Assembly: GCA_027919835.1 (NCBI GenBank)
Contig: JANVFP010000002.1
Span: 372,001-436,000 of the forward strand
Source of the DNA: Lentinula raphanica
Lineage: Eukaryota; Basidiomycota; Agaricomycetes; Agaricales; Omphalotaceae
DNA: 64,000 bases
Reading direction: 5' to 3'
Shown: one piece after another, positions 1 to 64,000 of the stretch
Position numbering within the stretch: position 1 is the stretch's first letter
How the letters are laid out: each line of letters begins with the position of its first letter
Position numbers and translations under genes: made by a program
The notes under the pieces: generated by a model
Seen by the model: only the letters and a program-made list of their open reading frames with translations
Told to the model about the DNA's origin: nothing
Database searches by the model: none

Positions 1-633
1 AGAGCTGACCCAGTCAAGAGGAAGCCTCCTCTCCAAATATCTCATATCCAACTCTTTTATGACTCTCGTCATCTCTCTTATGATGATCTTCTGTTTGCAA
101 CTCTCATGAGCTGTGGCTTCTATGGCTGTCACCGCATTGGTGAACTTACTGTTCCTAATCAGCAAGCTCTGCGTGACTGGCGTAAGGTGATCAAGCGGGC
201 CTCTCTCAAGTTTGAGAATGGCAGAGCTGGTTACCACTTGCCTTATCACAAGAGTGATCCTTTTTACCACGGAACAGATATTCTCCAAAGTCATCAAGCA
301 GTGGCCAGTCCTGTGTCTCTACTAAAGGAATACTGTACTATCAGAGACAAACTACATGGAGCCAGGCCTGCATTGTTCCTCTGTGAAGATGGAACACTCC
401 CCTCTAGATCCTGGTTTGAATCTAGGTTCTTTGCTTATGTTGGTAGTGAGTTTGGTGGACATTCACTCAGAGCTGGTGGTGCAACCTTCTATGCCAGACT
501 TGGTCTTTCAGAATCTGTGATAATGGCCTTGGGACGTTGGTCTTCTACAGCTTGGAAAATATATATCAGAGACAATCCTACAGTAAGGGCAGAACTACAA
601 CTAGCTTCAATCAAACAAGCCCAAAGATCTTGA
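1..633 (+). CDS. Tyrosine recombinase, C-terminal part (element I)
   Basis: The frame is open from base 1 to the stop at 631-633 and covers about 210 C-terminal residues of the retrotransposon integrase of the YR class. This enzyme would join circular element DNA to the chromosome through a 3'-phosphotyrosine intermediate. Catalytic signatures are visible: the first Arg in HRIGEL, the H-x-x-R box in GGHSLRAGG, the following Trp in ALGRW, and the nucleophilic Tyr in KIYIRDN. The N-terminal SAM-like part lies outside the window. The sequence is nearly identical to the YR of element II (8034-9040) but free of the frameshift seen there, so this C-terminal half looks functional. Confidence 0.88.
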   Translation, partial: RADPVKRKPPLQISHIQLFYDSRHLSYDDLLFATLMSCGFYGCHRIGELTVPNQQALRDWRKVIKRASLKFENGRAGYHLPYHKSDPFYHGTDILQSHQAVASPVSLLKEYCTIRDKLHGARPALFLCEDGTLPSRSWFESRFFAYVGSEFGGHSLRAGGATFYARLGLSESVIMALGRWSSTAWKIYIRDNPTVRAELQLASIKQAQRS

Positions 634-751
634 CACTGTACAATAGTATTATTGTAACACCATCCAATCTGATATACAACCATTTACCTCGCGTCTCATT
701 CACATTTTCTTTCACCACCATCCACCCCTCAACAACATCTCATAGCAATTA

Positions 752-2158
752 TAGCCCTCCATGATCCGCTCTGAATGTTATGGGCTTTGGCCCAGTGTTG
801 GCTAACTCTTACTTCCTGTCCCACCTGAGTGCAAAAGGCAGAGGTCGACATGAAGGCGGATTCCAAGGGTAGGGAGCCTTTCTGCAGGCCTCTGCAAACA
901 ACAGATCATCTCCCAGCAATTATAGTGCACTATTCATCACACCAGGTATGTACATGAAGGTCTTCACCTTCATCATACCTAATGTGTACATGAATACACT
1001 TAATTGCTGGCCACCCTCAAGAGCTCTTGCCACTATACTGTGCACGCATACAGAGCTCTATTGCCCCTACAAGTTGTCCACTATGACCTAGTGATGATAC
1101 CCAGTCTGTGTGGAGCTATGCACACTTTTTCACCAAAGTGCTCAGAATCTTCTGATAGAGCTTTTGATTTACATTTCGCTCTACACCATGCAGCTCTGGA
1201 TGGATCCCTTAGGTGTCTTAAGTGAAAATGTGCGGCTCCACGTCCTCTTCGGGATGAGAACAAATTTGAAGGCATTTGGTTCACTGGTTCTCCCGCAATC
1301 ATCATTTCGAGTTGCACACTCAAAACACAAAAGCGGACTTGAGTGTTATTTCACTCCCAGAGTCTCTAGATCACTCTGGACCATGCCTAGACACATCACA
1401 TGGGTCTCTGGATATATTTCGGACATTGCCAGCGCTTATGGGGCGCTTGGATCATCAGCTGATAGCTGCACATGGTCCCATCTTCACATGCATCAGGCAA
1501 ATCATGATGGAGTTGATCTGGTCCTGATGGTGGCTGTTACAGGTGCCAGAGGTCTGAGCAGAGGCCTGTAAAAGCGAGTTTCATCATCAGTTTTTGATCT
1601 CCCATTCTTCCTTTCCTTCCCCCACCATCTCTGACCTGGGTGAGGCTGCCTGCATGTCCCCTTGCTCTATTTGAGCTCTGATTTCACTATCCAGCACATT
1701 CCTCCATCTGTACAGACTACAGGCCTTTCACAGGTGTCTCAGATACAGGAATCTGGTATGAAATTTCGCATTTTTCACCATCAAGACACTGAACAGATAC
1801 CAAAGCACATCCAGACAGATCTAAGGTGATCAGACACTGCAGAAGTTGATTCCTTTGTTAGATCTTGGGTTTTTGGTGTCTCAGTGCGCTCTGATCATGT
1901 CTGATAAGCCTCTACATTGTACTAACTCTTATCTACATAGATCTAACCTTGATCTGCCTGTTTTTCCTTCACCCTCCCTCCTCTCCCTTCTATTATGTAT
2001 GTTCTCACTGTTTGTATATATGTAGTGGTATGTAGCTACATCCTTACCTATCCTGTACCATTATGTAGCCCTCCATGATCCGCTCTGAATGTTATGGGCT
2101 TTGGCCCAGTGTTGGCTAACTCTTACTTCCTGTCCCACCTGAGTGCAAAAGGCAGAGG
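752..2158 (+). repeat. Split direct repeats B1-A2-B2 of element I
   Basis: B1 is 752-844, A2 starts at 845 with TCGACATGAAGGCGG, and B2 is 2066-2158. Each B starts TAGCCCTCCATGATCC and ends GGCAGAGG. About 95 bp between A2 and B2 (around 1972-2065, CT-rich then TATATGTAGTGG) belong to neither repeat. The A2-B2 block is the same 1.31-kb unit found free-standing at 13323, 17248 and 21198. Confidence 0.85.
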
Positions 2159-2685
2159 TCTATAGACTCTGGGAGTGAAATAACACTCAAGTCCGCTTTT
2201 GGTGTTTTGAGTGTGCAACTCGAAATGATGATTGCAGAAGAACCAGTGAACCAAATGCCTTCAAATTTGTTTTCATCCCGAAGAGGACATGGAGCCGCAC
2301 ATTTTCACTTAAGACACCTAAGGGATCTATCCAGAACTGCATGGTGCAGAGCGAAATGTAAATCAAAAGCTCTACCAGACCATTCTGAGCACTTTGGTGA
2401 AAAAGTGTGCATAACTCCACACAGACTGGGTATCATCATTAGGTCATAGTGGACAACTTGTAGGGGCAATGGAGCTCTGTATGCGTGCACAGTATAGTGG
2501 CAAGAGCTCTTGAGGGTAGCCAGCAATTAAGTGTATTCATGTACACATTAGGTATGATGAAGGTGAAGACCTTCATGTACATACCTGTTGTGATGAATAG
2601 TGCACTATAATTGCTGGGAGATGATCTGTTGTTTGCAGAGGCCTGCAGAAAGGCTCCCTACCCTTGGAATCCGCCTTCGTGTCGA
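2159..2685 (-). mobile_element. Element V fragment: inverted 5' half of A
   Basis: This is reverse-complement A sequence. Its 5' terminus (TCGACACGAAGG on the minus strand) is at 2685, and it runs to the point where element I has inserted (2158/2159). It is a minus-strand copy interrupted in its A1 repeat by plus-strand element I. No coding sequence is present. Confidence 0.75.
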
Positions 2686-2711
2686 TCCCACCTGAGTGCA
2701 AAAGGCAGAGG
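2686..2711 (+). mobile_element. Element IV terminal sliver: end of B2
   Basis: These 26 bases match the last part of a B repeat, ending GGCAGAGG, in plus orientation. They are the right terminus of a plus-strand copy. Its B2 is interrupted on the left by element V, and it has itself inserted into the A2 repeat of element III, whose sequence resumes at 2712. Confidence 0.6.
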
Positions 2712-3267
2712 CTGGGAGTGAAACAACACTCAAGTCCGCTTTTTGTGTTTTGAGTGTGCAACTCGAAATGACGATTGCGGGAGAACCAGTGAACCAAATG
2801 CCTTCAAATTTGTTTTCATCCCGAAGAGGACATGGAGCCGCACATTTTCACTTAAGACACCTAAGGGATCCATCCAGAACTGCATGGTGTAGAGCGAAAT
2901 GTAAATCAAAAGCTCTATTAGAAGATTCTGAGCACTTTGGTGAAAAAGTGTGCATAACTCCACACAGACTGGGTATCATCATTAGGTCATAGTGGACAAC
3001 TTGTAGGGGCAATGGAGCTCTGTATGCGTGCACAGTATAGTGGCAAGAGCTCTTGAGGGTAGCCAGCAATTAAGTGTATTCATGTACACATTAGGTATGA
3101 TGAAGGTGAAGACCTTCATGTACATACCCGTTGTGATGAATAGTGCACTATAATTGCTGGGAGATGATCTGTTGTTTGCAGAGGCCTGCAGAAAGGCTCC
3201 CTACCCTCGGAATCTGCCTTCATGTCGACCTCTGCCTTTTGCACTCAGGTGGGACAGGAAGTAAGAG
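2712..3267 (-). mobile_element. Element III 3' end: inverted A2 and B1 remnant
   Basis: 2712-3228 is the first half of A in reverse complement, with its terminus TCGACATG at 3228. 3229-3267 is the reverse complement of the last 39 bases of B. The missing 5' part of this B resumes at 10561, exactly after element II, so this is B1-A2 of minus-strand element III split by element II. Rejoining 3267 to 10561 restores the B sequence with no base gained or lost. Confidence 0.85.
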
Positions 3268-4395
3268 TCGACATGAAGGCGGATTCCAAGGGTAGGGAGC
3301 CTTTCTGCAGGCCTCTGCAAACAACAGATCATCTCCCAGCAATTATAGTGCACTATTCATCACAACAGGTATGTACATGAAGGTCTTCACCTTCATCATA
3401 CCTAATGTGTACATGAATACACTTAATTGCTGGCTACCCTCAAGAGCTCTTGCCACTATACTGTGCACGCATACAGAGCTCTATTGCCCCTACAAGTTGT
3501 CCACTATGACCTAGTGATGATACCCAGTCTGTGTGGAGTTATGCACACTTTTTCACCAAAGTGCTCAGAATCTTCTAATAGAGCTTTTGATTTACATTTC
3601 GCTCTACACCATGCAGTTCTGGATGGATCCCTTAGGTGTCTTAAGTGAAAATGTGCGGCTCTATGTCCTCTTCGGGATGAGAACAAATTTGAAGGCATTT
3701 GGTTCACTGGTTCTTCCGCAATCATCATTTCGAGTTGCACACTCAAAACACAAAAAGCGGACTTGAGTGTTATTTCACTCCCAGAGTCTCTAGATCACTC
3801 TGGACCATGTCTAGACACATCACATGGGTCTCTGGATATATTTCGGACATTTCCAGCGCTTATGGGGCGCTTGGATCATCAGCTGATAGCTGCACATGGT
3901 CCCATCTTCACATGCATCAGGCATATCATGATGGGGTTGATCTGGTCCTGATGGTGGCTGTTACAGGTGCCAGAGGTCTGAGCAGAGGCCTGTAAAAGCG
4001 AGTTTTATCATCAGTTTTTGATCTCCCATTCTTCCTTTCCTTCCCCCACCATCTCTGACCTGGGTGAGGCTGCCTGCATGTCCCCTTGCTCTATTTGAGC
4101 TCTGATTTCACTATCCAGCACATTCCTCCATCTGTACAGACTATAGGCCTTCCAGAGGTGTCTCAGATACAGGAATCTGGTATGAAATTTCGCATTTTTC
4201 ACCATCAAGACACTGAACAGACATCAAAGCACATCCAGACAGATCTAAGGTGATCAGACACTCTAGGAGTTGATTCCTTTGTTAGATCTTGGGTTTTTGG
4301 TGTCTCAGTGCACTCTGATCATGTCTGATAAGCCTCTACATTGTACTAACTCTTATCTACATAGATCTAACCTTGATCTGCCTGTTTTTCCTTCA
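3268..4395 (+). repeat. A1 repeat (5' non-coding terminus) of element II
   Basis: A 1.13-kb non-coding terminal repeat starting TCGACATGAAGGCGG, repeated as A2 at 9251-10374. Similarity ends at the run TTTTTCCTTCA, after which A1 leads directly to gag. It must carry the promoter, but no clear TATA box is evident. Short open frames on both strands are not supported as genes. Confidence 0.85.
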
Positions 4396-4439
4396 TTCTC
4401 CTGCTCTCCCTGAGCACCATCTTCATCTCAACACTCTGT

Positions 4440-6194
4440 ATGGCTCCCCATCGCTCTGAATCACCAGATCCTCTTGCTATCCATGCTTCTACACCCTCCA
4501 TGTCCAAATCTAGCCAGATCCATGCTGATCAGGCCTCATCTAAGCCCTTCAGACACCTTGATCTTGCTCAAACTCTCCCCAAATCCTCATCCACCAAGAT
4601 CAGAGCAGATCAGAGTGCTTCTGAGGCCTCTAGACCCTTCAATCCTGCTCAAACTCGCCTCAATCCCTTATCTGATCAGATCAGGCCAGATCAGGCCAGA
4701 TCAAAGTTGCTCCCTTCCTCTCAAAAGTCCTCTAACATGTCCTCTCACTCTCAGATCCCCTCTAGCTCGCTTCCTGGGCGCTCCATGGGCGCTTCTAGCT
4801 CCTCTAAACAGGGTAGAGCTCATGTCCACTTCAGGTCTGTGTCTCCTCATCCCTCTGATGTTCCATCTTCCTCTGCTGCTCCCCACTTGTCACCTCCTCC
4901 CTCCCTTGCTGCCAGGCTCTCTGATGACCCTGAGCAAGCTCTGGAGTTTCAGGCAGTCAGTGAACAAGCCAGGACTTTGCAGGAAGTTGAACAGTTCAGA
5001 AATGAGGAGATCAATGCTATGGAAGCCTTTAGGGCTATTAGAGATATATCATCCAATGATCCTGTTGTATCCCAAGACTATGTGTCTCAGATCATGGATA
5101 TTCAGAGAGAGACCAATCAGTTTAAGAGAGACAAACTCAAAGGGAAGGATGCTGCTGTTTCAGCTGATCAGAATGCTGTCTCTCATGAGGATGCTGTCAA
5201 TGAGGCTGCTTGGGCTGGCATGCAAGCTCAGATTCAGGACTTGGATGATGAGCAAGCCCAGCTTGACTCTGGTGCTTCTGCTCAAGATCCAGAGCCTATT
5301 CTACAGGCTGGGAGAGATGCCTTGGCTAGGCTTCTTGCCTCTCCTGTCAAACCTGCTCCTACTGCTTCAATGCTTCCTGCTGCACTCCTTGAGGCTGCTC
5401 CTCACTTGGCCCATCTGTCAGGGCCTACATCTCTTCCTGCTCATGTGCAGAAGACTTGGGAACTTAAGAATCTATTTGCTGCTGAGAGCAATCTGGACCC
5501 TGTTGTATCACTCTTGGCTGCTCAGCCTTTCTCTGACCCTCTCCCTGTCTCTCTGTTGCGCCTCATTGTCAAGGATCGCTTTGTTGACTTTGACAAAGTT
5601 TATGCTGCACTGGTCAGCTTCTCTTCAGCTACCTATGATGATAGCAGAGACTTTGGCTCAGAGTACAAGCTGGTTCGTAAGGACCAAGTACTCAAGTCTA
5701 TGCCTGTCACTTCTGAGTCTCAATGGCTCCGAGTTTTTGATGCATGGACTGCTCCATTGCTCAAGGTTTATCCACATAGAAAAATTGAGCTGGAGACATA
5801 CAAATCTCAAATTATGGAGTACTTCAGATCTTCACCTTATGATCCATCTGTGGCTATCAGAGTTGATAAAGAAGCTAGGCAGAAGGCTGCCAACACTCCC
5901 TTTGATCTGGGCAATCCAGAGAGCTTCCACACTCTTCTGCTCAAAGAGTTGTTATCTGCTAGGAAGAGGCCTTCTGGTGGTAGTTCATCATCTTCCTCTT
6001 CCAGTTCAAAGCGTCGTGACACACCTTGCATCCTTTGGAATGAGAAGAGGTGTTCAGAGCCCTGTCCTAATAACAGGAAGCATGGCTACTGCAGTGAGTG
6101 TGGGGAACAGCACAGAGCCATTGACAACCAGTCCTGCTATGATCAGCTCCAGAAGCGTCGCAGAGAGAGTAGAAAGCGCTCTTCAAGGGCCTAA
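4440..6194 (+). CDS. Gag-like protein of element II
   Basis: An intact 584-aa ORF, the putative nucleocapsid/structural protein that packages element RNA. The first ~150 residues are rich in Ser, Pro and Gln with recurring Asp-Gln pairs. A mostly helical-looking middle (about 160-480) contains acidic Asp-Asp-Glu-Gln patches. A serine run near residue 515 precedes a C-terminal zinc-binding-like cluster, CILWNEKRCSEPC followed by CSECGEQH and a last Cys, of the type found in Gag of DIRS/Ngaro elements. The very C-terminus is Arg/Lys-rich. The start is the first ATG after A1, 44 bp downstream of the repeat. The RT frame follows after 130 bp in another frame. Copies lie in elements III (minus) and VII. 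Confidence 0.85.
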   Translation: MAPHRSESPDPLAIHASTPSMSKSSQIHADQASSKPFRHLDLAQTLPKSSSTKIRADQSASEASRPFNPAQTRLNPLSDQIRPDQARSKLLPSSQKSSNMSSHSQIPSSSLPGRSMGASSSSKQGRAHVHFRSVSPHPSDVPSSSAAPHLSPPPSLAARLSDDPEQALEFQAVSEQARTLQEVEQFRNEEINAMEAFRAIRDISSNDPVVSQDYVSQIMDIQRETNQFKRDKLKGKDAAVSADQNAVSHEDAVNEAAWAGMQAQIQDLDDEQAQLDSGASAQDPEPILQAGRDALARLLASPVKPAPTASMLPAALLEAAPHLAHLSGPTSLPAHVQKTWELKNLFAAESNLDPVVSLLAAQPFSDPLPVSLLRLIVKDRFVDFDKVYAALVSFSSATYDDSRDFGSEYKLVRKDQVLKSMPVTSESQWLRVFDAWTAPLLKVYPHRKIELETYKSQIMEYFRSSPYDPSVAIRVDKEARQKAANTPFDLGNPESFHTLLLKELLSARKRPSGGSSSSSSSSSKRRDTPCILWNEKRCSEPCPNNRKHGYCSECGEQHRAIDNQSCYDQLQKRRRESRKRSSRA

Positions 6195-6324
6195 ATCTCT
6201 GGCTGGTACAAAGCATCCTCTGGACTCTTCCCAATCTACTTCAAATCCACGTTTTAGACGTGGCTATCTATGGTCTTCTTCTAGTGCATCTTGTAACATC
6301 ATTCCTCCCAGTATTACATCTACA

Positions 6325-8052
6325 ATGACTGCACCTCCTCTACCTTCACCTCCTGAATATCTTTTGAACAATCCTCAAATTCTTGCTACTTTGCACTCTA
6401 TGGCTAGTCATATCAAAGTTGAAACTCCCTTCAATGTGGATCGCTTAGAACTCCTCTTGTCCACTCATCCTAATCAGCCCTTTGTTGCTTCTGTCATTCG
6501 CTCACTGAGAGAAGGATTCTGGCCCTTCTATGAAGCAGAGTGGGAAGAGGAATGCAAGCAGAAAGTAGAGAATTATGTCACTGAGGAAGTGGATATTGCT
6601 GCACTCAAAGCTCACAGAGATCAGGAGGTAGCTGCTGGGAGGTGGTCAGAAGCACTACCAGAAGATTTTGTACTATTACCTGGCATGAAAGTTTCCCCTA
6701 TGTTTGTAGTCTGGCAGAAGGGGAAAGCCAGAGTTGTCATGGACCAAACTGCATCAGGTCTCAATGATGGTATTCCTAGAGAGGAGGCCAAAGTCAAATA
6801 TGATGACATGCACACTTTTGGCCAGGTGCTCAATGATGTTATCAAAGAGCATCCTAATGAGGAGCTTGTGCTATTCAAGAGTGATGTAGCCAAAGCTTTC
6901 CTCAATCTCCCTGCTCATCCTCTCTGGCAACTTTGTCAAGTTGTATCTGTTGAAGGAAGATTTCATATTGTCAGGAGATTAGTGTTTGGAACTAGAACCT
7001 CTCCTCGCTGTTGGTGCTCTGTATCAGCACTCCTTTGTTGGTTTGGGACTGAGAAACTAGGAATCCCCAATCTACATGTCTACATGGATGATTTCTTTGG
7101 ATGGGACTTCAAGAGGAATCTGATCACATTTCATGGCAAGAAGTATCCCAAGAGACAAGTACAGCTTCTAGTCTTTTGGGACATGATTGACTGCCCCTAT
7201 GAAGACAGAAAACAAGACTGGGGAGTCTGGCTCTTAATCATTGGCTTCTTGACAGATATCATGAAAGGCTCCATCTCTTTGACCCAAGAGTCCATTGATG
7301 GACTTGTAGAAGCCATCCACACATTCCTCTCATCTCCTAATCATAAAGCTGCGCTCAGAGACTGGCAGCACCTCACAGGTTCTTTGAACTGGTCACTTAA
7401 TGTTCTTCCATGGGCCAGGCCTGCTCTCACAGAAATGTATCGCAAAATGAGTGGCAAAACACTTCAATTTCGTCACATCCCTATCAATGGTGAAGTGCAT
7501 AGAGACCTGACTTGGTTCTCTGACATGCTCAAGTCTGCCATTGGGATACGATTTGTAGATGCCCAAGCATGGAGTGACAGTGAAGCAGACTTTGTGTGCT
7601 GGACTGATGCAAGCAACATAGGTCTCTCCTTTGTCTATGCTAGCAATGGGTTTTGCTATCAAGTGCATCCAACTCCTGGGAGCCCAATTGTTGATATCTT
7701 CTTCAGAGAGCTACTAGCTATTCTATCTGGCCTACATCACATTGCTTCCAAACCTAGTCCACCCAAGAGAGCTCTATTTTTCTCTGATAGTTTGGACTCT
7801 GTTCAAGTGCTGAGCTCTCTTGCAGTCAAAGAATCATCACACAACTCCATCCTTCTTGCTATTGCTGGTATAGTTCTCAAGACTGGTATTGACATCAGAG
7901 TTCGTCATATTCCTGGCAAGGATAACATCAAGGCAGATCTTCTATCTAGGCTTTTACTGGATGACTTCAAGCTCCAGTTTCCCTCCTACCGCGTCCGCAC
8001 TTTTGAGCCTCCAAGAGAGCTACTGCCGGCGCGATGGAGAGAGTCCTTTTAG
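6325..8052 (+). CDS. Reverse transcriptase-RNase H of element II
   Basis: An uninterrupted frame of about 575 aa. It copies element RNA into DNA and removes the RNA strand. The RT fingers and palm include KARVVMDQTAS and the first catalytic Asp in LFKSDVAKAFLNLP. The active-site YMDD is at 7081-7092, followed by FFGWDF. The RNase H part begins near 7590 with CWTDASNIG, continues with the Glu of FFRELLAIL and FFSDSLDS, and ends with HIPGKDNIKADLLSR, as in DIRS/Ngaro RNase H. I chose the ATG at 6325 because it directly precedes the conserved region. The same frame is open through all of gag, so frameshift expression from gag is also possible. The stop overlaps the YR start by 19 bp. Confidence 0.88.
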   Translation: MTAPPLPSPPEYLLNNPQILATLHSMASHIKVETPFNVDRLELLLSTHPNQPFVASVIRSLREGFWPFYEAEWEEECKQKVENYVTEEVDIAALKAHRDQEVAAGRWSEALPEDFVLLPGMKVSPMFVVWQKGKARVVMDQTASGLNDGIPREEAKVKYDDMHTFGQVLNDVIKEHPNEELVLFKSDVAKAFLNLPAHPLWQLCQVVSVEGRFHIVRRLVFGTRTSPRCWCSVSALLCWFGTEKLGIPNLHVYMDDFFGWDFKRNLITFHGKKYPKRQVQLLVFWDMIDCPYEDRKQDWGVWLLIIGFLTDIMKGSISLTQESIDGLVEAIHTFLSSPNHKAALRDWQHLTGSLNWSLNVLPWARPALTEMYRKMSGKTLQFRHIPINGEVHRDLTWFSDMLKSAIGIRFVDAQAWSDSEADFVCWTDASNIGLSFVYASNGFCYQVHPTPGSPIVDIFFRELLAILSGLHHIASKPSPPKRALFFSDSLDSVQVLSSLAVKESSHNSILLAIAGIVLKTGIDIRVRHIPGKDNIKADLLSRLLLDDFKLQFPSYRVRTFEPPRELLPARWRESF

Positions 8053-9040
8053 AGGCCATGGGTGAGCAGAGGAAGAGACAAGGGCGCTCTGCTCACCCTC
8101 CTATGGACTTGAACAAGCTAGATGACTTGGTGTTATTCCTTCAAGCCCATGCCATTGAAAAGTCTACTAAACAGAACTATACTACAGGTGCTAGGATTAC
8201 ATCCACTTCTGCACCTCACACAAGCTTGATCTGGATCCTACTCCATCCACACTCTCCAGATACATTGCATACACATCCAGACACATTGCCTCTGGACCCA
8301 AATATCTCTCTGGTGCTCGTCACTTTCTTAAACAAATCTACCCTCACTTTGATGAATCTCGTGCTCATCCTCTGGTTCAAGCTACAATCAGAGGCTCCAA
8401 GAAAGTTAGAGCTGACCCAGTCAAGAGGAAGCCTCCTCTTCAAATTTCTCATATCCAACTCTTCTATGACTCTCGTCATCTCTCCTATGATGATCTTCTG
8501 TTTGCAACTCTCATGAGCTGTGGCTTCTATGGCTATCATCGCATTGGTGAACTCACTGTTCCTAATCAGCATGATCTGCGTGACTGGCGTAAGGTGATCA
8601 AGCGGGCCTCTCTCAAGTTTGAGAATGGCAGAGCTGGTTACCACTTGCCTTATCACAAGAGTGATCCTTTTTACCATGGAACAGATATTCTCCAAAGTCA
8701 TCAAGCAGTGGCTAGTCCTGTGTCTCTCCTCAAGGAATACTGTACTATCAGGGACAAACTACATGGAGCCAGGCCTGCATTGTTCCTCTGTGAAGATGGA
8801 ACACTCCCCACTAGATCCTGGTTTGAATCTAGGTTCTTTGCTTATGTTGGTAGGGAGTTTGGTGGACATTCACTTAGAGCTGGTGGTGCAACCTTTTATG
8901 CCAGACTTGGTCTTTCTGAATCTGTGATTATGGCTTTAGGACGTTGGTCTTCTACAGCTTGGAAAATATATATCAGAGACAATCCTACAGTAAGGGCAGA
9001 ACTACAACTAGCTTCACTCAAACAAGCCCAAAGATCTTGA
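8034..9040 (+). pseudogene. Tyrosine recombinase of element II, one frameshift
   Basis: Integrase of the element, about 335 aa if the single missing base is allowed for. The start at 8034 overlaps the RT-RNase H stop. The N-terminal DNA-binding part (LNKLDDLVLFLQAH, KSTKQNYTTGAR) reads correctly to about 8193. There the sequence has GG where the minus-strand copy (reverse complement near 11575) has GGG, and the frame shifts. The rest is intact in frame 8513-9040: HRIGELT, GGHSLRAGG, LGRWSS and the Tyr of KIYIRDN. The loss is in a short homopolymer, so either a real inactivating mutation or a consensus error is possible. Sister copies provide YR segments without it. Confidence 0.85.
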
Positions 9041-9158
9041 CACTGTATCCCTGTACTATTGTAACACCATCCAATCTGATATACAACCATTTAACTCGCG
9101 TCTCATTCACATTTTCTCTCACCACCATCCACCCCCAACAACATCTCATAGCAATCTA

Positions 9159-10560
9159 TAGCCCTCCATGATCCGCTCTGAATATTATGGGCTTTGGCCC
9201 AGTGTTGGCTAACTCTTACTTCCTGTCCCACCTGAGTGCAAAGGCAGAGGTCGACATGAAGGCGGATTCCAAGGGTAGGGAGCCTTTCTGCAGGCCTCTG
9301 CAAACAACAGATCATCTCCCAGCAATTATAGTGCACTATTCATCACAACAGGTATGTACATGAAGGTCTTCACCTTCATCATACCTAATGTGTACATGAA
9401 TACACTTAATTGCTGGCTACCCTCAAGAGCTCTTGCCACTATACTGTGCACGCATACAGAGCTCTATTGCCCCTACAAGTTGTCCACTATGACCTAGTGA
9501 TGATACCCAGTCTGTGTGGAGTTATGCACACTTTTTCACCAAAGTGCTCAGAATCTTCTAATAGAGCTTTTGATTTACATTTCGCTCTACACCATGCAGT
9601 TCTGGATGGATCCCTTAGGTGTCTTAAGTGAAAATGTGCGGCTCCATGTCCTCTTCGGGATGAGAACAAATTTGAAGGCATTTGGTTCACTGGTTCTTCC
9701 GCAATCATCATTTCGAGTTGCACACTCAAAACACAAAAAGCGGACTTGAGTGTTATTTCACTCCCAGAGTCTCTAGATCACTCTGGACCATGTCTAGACA
9801 CATCACATGGGTCTCTGGATATATTTCGGACATTTCCAGCGCTTATGGGGCGCTTGGATCATCAGCTGATAGCTGCACATGGTCCCATCTTCACATGCAT
9901 CAGGCATATCATGATGGGGTTGATCTGGTCCTGATGGTGGCTGTTACAGGTGCCAGAGGTCTGAGCAGAGGCCTGTAAAAGCGAGTTTTATCATCAGTTT
10001 TTGATCTCCCATTCTTCCTTTCCTTCCCCCACCATCTCTGACCTGGGTGAGGCTGCCTGCATGTCCCTTGCTCTATTTGAGCTCTGATTTCACTATCCAG
10101 CACATTCCTCCATCTGTACAGACTATAGGCCTTCCAGAGGTGTCTCAGATACAGGAATCTGGTATGAAATTTCGCATTTTCACCATCAAGACACTGAACA
10201 GACATCAAAGCACATCCAGACAGATCTAAGGTGATCAGACACTCTAGGAGTTGATTCCTTGTTAGATCTTGGGTTTTGGTGTCTCAGTGCACTCTGATCA
10301 TGTCTGATAAGCCTCTACATTGTACTAACTCTTATCTACATAGATCTAACCTTGATCTGCCTGTTTTTCCTTCACCCTCCCTCCTCTCCCTCATATCATG
10401 TATGTTCTCATTGTTTGTATATATGTAGTGTATGTAGCTACAACCTTACCTATCCTGTACCATTATGTAGCCCTCCATGATCCGCTCTGAATATTATGGG
10501 CTTTGGCCCAGTGTTGGCTAACTCTTACTTCCTGTCCCACCTGAGTGCAAAAGGCAGAGG
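9159..10560 (+). repeat. B1-A2-B2 split repeats of element II
   Basis: B1 is 9159-9250, A2 is 9251-10374 (repeat of 3268-4395), the spacer is 10375-10467 and B2 is 10468-10560. A2 differs from A1 mainly by single-base losses in homopolymers, for example CCC for CCCC near 10065, TTTT for TTTTT near 10178, and TT for TTT near 10259. In the Ngaro model, recombination between split repeats regenerates complete termini in a circle. Confidence 0.88.
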
Positions 10561-10732
10561 TTAGCCAACACTGGGCCAAAGCCCATAACATTCAGAGCGG
10601 ATCATGGAGGGCTATAAATTGCTATGAGATGTTGTTGAGGGTGGATGGTGGTGAGAGAAAATGTGAATGAGACGCGAGGTAAATGGTTGTATATCAGATT
10701 GGATGGTGTTACAATGATACTACTGTACAGTG

Positions 10733-11737
10733 TCAAGATCTTTGGGCTTGTTTGAGTGAAGCTAGTTGTAGTTCTGCCCTTACTGTAGGATTGTCTCTAA
10801 TATATATTTTCCAAGCTGTAGAAGACCAACGTCCCAAGGCCATTATCACAGATTCTGAAAGACCAAGTCTGGCATAAAAGGTTGCACCACCAGCTCTAAT
10901 TGAATGTCCACCAAACTCCCTACCAACATAAGCAAAGAACTAGATTCAAACCAGGATCTAGAGGGAGTGTTCCATCTTCACAGAGGAACAATGCAGGCCT
11001 GGCTCCATGTAGTTTGTCTCTGATGGTACAGTATTCCTTTAGTAGAGACACAGGACTGGCCACTGCTTGATGACTTTGGAGAATATCTGTTCCATGGTAA
11101 AAAGGATCACTCTTGTGATAAGGCAAGTGGTAACCAGCTCTGCCATTCTCAAACTTGAGAGAGGCCCGCTTGATCACCTTACGCCAGTCACACAGATCAT
11201 GCTGATTAGGAACAGTGAGTTCACCAATGCGATGACAGCCATAGAAGCCACAGCTCAGGAGAGTTGGAAACAGAAGATCATCATAGGAGAGATGACGAGA
11301 GTCATAGAAGAGTTGTATGTGAGATATTTGAAGAGGAGGCTTCCTCTTGACTGGATCAGCTCTAACTTTCTTGGAGCCTCTGATTGTAGCTTGAACCAGA
11401 GGATGAGCACAAGATTCATCAAAGTGAGGGTAAATTTGTTTAAGAAAGTGACGAGCACCAGAGAGATATTTGGGTCCAGAGGCAATGTGTCTGGATGTGT
11501 ATGCAATGTATCTGGAGAGTGTGGATGGAGTAGGATCCAGATCAAGCTTGTGTGAGGTGCAGAAGTGGATGTAATCCCTAGCACCTGTAGTATAGTTCTG
11601 TTTAGTAGACTTTTCAATGACATGGGCTTGAAGGAATAACACCAAGTCATCTAGCTTGTTCAAGTCCATAGGAGGTGAGCAGAGCGCCCTTGTCTCTTCC
11701 TCTGCTCACCCATGGCCTCTAAAAGGACTCTCTCCAT
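10733..11737 (-). pseudogene. Tyrosine recombinase of element III, frameshifted
   Basis: Same YR as in elements I and II. From 11737 the frame is open through the N-terminal domain and the HRIGELT motif into about residue 250. Two single-base losses then shift the frame between 10930 and 10975: CCC for CCCC in the GTLP codons and AG for AGG about 25 bases on. The C-terminal part with the H-x-x-R (here HSIRAGG), GRW and Tyr motifs is present down to the stop at 10733-10735. The affected positions are short homopolymers, as in the neighbouring RT gene, so the lesions may be assembly errors. Confidence 0.8.
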
Positions 11738-13322
11738 CGCGCCGGCAGTAGCTCTCTTGGAGGCTCAAAAGTGCGGACGCGGTAGGAGGGAAACTGGAGC
11801 TTGAAGTCATCCAGTAAAAACCTAGATAGAAGATCTGCCTTGATGTTATCCTTGCCAGGAATATGACGAACTCTGATGTCAATACCAGTCTTGAGAACTA
11901 TACCAGCAATAGCAAGAAGGATGGAGTTGTGTGATGATTCTTTGACTGCAAGAGAGCTCAGCACTTGAACAGAGTCCAAACTATCAGAGAAAAATGGAGC
12001 TCTCTTGGGTGGACTAGGTTTGGAAGCAATGTGATGTAGGCCAGATAGAATAGCTAGTAGCTCTCTGAAGAAGATATCAACAATTGGGCTCTAGTAGCTC
12101 TCTGAAGAAGATATCAACAATTGGGCTCCCAGGAGTTGGATGCACTTGATAGCAAAACCCATTGCTAGCATAGACAAGGAGAGACCTATGTTGCTTGCAT
12201 CAGTCCAGCACACAAAGTCTGCTTCACTGTCACTCCATGCTTGGGCATCTACAAATCTTATCCCAATGGCAGATTTGAGCATGTCAGAGAACCAAGTCAG
12301 GTCTCTATGCACTTCACCATTGATAGGGATGTGACGAAATTGAAGTGTCTTGCCACTCATTTTGCAATACATTTCTGTGAGAGCAGCCTGGCCCATGGAA
12401 GAACATTAAGTGACCAGTTCAAAGAACCTGTGAGGTGCTGCCAGTCTCTGAGTGCAGCTTTACGATTAGGAGATGAGAGGAATGTGTGGATGGCTTCTAC
12501 AAGTCCATCAATGGACTCTTGGATCAAAGAGATGGACCCTTTCATAATATCTGTCAAGAAGCCAATGATTAAGAGCCAGACTCCCAGTCTTGTTTTCTGT
12601 CTTCATAGGGGCAGTCAATCATGTCCCAAAAGACTAGAAGCTGTACTTGTCTCTTGGGATACTTCTTGCCATGAAATGTGATCAGATTCCTCTTGAAGTC
12701 CCATCCAAAGAAATCATCCATGTAGACATGTAGATGGGATTCCTAGCTTCTCAGTCCCAAACCAACAAAGGAGGGCTGATACAGAGCACCAACAGCGAGG
12801 AGAGGTTCTAGTTCCAAACACTAATCTCCTGACAATATGAAATCTTCCTTCAACAGATACAACTTGACAAAGTTGCCAGAGAGATGAGCAGGGAGATTGA
12901 GGAAAGTGTTGGCTACATCACTCTTGAATAGCACAAGCTCCTCATTAGATGCTCTTTGATAACATCATTGAGCACCTGGCCAAAAGTGTGCATGTCATCA
13001 TATTTGACTTTGGCCTCCTCTCTAGGAATACCATCATTGAGACCTGATGCAGTTGGCCCATGACAACTCTGGCTTTCCCCTTCTGCCAGACTACAAACAT
13101 AGGGGAAACTTTCATGCCAGGTAATAGTACAAAATCTTCTGGTAGTGCTTCTGACCACCTCCCAGCAGCTACCTCCTGATCTCTGTGAGCTTTGAGTGCA
13201 GCAATATCCACTTCCTCAGTGACATAATTCTCTACTTTCTGCTTGCATTCCTCTTCCCACTCTGCTTCATAGAAGGGCCAGAATCCTTCTCTCAGTGAGC
13301 GAATGACAGAAGCAACAAAGGG
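11719..13322 (-). pseudogene. RT-RNase H of element III, multiply frameshifted
   Basis: The C-terminal ~530 codons of the RT-RNase H gene, from the PFVASVIRS region at 13322 to the stop at 11719. The open pieces are 13320-12945, 12557-12357, 12396-12091 and 11979-11719, separated by single-base losses. A small duplication of about 36 bp near 12060-12127 repeats the FFRELLA codons. The N-terminal codons lie beyond module S1, on the left edge of each duplicated gag segment, ending at HPNQ. The join HPNQ|PFVAS is exact, so the module inserted without duplicating its target. Confidence 0.82.
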
Positions 13323-14624
13323 TCGACATGAAGGCGGATCCAAGGGTAGGGAGCTTTCTGCAGGCCTCTGCAAACAACAGATCATCTCCCAGCAATTATA
13401 GTGCACTATTCATCACAACAGGTATGTACATGAAGGTCTTCACCTTCATCATACCTAATGTGTACATGAATACACTTAATTGCTGGCTACCCTCAAGAGC
13501 TCTTGCCACTATACTGTGCAGGCATACAAGCTCTATTGCCCCTACAAGTTGTCTACTATGACCTAGTGATGATACCCAGTCTGTGTGGAGTTATGCACAC
13601 TTTTTCACCAAAGTGCTCAGAATCTTCTGATAGAGCTTTTGATTTACATTTCGCTCTACACCATGCAGTTCTGGATGGATCCCTTAGGTGTCTAAGTGAA
13701 AATGTGCGGCTCATGTCCTCTTCGGGATGAGAACAAATTTGATGGCATTTGGTTCACTGGTTCTCCCGCAATCGTCATTTCGAGTTGCACACTCAAAACA
13801 CAAAAGCGAACTTGAGTGTTATTTCACTCCCAGAGTCTCTAGATCACTCTGGACCATGTCTAGACAATCACATGGGTCTCTGGATATATTTCGGACATTT
13901 CCAGCGCTTATGGGCGCTTGGATCATCAGCTGATAGCTGCACATGGTCCCATCTTCACATGCATCAGGCATATCATGATGGGGTTGATCTGGTCCTGATG
14001 GTGGCTGTTACAGGTGCCAGAGGTCTGAGCAGAGGCCTGTAAAAGCGAGTTTCATCATCAGTTTTTGATCTCCCATTCTTCCTTTCCTTCCCCACCATCT
14101 TTGACCTGGGTGAGGCTGCCTGCATGTCCCCTTGCTCTATTTGAGCCCTGATTTCACTATCCAGCACATTCCTCCATCTGTACAGACTATAGCCTTCCAG
14201 AGGTGTCTCAGATACAGGAATCTGGTATGAAATTTCGCATTTTTCACCATCAAGACACTGAACAGACATCAAAGCACATCCAGACAGATCTAAGGTGATC
14301 AGACACTCTAGGAGTTGATTCCTTTGTTAGATCTTGGGTTTTTGGTGTCTCAGTGCGCTCTGATCATGTCTGATAAGCCTCTACATTGTACTAACCCTTA
14401 TCTACATAGATCTAACCTTGATCTGCCTGTTTTTCCTTCACCCTCCCTCCTCTCCTTCTATCATGTATGTTCTCACTGTTTGTATATATGTAGTGGTATG
14501 TAGCTACATCCTTAACTATCCTGTACCATTATGTAGCCCTCCATGATCCGCTCTGAATGTTATGGGCTTTGGCCCAGTGTTGGCTAACTCTTACTTCCTG
14601 TCCCACCTGAGTGCAAAGCAGAGG
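13323..14624 (+). mobile_element. Free-standing A-B module S1
   Basis: A 1.30-kb unit from TCGACATG to GCAGAGG: a complete A repeat, the ~95-bp spacer and a complete B, with no ORFs. It is inserted in the RT gene of element III between AAAGGG and CTGATT with no target duplication. This is equivalent to the A2-B2 end of a full element, so it is either a solo product of recombination or a non-autonomous derivative mobilised by the YR. Confidence 0.82.
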
Positions 14625-16184
14625 CTGATTAGGATGAGTGGACAAGAGGAGTTCTAAGCGATCCACATTGAAGGGAGTTTCAACTTTGATATGACTAGCC
14701 ATAGAGTGCAAAGTAGCAAGAATTTGAGGATTGTTCAAAAGATGTTCAGGAGGTGAAGGTAGAGGAGGTGCAGTCATTGTAGATGTAATACTGGGAGGAA
14801 TGATGTTACAAGATGCACTAGAAGAAGACCATAGATAGCCACGTCTAAAACGTGATTGAAGTAGATTGGGAAGAGTCCAGAGGATGCTTTGTACAGCCAG
14901 AGATTTAGGCCCTTGAAGAGCGCTTTCTACTCTCTCTGCGATGCTTCTGGAGCTGGTCATAACAGGATTGATTGTCAATGGCTCTGTGCTGTTCCCCACA
15001 CTCACTGCAGTAGCCATGCTTCCTGTTATTAGGACAGGGCTCTGAACACCTCTTCTCATTCCAAAGGATGCAAGGTGTGTCACGACGCTTTGAACTGGAA
15101 GAGGAAGATGATGAACTACCACCAGAAGGCCTCTTCCTAGCAGATAACAACTCTTTGAGCAGAAGAGTGTGGAAGCTCTCTGGATTGCCCAGATCAAAGG
15201 GAGTGTTGGCAGCCTTCTGCCTAGCTTCTTTATCAACTCTGATAGCCACAGATGGATCATAAGGTGAAGATCTGAAGTACTCCATAATTTGAGATTTGTA
15301 TGTCTCCAGCTCAATTTTTCTATGTGGATAAACCTTGAGCAATGGAGCAGTCCATGCATCAAAAACTCGGAGCCATTGAGACTCTGAAGTGACAGGCATA
15401 GACTTGAGTACTTGTCCTTACGAACCAGCTTGTACTCTGAGCCAAAGTCTCTGCTATCATCATAGGTAGCTGAAGAGAAGCTGACCAGTGCAGCATAAAC
15501 TTTGTCAAGTCAACAAAGCGATCCTTGACAATGAGGCGCAACAGAGAGACAGGGAGAGGGTCAGAGAAAGGCTGAGCAGCCAAGAGTGATACAACAGGGT
15601 CCAGATTGCTCTCAGCAGCAAATAGATTCTTGAGTTCCCAAGTTTTCTGCACATGAGCAGGAAGAGATGTAGGCCCTGACAGATGGGCCAAGTGAGGAGC
15701 AGCCTCCAGGAGTGCAGCAGGAAGCATTGAAGCAGTAGGAGCAGGTTTGACAGGAGAGGCAAGAAGCTAGCCAAGCATCTCTCCCAGCCTGTAGAATAGG
15801 CTCTGGATCTTGAGCAGAAGCACCAGAGTCAAGCTGGGCTTGCTCATCATCCAAGTCCTGAATCTGAGCTTGCATGCTAGCCAAGCAGCCTCATTGACAG
15901 CATCCTCATGAGAGACAGCATTCTGATCAGCTGAAACAGCAGCATCCTTCCCTGTGAGTTTGTCTCTCTTAAACTGATTGGTCTCTCTCTGAATATCCAT
16001 GATCTGAGACACATAGTCTTGGGATACAACAGGATCATTGGATGATATTTCTCTAATAGCCCTAAAGGCTTCCATAGCATTGATCTCCTCATTTCTGAAC
16101 TGTTCAACAACTTCTGCAAAGTCCTGACTTGTTCACTGACTGCCTGAAACTCCAGAGCTTGCTCAGGGTCATCAGAGAGCCTGC
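14625..16184 (-). pseudogene. Gag C-terminal part and RT start, unit 1 of duplication
   Basis: The minus-strand gag from the solo LTR leftwards to its end, plus the first ~50 codons of RT-RNase H. Recognisable pieces include the serine run and the CILWNEKRCSEPC zinc-like motif around 15060-15110. Several single-base losses break the frame compared with unit 2 (for example near 14855, 15415 and 15770). In unit 2 the same segment is open. Confidence 0.8.
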
Positions 16185-16914
16185 TGTTATATTCATACCT
16201 CCGACTCCGATCTGATTCCGATCCAGACCCCTCCCTAATCCCCTCACACTCATTTTATGTTTGTTATTTCTACTCCGATGGCTTTTATAGCTCCGATGGC
16301 TCCGATGGCTCCGACTCCGGAGCTTGTACTTAATGTTTGCTTGCTTATTAGTGTGTAACTCCGATCCGATTCGGAGGCACAGCCACAGTCCTTATTGTCT
16401 TTATGCCTATCATCTTATTGTCTTTTATTTACAATAAGTACATTCATTCTTTTGTTATGACTTTACAATGGTTATTGTTAATTACTTGACAGCCTCGGAA
16501 CTTGATTACTCCGAGACTGGTATATAAGCCTTAGTAGTTTGTACTGTAGGCTTAACCTCGAAATCAACTTGGGTACGACCTAGTTACCTCTGGTACTAGT
16601 TTCAGTCCTATCTAGTACAACCTCTGCCTTCACGTCTAGTCCGTTTGACTCTTTGTTTAGTCCGACTCCGACTCCGACTCCGACTTTCCCACGGTCCGAC
16701 GGTCCTATTGGATCCTTACGTTTGTCACCTACCCTCAGGGACACACAGCAAGTAGAAGGTGTTGGTCAATAACAGCACCAAGTCCCGCAACTATCCGTAG
16801 GGTCTTGTACACTTTCCTACCTGCTCGGTACTTCCTAAGTCCGATCCCAGGACCTACTAGGTCCGACTCCGGAATCTCCGGACCCCTCCGACCCTATCTG
16901 GCACGACCCTAACA
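16185..16914 (+). mobile_element. Solo LTR (Ty3/gypsy type), unit 1 copy
   Basis: A 730-bp LTR starting TGTTATATTC and ending CCCTAACA, so TGTTA/TAACA are inverted ends. It is flanked by CTGC and CTGGC, the 5-bp duplication being degraded by one base here and perfect in the second copy. A TATA box TATATAAG lies at 16521-16528, and CCGACTCC/CCGATGGC motifs repeat. No internal region is present, so a full element was lost by LTR-LTR recombination. Confidence 0.85.
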
Positions 16915-17247
16915 CTGGCAGCAAGGGAGGGAGGAGGTGACAAGTGGGGAGCAGCAGAGGAAGATGGAACATCAGAGGGATGAGGAGACACAGACCTAAA
17001 GTGGACATGAGCTCTACCCTGTTTAGAGGAGCTAGAAGCGCCCATGGAGCGCCCAGGAAGCGAGCTAGAGGGGATCTGAGAGTGAGAGGACATGCTAGAG
17101 GACTTTTGAGAAGAAGGGAGCAACTTTGATCTGGCCTGATCTGGCCTGATCTGATCAGATAAGGGTTTGAGGCGAGTTTGTGCAGGATTGAGGGAGTTAG
17201 AGGCCTCAGAAGCACTCTGATCTGCTCTGATCTTGGTGGATAAGGAC
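16915..17247 (-). pseudogene. Gag N-terminal segment, unit 1
   Basis: Minus-strand gag codons of the Ser/Pro-rich N-terminal region between the solo LTR and module S2. It corresponds to roughly residues 45-155 of the intact protein. The frame is open across the segment, but both edges are cut: on the right by the module boundary at 17248 and on the left by the LTR. Confidence 0.8.
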
Positions 17248-18562
17248 TCGACATGAAGGCGGATTCCAAGGGTAGGGAGCCTTTCTGCAGGCCTCTGCAA
17301 ACAACAGATCATCTCCCAGCAATTATAGTGCACTATTCATCACAACAGGTATGTACATGAAGGTCTTCACCTTCATCATACCTAATGTGTACATGAATAC
17401 ACTTAATTGCTGGCTACCCTCAAGAGCTCTTGCCACTATACTGTGCACGCATACAGAGCTCTATTGCCCCTACAAGTTGTCCACTATGACCTAGTGATGA
17501 TACCCAGTCTGTGTGGAGTTATGCACACTTTTTCACCAAAGTGCTCAGAATCTTCTGATAGAGCTTTTGATTTACATTTCGCTCTACACCATGCAGTTCT
17601 GGATGGATCCCTTAGGTGTCTTAAGTGAAAATGTGCGGCTCTATGTCCTCTTCGGGATGAGAACAAATTTGATGGCATTTGGTTCACTGGTTCTCCCGCA
17701 ATCGTCATTTCGAGTTGCACACTCAAAACACAAAAAGCGAACTTGAGTGTTATTTCACTCCCAGAGTCTCTAGATCACTCTGGACCATGTCTAGACACAT
17801 CACATGGGTCTCTGGATATATTTCGGACATTTCCAGCGCTTATGGGGCGCTTGGATCATCAGCTGATAGCTGCACATGGTCCCATCTTCACATGCATCAG
17901 GCATATCATGATGGGGTTGATCTGGTCCTGATGGTGGCTGTTACAGGTGCCAGAGGTCTGAGCAGAGGCCTGTAAAAGCGAGTTTCATCATCAGTTTTTG
18001 ATCTCCCATTCTTCCTTTCCTTCCCCCACCATCTTTGACCTGGGTGAGGCTGCCTGCATGTCCCCTTGCTCTATTTGAGCCCTGATTTCACTATCCAGCA
18101 CATTCCTCCATCTGTACAGACTATAGGCCTTCCAGAGGTGTCTCAGATACAGGAATCTGGTATGAAATTTCGCATTTTTCACCATCAAGACACTGAACAG
18201 ACATCAAAGCACATCCAGACAGATCTAAGGTGATCAGACACTCTAGGAGTTGATTCCTTTGTTAGATCTTGGGTTTTTGGTGTCTCAGTGCGCTCTGATC
18301 ATGTCTGATAAGCCTCTACATTGTACTAACCCTTATCTACATAGATCTAACCTTGATCTGCCTGTTTTTCCTTCACCCTCCCTCCTCTCCCTTCTATCAT
18401 GTATGTTCTCACTGTTTGTATATATGTAGTGGTATGTAGCTACATCCTTAACTATCCTGTACCATTATGTAGCCCTCCATGATCCGCTCTGAATGTTATG
18501 GGCTTTGGCCCAGTGTTGGCTAACTCTTACTTCCTGTCCCACCTGAGTGCAAAAGGCAGAGG
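17248..18562 (+). mobile_element. Free-standing A-B module S2
   Basis: A 1315-bp A-spacer-B unit with the same termini as S1. It is the junction copy of the tandem duplication: its right flank is the RT target site (CTGATTAGG) and its left flank the gag target site (GGATAAGGAC). Such a hybrid is expected of a crossover product between the two original modules. Confidence 0.83.
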
Positions 18563-20132
18563 CTGATTAGGATGAGTGGACAAGAGGAGTTCTAAGCGAT
18601 CCACATTGAAGGGAGTTTCAACTTTGATATGACTAGCCATAGAGTGCAAAGTAGCAAGAATTTGAGGATTGTTCAAAAGATGTTCAGGAGGTGAAGGTAG
18701 AGGAGGTGCAGTCATTGTAGATGTAATACTGGGAGGAATGATGTTACAAGATGCACTAGAAGAAGACCATAGATAGCCACGTCTAAAACGTGGATTTGAA
18801 GTAGATTGGGAAGAGTCCAGAGGATGCTTTGTACCAGCCAGAGATTTAGGCCCTTGAAGAGCGCTTTCTACTCTCTCTGCGATGCTTCTGGAGCTGGTCA
18901 TAACAGGATTGATTGTCAATGGCTCTGTGCTGTTCCCCACACTCACTGCAGTAGCCATGCTTCCTGTTATTAGGACAGGGCTCTGAACACCTCTTCTCAT
19001 TCCAAAGGATGCAAGGTGTGTCACGACGCTTTGAACTGGAAGAGGAAGATGATGAACTACCACCAGAAGGCCTCTTCCTAGCAGATAACAACTCTTTGAG
19101 CAGAAGAGTGTGGAAGCTCTCTGGATTGCCCAGATCAAAGGGAGTGTTGGCAGCCTTCTGCCTAGCTTCTTTATCAACTCTGATAGCCACAGATGGATCA
19201 TAAGGTGAAGATCTGAAGTACTCCATAATTTGAGATTTGTATGTCTCCAGCTCAATTTTTCTATGTGGATAAACCTTGAGCAATGGAGCAGTCCATGCAT
19301 CAAAAACTCGGAGCCATTGAGACTCTGAAGTGACAGGCATAGACTTGAGTACTTGGTCCTTACGAACCAGCTTGTACTCTGAGCCAAAGTCTCTGCTATC
19401 ATCATAGGTAGCTGAAGAGAAGCTGACCAGTGCAGCATAAACTTTGTCAAAGTCAACAAAGCGATCCTTGACAATGAGGCGCAACAGAGAGACAGGGAGA
19501 GGGTCAGAGAAAGGCTGAGCAGCCAAGAGTGATACAACAGGGTCCAGATTGCTCTCAGCAGCAAATAGATTCTTGAGTTCCCAAGTTTTCTGCACATGAG
19601 CAGGAAGAGATGTAGGCCCTGACAGATGGGCCAAGTGAGGAGCAGCCTCCAGGAGTGCAGCAGGAAGCATTGAAGCAGTAGGAGCAGGTTTGACAGGAGA
19701 GGCAAGAAGCCTAGCCAAGGCATCTCTCCCAGCCTGTAGAATAGGCTCTGGATCTTGAGCAGAAGCACCAGAGTCAAGCTGGGCTTGCTCATCATCCAAG
19801 TCCTGAATCTGAGCTTGCATGCTAGCCCAAGCAGCCTCATTGACAGCATCCTCATGAGAGACAGCATTCTGATCAGCTGAAACAGCAGCATCCTTCCCTG
19901 TGAGTTTGTCTCTCTTAAACTGATTGGTCTCTCTCTGAATATCCATGATCTGAGACACATAGTCTTGGGATACAACAGGATCATTGGATGATATTTCTCT
20001 AATAGCCCTAAAGGCTTCCATAGCATTGATCTCCTCATTTCTGAACTGTTCAACAACTTCCTGCAAAGTCCTGACTTGTTCACTGACTGCCTGAAACTCC
20101 AGAGCTTGCTCAGGGTCATCAGAGAGCCTGGC
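18563..20132 (-). pseudogene. Gag (most) and RT start, unit 2 of duplication
   Basis: Minus-strand gag, open from the solo LTR boundary at 20132 to the gag stop at 18846. It covers about 430 codons, including the acidic middle, the serine run and the zinc-like CILWNEKRCSEPC and CSECGEQH motifs. The RT frame begins at about 18715 (MTAPPLPSPP) and is cut after HPNQ by module S2. This copy has no homopolymer lesions, in contrast to unit 1, and gives the better reading of the gag sequence of element III. Confidence 0.83.
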
Positions 20133-20864
20133 TGTTATATTCATACCTCCGACTCCGATCTGATTCCGATCCAGACCCCTCCCTAATCCCCTCACACTCA
20201 TTTTATGTTTGTTATTTCTACTCCGATGGCTTTTATAGCTCCGATGGCTCCGATGGCTCCGACTCCGGAGCTTGTACTTAATGTTTGCTTGCTTATTAGT
20301 GTGTAACTCCGATCCGATTCGGAGGCACAGCCACAGTCCTTATTGTCTTTATGCCTATCACTCTTATTGTCTTTTATTTTACAATAAGTACATTCATTCT
20401 TTTGTTATGACTTTACAATGGTTATTGTTAATTACTTGACAGCCTCGGAACTTGATTACTCCGAGACTGGTATATAAGCCTTAGTAGTTTGTACTGTAGG
20501 CTTAACCTCGAAATCAACTTGGGTACGACCTAGTTACCTCTGGTACTAGTTTCAGTCCTATCTAGTACAACCTCTGCCTTCACGTCTAGTCCGTTTGACT
20601 CTTTGTTTAGTCCGACTCCGACTCCGACTCCGACTTTCCCACGGTCCGACGGTCCTATTGGATCCTTACGTTTGTCACCTACCCTCAGGGACACACAGCA
20701 AGTAGAAGGTGTTGGTCAATAACAGCACCAAGTCCCGCAACCATCCGTAGGGTCTTGTACACTTTCCTACCTGCTCGGTACTTCCTAAGTCCGATCCCAG
20801 GACCTACTAGGTCCGACTCCGGAATCTCCGGACCCCTCCGACCCTATCTGGCACGACCCTAACA
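20133..20864 (+). mobile_element. Solo LTR (Ty3/gypsy type), unit 2 copy
   Basis: A 732-bp LTR, TGTTATATTC to CCCTAACA, with a perfect 5-bp target duplication CTGGC at 20128-20132 and 20865-20869. TATA box at 20471. It is nearly identical to 16185-16914, because the LTR inserted into gag before the host segment was duplicated. No gypsy coding sequence in this window is clearly linked to this LTR type. Confidence 0.88.
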
Positions 20865-21197
20865 CTGGCAGCAAGGGAGGGAGGAGGTGACAAGTGGGGA
20901 GCAGCAGAGGAAGATGGAACATCAGAGGGATGAGGAGACACAGACCTAAAGTGGACATGAGCTCTACCCTGTTTAGAGGAGCTAGAAGCGCCCATGGAGC
21001 GCCCAGGAAGCGAGCTAGAGGGGATCTGAGAGTGAGAGGACATGCTAGAGGACTTTTGAGAAGAAGGGAGCAACTTTGATCTGGCCTGATCTGGCCTGAT
21101 CTGATCAGATAAGGGTTTGAGGCGAGTTTGTGCAGGATTGAGGGAGTTAGAGGCCTCAGAAGCACTCTGATCTGCTCTGATCTTGGTGGATAAGGAC
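20865..21197 (-). pseudogene. Gag N-terminal segment, unit 2
   Basis: The same Ser/Pro-rich gag segment as 16915-17247, base for base very similar. It lies between the solo LTR and module S3. Together with 22513-22655 it supplies the N-terminus of the element III gag. The codons run on across S3 with one mismatch and no target duplication (GGAC|TTGGGGAG against GGATTTGGGGAG in element II). Confidence 0.8.
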
Positions 21198-22512
21198 TCG
21201 ACATGAAGGCGGATTCCAAGGGTAGGGAGCCTTTCTGCAGGCCTCTGCAAACAACAGATCATCTCCCAGCAATTATAGTGCACTATTCATCACAACAGGT
21301 ATGTACATGAAGGTCTTCACCTTCATCATACCTAATGTGTACATGAATACACTTAATTGCTGGCTACCCTCAAGAGCTCTTGCCACTATACTGTGCACGC
21401 ATACAGAGCTCTATTGCCCCTACAAGTTGTCCACTATGACCTAGTGATGATACCCAGTCTGTGTGGAGTTATGCACACTTTTTCACCAAAGTGCTCAGAA
21501 TCTTCTGATAGAGCTTTTGATTTACATTTCGCTCTACACCATGCAGTTCTGCATGGATCCCTTAGGTGTCTTAAGTGAAAATGTGCGGCTCCATGTCCTC
21601 TTCGGGATGAGAACAAATTTGAAGGCATTTGGTTCACTGGTTCTCCCGCAATTGTCATTTCAAGTTGCACACTCAAAACACAAAAAGCGGACTTGAGTGT
21701 TGTTTCACTCCCAGAGTCTCTAGATCACTCTGGACCATGCCTAGACACATCACATGGGTCTCTGGATATATTTCGGACATTTCCAGCGCTTATGGGGCGC
21801 TTGGATCATCAGCTGATAGCTGCACATGGTCCCATCTTCACATGCATCAGGCATATCATGATGGGTTTGATCTGGTCCTGATGGTGGCTGTTACAGGTGC
21901 CAGAGGTCTGAGCAGAGGCCTGTAAAAGCGAGTTTGCCCATCAGTTTTTGATCTCCCATTCTTCCTTTCCTTCCCCCACCATCTCTGACCTGGGTGAGGC
22001 TGCCTGCATGTCCCCTTGCTCTATTTGAGCCCTGATTTCACTCTCCAGCACATTCCTCCATCTGTACAGACTACAGGCCTTCCAGAGGTGTCTCAGATAC
22101 AGGAATCTGGTATGAAATTTCGCATTTTTCACCATCAAGACACTGAACAGATACCAAAGCACATCCAGACAGATCTAAGGTGATCAGACACTGTAGAAGT
22201 TGATTCCTTTGCTAGATCTTGGGTTTTTGGTGTCTCAGTGCGCTCTGATCATGTCTGATAAGCCTCTACATTGTACTAACTCTTATCTACATAGATCTAA
22301 CCTTGATCTGACTGTTTTTCCTTCACCCTCCCTCCTCTCCCTCATATCATGTATGTTCTCATTGTTTGTATATATGTAGTGGTATGTAGCTACAACCTTA
22401 CCTATCCTGTACCATTATGTAGCCCTCCATGATCCGCTCTGAATGTTATGGGCTTTGGCCCAGTGTTGGCTAACTCTTACTTCCTGTCCCACCTGAGTGC
22501 AAAAGGCAGAGG
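21198..22512 (+). mobile_element. Free-standing A-B module S3
   Basis: A 1315-bp A-spacer-B unit inserted in the gag of element III. Both flanks are gag sequence (GGATAAGGAC on the left, TTGGGGAGAG on the right) and no target duplication is visible. It is antiparallel to its host element. Confidence 0.83.
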
Positions 22513-22655
22513 TTGGGGAGAGTTTGAGCAAGATCAAGGTGTCTGAAGGGCTTAGATGAGGCCTGATCAGCATGGATCTGGCTAGATTTGGACATGGAGG
22601 GTGTAGCAGCATGGATAGCAAGAGGATCTGGTGATTCAGAGCGATGGGGAGCCAT
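22513..22655 (-). pseudogene. Gag N-terminus of element III
   Basis: The first ~47 codons of gag from ATG 22655 (MAPHRSESPDPLAIHA), cut by module S3. Upstream on the minus strand is the A1 repeat of the element, with the same leader as in element II. Confidence 0.82.
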
Positions 22656-22689
22656 ACAGAGTGTTGAGATGAAGATGGTGCTCAGGGAG

Positions 22690-23816
22690 AGCAGGAGGAT
22701 GAAGGAAAAACAGGCAGATCAAGGTTAGATCTATGTAGATAAGAGTTAGTACAATGTAGAGGCTTATCAGACATGATCAGAGCGCACTGAGACACCAAAA
22801 ACCCAAGATCTAACAAAGGAATCAACTTCTGCAGTGTCTGATCACCTTAGATCTGTCTGGATGTGCTTTGGTATCTGTTCAGTGTCTTGATGGTGAAAAA
22901 TGCGAAATTTCATACCAGATTCCTGTATCTGAGACACCTCTAGAAGGCCTATAGTCTGTACAGATGGAGGAATGTGCTGGATAGTGAAATCAGGGCTCAA
23001 ATAGAGCAAGGGGACATGCAGGCAGCCTCACCCAGGTCAGAGATGGTGGGGGAAGGAAAGGAAGAATGGGAGATCAAAAACTGATGGGCAAACTCGCTTT
23101 TACAGGCCTCTGCTCAGACCTCTGGCACCTGTAACAGCCACCATCAGGACCAGATCAACCCCATCATGATATGCCTGATGCATGTGAAGATGGGACCATG
23201 TGCAGCTATCAGCGGATGATCCAAGCACCCCATAAGCGCTGGAAATGTCCGAAATATATCCAGAGACCCATGTGATGTGTCTAGGCATGGTCCAGAGTGA
23301 TCTAGGGACTCTGGGAGTGAAATAACACTCAAGTCCGCTTTTTGTGTTTTGAGTGTGCAACTCGAAATAATGATTGCGGAAGAACCAGTGAAGCAAATGC
23401 CTTCAAATTTGTTCTCATCCCGAAGAAGACATGGCGCCGCACATTTTCACTTAAGACACCTAAGGGATCCATCCAGAACTGCATGGTGGAGAGCGAAATG
23501 TAAATCAAAAGCTCTATCAGAAGATTCTGAGCACTTTCGTGAAAAAGTGTGCATAACTCCACACAGATTGGGTATCATCACTAGGTCATAGTGGACAACT
23601 TGAAGGGGCAATAGAGCTCTGTATGCGTGCACAGTATAGTAGCAAGAGCTCTTGAGGGTGGCCAGCAATTAAGTGTATTCATGTACACATTAGGTATGAT
23701 GAAGGTGAAGACCTTCATGTACATACCTGTTGTGATGAATAGTGCACTATAATTGCTGGGAGATGATAGAGGCCTGCAGAAAGGCTCCCTACCCTTGGAA
23801 TCCGCCTTCATGTCGA
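22690..23816 (-). repeat. A1 repeat of element III
   Basis: Reverse-complement A repeat, 5' terminus TCGACATG at 23816, leading to gag. It lacks about 13 bp near 23767 relative to other copies and has more substitutions than the A repeats of element II. It abuts the gag codons of element VII exactly at 23817. Confidence 0.83.
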
Positions 23817-24442
23817 TCAAGGATCGCTTTGTTGACTTTGACAAAGTCTATGCTGCACTGGTCAGCTTCTCTTCAGCTACCTATGATGATAGCAGAGATT
23901 TTGGGTCGAAGTACAAGCTGGTTCGTAAAGATCAGGTACTCAAGTCCATTCCTGTCACTACTGAGTCACAGTGGCTCCGAGTTTTTGATGCATGGACTGC
24001 TCCATTGCTCAAGGTCTATCCACATCGCACAGAAGAGCTGGAAGCATACAAACTGCAGATTGTGGATTACTTTAGATCTTCACTGTATGATCCATCTGTG
24101 GCCATCCAAGTGGATAAAGAAGCTAGGCAGAAAGCTGCCAACACTCCATTTGATTTGGGCAATCCAGACAGCTTCCATACTCTTCTTCTCAAAGAGTTGT
24201 TATCTGCTAGAAAGAGGCCTTCTAGTGGTGGCCAATCTTCTTCCTCATCCAGCTCAAAACGTCGTGACACACCTTGCATCCTTTGGAATGAGAAGAGGTG
24301 TTCAGAGCCCTGTCCTAATAACAGGATGCATAGCTACTGTAGTGAGTGTGGAGAACGGCACAGAGCCATTGACAATCAGTCCTACTATGACCAGCTCCAG
24401 AAGCGTCACAGAGAGAGTAGAAAGCGCTCTTCAAGAGCCTAA
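23817..24442 (+). pseudogene. Gag C-terminal part of element VII
   Basis: An open frame of about 208 codons matching the last third of gag, from the KDRFVDFDKVYAALVSF region to the stop at 24440-24442. It includes the serine run and the zinc-like cluster CILWNEKRCSEPC...CSECGERH. The N-terminal two-thirds lie on the other side of element III, outside the window. About one residue in ten differs from element II. Confidence 0.8.
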
Positions 24443-24573
24443 ATCTCTGGCTGGTACAAAGCATGCTTTGGACACATCTCAATCCACTTCCAATCCACGT
24501 TTTAGATGTGGTTATCTATGGTCTTCTTCCAGTTCTTCTTCTAATATCATTCCTCCCAGTATTACATCCACTA

Positions 24574-25400
24574 TGACTGCACCTCCTCTACCTTCACCTC
24601 CTGAACATCTCTTGAAAAATTCTCAAATTCATGATACTCTGCAGTCCATGTCTACTTACATCAAAGTTGAAACTCCATTCAATGTGGATCGTTTGGAACT
24701 CCTCCTGTCTTCCCATCCTAACCAACCTTTTGTTGCCTCTGTAATTCGTTCATTAAGGGAAGGGTTCTGGCCTTTCTATGAAGCAGAGTGGGAAGAAGAG
24801 TGCAAACAAAGAGTGGAGAATTAATTAACTGAATCAGAGGACATTGCTGCACTTAGAGCTCACAGAGATCAGGAAGTTAGAGACCTGACTTGGTTCTCTG
24901 ACATGCTCAAATCTGCCATTGGGATACGATTTGTAGATGCCCAAGCATGGAGTGACAGTGATGCAGACTTTGTGTGCTGGACTGATGCAAGCAACATAGG
25001 TCTCTCCTTTGTCTATGCTAGCAATGGGTTTTGCTATCAAGTGCATCCTACTCCTGGGAGCCCAATTGTTGATATCTTCTTCAGAGAGCTACTAGCTATT
25101 CTATCTGGCCTACATCACATTGCTTCCAAACCTAGTCCACCCAAGAGAGCTCTATTCTTCTCTGATAGTTTGGACTCTGTTCAAGTGCTGAGCTCTCTTG
25201 CAGTCAAAGAATCATCACACAACTCCATCCTTCTTGCTATTGCTGGTATAGTTCTCAAGACTGGTATTGACATCAGAGTTCGTCATATTCCTGGCAAGGA
25301 TAACATCAAGGCAGACCTTCTATCTAGACTTTTACTGGATGACTTCAAGCTTCAGTTCCCCTCCTACCGCGTCCGCACTTTTGAGCCTCCAAGAGAGCTG
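24574..25400 (+). pseudogene. RT-RNase H of element VII, internally deleted
   Basis: The RT N-terminus starts at ATG 24574 (MTAPPLPSPP) and is open to a TAA at 24822-24824, which replaces a sense codon after KVEN. The sequence jumps at about 24878 to the pre-RNase H region (RDLTWFSDML), so the whole catalytic RT core with YMDD is missing. RNase H motifs CWTDASNIG, FFSDSLDS and HIPGKDNIKADLLSR are intact to 25400. Not functional. Confidence 0.8.
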
Positions 25401-26212
25401 TGATCTTCGAGGTTTTACTGAGAATAGTAATCAGTACTACTTCACCCAGGAGTGGAATTGATTGGTCTGCCATAACGTCTGGTATTTGTTGCTTTCCGAG
25501 CCTAAAACCCCTTATCCGAGTGGAAGCCATTCAAAACAAACCCTTTAGTCCAGATCTTACGACTGGTATATCCATGTCACTTTGTTCTGCTGACCAGTAT
25601 TGCTGATCTAAAAGATCTTACAAGACTGTGTTCGACTTGAGATATAAGATAGTGCGGAATTTCTGACAACACCCCACACCTCGCTATAAATACAATTTGA
25701 TTGACAAATCCATGAAGTCATACTCTGTATTCGTGCTAAGTGACCTGTCATAAGGCATTATACTAAGAGCTGACTTTATACTTTGTTACCGACAGCTCAT
25801 TTAGTCATTCTCAGCTATAAAGAACACCACAGCACCTTTCCCTGGTGCTGCTTCATCCTTCTCAACTCCACTCTCAATATCTCAATATTAATTGAGAGTA
25901 TCATTGGCGTGTACATGTATCCTGCTGGTCCTTTTTTGTTGTGTCATCCCATTTGATCATTCCTCTTTCTGTATTCATCATTGCCCATGCGTCTATGCAT
26001 ATTTCTTTTCACTGAAACCTTTTACTTACCCCACTCACCTTGTTTGGTCTCCCTTACCTCATTTGGCAGATCTCACATGCATTATGCCAGTGCCACCTTG
26101 CCTGCCTTCATCATCCCGGTTTTGTGTTCACCCTCCAGCTTTCCCCATTGATTTGTACATGCAATGTTGCTGACCCCAGATGAGTCAACATGAGTCATGA
26201 CAACTCCTCATC
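25401..26212. other. Non-coding interval, no gene recognised
   Basis: AT-rich unique sequence between the Ngaro remnant and the hAT MITE. Two TATA-like stretches (GCTATAAATAC near 25683 and AGCTATAAAGAAC near 25815) are visible, but no convincing ORF follows. The longest open frame, at 25892, lacks an ATG and is Leu/Cys-rich by composition. Confidence 0.5.
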
Positions 26213-26220
26213 TGGTGGCC

Positions 26221-26948
26221 TAGAGATGCTCACGAGTGGCAAGTGTTGACAAGTACTCGTGACTCGCGAGTCGAGTGTTTTATTTATACGAGTCTACTCG
26301 TGGCACGAGTGTATACTCGAGTCACGATCATCAAATTGTGTTGACAAGTACTCGTGCAATTTATTCGCGAGTATTCTCCTGTACTCGTGAGTATTTCTAC
26401 TATTAACCCTGCACATGACTTTTCTCAGTGGCTATGTGCCTATTATAAATTTTTGTGTTAGAGTCACAGTCACTGCCTATTATAATTATTAGGAGAAAAG
26501 GAGTAATATAGCCTAACATATGTTAGATGTAAGAAAATGTGAATGGTGAAGTGGTCAAAGGTGCTGACTCTGGACTAAGGTCAGCCTTCCTTTAACTTCC
26601 TTCAGAGTTCAATTCCCCCTCATGACAACTTTACCTAGCAGTAAATCTGTACATTGTTCTTGCTTCAAAGTATGTTAATACATGTTTCGGTACTGTATAT
26701 TTATTAAAAGCTATGAAAATTAAGGTAACGAGTATTAAAGCACTCGAGTCTTTCCTCTATATATTCGAGTAGACACTCGAGTCACAATTTGAATAAATTA
26801 CCTTGAATATTCATGGCACTCGTACTCGAGTGTCTGTTACTTAGAAACACTCGAGTATAGACTCGAGTCACAGTTGCTGATTTTGACTGACGAATATTCG
26901 TGTCACGAGTGGCAAGTACACTCAAGTGTGCACTTGTGAGCACCTCTA
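26221..26948. mobile_element. Non-autonomous hAT-type MITE (728 bp)
   Basis: The terminal inverted repeats TAGAGATGCTCAC... and ...GTGAGCACCTCTA are flanked by a perfect 8-bp duplication TGGTGGCC (26213-26220 and 26949-26956), the hallmark of hAT transposition. Both subterminal regions (26230-26420 and 26700-26930) are packed with ACTCGTG/CTCGAGT motifs in both orientations, likely transposase binding sites. There is no transposase ORF, so mobility depends on an autonomous relative elsewhere. Confidence 0.9.
26541..26628 (+). other. tRNA-like sequence inside the MITE
   Basis: TGGTGAAGTGGTCAA resembles a tRNA A box, and about 65 bases later GAGTTCAATTCC resembles a B box. A ~23-base hairpin lies between. 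The acceptor arms do not pair well and no clean 7-base anticodon loop forms, so this is at best a tRNA-derived (SINE-like) relic of a long-variable-arm tRNA, not a working gene. Confidence 0.35.
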
Positions 26949-26956
26949 TGGTGGCC

Positions 26957-28755
26957 CATGTTGTTTTTTTATTGTCCATTTGATTATATTCTGACACTTG
27001 CATATGACCGAATCAATGCATTCCTATGTCGATTTGAGTTATTTCAAGTCGAATTGCATTGTTGGCACAACGACAATGCATTTACACATTCCAGTACTGG
27101 GATGTTACCATTGTGGTGACACATCCTCAAGCTTACATATTTTCATATACAATTACCATATATATTATTATCTACCAAAATACTATATAAGTAGGCACTT
27201 TTTCTGTACCCAATTCCCAGATCAGTTATTTTCAAAGGTTCTCAAATAGTATTGGTTTTTCCCCTCTCCTCTCTGGTTCTGGCTCTTGGTGTAACAACAA
27301 TTCTGTAACAACAACATATAACAGAGATCCTCTATCCTCTACAGTTCAGACTCTTTGTGTAGAACTTCTCTGCTTAGCAGTTTGTCTACAATGTTCATTT
27401 GGACAAATCACTTGTAGCCTTCGTTTGTGGTGCCTTCAAAGGTTAGAGCACAAGCACTCTACCACTGGGAAGTGCACCAGATGGCAGCAGAAATGAAAGT
27501 TTTTTTGTTTTGGGGTCCAGTACTATTGATTGATATTGAACCAGATCTCATCTCATGCCATAGAACTTTTGAGACATGAGAGTAGATGCGGGATGAGTCA
27601 ATGTTTCTGAACTGTACTAAGGGCAGCAAACCCTTCAGCGCGGTGAAGCACATGAAGTAAGGAGGGTCCACCCAAAGCTTTGACTAGGAATGCTATAGTA
27701 TCATAGTCTTGTTGATTGAAGCCTGATCATGCGAGGCCTTTGCCAGCTAGTGCTCACTTGAGCCATGTAACAATAGCCACAGGAGAGCATCTGTGTTTCA
27801 AAGTCACAGTGATAAGGCAACATAGATCAGGTATGTTTTGAGTAGAAATGAAAATGAGTAGTTATTTGTGATCATCAAGCCTCTGCTGAAGGTGCAAGAT
27901 CCATTTATTGCGCCTGATAAGCTGATGTAATATTAGACAAATAAGTAAATAAAGATATAATCATTTGAACTTATCTTCATTTGCATTCATTGTGCTTCCT
28001 GTGTCTTACACTTTATCACTGCACCAGTTGTGAATGTGTGAGCTACTCAAATCGGACACCACTTTGAGATGGACAGTGCTCAGTTGCAAGATCCATGAAG
28101 TCTCAGAAATGATTTTGATTCAGAGTGTTGCTACATCTATCACAGCATTCCAATCCAGGTCTCTCCAACCCAGATAAAGAGCCTCTACAGTCATGCAATC
28201 AGATATATAGTGTAGTCCCACTGTCTACAATGTTAGCAAGATCCCATGGAAGAGGATTTTTGTCATGCAAGTGCATGGCAAAGCTGTATGTGAGCCAGAT
28301 TTTTCCTGGCTTCCATTGAACGAGAGCTCCCTTGCATGTATTTTCCATAGTTTTGCCAAATCAGGACTCAAGTTAAGTAAGAGCCAGGTCCTGAGTGTCA
28401 GACAAACTTAGCTGAGACATAGCACCAGAGAGGTCTAAGTATTGCATATCACTGATTGCATTGGATTTGGGAGAGTTCAGGGATTTATCAGTGGATATCA
28501 TACTTTTGGTAGATAGAATTGAGGCAAATGAATGGGACGGTGACATGAATCAAACTGGTGTTGTGACACTGGGGGAAAAGTGCATGTCACCTGAATTCAA
28601 GGGCTTTTGCATCACTGTGAAACTCACATCACCTGTCTGATCTGTGTACATTGTAACATACTCACAACATGTACATTTCGAGTTTGGGTAAATGATAAGC
28701 AATTGGCAGTTAGAAATACTGCAATAATTCTTGATATATCACTGAGTCATCTACT
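26957..28755. other. Non-coding interval, no gene recognised
   Basis: About 1.8 kb of unique-looking AT-rich sequence. Short open frames (for example 27459-27671 minus and 28125-28319 plus) have no recognisable content and no splice-supported extension. I see no repeats, RNA genes or element ends here. Confidence 0.5.
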
Positions 28756-29831
28756 ATGACTGCACCTCCTCTACCTTCACCTCCTGAACATCTCTTGAAC
28801 AATCCTCAAATTCTTGCTACTTTGCACTCTATGTCTAGTTATATCAAAGTTGAAACTCCTTTCAATGTGGACCACTTGGAACTCTTCTTATCCACTCATC
28901 CCAATCAGCCCTTTGTTGCTTCTGTAATCCGCTCTCTGAGAGAAGGATTCTGGCCTTTCTATGAAGCAAAGTGGGAACAGGAATGCAAGCAGAAAGTAGA
29001 GAGTTATGTCACTGAGGAAGTGGACATTGCTGCACTTAAAGCTTACAGAGATCAGGAGGTAGCTGCTGGGAGGTGGTCAGAAGCACTACCAGAAGACTTT
29101 GTACTCTTACCTGGCATGAAGGTTTCCCCTATGTTTGTAGTCTGGCAGAAGGGGAAAGCCAGAGTTGTCATGGACCAAACTGCATCAGGTCTCAATGATG
29201 GTATCCCTAGAGAGGAGGCCAAAGTCAAATATGATGACATGCACACTTTTGGCCAGGTGCTCAATGATGTTATCAAAGAGCACCCTAATGAGGAGCTTGT
29301 GCTATTCAAGAGTGATGTAGCCAAAGCTTTCCTCAATCTCCCTGCTCATCCTCTCTGGCAACTGTGCCAAGTGGTATCTGTTGAAGGACTCAGATTTCAT
29401 ATTGTCAGGAGACTGATCTTTGGAACTAGAACTTCTCCTCGTTGTTGGTGCTCTGTGTCTGCACTTTTCTGTTGGTTTGGGACTGGGAAGCTAGGAATCC
29501 CTAATCTACATGTCTACATGGATGATTTCTTTGGATGGGACTTCAAGAGGAATCTGATTACCTTTCATGGCAAGAAGTATCCCAAGAGACAAGTACAGCT
29601 TCTAGTCTTTTGGGACATGATTGACTGCTCCTATGAAGACAGAAAACAAGACTGGGGAGTCTGGCTCTTGATCATTGGCTTCTTGACAGATATCATGAAA
29701 GGCTCCATCTCTTTGACCCAGGAATCCATAGATGAACTTGTGGAAGCCATCCACACATTCCTCTCATCTCCCAATCGCAAAGCTGCACTCAGAAACTGGC
29801 AGCACCTCACAGGTTCTTTGAACTGGTCACT
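28756..29831 (+). pseudogene. Ngaro RT fragment (element VIII)
   Basis: An open frame of about 359 codons matching RT-RNase H from its first Met (MTAPPLPSPP) through the RT core, including SDVAKAFLNLP and HVYMDDFFGW (YMDD near 29515-29526), to LTGSLNWSL. It is then cut at 29831/29832 by a palindrome-rich repeat. Similarity begins only a few bases before the Met (CATCTACTATGACT) and there is no gag, RNase H or YR. The frame has no stops despite being a fragment, so truncation is recent. Confidence 0.83.
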
Positions 29832-31030
29832 CACTTCAGGCACCCTTAAATCCTACCGACTTAGGGGGGATTACTCGCCAAATACCCGTACCTAATGGGG
29901 GGGATTACCGGTCAATTACCCAATGGGTATTACCCAAACTGGGTAATACCCTGCCTCTGGTGCCAGGGGTCCCTGTCTGGTATTACCCTCCTGGGTAATA
30001 CCACCCCTCCTACAGCTTGCTCACCACCCCTCCTATAGCTTGCACACCAATCTTACAGCTATTATACTATTACAACACAGTGTCCTGGCACCAATAAATT
30101 ATTCGTACTATATACTTAGACTGTCTGTGCAGTAGACTCTGATAGAGATGTAACACAAGACAATACTGCTAGGATATTGTACATAACATGTATATGCAGG
30201 AAACTTGAGCTGGTAACTTATACTACTCACCGGTCTAATATTGATTGGGGATTCATACTGTATACTATACATGGTTAGGTATATTACAACACACATCCTT
30301 TCTGATGTTGCATAAATTATGCTAGTAAGCTAGTAGTAACTTATATTACCAGCATTGTAGTACCAATGATCTTTATTGATTAATGTTACCCCCTACTTGA
30401 CATAGTGATAATACCCTCACCTAGTATGGGTATGGTAGTATCACCCTTGTCTAGTATTACCTTCATTTAGGAATATCCTCAGGCTAATTTTACCTTTACT
30501 TACTAATATTCTCACCTGGTATCATCCTCAGTTGGTATCACCCTTACCTGTATCACCGTTCCATGGTATTGCCTTGATTTGGTTAATACCTTCAGGCTGG
30601 TGTTTTATTTGGGTATTACACTCATTTAGTACCCTATAATGGTATTACCACATGTTGGTATTAAGGGTAAAGATATTACCCTCAGTGAGTATTACCTTCA
30701 GTGGGTAATACTATTACCCTTACTGCTCACTGGGTATTACCCTTAATGGGTATTACCCTTACTGCTCACTGGGTATTACCCTCAATGGGTATTACCCTCA
30801 GTGGGTAATTACTCTTACTGGGTATTACCCTTACTGGGTAATTACTCTTACTGGGTATTACTCTTACTGGGTAATTACTCTTACTGGGTATTACCCTCAC
30901 TGGGTATTACCCTTACTGGGTATTACCCTCAGTGGGTATTACCCTTACCTTACCTCACTGGGTATTACCCTTACCTTACCTCACTGGGTATTACCCTTAC
31001 TGGTAATACCCTCACCAGGTACTCACTGCA
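29832..31030. repeat. Palindrome-rich repeat element, GGGTATTACCC type
   Basis: It starts at 29832 with CACTTCAGGCACCC, exactly where RT similarity ends. It is filled with near-palindromes GGGTATTACCC/GGGTAATACCC and contains GGTGCCAGGGGTCCC at about 29958. From about 30650 to 31020 it becomes a 15-16 bp minisatellite (TTACTGGGTATTACCC and variants). Its right edge is not defined, and gene A ends at 31109. A related element with a different palindrome core lies in intron 5 of gene A. No protein-coding capacity. Confidence 0.65.
30650..31020. repeat. Minisatellite of TTACTGGGTATTACCC units
   Basis: Roughly 20 imperfect units, each containing the palindrome GGGTATTACCC or GGGTAATTACTC, with occasional TTACCTTACC interruptions. 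It lies about 90 bp downstream of the gene A stop codon. The unit is not the fungal telomere repeat. Confidence 0.75.
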
Positions 31031-31108
31031 CATTCACTTGGTATAGTTACCAACTAACATTAACCTGCACTTTACACTAACACAAAACAAAATGATACCT
31101 AGCTATAC

Positions 31109-34100
31109 TTATGTTGGCCTGGTTTTTCGGTTGACAGGAGGAGGGGGATGCTTCTTTGCTCGAGGAGCAGATGGGCCAGGTGACAGAGATGCTGGAGGAG
31201 CAGATGGGCTAGGTGATGGAGATGCAAAAAGGTCCGATGGTGTTTTCGATTTACGTTGATTGTCATTCTCCTCTTCATCATCTGTATCTGACAGTGGGCT
31301 CTTCCTCTCACGAAGATAGCTCTGCGAGTGAGAGACAGCAGCAACAATGTGACCATCCTCATCCAATATGGTCCCAACCTTAGCTAGATCCTTGAGAGGA
31401 AGTTTCCGTTCATCTATGTATGCATTAGAAACAAGTTTCATGATCTTGAGCAATAACTTACCTTCACTCCATTGAACAACCTCAAAATATGTTCTCCCGT
31501 GGGCCACAACCTCCTTTCCCTGTGCCTTCACCATGTCTCGCCCAATTTGCTCTCTTCGTGGATCAACGATGCGTTTAAGGTCGTCATTCTTGATATCGTT
31601 GACATTCTTGTATCCGCGCTCATACCCATTTCTTGTCGAGATACCGCACCTGAAGTACGGTAATCCAACAGGCCAATTGATGATGCGGATTTTTGCTCTC
31701 CAAGCCTGTTCGACAAAGTTCGTCATCTGAATCTTGAGACGATCCGCTTCATCTCCAAAAATGCGCTCTAATCATTTGCATGAGTCCCAAACCATGATCA
31801 GAACTGTTTAAGAGACCACTTACTGATGTCATATGCAATTATAATTGGTAGGATATGTCTATCGCGTGCCCGAATAGTTGAGGTCACTATGCAGTGCCCA
31901 TACAAAGCAGCTAGGGCAGCATCAACCTGGCGCGAAACCATGTTTGTGACACTATAATGTACAGTTAGTAAAACCAAAGTCTGACATTCTACCCCACTTA
32001 CGCGATCTGAGCCGCAATATCTTTCGCCTGCGTCAGCATTTGAGTTCCATTCCTTGCTTTGACATCCTGTAAGGCTTGAGTTGATACCCAGATGGACGGT
32101 TGAGCATTGGGGTGAACAATATATCCTCCAATATGAAATCCGGTCTCTTGGTATACGCGGTTCGCCTTAAGCGACAGACAGTTAGTACACGAAAATTGCA
32201 TTCTGTCAATAAAAACATACCATGTTGATGATTGGACGTATGACCTTACGCACCACACCCTCAGTCTTTCCTTTCCACTTCAGGCACCCACCTATCTGAC
32301 CTTCTTAGGATAAAAAAATGATGACCTTAAATATACCTAAGAGGCCCAGAATATGGGTAGGCTACCCTAGGGTCCTTAAGGTAGGTAGCTACCTGGGGCT
32401 GGGTAGCTACCCCAGCTACTATAGAACTTTTCCTGGGTAGCTACCCAACATGTCCTGCTATAGGGTGCCAGGGGTCCCCTTTGGGGTAGCTACCTGGCTT
32501 TGTGCCAAAACCCTTACTATTGGCAAACAGAGGATCACCATACTTTGCCTGTAACATTACCAGGTTAAAACAGCCTTGCTGATGCTTGTATATCTCATTA
32601 TGAATATATTATCACCACTATCATCTCTGCTTTGTCTATAAACTATAATTACATTTCACTAGGTTATATTCAAAACAATGTGAATATTTATACTAGGATG
32701 ACAGGCCTTGTCAGTGGATACAATGTGCCATTATGTAGCCACAGGGTACTCAATGACCAGTAGTGTACATACTGAAATTCAACAGGTATGAATAGCCACC
32801 TCCTGTACCTGAGAACTACACACTTTGCCCAACTGAGGAACCATATCCTCCTCGCTACTTTCATTCTCTTCAGCACATGACTTTGGATCGCCATCTGAAG
32901 TCTTCTCCCGGTCAGATTCCTCTCCTCCTTTCCGCATTTCCTTGGGAAGTTGAATTACGATTTGCCTAGCAGCGGCACGTTTGAGAAAAACCTTGGAGTG
33001 AAGGACCCTGGTCAATACGACGGGATCATCATTCCCTTGGGGTTTCTGCAGGAGAATTCCGATATTGGCTTGATGTTTGAGTGAAAACTGCTTTTCATCT
33101 GTCAAAATCCTGAGTAAATTCAATTGGAGGTTGGAATAGCAAAGACTCACCGTCGCTCCAAGGCACGAACCTCACAAGGTCTTCAAAGAAGACTTTGTGA
33201 CGCCCATTGGGATCACCCACATCTTCATCTTCATCCTCATCGAATAGGGATGCAACATTCCGCTCTTTTGCGGCGATAGCTTTCTTCTCTCGTGCTTCTT
33301 GTTGCCAGAACTGAACATATTGCTTGACAATGGTCTTCATGTGATGTACCGGGACCAAAGCAGCGCCTGTAATCCTGTCTGGAGGCCCGATGGGCTTCAA
33401 ATCAGCCGGATAGTTGACTAGCTTCACCTTCTCTTGAAAACACAGATCAGCAAACGCAGGACCCCACTTCATTTGCTTGAAGTCTTTATTCGGACGAGTT
33501 TCACCTATGCAGGATGAATTTAGGGACGACAAATCAGAAGTGGAGTTGAACCAACGCTCACGTAGTGACCAAAGTAGTACATCCTTCAATAAACCACGTA
33601 GCACAACCTTGTTATTTCCATCCTCCAGAAAGCGATTCACAAGTGCCTGCTTATCGGGATCGAGGCCAACACTGCTCTCATTTTGCACCATGAGCTGATT
33701 GTGGAACATTGAACCATAGTCAACAGCTTGTGCAGTGATCTGAGCAGGATTTGCATCCCTCATCGCGATGTAGAGCGGATCAGCACCCCACGGTACAGCT
33801 ACTGCAGACACTGGATCGATGAGCCATCCAATGCCACACAACTGATGGGCTTCATATAGTTGACGAGACTGAAAAACGTTAGCTATCAAATCAAATTTAC
33901 TGTGCGAAAGACTTACTCGGTTGATGAACGGTAAGCAGAGCCTCTCTGTCGCCTTCCTCGTATAACCCTTCGTGCGCTCCTCGAGGGTCTCCTGCGCCAT
34001 TTCTGTCCAATACCACTCCATAATGCCGTCCAAGTCCAATTTGCCTTCTTCAACTTCGCCTTTTTGTAGCTTGTTGTAGCGTTTAAGTATTTCATCCTTG

Positions 34101-35619
34101 AGTTGAACTTCGTTCCGATTGACTCCTGTGCACAACCCCAACCCGTCAGGATGTACCGCATACTGTTGGAACGCATTCCAGGGGTTCAGAGATCTGTTAT
34201 CTGGTACAACATCCCCAACAACCTCGAGCAGTGTGCTGAGGTTTTTACCCGATCTCTTTGCCAAGTCTTCAAGTTCTTCCTGGTATCGTTGACGGATAGC
34301 AAAGGCTTCAGCCTTTACAGCCCTCGATAATCTCCCTTTCCTCCCCTTCTCTTCTTGTGATTCATCCGACGCCTCATCCTCAGTCACAGGTGTCAGCGCT
34401 CTCTGTTTGCCTTTATCCAGCGCTTTCTGTTTGCCTTTATCTGTTCGGTTCTTCTGAACGGGCTTCTTCTTCTGCTTTTTCTTTGCATGTGTTTCGCTGG
34501 ACCCTGCTACTGGAGTCTCGTCACTCAAGCGATCTGAGACCTTCCCAGCAAGAGCCAACAGCTTCCGACGCCTCTTGAGCACGACAGGATCACTCCGTCC
34601 TGGCCTGGTTTCAGCTGGAACTGTTTCGAGATCTGGAACATGTTCCACGTCAGCCAGAGTCATAGGGGACGGAGATGTCGGCGGGATACTAGATGCCACT
34701 GCCCTCCCAGTTTGAGAGACATATGCATTAGGAGGCGACACTGACAGGGGATGACTAGGAGGCAGGAGATGAGAAGGAGCAGCAGGGGGAGAAGAAGGAG
34801 CAGCAGGGGGAGAAGAAGGAGCAGCAGGGGGAGAAGGAGCAGCAGCGCTAGGACTGCCCGGGTTAGAGGGAAGAGGAGGAGCATGAGTAGTGGGAGGACG
34901 AGACGCCGAGTCATCTTGACGGGCAAACGCCGGGCGAAATGTCGTTTGAGGTTTCTTCGGAATGACTTCTGAAAGTTATCATTAGAATTGTTCAACAAAC
35001 GGTGCATGGGATACATACTAGTAGATGCCTCAAGCACACGTATCTTGCTATTCACCATCTCGATAAGAGCATCACGGTGACTATCTTCATCAGGCTCGCA
35101 TCCCATGATGTTTGCAAAAGCCTTATCCAACTCAGGCTCTTTCACGAGTTTAAGGAAGTCGGAAACTTCATCAGGGGTAACCTCGTCTTCTGCGTAGCTC
35201 TTGAGAAGATACCACCCCTCCCTGATCATCTGGATTTGACTGACAGAGTCCGCATGTGGTGCGACTGGAGCTGCAGATGATCCAGGGACTGGATTGGGTG
35301 ATAAATGAGATGTAGCAGCTCCGGCAGCAGATAGCAATTCCGCCACTGGCTTGGGGGAAGATGACGCAGGAGCTGTATCGAGAGGAGGGTCAGGGTGTGT
35401 GTGTTGTTCTGTACCGTCTGGTTCAGCGGCAGATCCAACAGATGGTGAACGACGAGAATGTTGCTTCTGCTGGTTCCTTTTTTGACTTCGAGTACGGGCA
35501 ATGGTCACCGACTCCATCACCTGGGTTCGGGTATTACCATTCCGAGCTTTGCTTTTGGCCGCGCGCGTTTTGGCGTTGTTAGCTGCCGATATTTGCGCCA
35601 TTCGTCGCGTTTTCGTCAT
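31109..35619 (-). CDS. Gene A: hypothetical protein, 10 exons
   Basis: Exons (minus): 35619-35019, 34968-33917, 33868-33562, 33504-33151, 33098-32809, 32295-32221, 32165-32002, 31951-31824, 31767-31462, 31413-31109. They total 3582 nt, an intact frame of about 1193 aa. All introns are GT..AG and 48-66 nt, except intron 5 (32808-32296, 513 nt), which carries a repeat element. The N-terminus is basic (MTKTRRMAQ) and is followed by Ser/Pro/Ala-rich disorder (about residues 60-310). A Lys-rich stretch KKKQKKK precedes a likely globular part (NPWNAFQQYAVHP, then IMEWYWTEMAQETLEERTKG). The C-terminus is again Ser/Pro-rich. I recognise no family and assign no function. Exon 6 is the least certain because its acceptor may come from the intronic repeat. 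Confidence 0.75.
32276..32808. repeat. Palindrome-rich repeat in gene A intron 5, GGGTAGCTACCC type
   Basis: It starts CACTTCAGGCACCC at 32276, followed after 14 bases by CTTAGG, the same layout as the repeat at 29832. It contains GGGTAGCTACCC-type palindromes (32380-32510) and GGTGCCAGGGGTCCC near 32466. The right edge is undefined; I use the intron donor as a limit. The first 20 bp fall in predicted exon 6. Confidence 0.55.
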
Positions 35620-36011
35620 TATTCGAGCGAGGAGAGAGGAAACCTGGAAGATAGCTGTATACAGAGAAAGAGACGATCTAATGTGAGTGAGAGAGGCGTT
35701 TGTTGAGGATAAGATCACGCACGGTTATTGTTGCGGAAGTGGAGTCAACGTGATTTTCCCTGTCCATTGTCTTTCATGGTACTTCGTGTAACGTCGTTCT
35801 GGACACGCAGCCACTTCCGAGTGACCGTCATCCATTGTCTTCCATGATTCTTAGTTTAACGTCGTTTCGGACGCGCTCTTTCCTATCTCACATGAATGAT
35901 TGCCAATAGTCATTGTTTCACACCATTTCAGATATTGACAAAGTATTTCTCATTTACTCATGTCCCAGTGCTACAATAAGGTCGAAGACGACTACACTCT
36001 ACTCTACATGG
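35620..36011. other. Intergenic/upstream region of gene A with a direct repeat
   Basis: Between the start of gene A and the end of gene B. A ~45-bp imperfect direct repeat (TCCATTGTCTTTCATG... at 35764-35808 and TCCATTGTCTTCCATG... at 35832-35876) contains TAACGTCGTT. It lies 145-260 bp upstream of the gene A start, where promoter elements could be. No TATA box is obvious. Confidence 0.4.
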
Positions 36012-39000
36012 CTATGGACGTATCTCAGGAGCTGCGTGTCCTCGGAATTGGCGCAGTTCCGCTAATAGTCGAGTCGAATTCCTTCTCACTTGCTCACTCT
36101 CACGCACGTATTCGACATCGTCAGGCGAAAGCTCCAACTCTAAATCAGTTACTACCTCCACTTCACCTGTGAATTCGACAACGACGAGTTTGAACCATTT
36201 ATTGGCATTGGTCTTGCTCCCTTTGTAGAAGTGGTGGATGCGGCGGACAAATTTACCAATGTGCTCTTCTAAACCTCCAACAACCACCATTAAATGTTTC
36301 TCTGAGCTAGGCTTCGGACGGTTGCGATGTCGGAGAACCAGCGTAGTGTCCACAAACACATTGCCAACTTTGATTTGAGGTTGATCAATTTGTAGGAGTA
36401 TGGCACCGTTTTCGGCCGGTGTTGGAACGACATATCACTCCCCTGCTTTTGTTTTCAACGTGTCGTAGGGTCCGCCGATTATGTCTACCCGGATGGGTAT
36501 GCCAAAGAGAGCTCGGTTACATAGAAAGTGATTCGGAGAAGCAACGAAGTGCGGTCCTAGTTTCTCAACTTCTGCAAAAAATTGAACAGGTGTCATAATT
36601 TCATGAATAGGATAGCATACCATAACTGGGGATTCCACCATGCTCAAATCCGGGATGCCAAACGCCAACGAACTCATACAACTTCGCCACAGAGTCACGG
36701 TCGATTACCGGCGTGTAAGATCGAGCCGGAAGAGTTTGCGCCTCGAAGACTTTGGTGGGAATGTACAGGGGGTTTGGCATGAAGAAAGATTGCTGCCAAG
36801 TGGGAGGTATAGCACGATGTAGTACGTCGGTTGTGCTACATTTCACTAAGTGATACGTTATCTTACAAGTAAGGGACAACTTACTGTAGTTCACGAACAG
36901 AATCATAATCGAGTCTGACTTGAGGACTAACAATGTTGCCTCTAGCCACATCCAGTTCGACCGTGAGGACAATCCCACTAGCACGAATACCCTTCCGAGG
37001 GTCAAGCTTGTAACGATTCACGTCCCGGACAGTGCCTGTTAGACCATGCTCGTTTCCTTGAACCACTCGAATACGAGCACCGATCCATGGTTCCGGTCCC
37101 GTTTTCATTCGATGGAGTGAACGATTGATTTTGAAATGATCGAAGAATAAAGACCGTCCCTCGGAGTCGAGAGCAAGCTGATCGAGAGGCGTATTAGTCC
37201 TAGTGAATGCTCAGAAACAGTTCGTAGAAATTGCTAAACACTTACCGATGTTCAACAACCTGAGTATAGTCAAGTTCAAAAGAGCAATCATTTGAAGGTA
37301 CATAGACCAGGATACGAGCGGAACCATGACCATCAGGCCAGGCCCTTTTCACAATTCCTTCTGTCTGAGCGTAGAAGTTGAGATCGACTATACGGACTTT
37401 GAGATCCTTCCACGGAGACTCGTTAGTAGTTGGTGTAGGGCGGGAAGAGTCTGCGATTGCCGTAGTCACACTATTCACATCGACCCAAACGCTCTGCAAC
37501 AGACACGAAATGAATACATGCGGATAGAAGTGAAAAGTTAAGTAGCCTACCACGGAGTGAGAAGAATCCCGAATCAAACCAAGCACACGACCATCTCTCT
37601 CACCAACTAGGCCCTGCGTATTTGCATGCGGACCCTTCAGCACCTTCACATAATCTCCGGGAATGAACATCTTCACGAGACGCTCATTTTGCACTACAAC
37701 AGTTTCGCCCACAGCAGTATCGACCTCACACGTTCTGGGATATACCTCACGTATGACACCTTTCGTGACTCCTCCGTGTAGGACTGGTTCTTCCCCGGCG
37801 AAGGATACATAGTCACCTACATCGAAGTGCCAGAGTTCAGGCATCAGCATGCTACTAAGACGTTCTGCCACATAAGGATGTTTGCTCTGAGTGAAGATTC
37901 TGCGATTGTCCCAGGAAATTTCAGCGGCAACAGACAACATTGTTGGGGAGAAGTAGGCTGCTAGAAGTCCGAATTCGAAGCATTGCTTGTCGTATATGAA
38001 ATACGAGTGTCCATCGATCTCTCGCATCTCCAGTTCATCTTCGTCTAACTGGTCTTCGGTCAACAGACTCATTTCTGGACGTGAAGGGTTTGGATGATCG
38101 CACTCGCGAATGATGCGTGGAACGAGGAGAACAGCAATATTCAATTGGCCTGGAATATGACAAAGGCCTCGCACCAGTCCTGTATCACCACTGTAGAGTC
38201 CAGGCTGGTTGATTTTGACCCAAGTGCCCGGGGAGAATATACGATCGTTATGAGGTAAAATCCTAAGACAGGATTTGTGCTCGGTTGCAGGAACGCAGAA
38301 CAGCGATGCGGCGTAGATGTCTGAATGGACCCTCAAAAATTCAAGGAGGACGGAAGGGTGATCGTTCGGAATTGAAGCTTCAAAGTATACATGACTGCCC
38401 AAAGATGGATTGTAGAAAGCACTTCGTACTTCGCGTTGAAGCACGGACGATTCCATTATATTGAAGAGAATCTGGTATTCTGAGCCCGACTGTATCGATA
38501 TCATCAGTAAAACCGCTGTCAAATCATCGAGGTGTACTCGTACCTTGCAATCGGCACGAAATAGCACCCAGTCATCACGAAGATGAGTACTCTCACGAAG
38601 CAGCGTCTCTACCCAGTCTTGTTCTCGATGATTCGCATGGGTGATTTCTGCAGTCAACTCTTCGGTCATCTCGATATCAGAATCTTCAGTTGAGTTTCGG
38701 TGACCATGAACGTAGGTGTCCTCTAGATGGTGGATGAGGCAAGCCATAGAATTTTCGGGATCTCGCGTATAAGCAGGAGAAGTCGTGGGTTGCGCAACTG
38801 AAGCCCCGCCTTGGATAGAGTTGTCTATGAAATCGTCTATACAACATATACATTGAATACAGTATTCACGATGTCAATTGTACGAACCTTCGCATATTGC
38901 ACTATTGTCATCGTCGTCGTCATTGTCAGCGTCATCTTCCAAGGCCTCGACATCCAAGAACTGTCCAACGCGCCTTCGCTTCCGACGCTGGCTTGCGGAA

Positions 39001-39022
39001 CTCGTTGGCAGCGGTCTCTGAC
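36012..39022 (-). pseudogene. Gene B: Spt5-like NGN/KOW protein, truncated and with a TGA
   Basis: Exons (minus): 39022-38888, 38836-38544, 38489-37551, 37493-37246, 37199-36885, 36835-36621, 36571-36012; phases agree across all six introns. The N-terminus reads RRKRRVGQFLDVEALEDD then an Asp-rich run, as in Spt5. An NGN-like domain (WVLFRADCKSGSEYQILFN to LEFLRVHSDIY) follows, then about five KOW-like motifs such as GTWVKINQPGLYSGDTGLV, GDYVKVLKGPHANTQGLV and ARIRVVQGNEHGLTGTV. Spt5 with Spt4 clamps RNA polymerase II; whether this paralogue does so is unknown. The first exon with the start codon is lost at foldback element 1 (39082), and an in-frame TGA sits at 36437-36435, with about 140 more codons open beyond it. 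Paralogue of gene C. Confidence 0.78.
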
Positions 39023-39081
39023 CTGAGCAGACAATCGAGGATCAGATACAGCTTTAATAGTCGTTGATACTGCATACCTAT

Positions 39082-42000
39082 CACAGGATACAGTAAAGCT
39101 TTTGTAAAAAACACTGATAAGTTATTGGGTACCTATTGCAAATAGTTGTGATAACCCGGAGGGGGTCCCGGAAATGGCCCCGGAGGGTGGTCATGCCTGT
39201 CACCACCTGTCACATATGGCTTATATTTACTGTTTTGGGTAATTAATAATCATCCAGATATTAAATAAGCAGTACATTTTCAAAAAAACCCGAAAATTCA
39301 TAAAAAATCCTAAAAATCCTAAAAAAGCCAGATTAGGTCAGATCAGGGTATGTAAGCAAATGACCTCATATGATCAAAAATGATGTAGGGCCAATGTAGG
39401 TACTAAAAATAGCCTGAAAAATCACTAAAAAGGCAAAAAAATATTTAGGGATGGTATAGAGCCTATTGCAGGTCCAGGCACATCAAAATTACTAAAAAAA
39501 GGAAAAAATCAATCATGATCTCATCTTGTAGCAAAAAATCTGAAAAAAATCCTAAAAATAGTCAAAAAATTCAGGGGTGCCTTGTTGGCCCTGAAAATGC
39601 AAAATAAAAAAAATACGCGACAAGTGTAAAAATTTTTATCACTCCAAATCATTCCAAATCCACTATACAGTCAGTATATATGATGTATATGCTATATTTA
39701 GCATCCTAGTACCTTTATTGGGCTAAAAATAGAACTTGATCTCATCTGATAGCAAAAAATCTGAAAAAATCATGAAAAATACTCAAAAAATTCAGGGGTG
39801 CCTCATTGGCCCTGAAAATGCAAAATAAAAAAATTTACACAACACAATTGAAAAACAACATCACTCCAAATCATACCAAATCTACTACACAGTCAGTATA
39901 TATCATGTATATGCCATTTATAGCAACCCTAGTACCCTCAATCACTTATATCACTCAAGAATCATACCAAACTGAATAATTTGGGGAGTAGATATATTGT
40001 ACATGATATTTTTAGCACACCTAGTACCCTTGATAACTTAGAACAATTTATATTACTCAATATGTTCAGTAGACTTAGCACTTATCACACCTAACACACT
40101 AAAACTCATAACAGTACTTATATGTATTATACTTAACACAGTTGACAATGAAAATACTTAAAACAGTGTTATCAGTCACTATACTTAACATACTTAACAG
40201 TCAAAAAGTCGGAACAATTGTTATACTATAACACACTTATAACAACGAGTTTTGGGCGCTTATGGGCGCTTATTTGGTGTTTTTGAGTCGAAATTCATTA
40301 ATAGCACACTCAATAATTTTTGTGTGGGCTCTATACTGTGTCAGGATATTGTATATATCATATTCCTCTAGATACAATTCAGAGAACTTGAAAATTCAAC
40401 CTGTGGGGCTGGCTATATTGTGATCTTTTGAAATATAACAGTGTTTTATATAAATGTCAATGCATATGTCCATGTAATGCAAGTATACTGATGGTGGTTC
40501 ATGAAGAATCACTCCTACAGTCTACTAGAAGTGTCTGGACATGGTTCAGATACTCACTATGACTGTTGGACTCTGTGATATACATGTACATGTTTCATGT
40601 GCACTATAGATGTCTACACTTACATGTAACAATAGATGTCATATGCAATGACCCCCATTACAGATCTCTTGGCTGTATCACATAGAATTAGCATAGAATA
40701 GGTTGTAGAATGACTCTTCTCATGACCCAGTAGCAGTTTGACTTCATAACATGGGTGTATGCATTGACATTTACATAAAACACTGTTATCTCACAAAAGC
40801 TCACAATATAGCCAGTTCCAAAAGCTGTAATCTTGAGTTCTCCGGATTGTATCAAGTGTAGTATGATATAAACAACATCTTTACACAATATAGAGCCCAC
40901 ACAAAAATTATTGAGTGTGCTATTAATGAATTTCGACTCAAAAACACCAAATAAGCGCCCATAAGCGCCCAAAACTCATTGTTATGAGTGTGTTATAGTA
41001 TAACAATCAGTGTGTTATGTATATCAAGTAACATTGTTCCGACTTTTTGACTGTTAAGTGTGTTAAGTATAGTGACTGATAACACTGTTTTGAGTATTTT
41101 CATTGTCAACTGTGTTAAGTATAATACATATAAGTACTGTTATGAGTTTTAGTGTGTTAGGTGTGATAAGTGCTAAGTCTACTGAACATATTGAGTAATA
41201 TAAATTGTTCTAAGTTATCAAGGGTACTAGGTGTGCTAAAAATATCATGTACAATATATCTACTCCCCAAATTATTCAGTTTGGTATGATTCTTGAGTGA
41301 TATAAGTGATTGAGGGTACTAGGGATGCTATAAATGGCATATACATGATATATACTGACTGTGTAGTGGATTTGGTATGATTTGGAGTGATGTTGTTTTT
41401 CAATTGTGTCGTGTAAATTTTTCTATTTTGCATTTTCAGGGCCAATGAGGCACCCCTGAATTTTTTGAGTATTTTTCATGATTTTTTCAGATTTTTTGCT
41501 ATCAGATGAGATCAAGTTCTATTTTTAGCCCAATAAAGGTACTAGGATGCTAAATATAGCATATACATCATATATACTGACTGTATAGTGGATTTGGAAT
41601 GATTTGGAGTGATAAAAATTTTTACACTTGTTGTGTATTTTTTTTTATTTTGCATTTTCAGGGCCAACAAGGCACCCCTGAATTTTTTGACTATTTTTAG
41701 GATTTTTTTCAGATTTTTTGCTACAAGATGAGATCATGATTGATTTTTTCCTTTTTTAGTAATTTTGATGTGCCTGGACCTGCAATAGGCTCTATACCAT
41801 CCCTAAATATTTTTTTGCCTTTTTAGTAATTTTTTGGGCTATTTTTAGTACCTACATTGGCCCTACATCATTTTTGATCATATGAGGTCATTTGCTTACA
41901 TACCCTGATATGACCTAATCAGGCCATTTTAGGTTTTTTATAGATTTTTATGAATTTTCGAGTTTTTTTGAAAATGTACTGCTTATTTAATATCTGGATG

Positions 42001-42169
42001 ATTATTAATTACCCAAAACAGTAAATATAAGCCATATGTGACAGGTGGTGACAGGCATGACCACCCCCCGGGGCCATTTCCGGGACCCCCTCCGGGTTAT
42101 CACAACTATTTGCAATAGGTACCCGATAACTTATCGGTACTTTTTACAAAAGTTTTACAGTATCAGCTG
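39082..42169 (+). mobile_element. Foldback element 1 (3.1-kb palindrome)
   Basis: Inverted arms of about 1.41 kb (39082-40488 and 40721-42169) around a ~230-bp loop. End A is CACAGGATACAGTAAAGC and end B (read inwards) is CAGCTGATACTGTAAAAC; both continue TTTTGTAAAAA and reach GGGTACC and a CCGGAGGGGGTCCCGG segment. The arms are AT-rich with repeated TCAGGGGTGCC and TCACTCCAAATCAT blocks. There is no protein gene. The left flank is the 5' end of gene B and the right flank the cut 3' end of gene D. The two flanks share no target duplication. Confidence 0.88.
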
Positions 42170-43645
42170 TGGCGTTACGCTTTGCCCTCTCGAGAACATC
42201 TTTGTCGTCTTCCGAACGTGGTGGTTCAGGAGAGCTGGCATAGCTGACGAGTTGAACAGCCTGCTCTGGGGAAGGTGGGCGTTCAGGAGAACGTTCGCGT
42301 GCCGGAGAAGGTGGTCCATGTTCCGGAGAATGTTCGCGTGCCGGAGAACGTTCGCGTGCCGGAGAACGTTCGCGTGCCGGAGAAGGTGGTCCATGTTCCG
42401 GAGAACGTTCGCGTGCTGGAGAAGGTGATGCATGATCAGGGGAAGACAGGTGTTGCTTTGGCTCTTCAGAAGCCTCTGACATATCCTCCATGAGGACATC
42501 TCCAACAGGCTGGACAGTGGATGGGACAGTGGATGGGACAGTGGCTGGGACAGTGGCTGGAAGTCGAATTTTGGACAATTCTTTGGGAGGGTCACTGAAA
42601 CGAGCGGGGTACCAATAGGAGGTTTCGGGTATCATATTCATTGCCAGCTCCCTTAGCAGGTACATGTGGTATGAATAAACGCCCCAGAAGCCTCGAGGAT
42701 CGATTTGTTGGACATACTGAACGATCTGATGGGTGGTCGCAGTATCTGTGTCTAAGGGAAGGCTATTGTTGTATGCATCATCTGCAGGAACAACTGCCAA
42801 GGCAATCAAATGGAACCTGAAGCGATCCAAAATCGTTTGAACTGTTGTCCCATGAGTCTCGCGGGCTTTCACGACATACTTTTCCCGAAGCTCAGCCAAG
42901 ACGTGATAATCCTGCTCAATTATCGCCAACGTAAGACCATCATCTTCTTCCCAGTCGTCTGGGGACGAGACGGGTTCTGCAGGTAATTTCTCCTCTTCTT
43001 CTTCAAGCGCACCAGCAGGAGGCGGCGGAGAGGGAGGTGGCGGAGAGGGAGAGCCTGTAGCACCAACTACCGGTGTGGCTGATGGTGGTGAGGTATTCGT
43101 AGGAGCGATTGAAGGGGTGTCTGCAGTAGTAGTCGTCACAATGGGGGCCGTATCCTGTGTACATTCAGTGCATGAAATGGACATGGCTGATAATAACAAC
43201 AGACCTTTTTTGCCGGAGGAGCTTTCTTGACTTTCTTCTTACTCTTCCGTGGCGGACCAACGCAGTCGTTGGTGGGGATAGAATCGTTATTGTTCGAAAG
43301 CCCAGGTACCCGACTAGCTGAATCTTCCATGGACGACGCATCCTAGAGTTGGAAAATTCAGACAAGAAACCAGTCAATTGGAAGTGTTGTCAGGGAACTT
43401 ACCTGATCCTGGTCCTGTCGGACCTTCTTGTTGGGGGGAGCTTCCTGTTCGCTATCAGTTCCGGTGCGTGGTTTGTTGCCAGCCTACTAGAAATTGAGAA
43501 AAAGAGGTCGTAATGTTGAGAGAAAGCGTACCTTAGTTCGAGTTTTCCGCTTCTGAGCCGCAGCTTCTACAGACGAAAGAGTTACCTGGACGGCGTCAGG
43601 ATTAGAGCGGGTCGTTCGTTTCATTTGTGCGCGAGTTCTGCGCAT
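42170..43645 (-). pseudogene. Gene D: Pro/Ser/Arg-rich protein, 3' end cut
   Basis: Exons (minus): 43645-43532, 43483-43403, 43342-43205, 43154-42170, all with GT..AG introns of 47-60 nt and consistent phases. The product starts MRRTRAQMKRTTRS and is basic. It then has a Pro-rich stretch (SPSPPPPSPPPPAG), an acidic linker, a possibly folded middle (LTLAIIEQDYHVLAELREKY to YLLRELAMNMIPETSYWYP), TVPATVPSTVP repeats, and a repeat of SPARERSPEHGPP type. The frame runs into foldback element 1, so the true C-terminus is missing. No domain recognised. Divergent from gene C across a ~1-kb intergenic region. Confidence 0.65.
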
Positions 43646-44691
43646 GGTGGTTAGACGACGTGTTTTAGAACTCAGATTACCGGCGTATGCCTTTTTTCCC
43701 TCGAATTTTGAAAACCTACCAAGTGTGTATTCCCACAATTGTATCGCTTATGTTCTCTTATATCTTCTCAGTATCCGTGAAATGTGTACGATTAGACAGA
43801 ACTACCAGTGTTTTTCTCAAGTTAGCCTACTACGCAGATATGACTATAGATACCATTGTTGTTGAACCTCACGGTATACAAAATATACAACGACGATACG
43901 CACCATAGACCGTTAGACGTACAATGAAGTTACTGCCTACCTCCAGAGAGTGACGCGAAGACGAACTGGCCGCACGGTCGTTCGATATAAGTACTGGGAT
44001 GTAGCCATATATCAGTCTTCTTCACCTCACAACATATGCAGCAACGAAACGTACGGATGAGGTCGGGAGCACCGATGTAGAGGTGAGAGCGATGAGTATA
44101 CTGTGGATTGTGAACGTTGATGAAGGTCCAGGTGTTGTAGATGATGAGGATGCCTCAGCGACAGAAGGACATAGTGGGAGTTCGAGAAAAAGAGAAAAAT
44201 TTGGTCACGTGGTAACGTGGTACCATATGACCTGCCGAAACTTCGGATTTCCGAGTTGAGCGGATTGAAACTCTTTTGGCTCAAATCCGTTCAACTTGGA
44301 AATCCGAAGTTTCGGCAGGTCATATGGTACCAGTCATCAGGAAAAGTACCCTTGGCCTAGGTAACCCAGAGATACCCCCCAAAACCTAGGCTCTCCCAAA
44401 GCACCCAAAGAAATCTGAGGCAAACTCAGGCTTGCCCAGGCTTTTCCAGGCAAACTCAGGCTTGCTCAGGCTTTTTCAGGCAAATTCAAAGTTTTTAAAG
44501 TGCTGAGGTTTTGGGGGGTATCTCTAGGCAGCCTAGGCACCAGGTCAGTTTTGCTGATTGGCACGTTACCACGTGATCAAATTTTTCTCTTTTTCTCGAA
44601 CTCCCACCATCGTATCTTCGAGTTATAGCCCTGGTAAGTCTGGTTCAGTACAGAGTAGAGTAGTTAGAATAGTGAATAAGAGAGCTATCGA
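43646..44691. promoter_or_regulatory. Divergent intergenic region of genes D and C
   Basis: 1.05 kb separating the starts of two divergently oriented genes, so it should hold both promoters. No clear TATA boxes are seen. A 434-bp hairpin-rich inverted-repeat element occupies 44174-44607. Confidence 0.45.
44174..44607. mobile_element. Inverted-repeat element with three nested hairpins
   Basis: The outer inverted repeats are about 46 bp (GTGGGAGTTCGAGAAAAAG... and its complement ending CTCCCAC at 44607). Inside lie an independent 113-bp hairpin (44219-44331, arms starting GGTACCATATGACCTGCC) and a third stem pairing 44355-44388 with 44506-44537. Between the last arms, AGGCAAACTCAGGCTTG repeats twice. 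It looks like a MITE, but no clear target duplication is seen. Confidence 0.7.
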
Positions 44692-47016
44692 ATGAAGATG
44701 AACGTCCTAAGGACGCGTAAGGCCGTGTAAGATGACAGAAAACAAGCGAAAGAAGAGTTAACTGAACCTTGTGCGAGTATCTAGTACTTATCGACTGACG
44801 ATCGGTTTTGCAGGAGCGTAACGTGAATCAATTCATACTTCTAGAGGCGGAGGAGAACAACGATGAAGAATTTGAGAGCAACGATGAACCCGGTGTCTTC
44901 AGAGAAGATGAAACGACCAATGATACGCCACTGCAACCACATCTTGGTCATTCCACTTACCAGGAGCGTTTAGACGCAATCGTTTCACGCTACGAATCAT
45001 CTCTCTCTTCTCTGCATTCTTCTGTCTCTCCTCCCTCTGGAAACGATCTGTCATCCTCTTCCTCGGAACCATCCGTCTCACACTCAGCTTCCTCTAATAC
45101 CAATCCCTCCTCGTCAGACCACCTTCCTCCCGCTGATCAGTCCATGATGGATTCGATCACCGCTCTAGACTACGATAATATCTTAGACTTGCCCGGTGTC
45201 AATGATTACAAAGTCCCGGTAGACCCGTTACTGCTAGGGCTCATGGAGGAGCTTATGCACAAGGCTTCAGAATATAGTCTTCTCGACATCTACGCGGTCA
45301 AGTGCCAGCACGGTTCAGAGAATGACATTGTCACCCGCATTCACGATGACATAGCTTGTGAACGCGTGAGCCCTGACGTGTTGTGGAATGTGTTTCACTC
45401 CCAGTTCCCGGGTTGCATTTACTTGCATGTTCATAACATGAACAGGTTCAACATGTATCTCGCAGCATATCTGCGACGAGTTCCAGGCTTTGTCTACCCC
45501 AATAGGCCGTGAATCTCACATCCATCCTCTCACAAACAAGAGCGTGTTGTTATTCAACCCGACTGCACTTCAATTACTGCGTTCTTGTCTGAGATCCCTC
45601 CCCTTTGGGACTCTGCGCATTTGTCTTTGCCTATCCACACCCTTATTCCTTGGCACGACACTCCTTTAGCCCTAAATCACAATCACCTGCTGCTGCGCTA
45701 TCAGGCTCGACCAGACATAGTTGAAGCTGGAAGCTGGGTGCGCGTTAGTGCAAAGAACCGGCTATATAGTGGTGATGTTGGCCTCATCTATAAGATTGAG
45801 TATCCCGATGATGAAACCAATCCCAACCGTCTTTTCTGTTGGGTATTATTGGTCCCTCAGCTCCTCATTCCGCGCAAAGTTGGAGAGAAGAACAAGCGGC
45901 AGTCAAGGCCTCCCCCCACTCTTTTCTCCCTAAGCTTAGCTGATCAATTAGTCCACAATCATGACGTCGAACCTTACTACAGGTGGTGTCTGCATGAAGA
46001 GTGTACCTCACCACTGACTTGCACTCATGGAATTCTCTCTCACCGATGTACGTTCCTCAAGCAAGTTTTCATTGGCTCTCTGGCGGCTGTGAAGATTCCT
46101 TGGGCCTCATTAACACTTTCCGACGTGCTGCCAGCAAATCTAGATTCCCTTTTCCGACAAAGCGGCCACCCAGTTATCTCGTATCCCTTTGTACGTTTGC
46201 GTATGCCACCTTCCTCCGATTGGGTGTTCTTCACCGGTGAATCTGTCCATCTCATCAATACTCATATTGGCCAACCCGATTCTCGAATACTCTTCGATTA
46301 TGGACTTTCACCGGAATCGCTAGCCATCATACAATCTGTTGAAGCTCTTCACTGTGAGCTTATCACCTCCCGCATACACGATGGTCAAGTCGTATCAGAA
46401 ACCTTCCGTGTTCCCAAAATCTACATACGCAAACTATTTCAAGTGGGAGATATAGTAGAGATCATCGCTCACAGGAAAGTCATTCGACAAGCTAAGTCTT
46501 GGGAACGCTTGCCTGTGTATGGGCTTGTGGGGTCCGTAACAGAATTAGATAGCAAGACTGGTGTAGCTCGAGTGATCCTTGGTCGATTTGATGCAGTGAG
46601 TATTCGACCTTCATTGTGATGTATCTCACCTACATATTTTGATTGCAGGATATCGATATTCATGTGAACTCCCTGCGACGGTGGAATTCGGGTTCTTCAT
46701 CTGCTTGGAATTCTACGCCACCATCGTCCTCTGCCCCGCTCACCGAGATGCACCGTTCATCGCTCTCATTTGGTGAGGCCACTAGCAGTCCCATAAATAC
46801 CAACACAGGCCCGAAGACCAGTCATCTTCACCCATGGATCAACGTTGAAATTTTGGTGACCGGGGCTCATCACAGTAAAGGCTATCATGGTCGGGTCAAG
46901 GATATTAAGGAGGACAGGTCGATGAAGAGTGGGCTTGCAGTCTACATCCAATACGCTACTATTAATGCAGCAGTGCCTGCAGAATGGGTGGACTATGACC
47001 TGATACGTAGACTCGA
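44692..47016 (+). pseudogene. Gene C: Spt5-like NGN/KOW protein, TGA and 3' truncation
   Basis: Exons 44692-44724 (11 codons, donor GTGTAAG), 44814-46595 and 46649-47016. The start exon is predicted from phase and splice consensus. The protein begins RNVNQFILLEAEENNDEE, an Spt5-like acidic N-terminus. A NusG-N-terminal (NGN) domain follows (YAVKCQHGSENDIV to FPGCIYLHVHN to VPGFV), then KOW-like motifs GSWVRVSAKNRLYSGDVGLI, GDIVEIIAHRK and WINVEILVTGAHHSKGYHG. An in-frame TGA at 45510-45512 splits the frame right after the NGN domain. After 47016 a donor GTGAGTGTG is present, but foldback element 2 begins at 47054, so the last exons (present in gene B) are lost. Confidence 0.78.
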
Positions 47017-47053
47017 GTGAGTGTGTTTCATTCGAATACTCGACGTATCTGAT

Positions 47054-50000
47054 CAGCTGATACTGTAAAACTTTTGTAAAAAGTACCGATAAGTTATCGG
47101 GTACCTATTGCAAATAGTTGTGATAACCCGGAGGGGGTCCCGGAAATGGCCCCGGGGGGTGGTCATGCCTGTCACCACCTGTCACATATGGCTTATATTT
47201 ACTGTTTTGGGTAATTAATAATCATCCAGATATTAAATAAGCAGTACATTTTCAAAAAAACTCGAAAATTCATAAAAATCTATAAAAAACCTAAAATGGC
47301 CTGATTAGGTCATATCAGGGTATGTAAGCAAATGACCTCATATGATCAAAAATGATGTAGGGCCAATGTAGGTACTAAAAATAGCCCAAAAAATTACTAA
47401 AAAGGCAAAAAAATATTTAGGGATGGTATAGAGCCTATTGCAGGTCCAGGCACATCAAAATTACTAAAAAAGGAAAAAATCAATCATGATCTCATCTTGT
47501 AGCAAAAAATCTGAAAAAAATCCTAAAAATAGTCAAAAAATTCAGGGGTGCCTTGTTGGCCCTGAAAATGCAAAATAAAAAAAATACGCGACAAGTGTAA
47601 AAATTTTTATCACTCCAAATCATTCCAAATCCACTATACAGTCAGTATATATGATGTATATGCTATATTTAGCATCCTAGTACCTTTATTGGGCTAAAAA
47701 TAGAACTTGATCTCATCTGATAGCAAAAAATCTGAAAAAATCATGAAAAATACTCAAAAAATTCAGGGGTGCCTCATTGGCCCTGAAAATGCAAAATAAA
47801 AAAATTTACACAACACAATTGAAAAACAACATCACTCCAAATCATACCAAATCTACTACACAGTCAGTATATATCATGTATATGCCATTTATAGCAACCC
47901 TAGTACCCTCAATCACTTATATCACTCAAGAATCATACCAAACTGAATAATTTGGGGAGTAGATATATTGTACATGATATTTTTAGCACACCTAGTACCC
48001 TTGATAACTTAGAACAATTTATATTACTCAATATGTTCAGTAGACTTAGCACTTATCACACCTAACACACTAAAACTCATAACAGTACTTATATGTATTA
48101 TACTTAACACAGTTGACAATGAAAATACTCAAAACAGTGTTATCAGTCACTATACTTAACACACTTAACAGTCAAAAAGTCGGAACAATGTTACTTGATA
48201 TACATAACACACTGATTGTTATACTATAACACACTCATAACAATGAGTTTTGGGCGCTTATGGGCGCTTATTTGGTGTTTTTGAGTCGAAATTCATTAAT
48301 AGCACACTCAATAATTTTTGTGTGGGCTCTATATTGTGTAAAGATGTTGTTTATATCATACTACACTTGATACAATCCGGAGAACTCAAGATTACAGCTT
48401 TTGGAACTGGCTATATTGTGAGCTTTTGTGAGATAACAGTGTTTTATGTAAATGTCAATGCATACACCCATGTTATGAAGTCAAACTGCTACTGGGTCAT
48501 GAGAAGAGTCATTCTACAACCTATTCTATGCTAATTCTATGTGATACAGCCAAGAGATCTGTAATGGGGTCATTGCATATGACATCTATTGTTACATGTA
48601 AGTGTAGACATCTATAGTGCACATGAAACATGTACATGTATATCACAGAGTCCAACAGTCATAGTGAGTATCTGAACCATGTCCAGACACTTCTAGTAGA
48701 CTGTAGGAGTGATTCTTCATGAACCACCATCAGTATACTTGCATTACATGGACATATGCATTGACATTTATATAAAACACTGTTATATTTCAAAAGATCA
48801 CAATATAGCCAGCCCCACAGGTTGAATTTTCAAGTTCTCTGAATTGTATCTAGAGGAATATGATATATACAATATCCTGACACAGTATAGAGCCCACACA
48901 AAAATTATTGAGTGTGCTATTAATGAATTTCGACTCAAAAACACCAAATAAGCGCCCATAAGCGCCCAAAACTCATTGTTATGAGTGTGTTATAGTATAA
49001 CAATCAGTGTGTTATGTATATCAAGTAACATTGTTCCGACTTTTTGACTGTTAAGTGTGTTAAGTATAGTGACTGATAACACTGTTTTGAGTATTTTCAT
49101 TGTCAACTGTGTTAAGTATAATACATATAAGTACTGTTATGAGTTTTAGTGTGTTAGGTGTGATAAGTGCTAAGTCTACTGAACATATTGAGTAATATAA
49201 ATTGTTCTAAGTTATCAAGGGTACTAGGTGTGCTAAAAATATCATGTACAATATATCTACTCCCCAAATTATTCAGTTTGGTATGATTCTTGAGTGATAT
49301 AAGTGATTGAGGGTACTAGGGTTGCTATAAATGGCATATACATGATATATACTGACTGTGTAGTAGATTTGGTATGATTTGGAGTGATGTTGTTTTTCAA
49401 TTGTGTTGTGTAAATTTTTTTATTTTGCATTTTCAGGGCCAATGAGGCACCCCTGAATTTTTTGAGTATTTTTCATGATTTTTTCAGATTTTTTGCTATC
49501 AGATGAGATCAAGTTCTATTTTTAGCCCAATAAAGGTACTAGGATGCTAAATATAGCATATACATCATATATACTGACTGTATAGTGGATTTGGAATGAT
49601 TTGGAGTGATAAAAATTTTTACACTTGTCGCGTATTTTTTTTATTTTGCATTTTCAGGGCCAACAAGGCACCCCTGAATTTTTTGACTATTTTTAGGATT
49701 TTTTTCAGATTTTTTGCTACAAGATGAGATCATGATTGATTTTTTCCTTTTTTTAGTAATTTTGATGTGCCTGGACCTGCAATAGGCTCTATACCATCCC
49801 TAAATATTTTTTGCCTTTTTAGTGATTTTTCAGGCTATTTTTAGTACCTACATTGGCCCTACATCATTTTTGATCATATGAGGTCATTTGCTTACATACC
49901 CTGATCTGACCTAATCTGGCTTTTTAGGATTTTTAGGATTTTTTATGAATTTTCGGGTTTTTTTGAAAATGTACTGCTTATTTAATATCTGGATGATTAT

Positions 50001-50164
50001 TAATTACCCAAAACAGTAAATATAAGCCATATGTGACAGGTGGTGACAGGCATGACCACCCTCCGGGGCCATTTCCGGGACCCCCTCCGGGTTATCACAA
50101 CTATTTGCAATAGGTACCCAATAACTTATCAGTGTTTTTTACAAAAGCTTTACTGTATCCTGTG
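47054..50164 (-). mobile_element. Foldback element 2 (inverted orientation)
   Basis: A 3.11-kb palindrome, nearly identical to element 1 but in the opposite orientation: end B (CAGCTGATACTG) is left, end A (complement of CACAGGATACAG) is right at 50164. Both arms are complete, including a ~28-bp block (TTACTTGATATACATAAC...) missing from the A arms of elements 1 and 3. The left flank is the last intron donor region of gene C. The right flank is gene E codons beginning CCAGAAC, the complement of GTTCTGG next to element 3. Confidence 0.88.
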
Positions 50165-51029
50165 CCAGAACATCCGACCGCTTCCTCCTGGGGTAATCCC
50201 GAGAAAGGGTCAAACTCCGGGAAGTGCTGTGAATAGTGAGACTCCATAGGGTGTAATACAACCGCTTGAGTCGTCGTATCATCTTGTTCGTATCCGTCGA
50301 CCTCCATGGATTCGTCAGGTGAATCACGAATAAGCCTGGGGTCATAACTGGGAAGTCGGGGATCGTAGGATTCGTCCGTGATCTGAAGTCGCTGTCCATT
50401 TCGAGGGATGATGTGATCCTTCAACGCGCTCCGCCAGTTCCAGCCCGAATAGATGCCTTGAATTTCGAGCTGATGCGCCTCTATCTGACAAGCCGTTGAC
50501 CAACGAGAAAGATCCTCGAGTAAGTCCCGAGCCATGTAGTAACTGTCGATCACAGTCCTTCTGGGTCCAGGATAAGATAGAGGATTCGTCTTGGTGAAGT
50601 TCTCTACGATTCCTCGGATGGGGGGATGGGGAAGATCCACCTGTGAATTGGAAAAGAGGAAAAGTGCTTCAGACGCTTGACTCGACGAGTCCGCTAATAA
50701 TTACTCACCCTTCGCAAGGATTCTTCGGACACCATAGTCGATTCTGGCCTTCCTTGGTCGGCTCGCTGGATAAGTTCAACCTCCATTACCAACGCTCCCC
50801 AAAGGGCCTCGGCCGTCCGACCATTCAGCACGAATTGAAACTCTCCCGTAACCGGATGAGGGTGAGCTAGCACCAAATCGTTCTCATCCATGGGTCGATA
50901 TGGGACAACTGCCCTCTTGAAGTTGGCTCGAGCAATCATCTCGGCTCCCTCGTTTGCAGAAGGCCGTGTAGACGAATCAACTACAGCGTTCGAAGCTGGG
51001 ACAAGAGCGTTCGAAGCGACGATAGACAT
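50165..51029 (-). CDS. Gene E: extra ORF of a chromovirus, main part
   Basis: Exon 1 is 51029-50709 and exon 2 is 50640-50165, with a 68-bp GTGAGT..CACAG intron. Codons are open until foldback element 2 cuts the frame after EEAVGCSG. The remaining codons and stop are at 58635-58680, beyond element 3 (see findings). A TATA-like TATTTAAG about 80 bp upstream supports the ATG at 51029. The product of about 280 aa is unrecognised: a Ser/Ala-rich N-terminus, then FQFVLNGRTAEALWGALVMEV and PPIRGIVENFTKTNPLSYPG, and an Asp/Glu-rich C-terminal third. It lies about 230 bp downstream of the chromodomain and before the polypurine tract of the same element. It is not gag, protease or RT. A captured host gene is an alternative. 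Confidence 0.6.
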
Positions 51030-51260
51030 AGGAGGAACAAAAAGGGGATACCAGATGGATAGAGGAGGATACTGGAGAATGAGGAGAACTTGAGATGAAG
51101 GAGAGGTTCTTAAATATGCAATGAAATTGTTCTTCACCCTACTATGAGCTTCTTCTTCTAATTAATTAATTTTTTGGAAAGATTTTTTCAGAAAAGGTGG
51201 ATGGAAAACAGATTTCGTGGCCTGAGCTGAGTTCGCCGCGATGAATGGTGACTCTGTCTG

Positions 51261-54200
51261 TTATGCTGTCAAAGTAGTCTGCAACCTGTTGACCTTCCAT
51301 TTGCGTAAGATATCCGGCGCGTTCCTGAGCTCGGCCTCAGTCTTCCAATCGTCCTCCTCAGGTGGATACCCAACAAATCTGACTCGATAGATAGGAATTC
51401 GTCGCTTCTTGCCATTTCGACCCCTCCCATACTTAAAGCTTTCATCTACTATTTTATCAACCTCTACCTCTGGTAGGTCTTCGAAATCCTCTCGGTTCAG
51501 TCGCTTGGATGGTCGTTTACCAAATTCCGCTGGGGACTCCATATATCATTCCAAGTGTTCAACGTTTATGATCGGATGAATTTTGTATGAAGTGGGAAGG
51601 CGAAGGCAATACGCGACAGGGCTTATTCTCTCCATTATTTCAAAAGGTCCTTCGTAACGCATCAAAAACTTCTTTCCTAAATTGCGGGATTCCACCTGGT
51701 CTACCTCACTCTTTGAGGTTCTAATGAGACGAAGTGTATGCGGGTTGATTAATGCCTTATCTCCTACTTTGAATTCCAGAGGTAGGTGTTTCCGATTGTA
51801 ATATTTCTGTTGAAAGATCTGACCTAAATGCAATGCCTCTCTAGCCTGATCTCGCTCGGCTTTGAATCCGTCTACCATTTCTTTGGCTCAATCATCCTGA
51901 TAAATTTCCGGGCTAGAATGATGACTTCCTACTTCCTTGTCATGCACGATACCCCCCCCCAGCATTCTTGTCCGGAATCACACGCGGAATCCCTGGGAGC
52001 GTGTGCCGTAGTCCAGACACTGTTCGTGGATGGTATCCGAATAATAGGTACGCCGGACTGAACCCTGTGGCAGTATGTGGTGTGGTATTATACGCTAAAG
52101 CGATGGGATCTAGCTTCTCTGCCCAGTCATTTCTTGTGGGCCCTATGTATGCTCGAAGAATAATTTCCAGTGTTTGGTTCATAATTTCGGTCTGTCCGTC
52201 AGCCTGCGGATGATAAGAAGTCGTAAGGGCCCTTTTCATATCCATCAACCGGCAGACTTCTCTCCAGAAAGTTTCGCGCCATCTTGCATCTCGGTCAGTG
52301 ATTACTTGTTTGGGTATTCCAAAGCGACTAACTACCTGTTGGAAAAAGAGTTTTGCTGTTTGTTCTTCGCCTATCTGAGTGGTGGTTGGGATGAATATCG
52401 CATATTTGGTGAGTTTATCGACTATAACCAGAATATTGTTAAAGCCTTGTGACGACGGTAGATCCGAAATGAAATCCATAGAGACGACCTCAAACAGCTG
52501 GAGTGGAATTGGCACTGACTGCAAGCTCCCTGATGGTGCATGTCTTTTGGGTTTAGATTTTTGGCATATATCACAACTGTTAACGAACTGTTTGATAGTT
52601 CGTGACATCCTTGGCCAATAATAGGTCGAACTGATCCTATTGTAAGTTTTGAAAAATCCTCCATGCGCTGCCTCCGTAATGGAATTATGAACCTCGTTCA
52701 TTATTTCCGCTTGCAGATTTCTAGGAACGCACAATCTTGAATTTCCCAAAGCGTCTTCGAAGTAGATGAGTCCATCATCGGAGAGATAATATTGCGGGTT
52801 CTCCGGATGGTCTGGGTCTGTCTCCCTTTGCCTGACTCTGATAACCTGCTCAAAGTGAGGGTCATTCTGATATTCCTCAATCCACCTTCTTTTCTCTAAC
52901 ATATCCCATCCAGACAGTATCGAGTACGCCTTGAATGAGCGAACTTTGATGACGCCGGGCTTGACAATTCCCTCACTGTCTTCTTCTATCTGCAATTCCA
53001 ACTCTACCTCATCGTCAAATGCGACACCCTCTTCGGATCGCACGAATGCTGTGGCCACAGTAAGTAACTTTTCTTCGAATTGTTCTCCTAAGTCCTTGAC
53101 CATGTCTACTAACTTCTCGTCTTTGGCAGTTTCTCTCATCGCTAGAGACTCAAAGCTATCCTCCTTGGGCCCGTTTTGCATAGGTACTCGACATCGTAGG
53201 CGTGAAATGGGGTCCACGTTTGAATGGGCGCGCCCTGCACGATGTATGATTCGAAGGTTCGGGTAAGCGGAGAACACCAAACCCCAAGTTAGAAGTCTCC
53301 GATTCACGTTCTGAAATGTCCGGGTCCAGGTAAGTGCGGCATGATCTGTGATAGCAATGATCCTTTCTCCCTCAATGATAGGTTGAAATTTGATGAGAGC
53401 TTCTTTTAATGCTAAAGCTTCACATTCGGTAGGTGAATAGTTTCGTTCTGCCGACTGTAATACGCGTGACCAATAACTTATTACTCGTTCCACGTAGACA
53501 ACTGTTTCCTCAAAGTTAGACTCCCAGCTGCCGTTTGCGGGTATGTCCGAATCCTCCTTCACCAATTCCATAACTAGATTTGGGATAGGTTCTCCGTTTT
53601 GGTAAGCTTTTTGCAGCTTTTCGTAAATCTTCGTACCTCTCAAGTCCGATATCTGAATAGGTTGAACCTGTTGAACTATCCCTGCCAATCCATAGTCGCA
53701 TGCATCAGTGTAGACTCGGTATGGCAAGCCAGGCATTGGATGTCCCCAGACGGGAGCTTGCGTAAGTACTTCCTTGCATAACTCGAAAGCAAGCTGCTCA
53801 GCTTCTCCCCAGTGCCATTTTCGACCCTTCTTCAACAGCGCGAAGAGTGGCGATGCAATCCAAGCATAGTAAGGCACATATCCAGAGAAATACACCATCA
53901 TACCAAGAAAGGTTTGAACCTCTTTTACACTCTTCGGAGTCTCCAGTTCTACTATCGCTCTAATCTTCTCCCTATGCGTAGATAGTCCCAAACGTGAAAC
54001 TTTCTGACCTAACAGTAGAAGAGATTGGTAGGCAAAATGACACTTTGCAGGAGACAAGGTAAGCTTGGAGTCTTGTATTGCTTGTAAAATCTTATCGATG
54101 TGGGATATGTGTTCTTCAAATGACTTCGAATAGATAACGATATCGTCAATATATACCAGGGTGAAAATCCATAGGTACGGCGCTAGGACCTTCTGCATTA

Positions 54201-55548
54201 CACGTTGAAAAACACTTGGACCGTTCTTGTATCCGAAAGGCATTCGTTTGAAATGGTATAGACCACGATGTGTTCTGAACGCTAACTTTTCCATGTCCTT
54301 TTTAGCTACAGGTAGCTGCGTGAATCCAGCGAGCGCATCTAAGGTGCTAAGGTATTGACTACCAGACAATGCATTCAGTATGTATTCCTGTCGTGGCAGA
54401 GGGAACTCATCACTAATGGCCATTTCGTTCAGCTTTCGCAGGTCAATGACGAGTCGCGGCTTTGTTTTCCGCCAAACGATAAATACCGGAGCTGCCCACG
54501 GACTTCTAGACGGTTCAATGACATCTAATTTCAACCAGGCATCGATTTGTTTGTCAACGACTTTGCGATTGGCTGGTGATAATGGAATCGGTGGTAGAGC
54601 AATTGGCTTAGCGTTTGCTAACATTGGTATCTCCACTTCTTCCTCGTAGTTTCCGAGTCGACCGTCTAACCCAAATGCTTCCTTGTGCCGTACCAGGACT
54701 TGTTGAACGATTCGAGCCTGTTCACGCTCGGGCAATTCCTTGCAAATATCGACCTCTTCCAAGAGTCGCTCACTACTTGTATTATCCTGCACTACTTCTG
54801 CAGTTTTAGGTCCTCCCTCCAATGGTGGTTCAGCATACTCCTCTCCGGGTATCTCGATATCACTTCGGGGATTCCTTTCTAGCTTCGACTGACTTCTGAT
54901 GGCTGACGATACGGTTTGCTGTCTGTCTTCAATCGCTGCTATACTTTTCAATAGACGAACCTGAGCCTGGAACCTTCGTTGATCCTCCGGTGAGAACTCC
55001 TCGGGCTTATCCAGCCACCGACTAGCCTTGTGTCCCGTTCCCATTAGCTGTCCTCTACCTATCGTTATAGCTTCGTTTGAAAAGTTTGCTACTGGTATTC
55101 GAGGATTCTGCTTCGAAATCAAAGTATCCGGCGAACCGTAGATGTCTTCGTCATTTCGATTGGTGGTAAGTAATTTCTCGATGTATAGCTCCTCGCAACC
55201 TGAAGGGAAGTTTGCGCTGACCGACACCCACTTGGTTGTTCCAGGTGAGATCACTACTTGTTCAGTAGCCCGAACGGATACATCGGAAGCTCGGATTCGT
55301 GCCAATCTTCGAGCCTTCTGATTCTTTCGATGCTGAGCCAATTTTGCCATCCTTCCCGAGAATCCCTTGCTGACTCGAACCTTGAATGTTTTACCATTGT
55401 CGTCGGTATATGGTGCAGTTACTGAATTCTGAACCTCAAGTCGTCGACCGGTACTACCGAACTCCAGGTGAGTTTTGCCCTCCTTTCGTATCGTAGAAAT
55501 TGAGTACTGATCAGCGAAGTCATTACCAAGGATTAATGGAGCACTCAT
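51261..55548 (-). pseudogene. Ty3/gypsy chromovirus Pol (protease tail, RT, RNase H, integrase, chromodomain)
   Basis: It begins inside the retropepsin end (APLILGNDF) at foldback element 3. The RT carries WAAPVFIVWRK, LVIDLRKLNE and YIDD (54142-54153). RNase H shows YTDACDYGLAG, TECEALALKEAL and AITDHAALTW, with a ~70-residue insertion common in fungal chromoviruses. Integrase has the zinc finger (HNSITEAAHGG ... CDICQ) and a DDE core (SMDFISDLP, VITDRDARW, SYHPQADGQTEI). The C-terminus has a chromodomain (EVDKIVDESF, YRVRFVGYPPEEDDW). Lesions are an extra G in a G9 run at 51952-51960, an in-frame TGA near 51892, and another TGA at 51546-51548 just before the chromodomain. Gag and the 5' LTR are absent. 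Confidence 0.9.
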
Positions 55549-58500
55549 CACAGGATACAGTAAAGCTTTTGTAAAAAACACTGATAAGTTATCGGGTACC
55601 TATTGCAAATAGTTGTGATAACCCGGAGGGGGTCCCGGAAATGGCCCCGGAGGGTGGTCATGCCTGTCACCACCTGTCACATATGGCTTATATTTACTGT
55701 TTTGGGTAATTAATAATCATCCAGATATTAAATAAGCAGTACATTTTCAAAAAAACCCGAAAATTCATAAAAAATCCTAAAAATCCTAAAAAAGCCAGAT
55801 TAGGTCAGATCAGGGTATGTAAGCAAATGACCTCATATGATCAAAAATGATGTAGGGCCAATGTAGGTACTAAAAATAGCCTGAAAAATCACTAAAAAGG
55901 CAAAAAAATATTTAGGGATGGTATAGAGCCTATTGCAGGTCCAGGCACATCAAAATTACTAAAAAAAGGAAAAAATCAATCATGATCTCATCTTGTAGCA
56001 AAAAATCTGAAAAAAAATCCTAAAAATAGTCAAAAAATTCAGGGGTGCCTTGTTGGCCCTGAAAATGCAAAATAAAAAAAATACGCGACAAGTGTAAAAA
56101 TTTTTATCACTCCAAATCATTCCAAATCCACTATACAGTCAGTATATATGATGTATATGCTATATTTAGCATCCTAGTACCTTTATTGGGCTAAAAATAG
56201 AACTTGATCTCATCTGATAGCAAAAAATCTGAAAAAATCATGAAAAATACTCAAAAAATTCAGGGGTGCCTCATTGGCCCTGAAAATGCAAAATAAAAAA
56301 ATTTACACAACACAATTGAAAAACAACATCACTCCAAATCATACCAAATCTACTACACAGTCAGTATATCATGTATATGCCATTTATAGCAACCCTAGTA
56401 CCCTCAATCACTTATATCACTCAAGAATCATACCAAACTGAATAATTTGGGGAGTAGATATATTGTACATGATATTTTTAGCACACCTAGTACCCTTGAT
56501 AACTTAGAACAATTTATATAATATGTTCAGTAGACTTAGCACTTATCACACCTAACACACTAAAACTCATAACAGTACTTATATGTATTATACTTAACAC
56601 AGTTGACAATGAAAATACTTAAAACAGTGTTATCAGTCACTATACTTAACATACTTAACAGTCAAAAAGTCGGAACAATTGTTATACTATAACACACTTA
56701 TAACAACGAGTTTTGGGCGCTTATGGGCGCTTATTTGGTGTTTTTGAGTCGAAATTCATTAATAGCACACTCAATAATTTTTGTGTGGGCTCTATACTGT
56801 GTCAGGATATTGTATATATCATATTCCTCTAGATACAATTCAGAGAACTTGAAAATTCAACCTGTGGGGCTGGCTATATTGTGATCTTTTGAAATATAAC
56901 AGTGTTTTATATAAATGTCAATGCATATGTCCATGTAATGCAAGTATACTGATGGTGGTTCATGAAGAATCACTCCTACAGTCTACTAGAAGTGTCTGGA
57001 CATGGTTCAGATACTCACTATGACTGTTGGACTCTGTGATATACATGTACATGTTTCATGTGCACTATAGATGTCTACACTTACATGTAACAATAGATGT
57101 CATATGCAATGACCCCCATTACAGATCTCTTGGCTGTATCACATAGAATTAGCATAGAATAGGTTGTAGAATGACTCTTCTCATGACCCAGTAGCAGTTT
57201 GACTTCATAACATGGGTGTATGCATTGACATTTACATAAAACACTGTTATCTCACAAAAGCTCACAATATAGCCAGTTCCAAAAGCTGTAATCTTGAGTT
57301 CTCCGGATTGTATCAAGTGTAGTATGATATAAACAACATCTTTACACAATATAGAGCCCACACAAAAATTATTGAGTGTGCTATTAATGAATTTCGACTC
57401 AAAAACACCAAATAAGCGCCCATAAGCGCCCAAAACTCATTGTTATGAGTGTGTTATAGTATAACAATCAGTGTGTTATGTATATCAAGTAACATTGTTC
57501 CGACTTTTTGACTGTTAAGTGTGTTAAGTATAGTGACTGATAACACTGTTTTGAGTATTTTCATTGTCAACTGTGTTAAGTATAATACATATAAGTACTG
57601 TTATGAGTTTTAGTGTGTTAGGTGTGATAAGTGCTAAGTCTACTGAACATATTGAGTAATATAAATTGTTCTAAGTTATCAAGGGTACTAGGTGTGCTAA
57701 AAATATCATGTACAATATATCTACTCCCCAAATTATTCAGTTTGGTATGATTCTTGAGTGATATAAGTGATTGAGGGTACTAGGGTTGCTATAAATGGCA
57801 TATACATGATATATACTGACTGTGTAGTAGATTTGGTATGATTTGGAGTGATGTTGTTTTTCAATTGTGTTGTGTAAATTTTTTATTTTGCATTTTCAGG
57901 GCCAATGAGGCACCCCTGAATTTTTTGAGTATTTTTCATGATTTTTTCAGATTTTTTGCTATCAGATGAGATCAAGTTCTATTTTTAGCCCAATAAAGGT
58001 ACTAGGATGCTAAATATAGCATATACATCATATATACTGACTGTATAGTGGATTTGGAATGATTTGGAGTGATAAAAATTTTTACACTTGTCGCGTATTT
58101 TTTTTATTTTGCATTTTCAGGGCCAACAAGGCACCCCTGAATTTTTGACTATTTTTAGGATTTTTTTCAGATTTTTTGCTACAAGATGAGATCATGATTG
58201 ATTTTTTCCTTTTTTAGTAATTTTGATGTGCCTGGACCTGCAATAGGCTCTATACCATCCCTAAATATTTTTTTGCCTTTTTAGTAATTTTTTGGGCTAT
58301 TTTTAGTACCTACATTGGCCCTACATCATTTTTGATCATATGAGGTCATTTGCTTACATACCCTGATATGACCTAATCAGGCCATTTTAGGTTTTTTATA
58401 GATTTTTATGAATTTTCGAGTTTTTTTGAAAATGTACTGCTTATTTAATATCTGGATGATTATTAATTACCCAAAACAGTAAATATAAGTCATATGTGAC

Positions 58501-58627
58501 AGGTGGTGACAGGCATGACCACCCCCCGGGGCCATTTCCGGGACCCCCTCCGGGTTATCGCAACTATTTGCAATAGGTACCCGATAACTTATCGGTACTT
58601 TTTACAAAAGTTTTACAGTATCAGCTG
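55549..58627 (+). mobile_element. Foldback element 3
   Basis: A 3.08-kb palindrome in the same orientation as element 1 and sharing its ~28-bp deletion in the A arm, so 1 and 3 are the closest pair. End A is at 55549 (CACAGGATACAG) against chromovirus protease codons. End B finishes CAGCTG at 58627, followed by GTTCTGG (58628-58634), which matches the complement of the right flank of element 2. Confidence 0.88.
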
Positions 58628-58680
58628 GTTCTGGACGTGGATCTTGTCTCTTGGATCTCGAGCGCTCTTTCGAAAACTAG
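58628..58680 (+). pseudogene. Displaced 3' end of gene E
   Basis: After the 7-bp duplication GTTCTGG, the next codons (RGSCLLDLERSFEN, stop TAG 58678-58680) continue the frame of gene E exactly if the two duplication copies are overlapped. The stop lies 28 bp before a polypurine tract and LTR. The link is inferred from the duplication and frame. Confidence 0.65.
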
Positions 58681-58699
58681 AAGGATAAGTTCAGTTTCG

Positions 58700-58708
58700 G
58701 GGGGGGTA
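58700..58708 (+). other. Polypurine tract
   Basis: A G8 run followed by TA, directly before the LTR start TGTTATGG. This is the plus-strand primer position expected upstream of a 3' LTR, and it shows the LTR to its right is a 3' LTR in plus orientation. Confidence 0.7.
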
Positions 58709-59261
58709 TGTTATGGGACGATAGTCCAAACTCACCTTACCTTCTAATCACTTTTCTCAAGAACCTCTTACTTCGATATTCATCGTCAATGCACGAATTC
58801 TCGTACGATTCAACCAATCATATCACTTTTTCCTTATGACTTTCATGACCTTTCATTACTTACGATTCATTTACGATTCAGATACGACTCACCTACGATT
58901 TAGTGCTCCAGTAGAATACTAAGGAAGTGAGGAGAATATAGTAGAAGCTTCTGGAACATGTAAGCTTGATTAGCTATAAGTACTATGCTCGGAGTACGGA
59001 ATATCATCTTTGATTCTACTCTTACCCATATCTCGGTGCCGACGCACTCGTCTGAACACTTCGCTATCGACTCGCTCTAGCAACCGCCGACCATTTGATT
59101 CGCTCTGGTCCTTAATAGAAAGCATCCGACTTGCTCTGCTTTCAGGTAAGTTTTGGTAAGATCCATTCGCGACGTATCTCTTTGATTACTTCTACGAAAT
59201 CTACTAACGGTACTGACGATTTCTGCCTAGCTATTATAGGTTTTTTTGACGAACTCTAACA
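58709..59261 (+). mobile_element. 3' LTR of the chromovirus
   Basis: 553 bp, starting TGTTATGGGACG and ending GAACTCTAACA, with 5-bp inverted ends TGTTA/TAACA. TATA-like TATAAG at 58975-58980. Preceded by a polypurine tract and followed immediately by an old Ngaro A repeat (TTCACCATCAAG), which is the insertion target. The 5' LTR is not in the window, so the duplication cannot be checked. Confidence 0.78.
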
Positions 59262-59646
59262 TTCACCATCAAGACACTGAACAGATACCAAAGCACATCC
59301 AGACAGATCTAAGGAGATCAGACACTCTAGAAGTTGGTTCCTTTGTTAGATCTTGGGTTTTTGGTGTTTCAGTGCGCTCTGATCATGTCTGATAAGCTTC
59401 TACATAGTACTGACTCTTATCTACACAGATCTAACCTTGATCTGTCTGTTTTTCCTTCACCCTCCCTCCTCTCCCTCATATCATGTATGTTCTCATTGTT
59501 TGTAAATATGTAGTTGTATGTAGCTACATCCTTACCTATTCTGTACCATTATGTAGCCCTCCATGATTCGCTTTGAATGTTATGAGCTTTGGCCCAGTGT
59601 TGGCTAACTTTAACTTCCTGTCCCACCTGAGTGCAAAAGGCAGAGG
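59262..59646 (+). mobile_element. Old Ngaro terminus: end of A, spacer, B
   Basis: The last ~200 bp of A, the spacer and a complete B (59554-59646, ending GGCAGAGG), with many more substitutions than the copies in 1-25 kb. The upstream part of A is displaced by the chromovirus insertion. Confidence 0.8.
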
Positions 59647-59807
59647 CAATTTGGAAATATAGTTCCTATATATTACAGAGGTTGCAGGACATTGCTCAAG
59701 GTCATATCAGGTCGCATGCACATGTAAATATCATAAATTCTACTTAAAATTATTATTGTAGTTATTCTTGCTTAAATATCATTGACTCTGCACAGTATGA
59801 CTAGGTG

Positions 59808-59907
59808 CCTCTGCCTTTTGCACTCAGATGGGACAGAAAGTTAAAATTAGCCAACACTGAGTCAAAGCCCATAATATTCAAAGTGGATCATGAAGGGCTA
59901 CATAATG
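59808..59907 (-). mobile_element. Old Ngaro terminus: inverted B
   Basis: Reverse-complement B (59808-59900) and the first bases of the spacer, diverged. It faces the B at 59554-59646 tail to tail across 161 bp of AT-rich sequence with no recognisable content. Confidence 0.75.
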
Positions 59908-59913
59908 ATACAA

Positions 59914-60315
59914 GTGTCAGGAACCTTGGTGACATACTCGTTATGTGCCTACGACACTAAAAAGCGTGCATCAGTAGGGTCAAATGCCGCTTGTGCTTCT
60001 TTGTACCTTGCTATCCAACCCGTACCCGTTCCTCGGTATTTGTCCGCGTGTATTCACCTCGCCTCGCGAGGCGTCTTCATTTCGCCTCTCTCCACGTTGA
60101 TTCCGGCCATTGTGGTGTTCCGTTTCCTGGTCGTCATCAGCGTTTCTTCGTGGGGTTTCTTCGTCTCCTCTGATATCCTCCTTCCTCTCCTTCCTCTTGT
60201 CCTCACCCCCTACCTCTGCCATATCCTTGATATTGTTCTTGAAGGTCCTGGGTCCAAAAGATACGAAGTGTTGAAGAAGAAAAAGAAGAAGGAACCGACC
60301 TCGAGGGCTCGGTCT
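59914..60315. other. Unassigned interval, possibly internal end of a gypsy element
   Basis: Opposed long frames exist on both strands (59890-60366 plus, 59980-60381 minus); neither is recognisable. Because a purine-rich tract and an LTR start follow directly, the plus strand may be the last internal part of a retrotransposon. Confidence 0.3.
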
Positions 60316-60332
60316 GATAGAGGAGGGAGTAC
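60316..60332 (+). other. Candidate polypurine tract
   Basis: GATAGAGGAGGGAGTAC immediately precedes the LTR start TGTCAGG. If genuine, the LTR at 60333 also served as the 3' LTR of an element to its left. Confidence 0.4.
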
Positions 60333-60920
60333 TGTCAGGAAGCTGACAAAGTACTATCCTGCCTAAATCCCAGGCAGGCAATTCCTTTTGGGAAAGAATT
60401 TCCCACGGTCTGGCAAAACTCCGGAAACAACAATTAAAAATGGTGCAACTTCAATAAAATGGCAAAAACTTACCATAAAAATAATATGACATGACTCTGT
60501 TAATCTTCTATAATTATATGACCTGATTTTACAAATAGGACAATAAATAGTGACCTCATACAATTATTATGGCTCCATTTTTTATTTTTTCAGAATAGTA
60601 TATAAAGACCCAAGATATTAGCATGTACCCCAGACTAGTTATTTTGTTATCAACCACTTACCCATTTCTGAGTCAACCTCTGTGACTGCAACCCTTATTT
60701 TTCTTGTCTGAAGTCCAACCCAGCAAGCTTATACTCTGATCCATTGACTGACGTCCAACCCAGCTTTGCGATTATTACTCGTTCACTGTCTGACATCCAT
60801 CCCAGCTGTGCAACGACTGTGATTACCTGTCTGACATCCATTCCAGACAACGTAGCCACACCATTTTGATACTTTGCTGACGTAATATTCCAGCAAAGGT
60901 CTGTGTGTTTGAATTATAGA
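60333..60920 (+). mobile_element. LTR of a second Ty3/gypsy element (right edge approximate)
   Basis: Starts TGTCAGGAAGCTGACA. Contains a strong TATA box (TATATAAAG at 60599-60607) followed by five regularly spaced copies of a TCTGACRTCCAWYCCAGC motif (60706-60894). The gag frame starts 126 bp after the tentative right edge. No primer-binding site could be fixed, so the 3' boundary is a guess. Confidence 0.5.
60706..60894 (+). repeat. Five ~41-bp tandem units in the LTR/leader
   Basis: Copies of TCTGACRTCCAWYCCAGC start at about 60706, 60746, 60788, 60829 and 60875, with spacing 40, 42, 41 and 46. They lie downstream of the TATA box, hence in the transcribed leader. Confidence 0.7.
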
Positions 60921-61046
60921 TTTCTAGAGCCGTTATTGGTGATAACCCCAGGATAATCTACTTCCTGGTGATTCAGCTTTCAGGTCCATGATCGGCGTTG
61001 TGAACCAACCCCTTACATAATAACTAGTCTCCTGTTGTCATCAGTC

Positions 61047-64000
61047 ATGGCTACTAGAACTTTTACCTTCGAGGAAGTGGAGGTCGAGGAGGATATTCGT
61101 TATACTCCTTACTCCTTCCACATCCTTACACCTACATCAAGAAACATTGTACAGGGTACCCCTGCACACTTCAGTGATAATGCAGAAGACAATAGTCCCC
61201 TACACTTTCCAGAACGTGGTCGTCATCTTGGTCAAGCTCCACGTCCGACCCATTCACTCTCACCAGTTCGTGTTCGAACTGAGGTCCAACATATTGCTGC
61301 CTCTCAGGAGCCCGAGCGGTCATTCAGGCATCAATATTACACCCCAGAATCAGCTGGAATTCCAGTTCGAGCTGCACCTGGGCAGTCCACTTTGGCTAAC
61401 GAGTTGGAGCTGGCAGATGAAATTCCTCCTGTACAGAGAAGTCCTGCAGCACCTACTAGAGGCCAGGAACTCCTTGCAGATCTTGTTGCAACTGAACGTC
61501 ATGTTTCTCCTCCAAATCAACAATCAGTTAGCAATAGTCGTCCAAGGTATCGCACACCTCCTACACCAGAAGTGTCCCATGAATACCTTGATTCTATGGA
61601 GCATCCTACCAATGATATCATGGATGTTTCCATTGATGAACCTCCTGATTGATGAGCACATAGACCACTGCTAGGTCATCCTATGGCAGAGTCTACTCCA
61701 GCAGCTTATGGAACAAATAGTCGTCGGTCCCCAACCTTCCAAACCTACTCAGAAGGTTACAGAGAAGTCATGAGTGAATCGCCACCGATACACCATACTA
61801 GTCCATGTGTAACACCTAATACTCCAATCCGTCGCCTTGCTGCTCGCCAACAGGTTGATAATAGTGTTTCTCAAAATGCACTGTTAAACCTAGTGGGCCC
61901 TGCCAGGAATCTATTGAATGCTCTAGGTTTCCACATGGAAGGTCGAACTAACATTGGAATACTGCGGTTGTTACAACAAATTGTACGGTTGACCGATGAT
62001 GAAGTTCCTCCTGAACTAATGCGTAACCTGCAACATGGCAACAATGTTCGTGATCTGGTAGAACTGGAGGAACGTACCCATCAATCAGGATTAGAAGATT
62101 TGATTGATAACCCGGAAATCTCGTCATTCTATTCATCTCACTCCTCTGCACATACCCATGCATCTAATTCTGCATCTCCACGTCAACATGAAACCTATTA
62201 CTGGGAAGATGAGGTAGTTGAAGATTATGCTTCACTTCCAATTCATGGAGAACCACGAAGTCGGATCCATCAGGGAACTCCATGGAACCCAAGATACCAA
62301 TATCCACAACGTCGGACCAATTCAGATGAATCAGAAATTCCCCGACCAAGCAACATTCCTCGTTGTCAAGTCTATGGAAGCAGTGGTTGGTATAGTCAAT
62401 CAAATGAAGATGATGACTTCTTTACCTCCATTGAAATGGAAGAAGACTGGGACCCAGTGCCACCTTATCCAGGAAGAAGTCCAGCTGATGTAGAAAAACA
62501 ACTTGTTGCTATGAGGCGATATGAGCGGCGTACTCCCACAGTCATGTCACATACCTCATCCGGTCCTTGGAGTCGGGCTACATCCATCTCACATGGAACA
62601 AGGGGTCGCCAACCTCCAGTAACCATGGAGACAATTCCAGAGGGTCCAACTATTGAAAGTATGAACAGTGAAGTTTGCAGTACTCCAACTTCCAGTTCAA
62701 ACAATAGAAACCCAAGCCGGCATTGTAGGAAAGCAATTGAATGGCATCCAGCTGAAGAATTAGAGGAGCGTGATGATAACTCTCCAAATTCTGATAAAGG
62801 AAAACTAGAAGAACCTGTCCCAGACAATATCACCACAAACATAGAAACCCCAGAGGATCCTAAACCACAGTTCTCACCAAAGAAATCTCCTTTGGTATCC
62901 GTTGTACGTGATACTCCCCACATCAAGCCCCTCGTGTGGCCAATTATGATACTGGGTATACCAACCCTTATCAACATGATAATCGCCCTGGTGTTGGAAC
63001 CTCCTCTTATCCCCACATCCCTAATAAGGGCAAACAACGAGTAGAACCAGAAGTCTCTTTTGATGATAGGATACTCCGCCATTCAAGGACTGGGGACTTG
63101 GAAGACATAGATCTGGAGATTCAACAAGGCATTATTGATAGCTTTATTGAAAAAGAGCGTCATAAAGATATGGGAACCCAGCCATCAGCATTCAAATCTC
63201 ACACAGGCAGTTTCGAAAAATTCTTCACATCTGATACATCTTTCCGTCAACCGCCTACTAGTCCAATATCTGTATCATTGGCAGGGTTTGAATCCAATTT
63301 TGCTACTGGTAATCTACAAAAAGCAACAGATATTCCTGTGATTATGGCTAGTGGTGGAGGTGGAGGTGGAAATGATCCCCCTGATAGTGGGAATAACCCT
63401 GGCTATGACAGTGATGAGGGACCTGATGATGAGCAAAGAAGGCAACCAGCCTCTCACGGGAATAGTCCAAGGCCATTAAATTCTGGTGGATCTGATTATA
63501 ATGATAACAGACGTAACCAGGGAGGACCATGTTACTGCTCCAGAATAGATTTGGTCGAGATGGTCAAGATGGTCGGGATGGCCGGGATGGTCGAGATGGA
63601 TTTGGTGCTTGTCATTGTGACCAAAGGTCATCAGCAGATGATCGTCAAGACCGGGAGTTCGAAAGGAGACTGAAAGAGATTGAAAGAGATGAACTGAACC
63701 GTGAATCCAAACTGGACATAAACAAACCTAGTCCATTCACTGGGGAAGACCGGAATGAGTGGCACGAATTCAAAGAAAATTGTGAAAACTTCTTTGCAGC
63801 CAAACCTCGGATCTACTCCAATGACATCTCAAAAATATCATTTGCGGCATCCTATATGAAGGAACCTGCAAAAAGATACTATCAGAATCTCATGAGAAGA
63901 CAAAGATTGGGTCATGTTGTTCCCCCTCTTATCCAATGGGAGAAGTTTGCAATTCTCTTTGGGCAAATGTTTGGGTTACACTATGAAACAATCCAAGCTC
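61047..64000 (+). pseudogene. Gag of a Ty3/gypsy element, degraded, runs off window
   Basis: ATG 61047 (MATRTFTFEE) opens a Ser/Pro-rich frame to two adjacent TGA codons (61650-61655). The same frame reopens (HRPLLGHPMAESTP) to 63044. A +1 shift near 62936 leads to ANYDTGYTNPYQ up to about 63530. A further shift leads to a GRDGQDGRDGRDGRDG run at 63553-63600 and a Retrotransposon-gag-type capsid region (KPSPFTGEDRNEWHEFKENC, SFAASYMKEPAKRYYQNL) open to the window end. The N-terminal extension before the capsid is unusually long, about 870 codons. Zinc knuckle, protease and RT would lie right of the window. Confidence 0.75.

Follow-up and report, generated by a model that had tools for sequence, protein, structure and literature searches.

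Organization of the locus

The stretch of DNA under study (64 kb, hereafter the window) is part of contig C2; the assembly totals 49 Mb in 75 contigs. The window contains three foldback elements (e1, e2 and e3), a gene-family segment cut by two of them, and a retrotransposon whose parts are distributed on either side of e3, as follows:

39082..42169, plus strand: foldback element e1, 3,088 bp, A..B, without a duplication of its own; sister of e2 and e3
42170..47053, plus strand: portion of a multicopy gene family, broken by e1 at one end and e2 at the other; the copy on C14 is uninterrupted
47047..47053, plus strand: ATCTGAT, left flank of e2, unpaired
47054..50164, minus strand: foldback element e2, 3,111 bp, B end left and A end right, delimited by blastn and end sequences
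50165..50171, plus strand: CCAGAAC, right of e2, one copy of the split 7-bp duplication
50165..55548, minus strand: segment S, 5,384 bp, covering pol of an LTR retrotransposon and the region downstream of it
51943..55548, minus strand: pol reading frame, truncated at 55548 by e3
55542..55548, plus strand: CACTCAT (complement ATGAGTG), left flank of e3, unpaired
55549..58627, plus strand: foldback element e3, 3,079 bp, A end left and B end right
58628..58634, plus strand: GTTCTGG, right of e3, other copy of the split duplication
58635..58708, plus strand: end of gene E, TAG stop and G-rich tract, the retrotransposon 3' end outside the inversion
58709..59261, plus strand: 3' LTR of the split retrotransposon, TG..CA ends seen by eye

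Elements of this family have palindromic arms of about 1.5 kb each and CA..TG ends, and two end types are distinguishable, A ends beginning CACAGGATACAG and B ends beginning CAGCTGATACTG. The element boundaries and end types confirm the opposite orientation of e2 and e3 proposed in the initial annotation, with one element at each breakpoint of the inversion described below. At full length the three copies are 99.4% (e1/e3), 98.7% (e1/e2) and 98.5% (e2/e3) identical, and the two arms within an element are 90.5-93.1% complementary (93.1% alike in e2 and 90.5% in e3). Between elements, the arms of e1, e2 and e3 are 99.5-99.9% alike, whereas their identity does not exceed 98.9% with four other A arms or 96.1% with five other B arms; the three are close sister copies, as expected from local hops. 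A 27-bp block in the A arm of e2 is missing from the corresponding arms of e1 and e3, while all three B arms carry it in identical form, on which grounds we read it as a conversion. The near identity of e2 and e3 leaves few distinguishing sites for a comparison of chimerism based on e1, e2 and e3 variants, which would separate recombination from transposition. Adjoining e1 is a gene on the minus strand (37242-38870) with four protein relatives at an E value of 0.001 or better, all from Lentinula raphanica (7,995 candidates scored), which makes a Lentinula-type host probable. The gene-family segment between e1 and e2 has a match to Spt5-NGN below the Pfam cut-off.

Segment S encodes, on the minus strand, matches to reverse transcriptase, RNase H and an integrase zinc finger above the Pfam cut-off, together with an integrase core match below it, and from the order of these domains we take the retrotransposon to be of the Ty3 type. 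Since the pol domains lie on the minus strand, segment S is reversed with respect to the 3' end of the retrotransposon to which it belongs.

A split duplication and the uninterrupted retrotransposon

None of the three elements in the window has a 7-bp duplication of its own. It had been claimed that e2 and e3 bear exactly complementary sequences on their right sides and that each lacks a matching pair of flanks, and both statements held when checked directly (CCAGAAC against GTTCTGG). The probability of at least one exact match arising by chance, over the 15 pairs that can be formed from the six element ends of the window, is about 0.0009. The shared sequence is of the length typical of the family (7 bp) and lies beside one A end and one B end; it is a single insertion-site duplication that was split between e2 and e3.

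Uninterrupted copies of the retrotransposon were found on C16 (L009), C25 (L010) and C19 (L011), these being all of the matches outside the window to the 50165 side among the best 40 of 530 candidates scored. Each copy passes from the 50165 side straight into the 58628 side through a single 7-bp sequence, which reads GTTCTGG on C25 and C19 and, with one base changed, GTGCTGG on C16. The C16 copy is 92-94% identical to the window and the other two are 72-82% identical. The continuation of the gene E frame across the join into a stop codon, as initially predicted from the window by itself, is reproduced by same-assembly paralogs: an in-frame TAG follows soon after the join in 3/3 copies (frame followed by eye). 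The sequence 58635-58708 is contiguous with segment S in the same three copies, and in the window a G-rich tract and the LTR (58709-59261) come next. Relative to these copies the proposed 5.4-kb segment, 50165-55548 (5,384 bp), is indeed inverted.

Unpaired left flanks and missing DNA

The left flanks of the two elements, ATCTGAT at e2 and ATGAGTG at e3, differ, and the double exchange of duplications is therefore absent at this locus. We searched for the sequences expected beyond these ends. The e3 site is reached by four of six non-self matches, all four of which extend upstream and are uninterrupted there (L036, L037, L039 and L040); with 4/4 matches to the gag-pol side uninterrupted, no partner half of the e3 left end was found in the assembly. 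On the e2 side there are six matches, one a near-identical uninterrupted copy on C14 and five paralogs at 73-78% identity, and none is a partner half of the e2 left end in this assembly. The e2 site is uninterrupted in L034, L041, L042 and L043, four of the five copies reaching it, the fifth (C25:455841) lying outside the base-by-base reading. One of the five paralogs, at C16:452151, was considered as the e2 partner and rejected; it adjoins an element (C16:449034-452149), but the insertion is elsewhere in the gene and the 7-bp flank differs. As the partner halves were not found in the assembly, DNA has been lost, or is located outside the assembly, in addition to being inverted.

The foldback family in the genome

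Exact matches to the 22-base ends number 121 (A) and 146 (B) genome-wide, with none for a reversed control, and the family comprises roughly 130 similar copies. We tallied 117 element-end flanks and 52 complete elements, the three of the window included; elements with one end read, or with ends more than 12 kb apart, do not count among the 52, and 12 sampled stretches contained no element end. Two of the scans behind this tally each covered the best 40 of about 530 candidates. A perfect 7-bp duplication flanks 34/52 complete elements, and these 34 duplications display no clear base preference and no consensus. The remaining 18 are unmatched, counting C7:1128579, which has one mismatch in its 7-bp duplication. 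This proportion probably overstates the genome rate because later sampling mostly targeted clustered elements; the first batch, which preceded targeting (20 attempts, with the second end missing in five), gives a fairer figure, with perfect duplications in 13/15 complete elements as compared with 0/3 in the window (Fisher p 0.012).

Five of the 52 elements are like-ended, four A..A and one B..B. A 7-bp duplication is present in none of these five as opposed to 34/47 normal elements (Fisher p 0.003), which implies element-element recombination, and recombination among foldback elements thus also occurs in this genome. No transposase was seen in the little element DNA that was read. A 5.5-kb copy on C50 has four frames of at least 80 aa, which form two mirrored pairs and hence a further palindrome, and no Pfam match was obtained for a 351-aa frame next to a half element on C21. 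The family also has a longer member, an 11.8-kb copy on C2 (C2:650977-662777) whose 7-bp duplication is intact.

A second half-exchanged locus

Forty-nine of the 117 ends lack a partner of their own (36 from unmatched complete elements and 13 single ends). Among them there are just two exactly complementary pairs, where 0.07 would be expected by chance: e2/e3 on C2, and C24:672213-675254 with C24:686467-689507. Both involve neighbouring inverted elements with right flank matched to right flank and left flanks unmatched, and the exchanged ends are separated by 8.5 kb on C2 and 14.3 kb on C24. The exchanged right flank on C24 is GTTCGGC, and the join it predicts is spanned by at least 10 matches outside its halves, at five sites (on C24, C11, C14, C6 and C36), among the best 40 of 165 candidates scored. 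These matches are 78-90% identical, the best being 90% over 215 bases, as taken from the match listing rather than from base-by-base alignments. Since the join is matched elsewhere, the C24 target was once continuous.

Double exchange was seen in 0/19 neighbouring pairs, 13 of which are inverted. For the inverted pairs, exchange was found in 0/7 with both members intact versus 2/5 with an unmatched member (about p 0.15, calculated by hand), a contrast that takes C7:1128579, with its one mismatch, as intact and leaves out e1/e2, both unmatched; it is suggestive and not decisive.

Mechanism of the inversion

The initial annotation attributed the rearrangement to recombination between two 3-kb palindromes. 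The inversion and the split duplication stand, but a single crossover between intact e2 and e3 is not supported, because it would also have exchanged the other duplication, and the left pair ATCTGAT / ATGAGTG is unmatched. Reversed-ends (alternative) transposition accounts for the half-exchanged pattern, and we hold it with evenly balanced confidence as the explanation of the e2/e3 inversion. Before the event, e2 and e3, both copies of one foldback transposon, would have pointed the same way, with e2 inserted in a copy of the gene family at ATCTGAT and e3 in the retrotransposon pol at ATGAGTG; as close sisters, e1, e2 and e3 would have provided nearby substrates. Transposase would have cut the facing ends, namely the A end of e2 and the B end of e3, releasing the DNA between them (the rest of the gene copy through the 5' LTR and gag), which would then have been lost. 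The cut ends, still joined to their chromosome arms, would have inserted together at a staggered 7-bp target, GTTCTGG, in the retrotransposon 3' end. Such a joint insertion would invert segment S, leave CCAGAAC beside e2 and GTTCTGG beside e3, and strand the old left flanks without partners. The predicted product reads gene copy - ATCTGAT - e2 - CCAGAAC - S inverted - CACTCAT - e3 - GTTCTGG - LTR, which is the order in the window. Transposase action, the orientation before the event and the loss of the DNA as one piece are the steps that we infer.

Published accounts of such events describe the same outcome. In the maize system, reversed-ends transposition is reported, in the part of PMC8225341 that deals with it, to yield an inversion with one duplication at the transposed ends and loss of the inter-element DNA, and is there contrasted with recombination. 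The legend to Fig. S1D of PMC2775673 gives the same product, an inversion plus a deletion, for two copies on one chromatid. Two variants were rejected. Reversed-ends transposition involving both A ends has, by our reasoning, a geometry that cannot yield the observed right flank of e2, and hybrid insertion from one site on sister chromatids would, following the relevant section of PMC2775673, also pair the left flanks and resemble recombination.

Among the other explanations, ectopic recombination, with an inversion plus a separate deletion, is possible although we lean against it. It would start from three insertions, in the gene copy, in pol and in gene E; a crossover of the first two elements would delete the DNA between them, and a crossover of the fused element with the gene-E element would invert S. 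The substrates are suitable, given the 98.5-99.4% identity of the elements across 3.1 kb and the inverted arrangement of e2 and e3, and the lack of duplications in like-ended elements (0/5 versus 34/47 others, p 0.003) and the short tract of the e2 A arm that is identical to the B arms of e2 itself and of e1 and e3 speak for exchange between copies. Galileo inversions in Drosophila arose in this way, with exchanged 7-bp duplications, according to the portion of PMC2775673 concerned with them. The route nevertheless requires two recombinations as well as three insertions, and between intact elements it predicts the double exchange, which none of the 19 neighbouring pairs shows, both observed exchanges being half. 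Because unmatched elements are common (18/52), an inversion by recombination with an already unmatched element would give the same half signature, and the two cases of half exchange do not settle the mechanism.

The geometry would allow the assembler to have flipped S between the near-identical inverted 3.1-kb repeats e2 and e3. We regard this as improbable: the intact duplications of 34/52 sampled elements indicate that the assembly usually crosses them correctly, the same flip would be needed on C24, and the 64-kb window and 280,321 letters of sampled loci are free of N, as we would expect of a long-read assembly. As for a chance match in the absence of any inversion, seven bases are few, but exactly these two flanks are joined in 3/3 uninterrupted copies, and these paralogs refute chance so directly that we give it practically no weight.

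Comparison with known systems

The rearrangement probably belongs to alternative transposition, a known phenomenon, for which the maize Ac/Ds elements are reported to generate inversions (PMC8225341) and duplications and deletions (PMC3744419). As far as the relevant sections of these sources go, the two systems share two nearby class II elements of the same family with an element at each breakpoint (PMC8225341, PMC3744419), a duplication at the transposed ends and loss of the inter-element DNA in an inversion (PMC8225341). They differ in that Ac/Ds makes 8-bp duplications and its events have known parents, whereas here we have 7-bp duplications and palindromic arms of about 1.5 kb in a fungus represented by one assembly.

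Galileo of Drosophila buzzatii is, as described in part of PMC2775673, likewise foldback-like: its arms are long, its duplications measure 7 bp, copies lie inverted at both breakpoints and duplications are exchanged. In its inversion 2z3, however, the same part of that source has both duplications exchanged, nothing lost and chimeric copies, whereas at the window locus one pair is exchanged and DNA is missing. The Galileo / P superfamily consensus GTAGTAC was not seen in the 34 duplications collected here. Kyakuja (KDZ) of Laccaria bicolor resembles our family in its 7-bp duplications and CA..TG ends but is described, in the section of PMC12730594 that treats it, as being without terminal inverted repeats, unlike the window elements with arms 90.5-93.1% complementary; hAT7 of rust fungi, in the same section, also makes 7-bp duplications. 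With no GTAGTAC consensus and yet with inverted repeats, the family is filed under neither Galileo nor Kyakuja.

We found no fungal case of reversed-ends transposition among the matches listed in the open-licence literature, where the pertinent part of one fungal source (PMC7367193) refers to aberrant transposition in general terms; nor did titles and abstracts on Lentinula elements among the matches listed there include any on this foldback family.

Taken more broadly, it is a tentative proposal, held with somewhat less than even confidence, that reversed-ends transposition of a foldback transposon, present in roughly 130 copies in a Lentinula-type mushroom, repeatedly rearranges the chromosomes. 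If this is true, the facing ends of locally hopped sister copies would be cut and reinserted jointly, with flanking DNA inverted and intervening DNA discarded, and the family would provide a naturally occurring fungal equivalent of the alternative transposition of maize Ac/Ds, with intact copies and scars preserved in one genome. Galileo inversions are credited to ectopic recombination in the part of PMC2775673 noted above, while the half-exchanged pattern seen twice here points to the transposase itself. Given the fixed 7-bp duplication and roughly 130 similar copies, the split-duplication signature becomes a genome-wide test, in which the flanks of each element would tell a clean jump from recombination and from one jump shared with another copy.

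Sequence context of the window

Direct and inverted repeats are nested in window 1-29900, where frames 28735-29895 and 24825-25403 resemble, and may encode, a DIRS-type reverse transcriptase/RNase H. To the left of the foldback element e1 (39082-42169), window 31742-32275 has a counterpart on contig C14 with 99.6% identity. On C14, ~960 bp separate this counterpart from that of 42170; in the window these ~960 bp are absent between 32275/32276 and 42170, an interval holding 6.8 kb and e1.

Matches on C16 and C48 (stretches L026, L025 and L024) to the LTR retrotransposon split by foldback elements e2 and e3 are interrupted inside the same 10 bp, window 55210-55219, over which the two halves overlap; this points to another insertion or rearrangement at that site. 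In the C25 copy (L010, L040), which is uninterrupted, one LTR is 100% identical to the other over 538 bases, indicating that this copy inserted recently.

Variation within the foldback family

Five foldback elements have two like ends, four A..A and one B..B (C3:124180, C16:449034, C20:158476, C20:172201 and C28:583154). The flanking duplication was found in none of the five, which are likely recombination products. An 11.8-kb stretch, C2:650977-662777, is bounded by one end of each type, A and B, and flanked by a perfect 7-bp duplication (TGAGCAT), making it a candidate autonomous copy or nested insertion. At L008:1169 and L036:201, close to foldback copies, related ends (CACAGGATACTGTG) suggest that there is a second family related to this one.

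Some neighbouring foldback elements are equal or nearly equal in length:

C9:1436469 and 1447130, 2966 and 2966 bp
C7:1278243 and 1281968, 3063 and 3062 bp
C24:672213-675254 and C24:686467-689507, the pair with exchanged right flanks, 3042 and 3041 bp

Lengths of the remaining neighbours are unequal. The matching lengths hint at local transposition.
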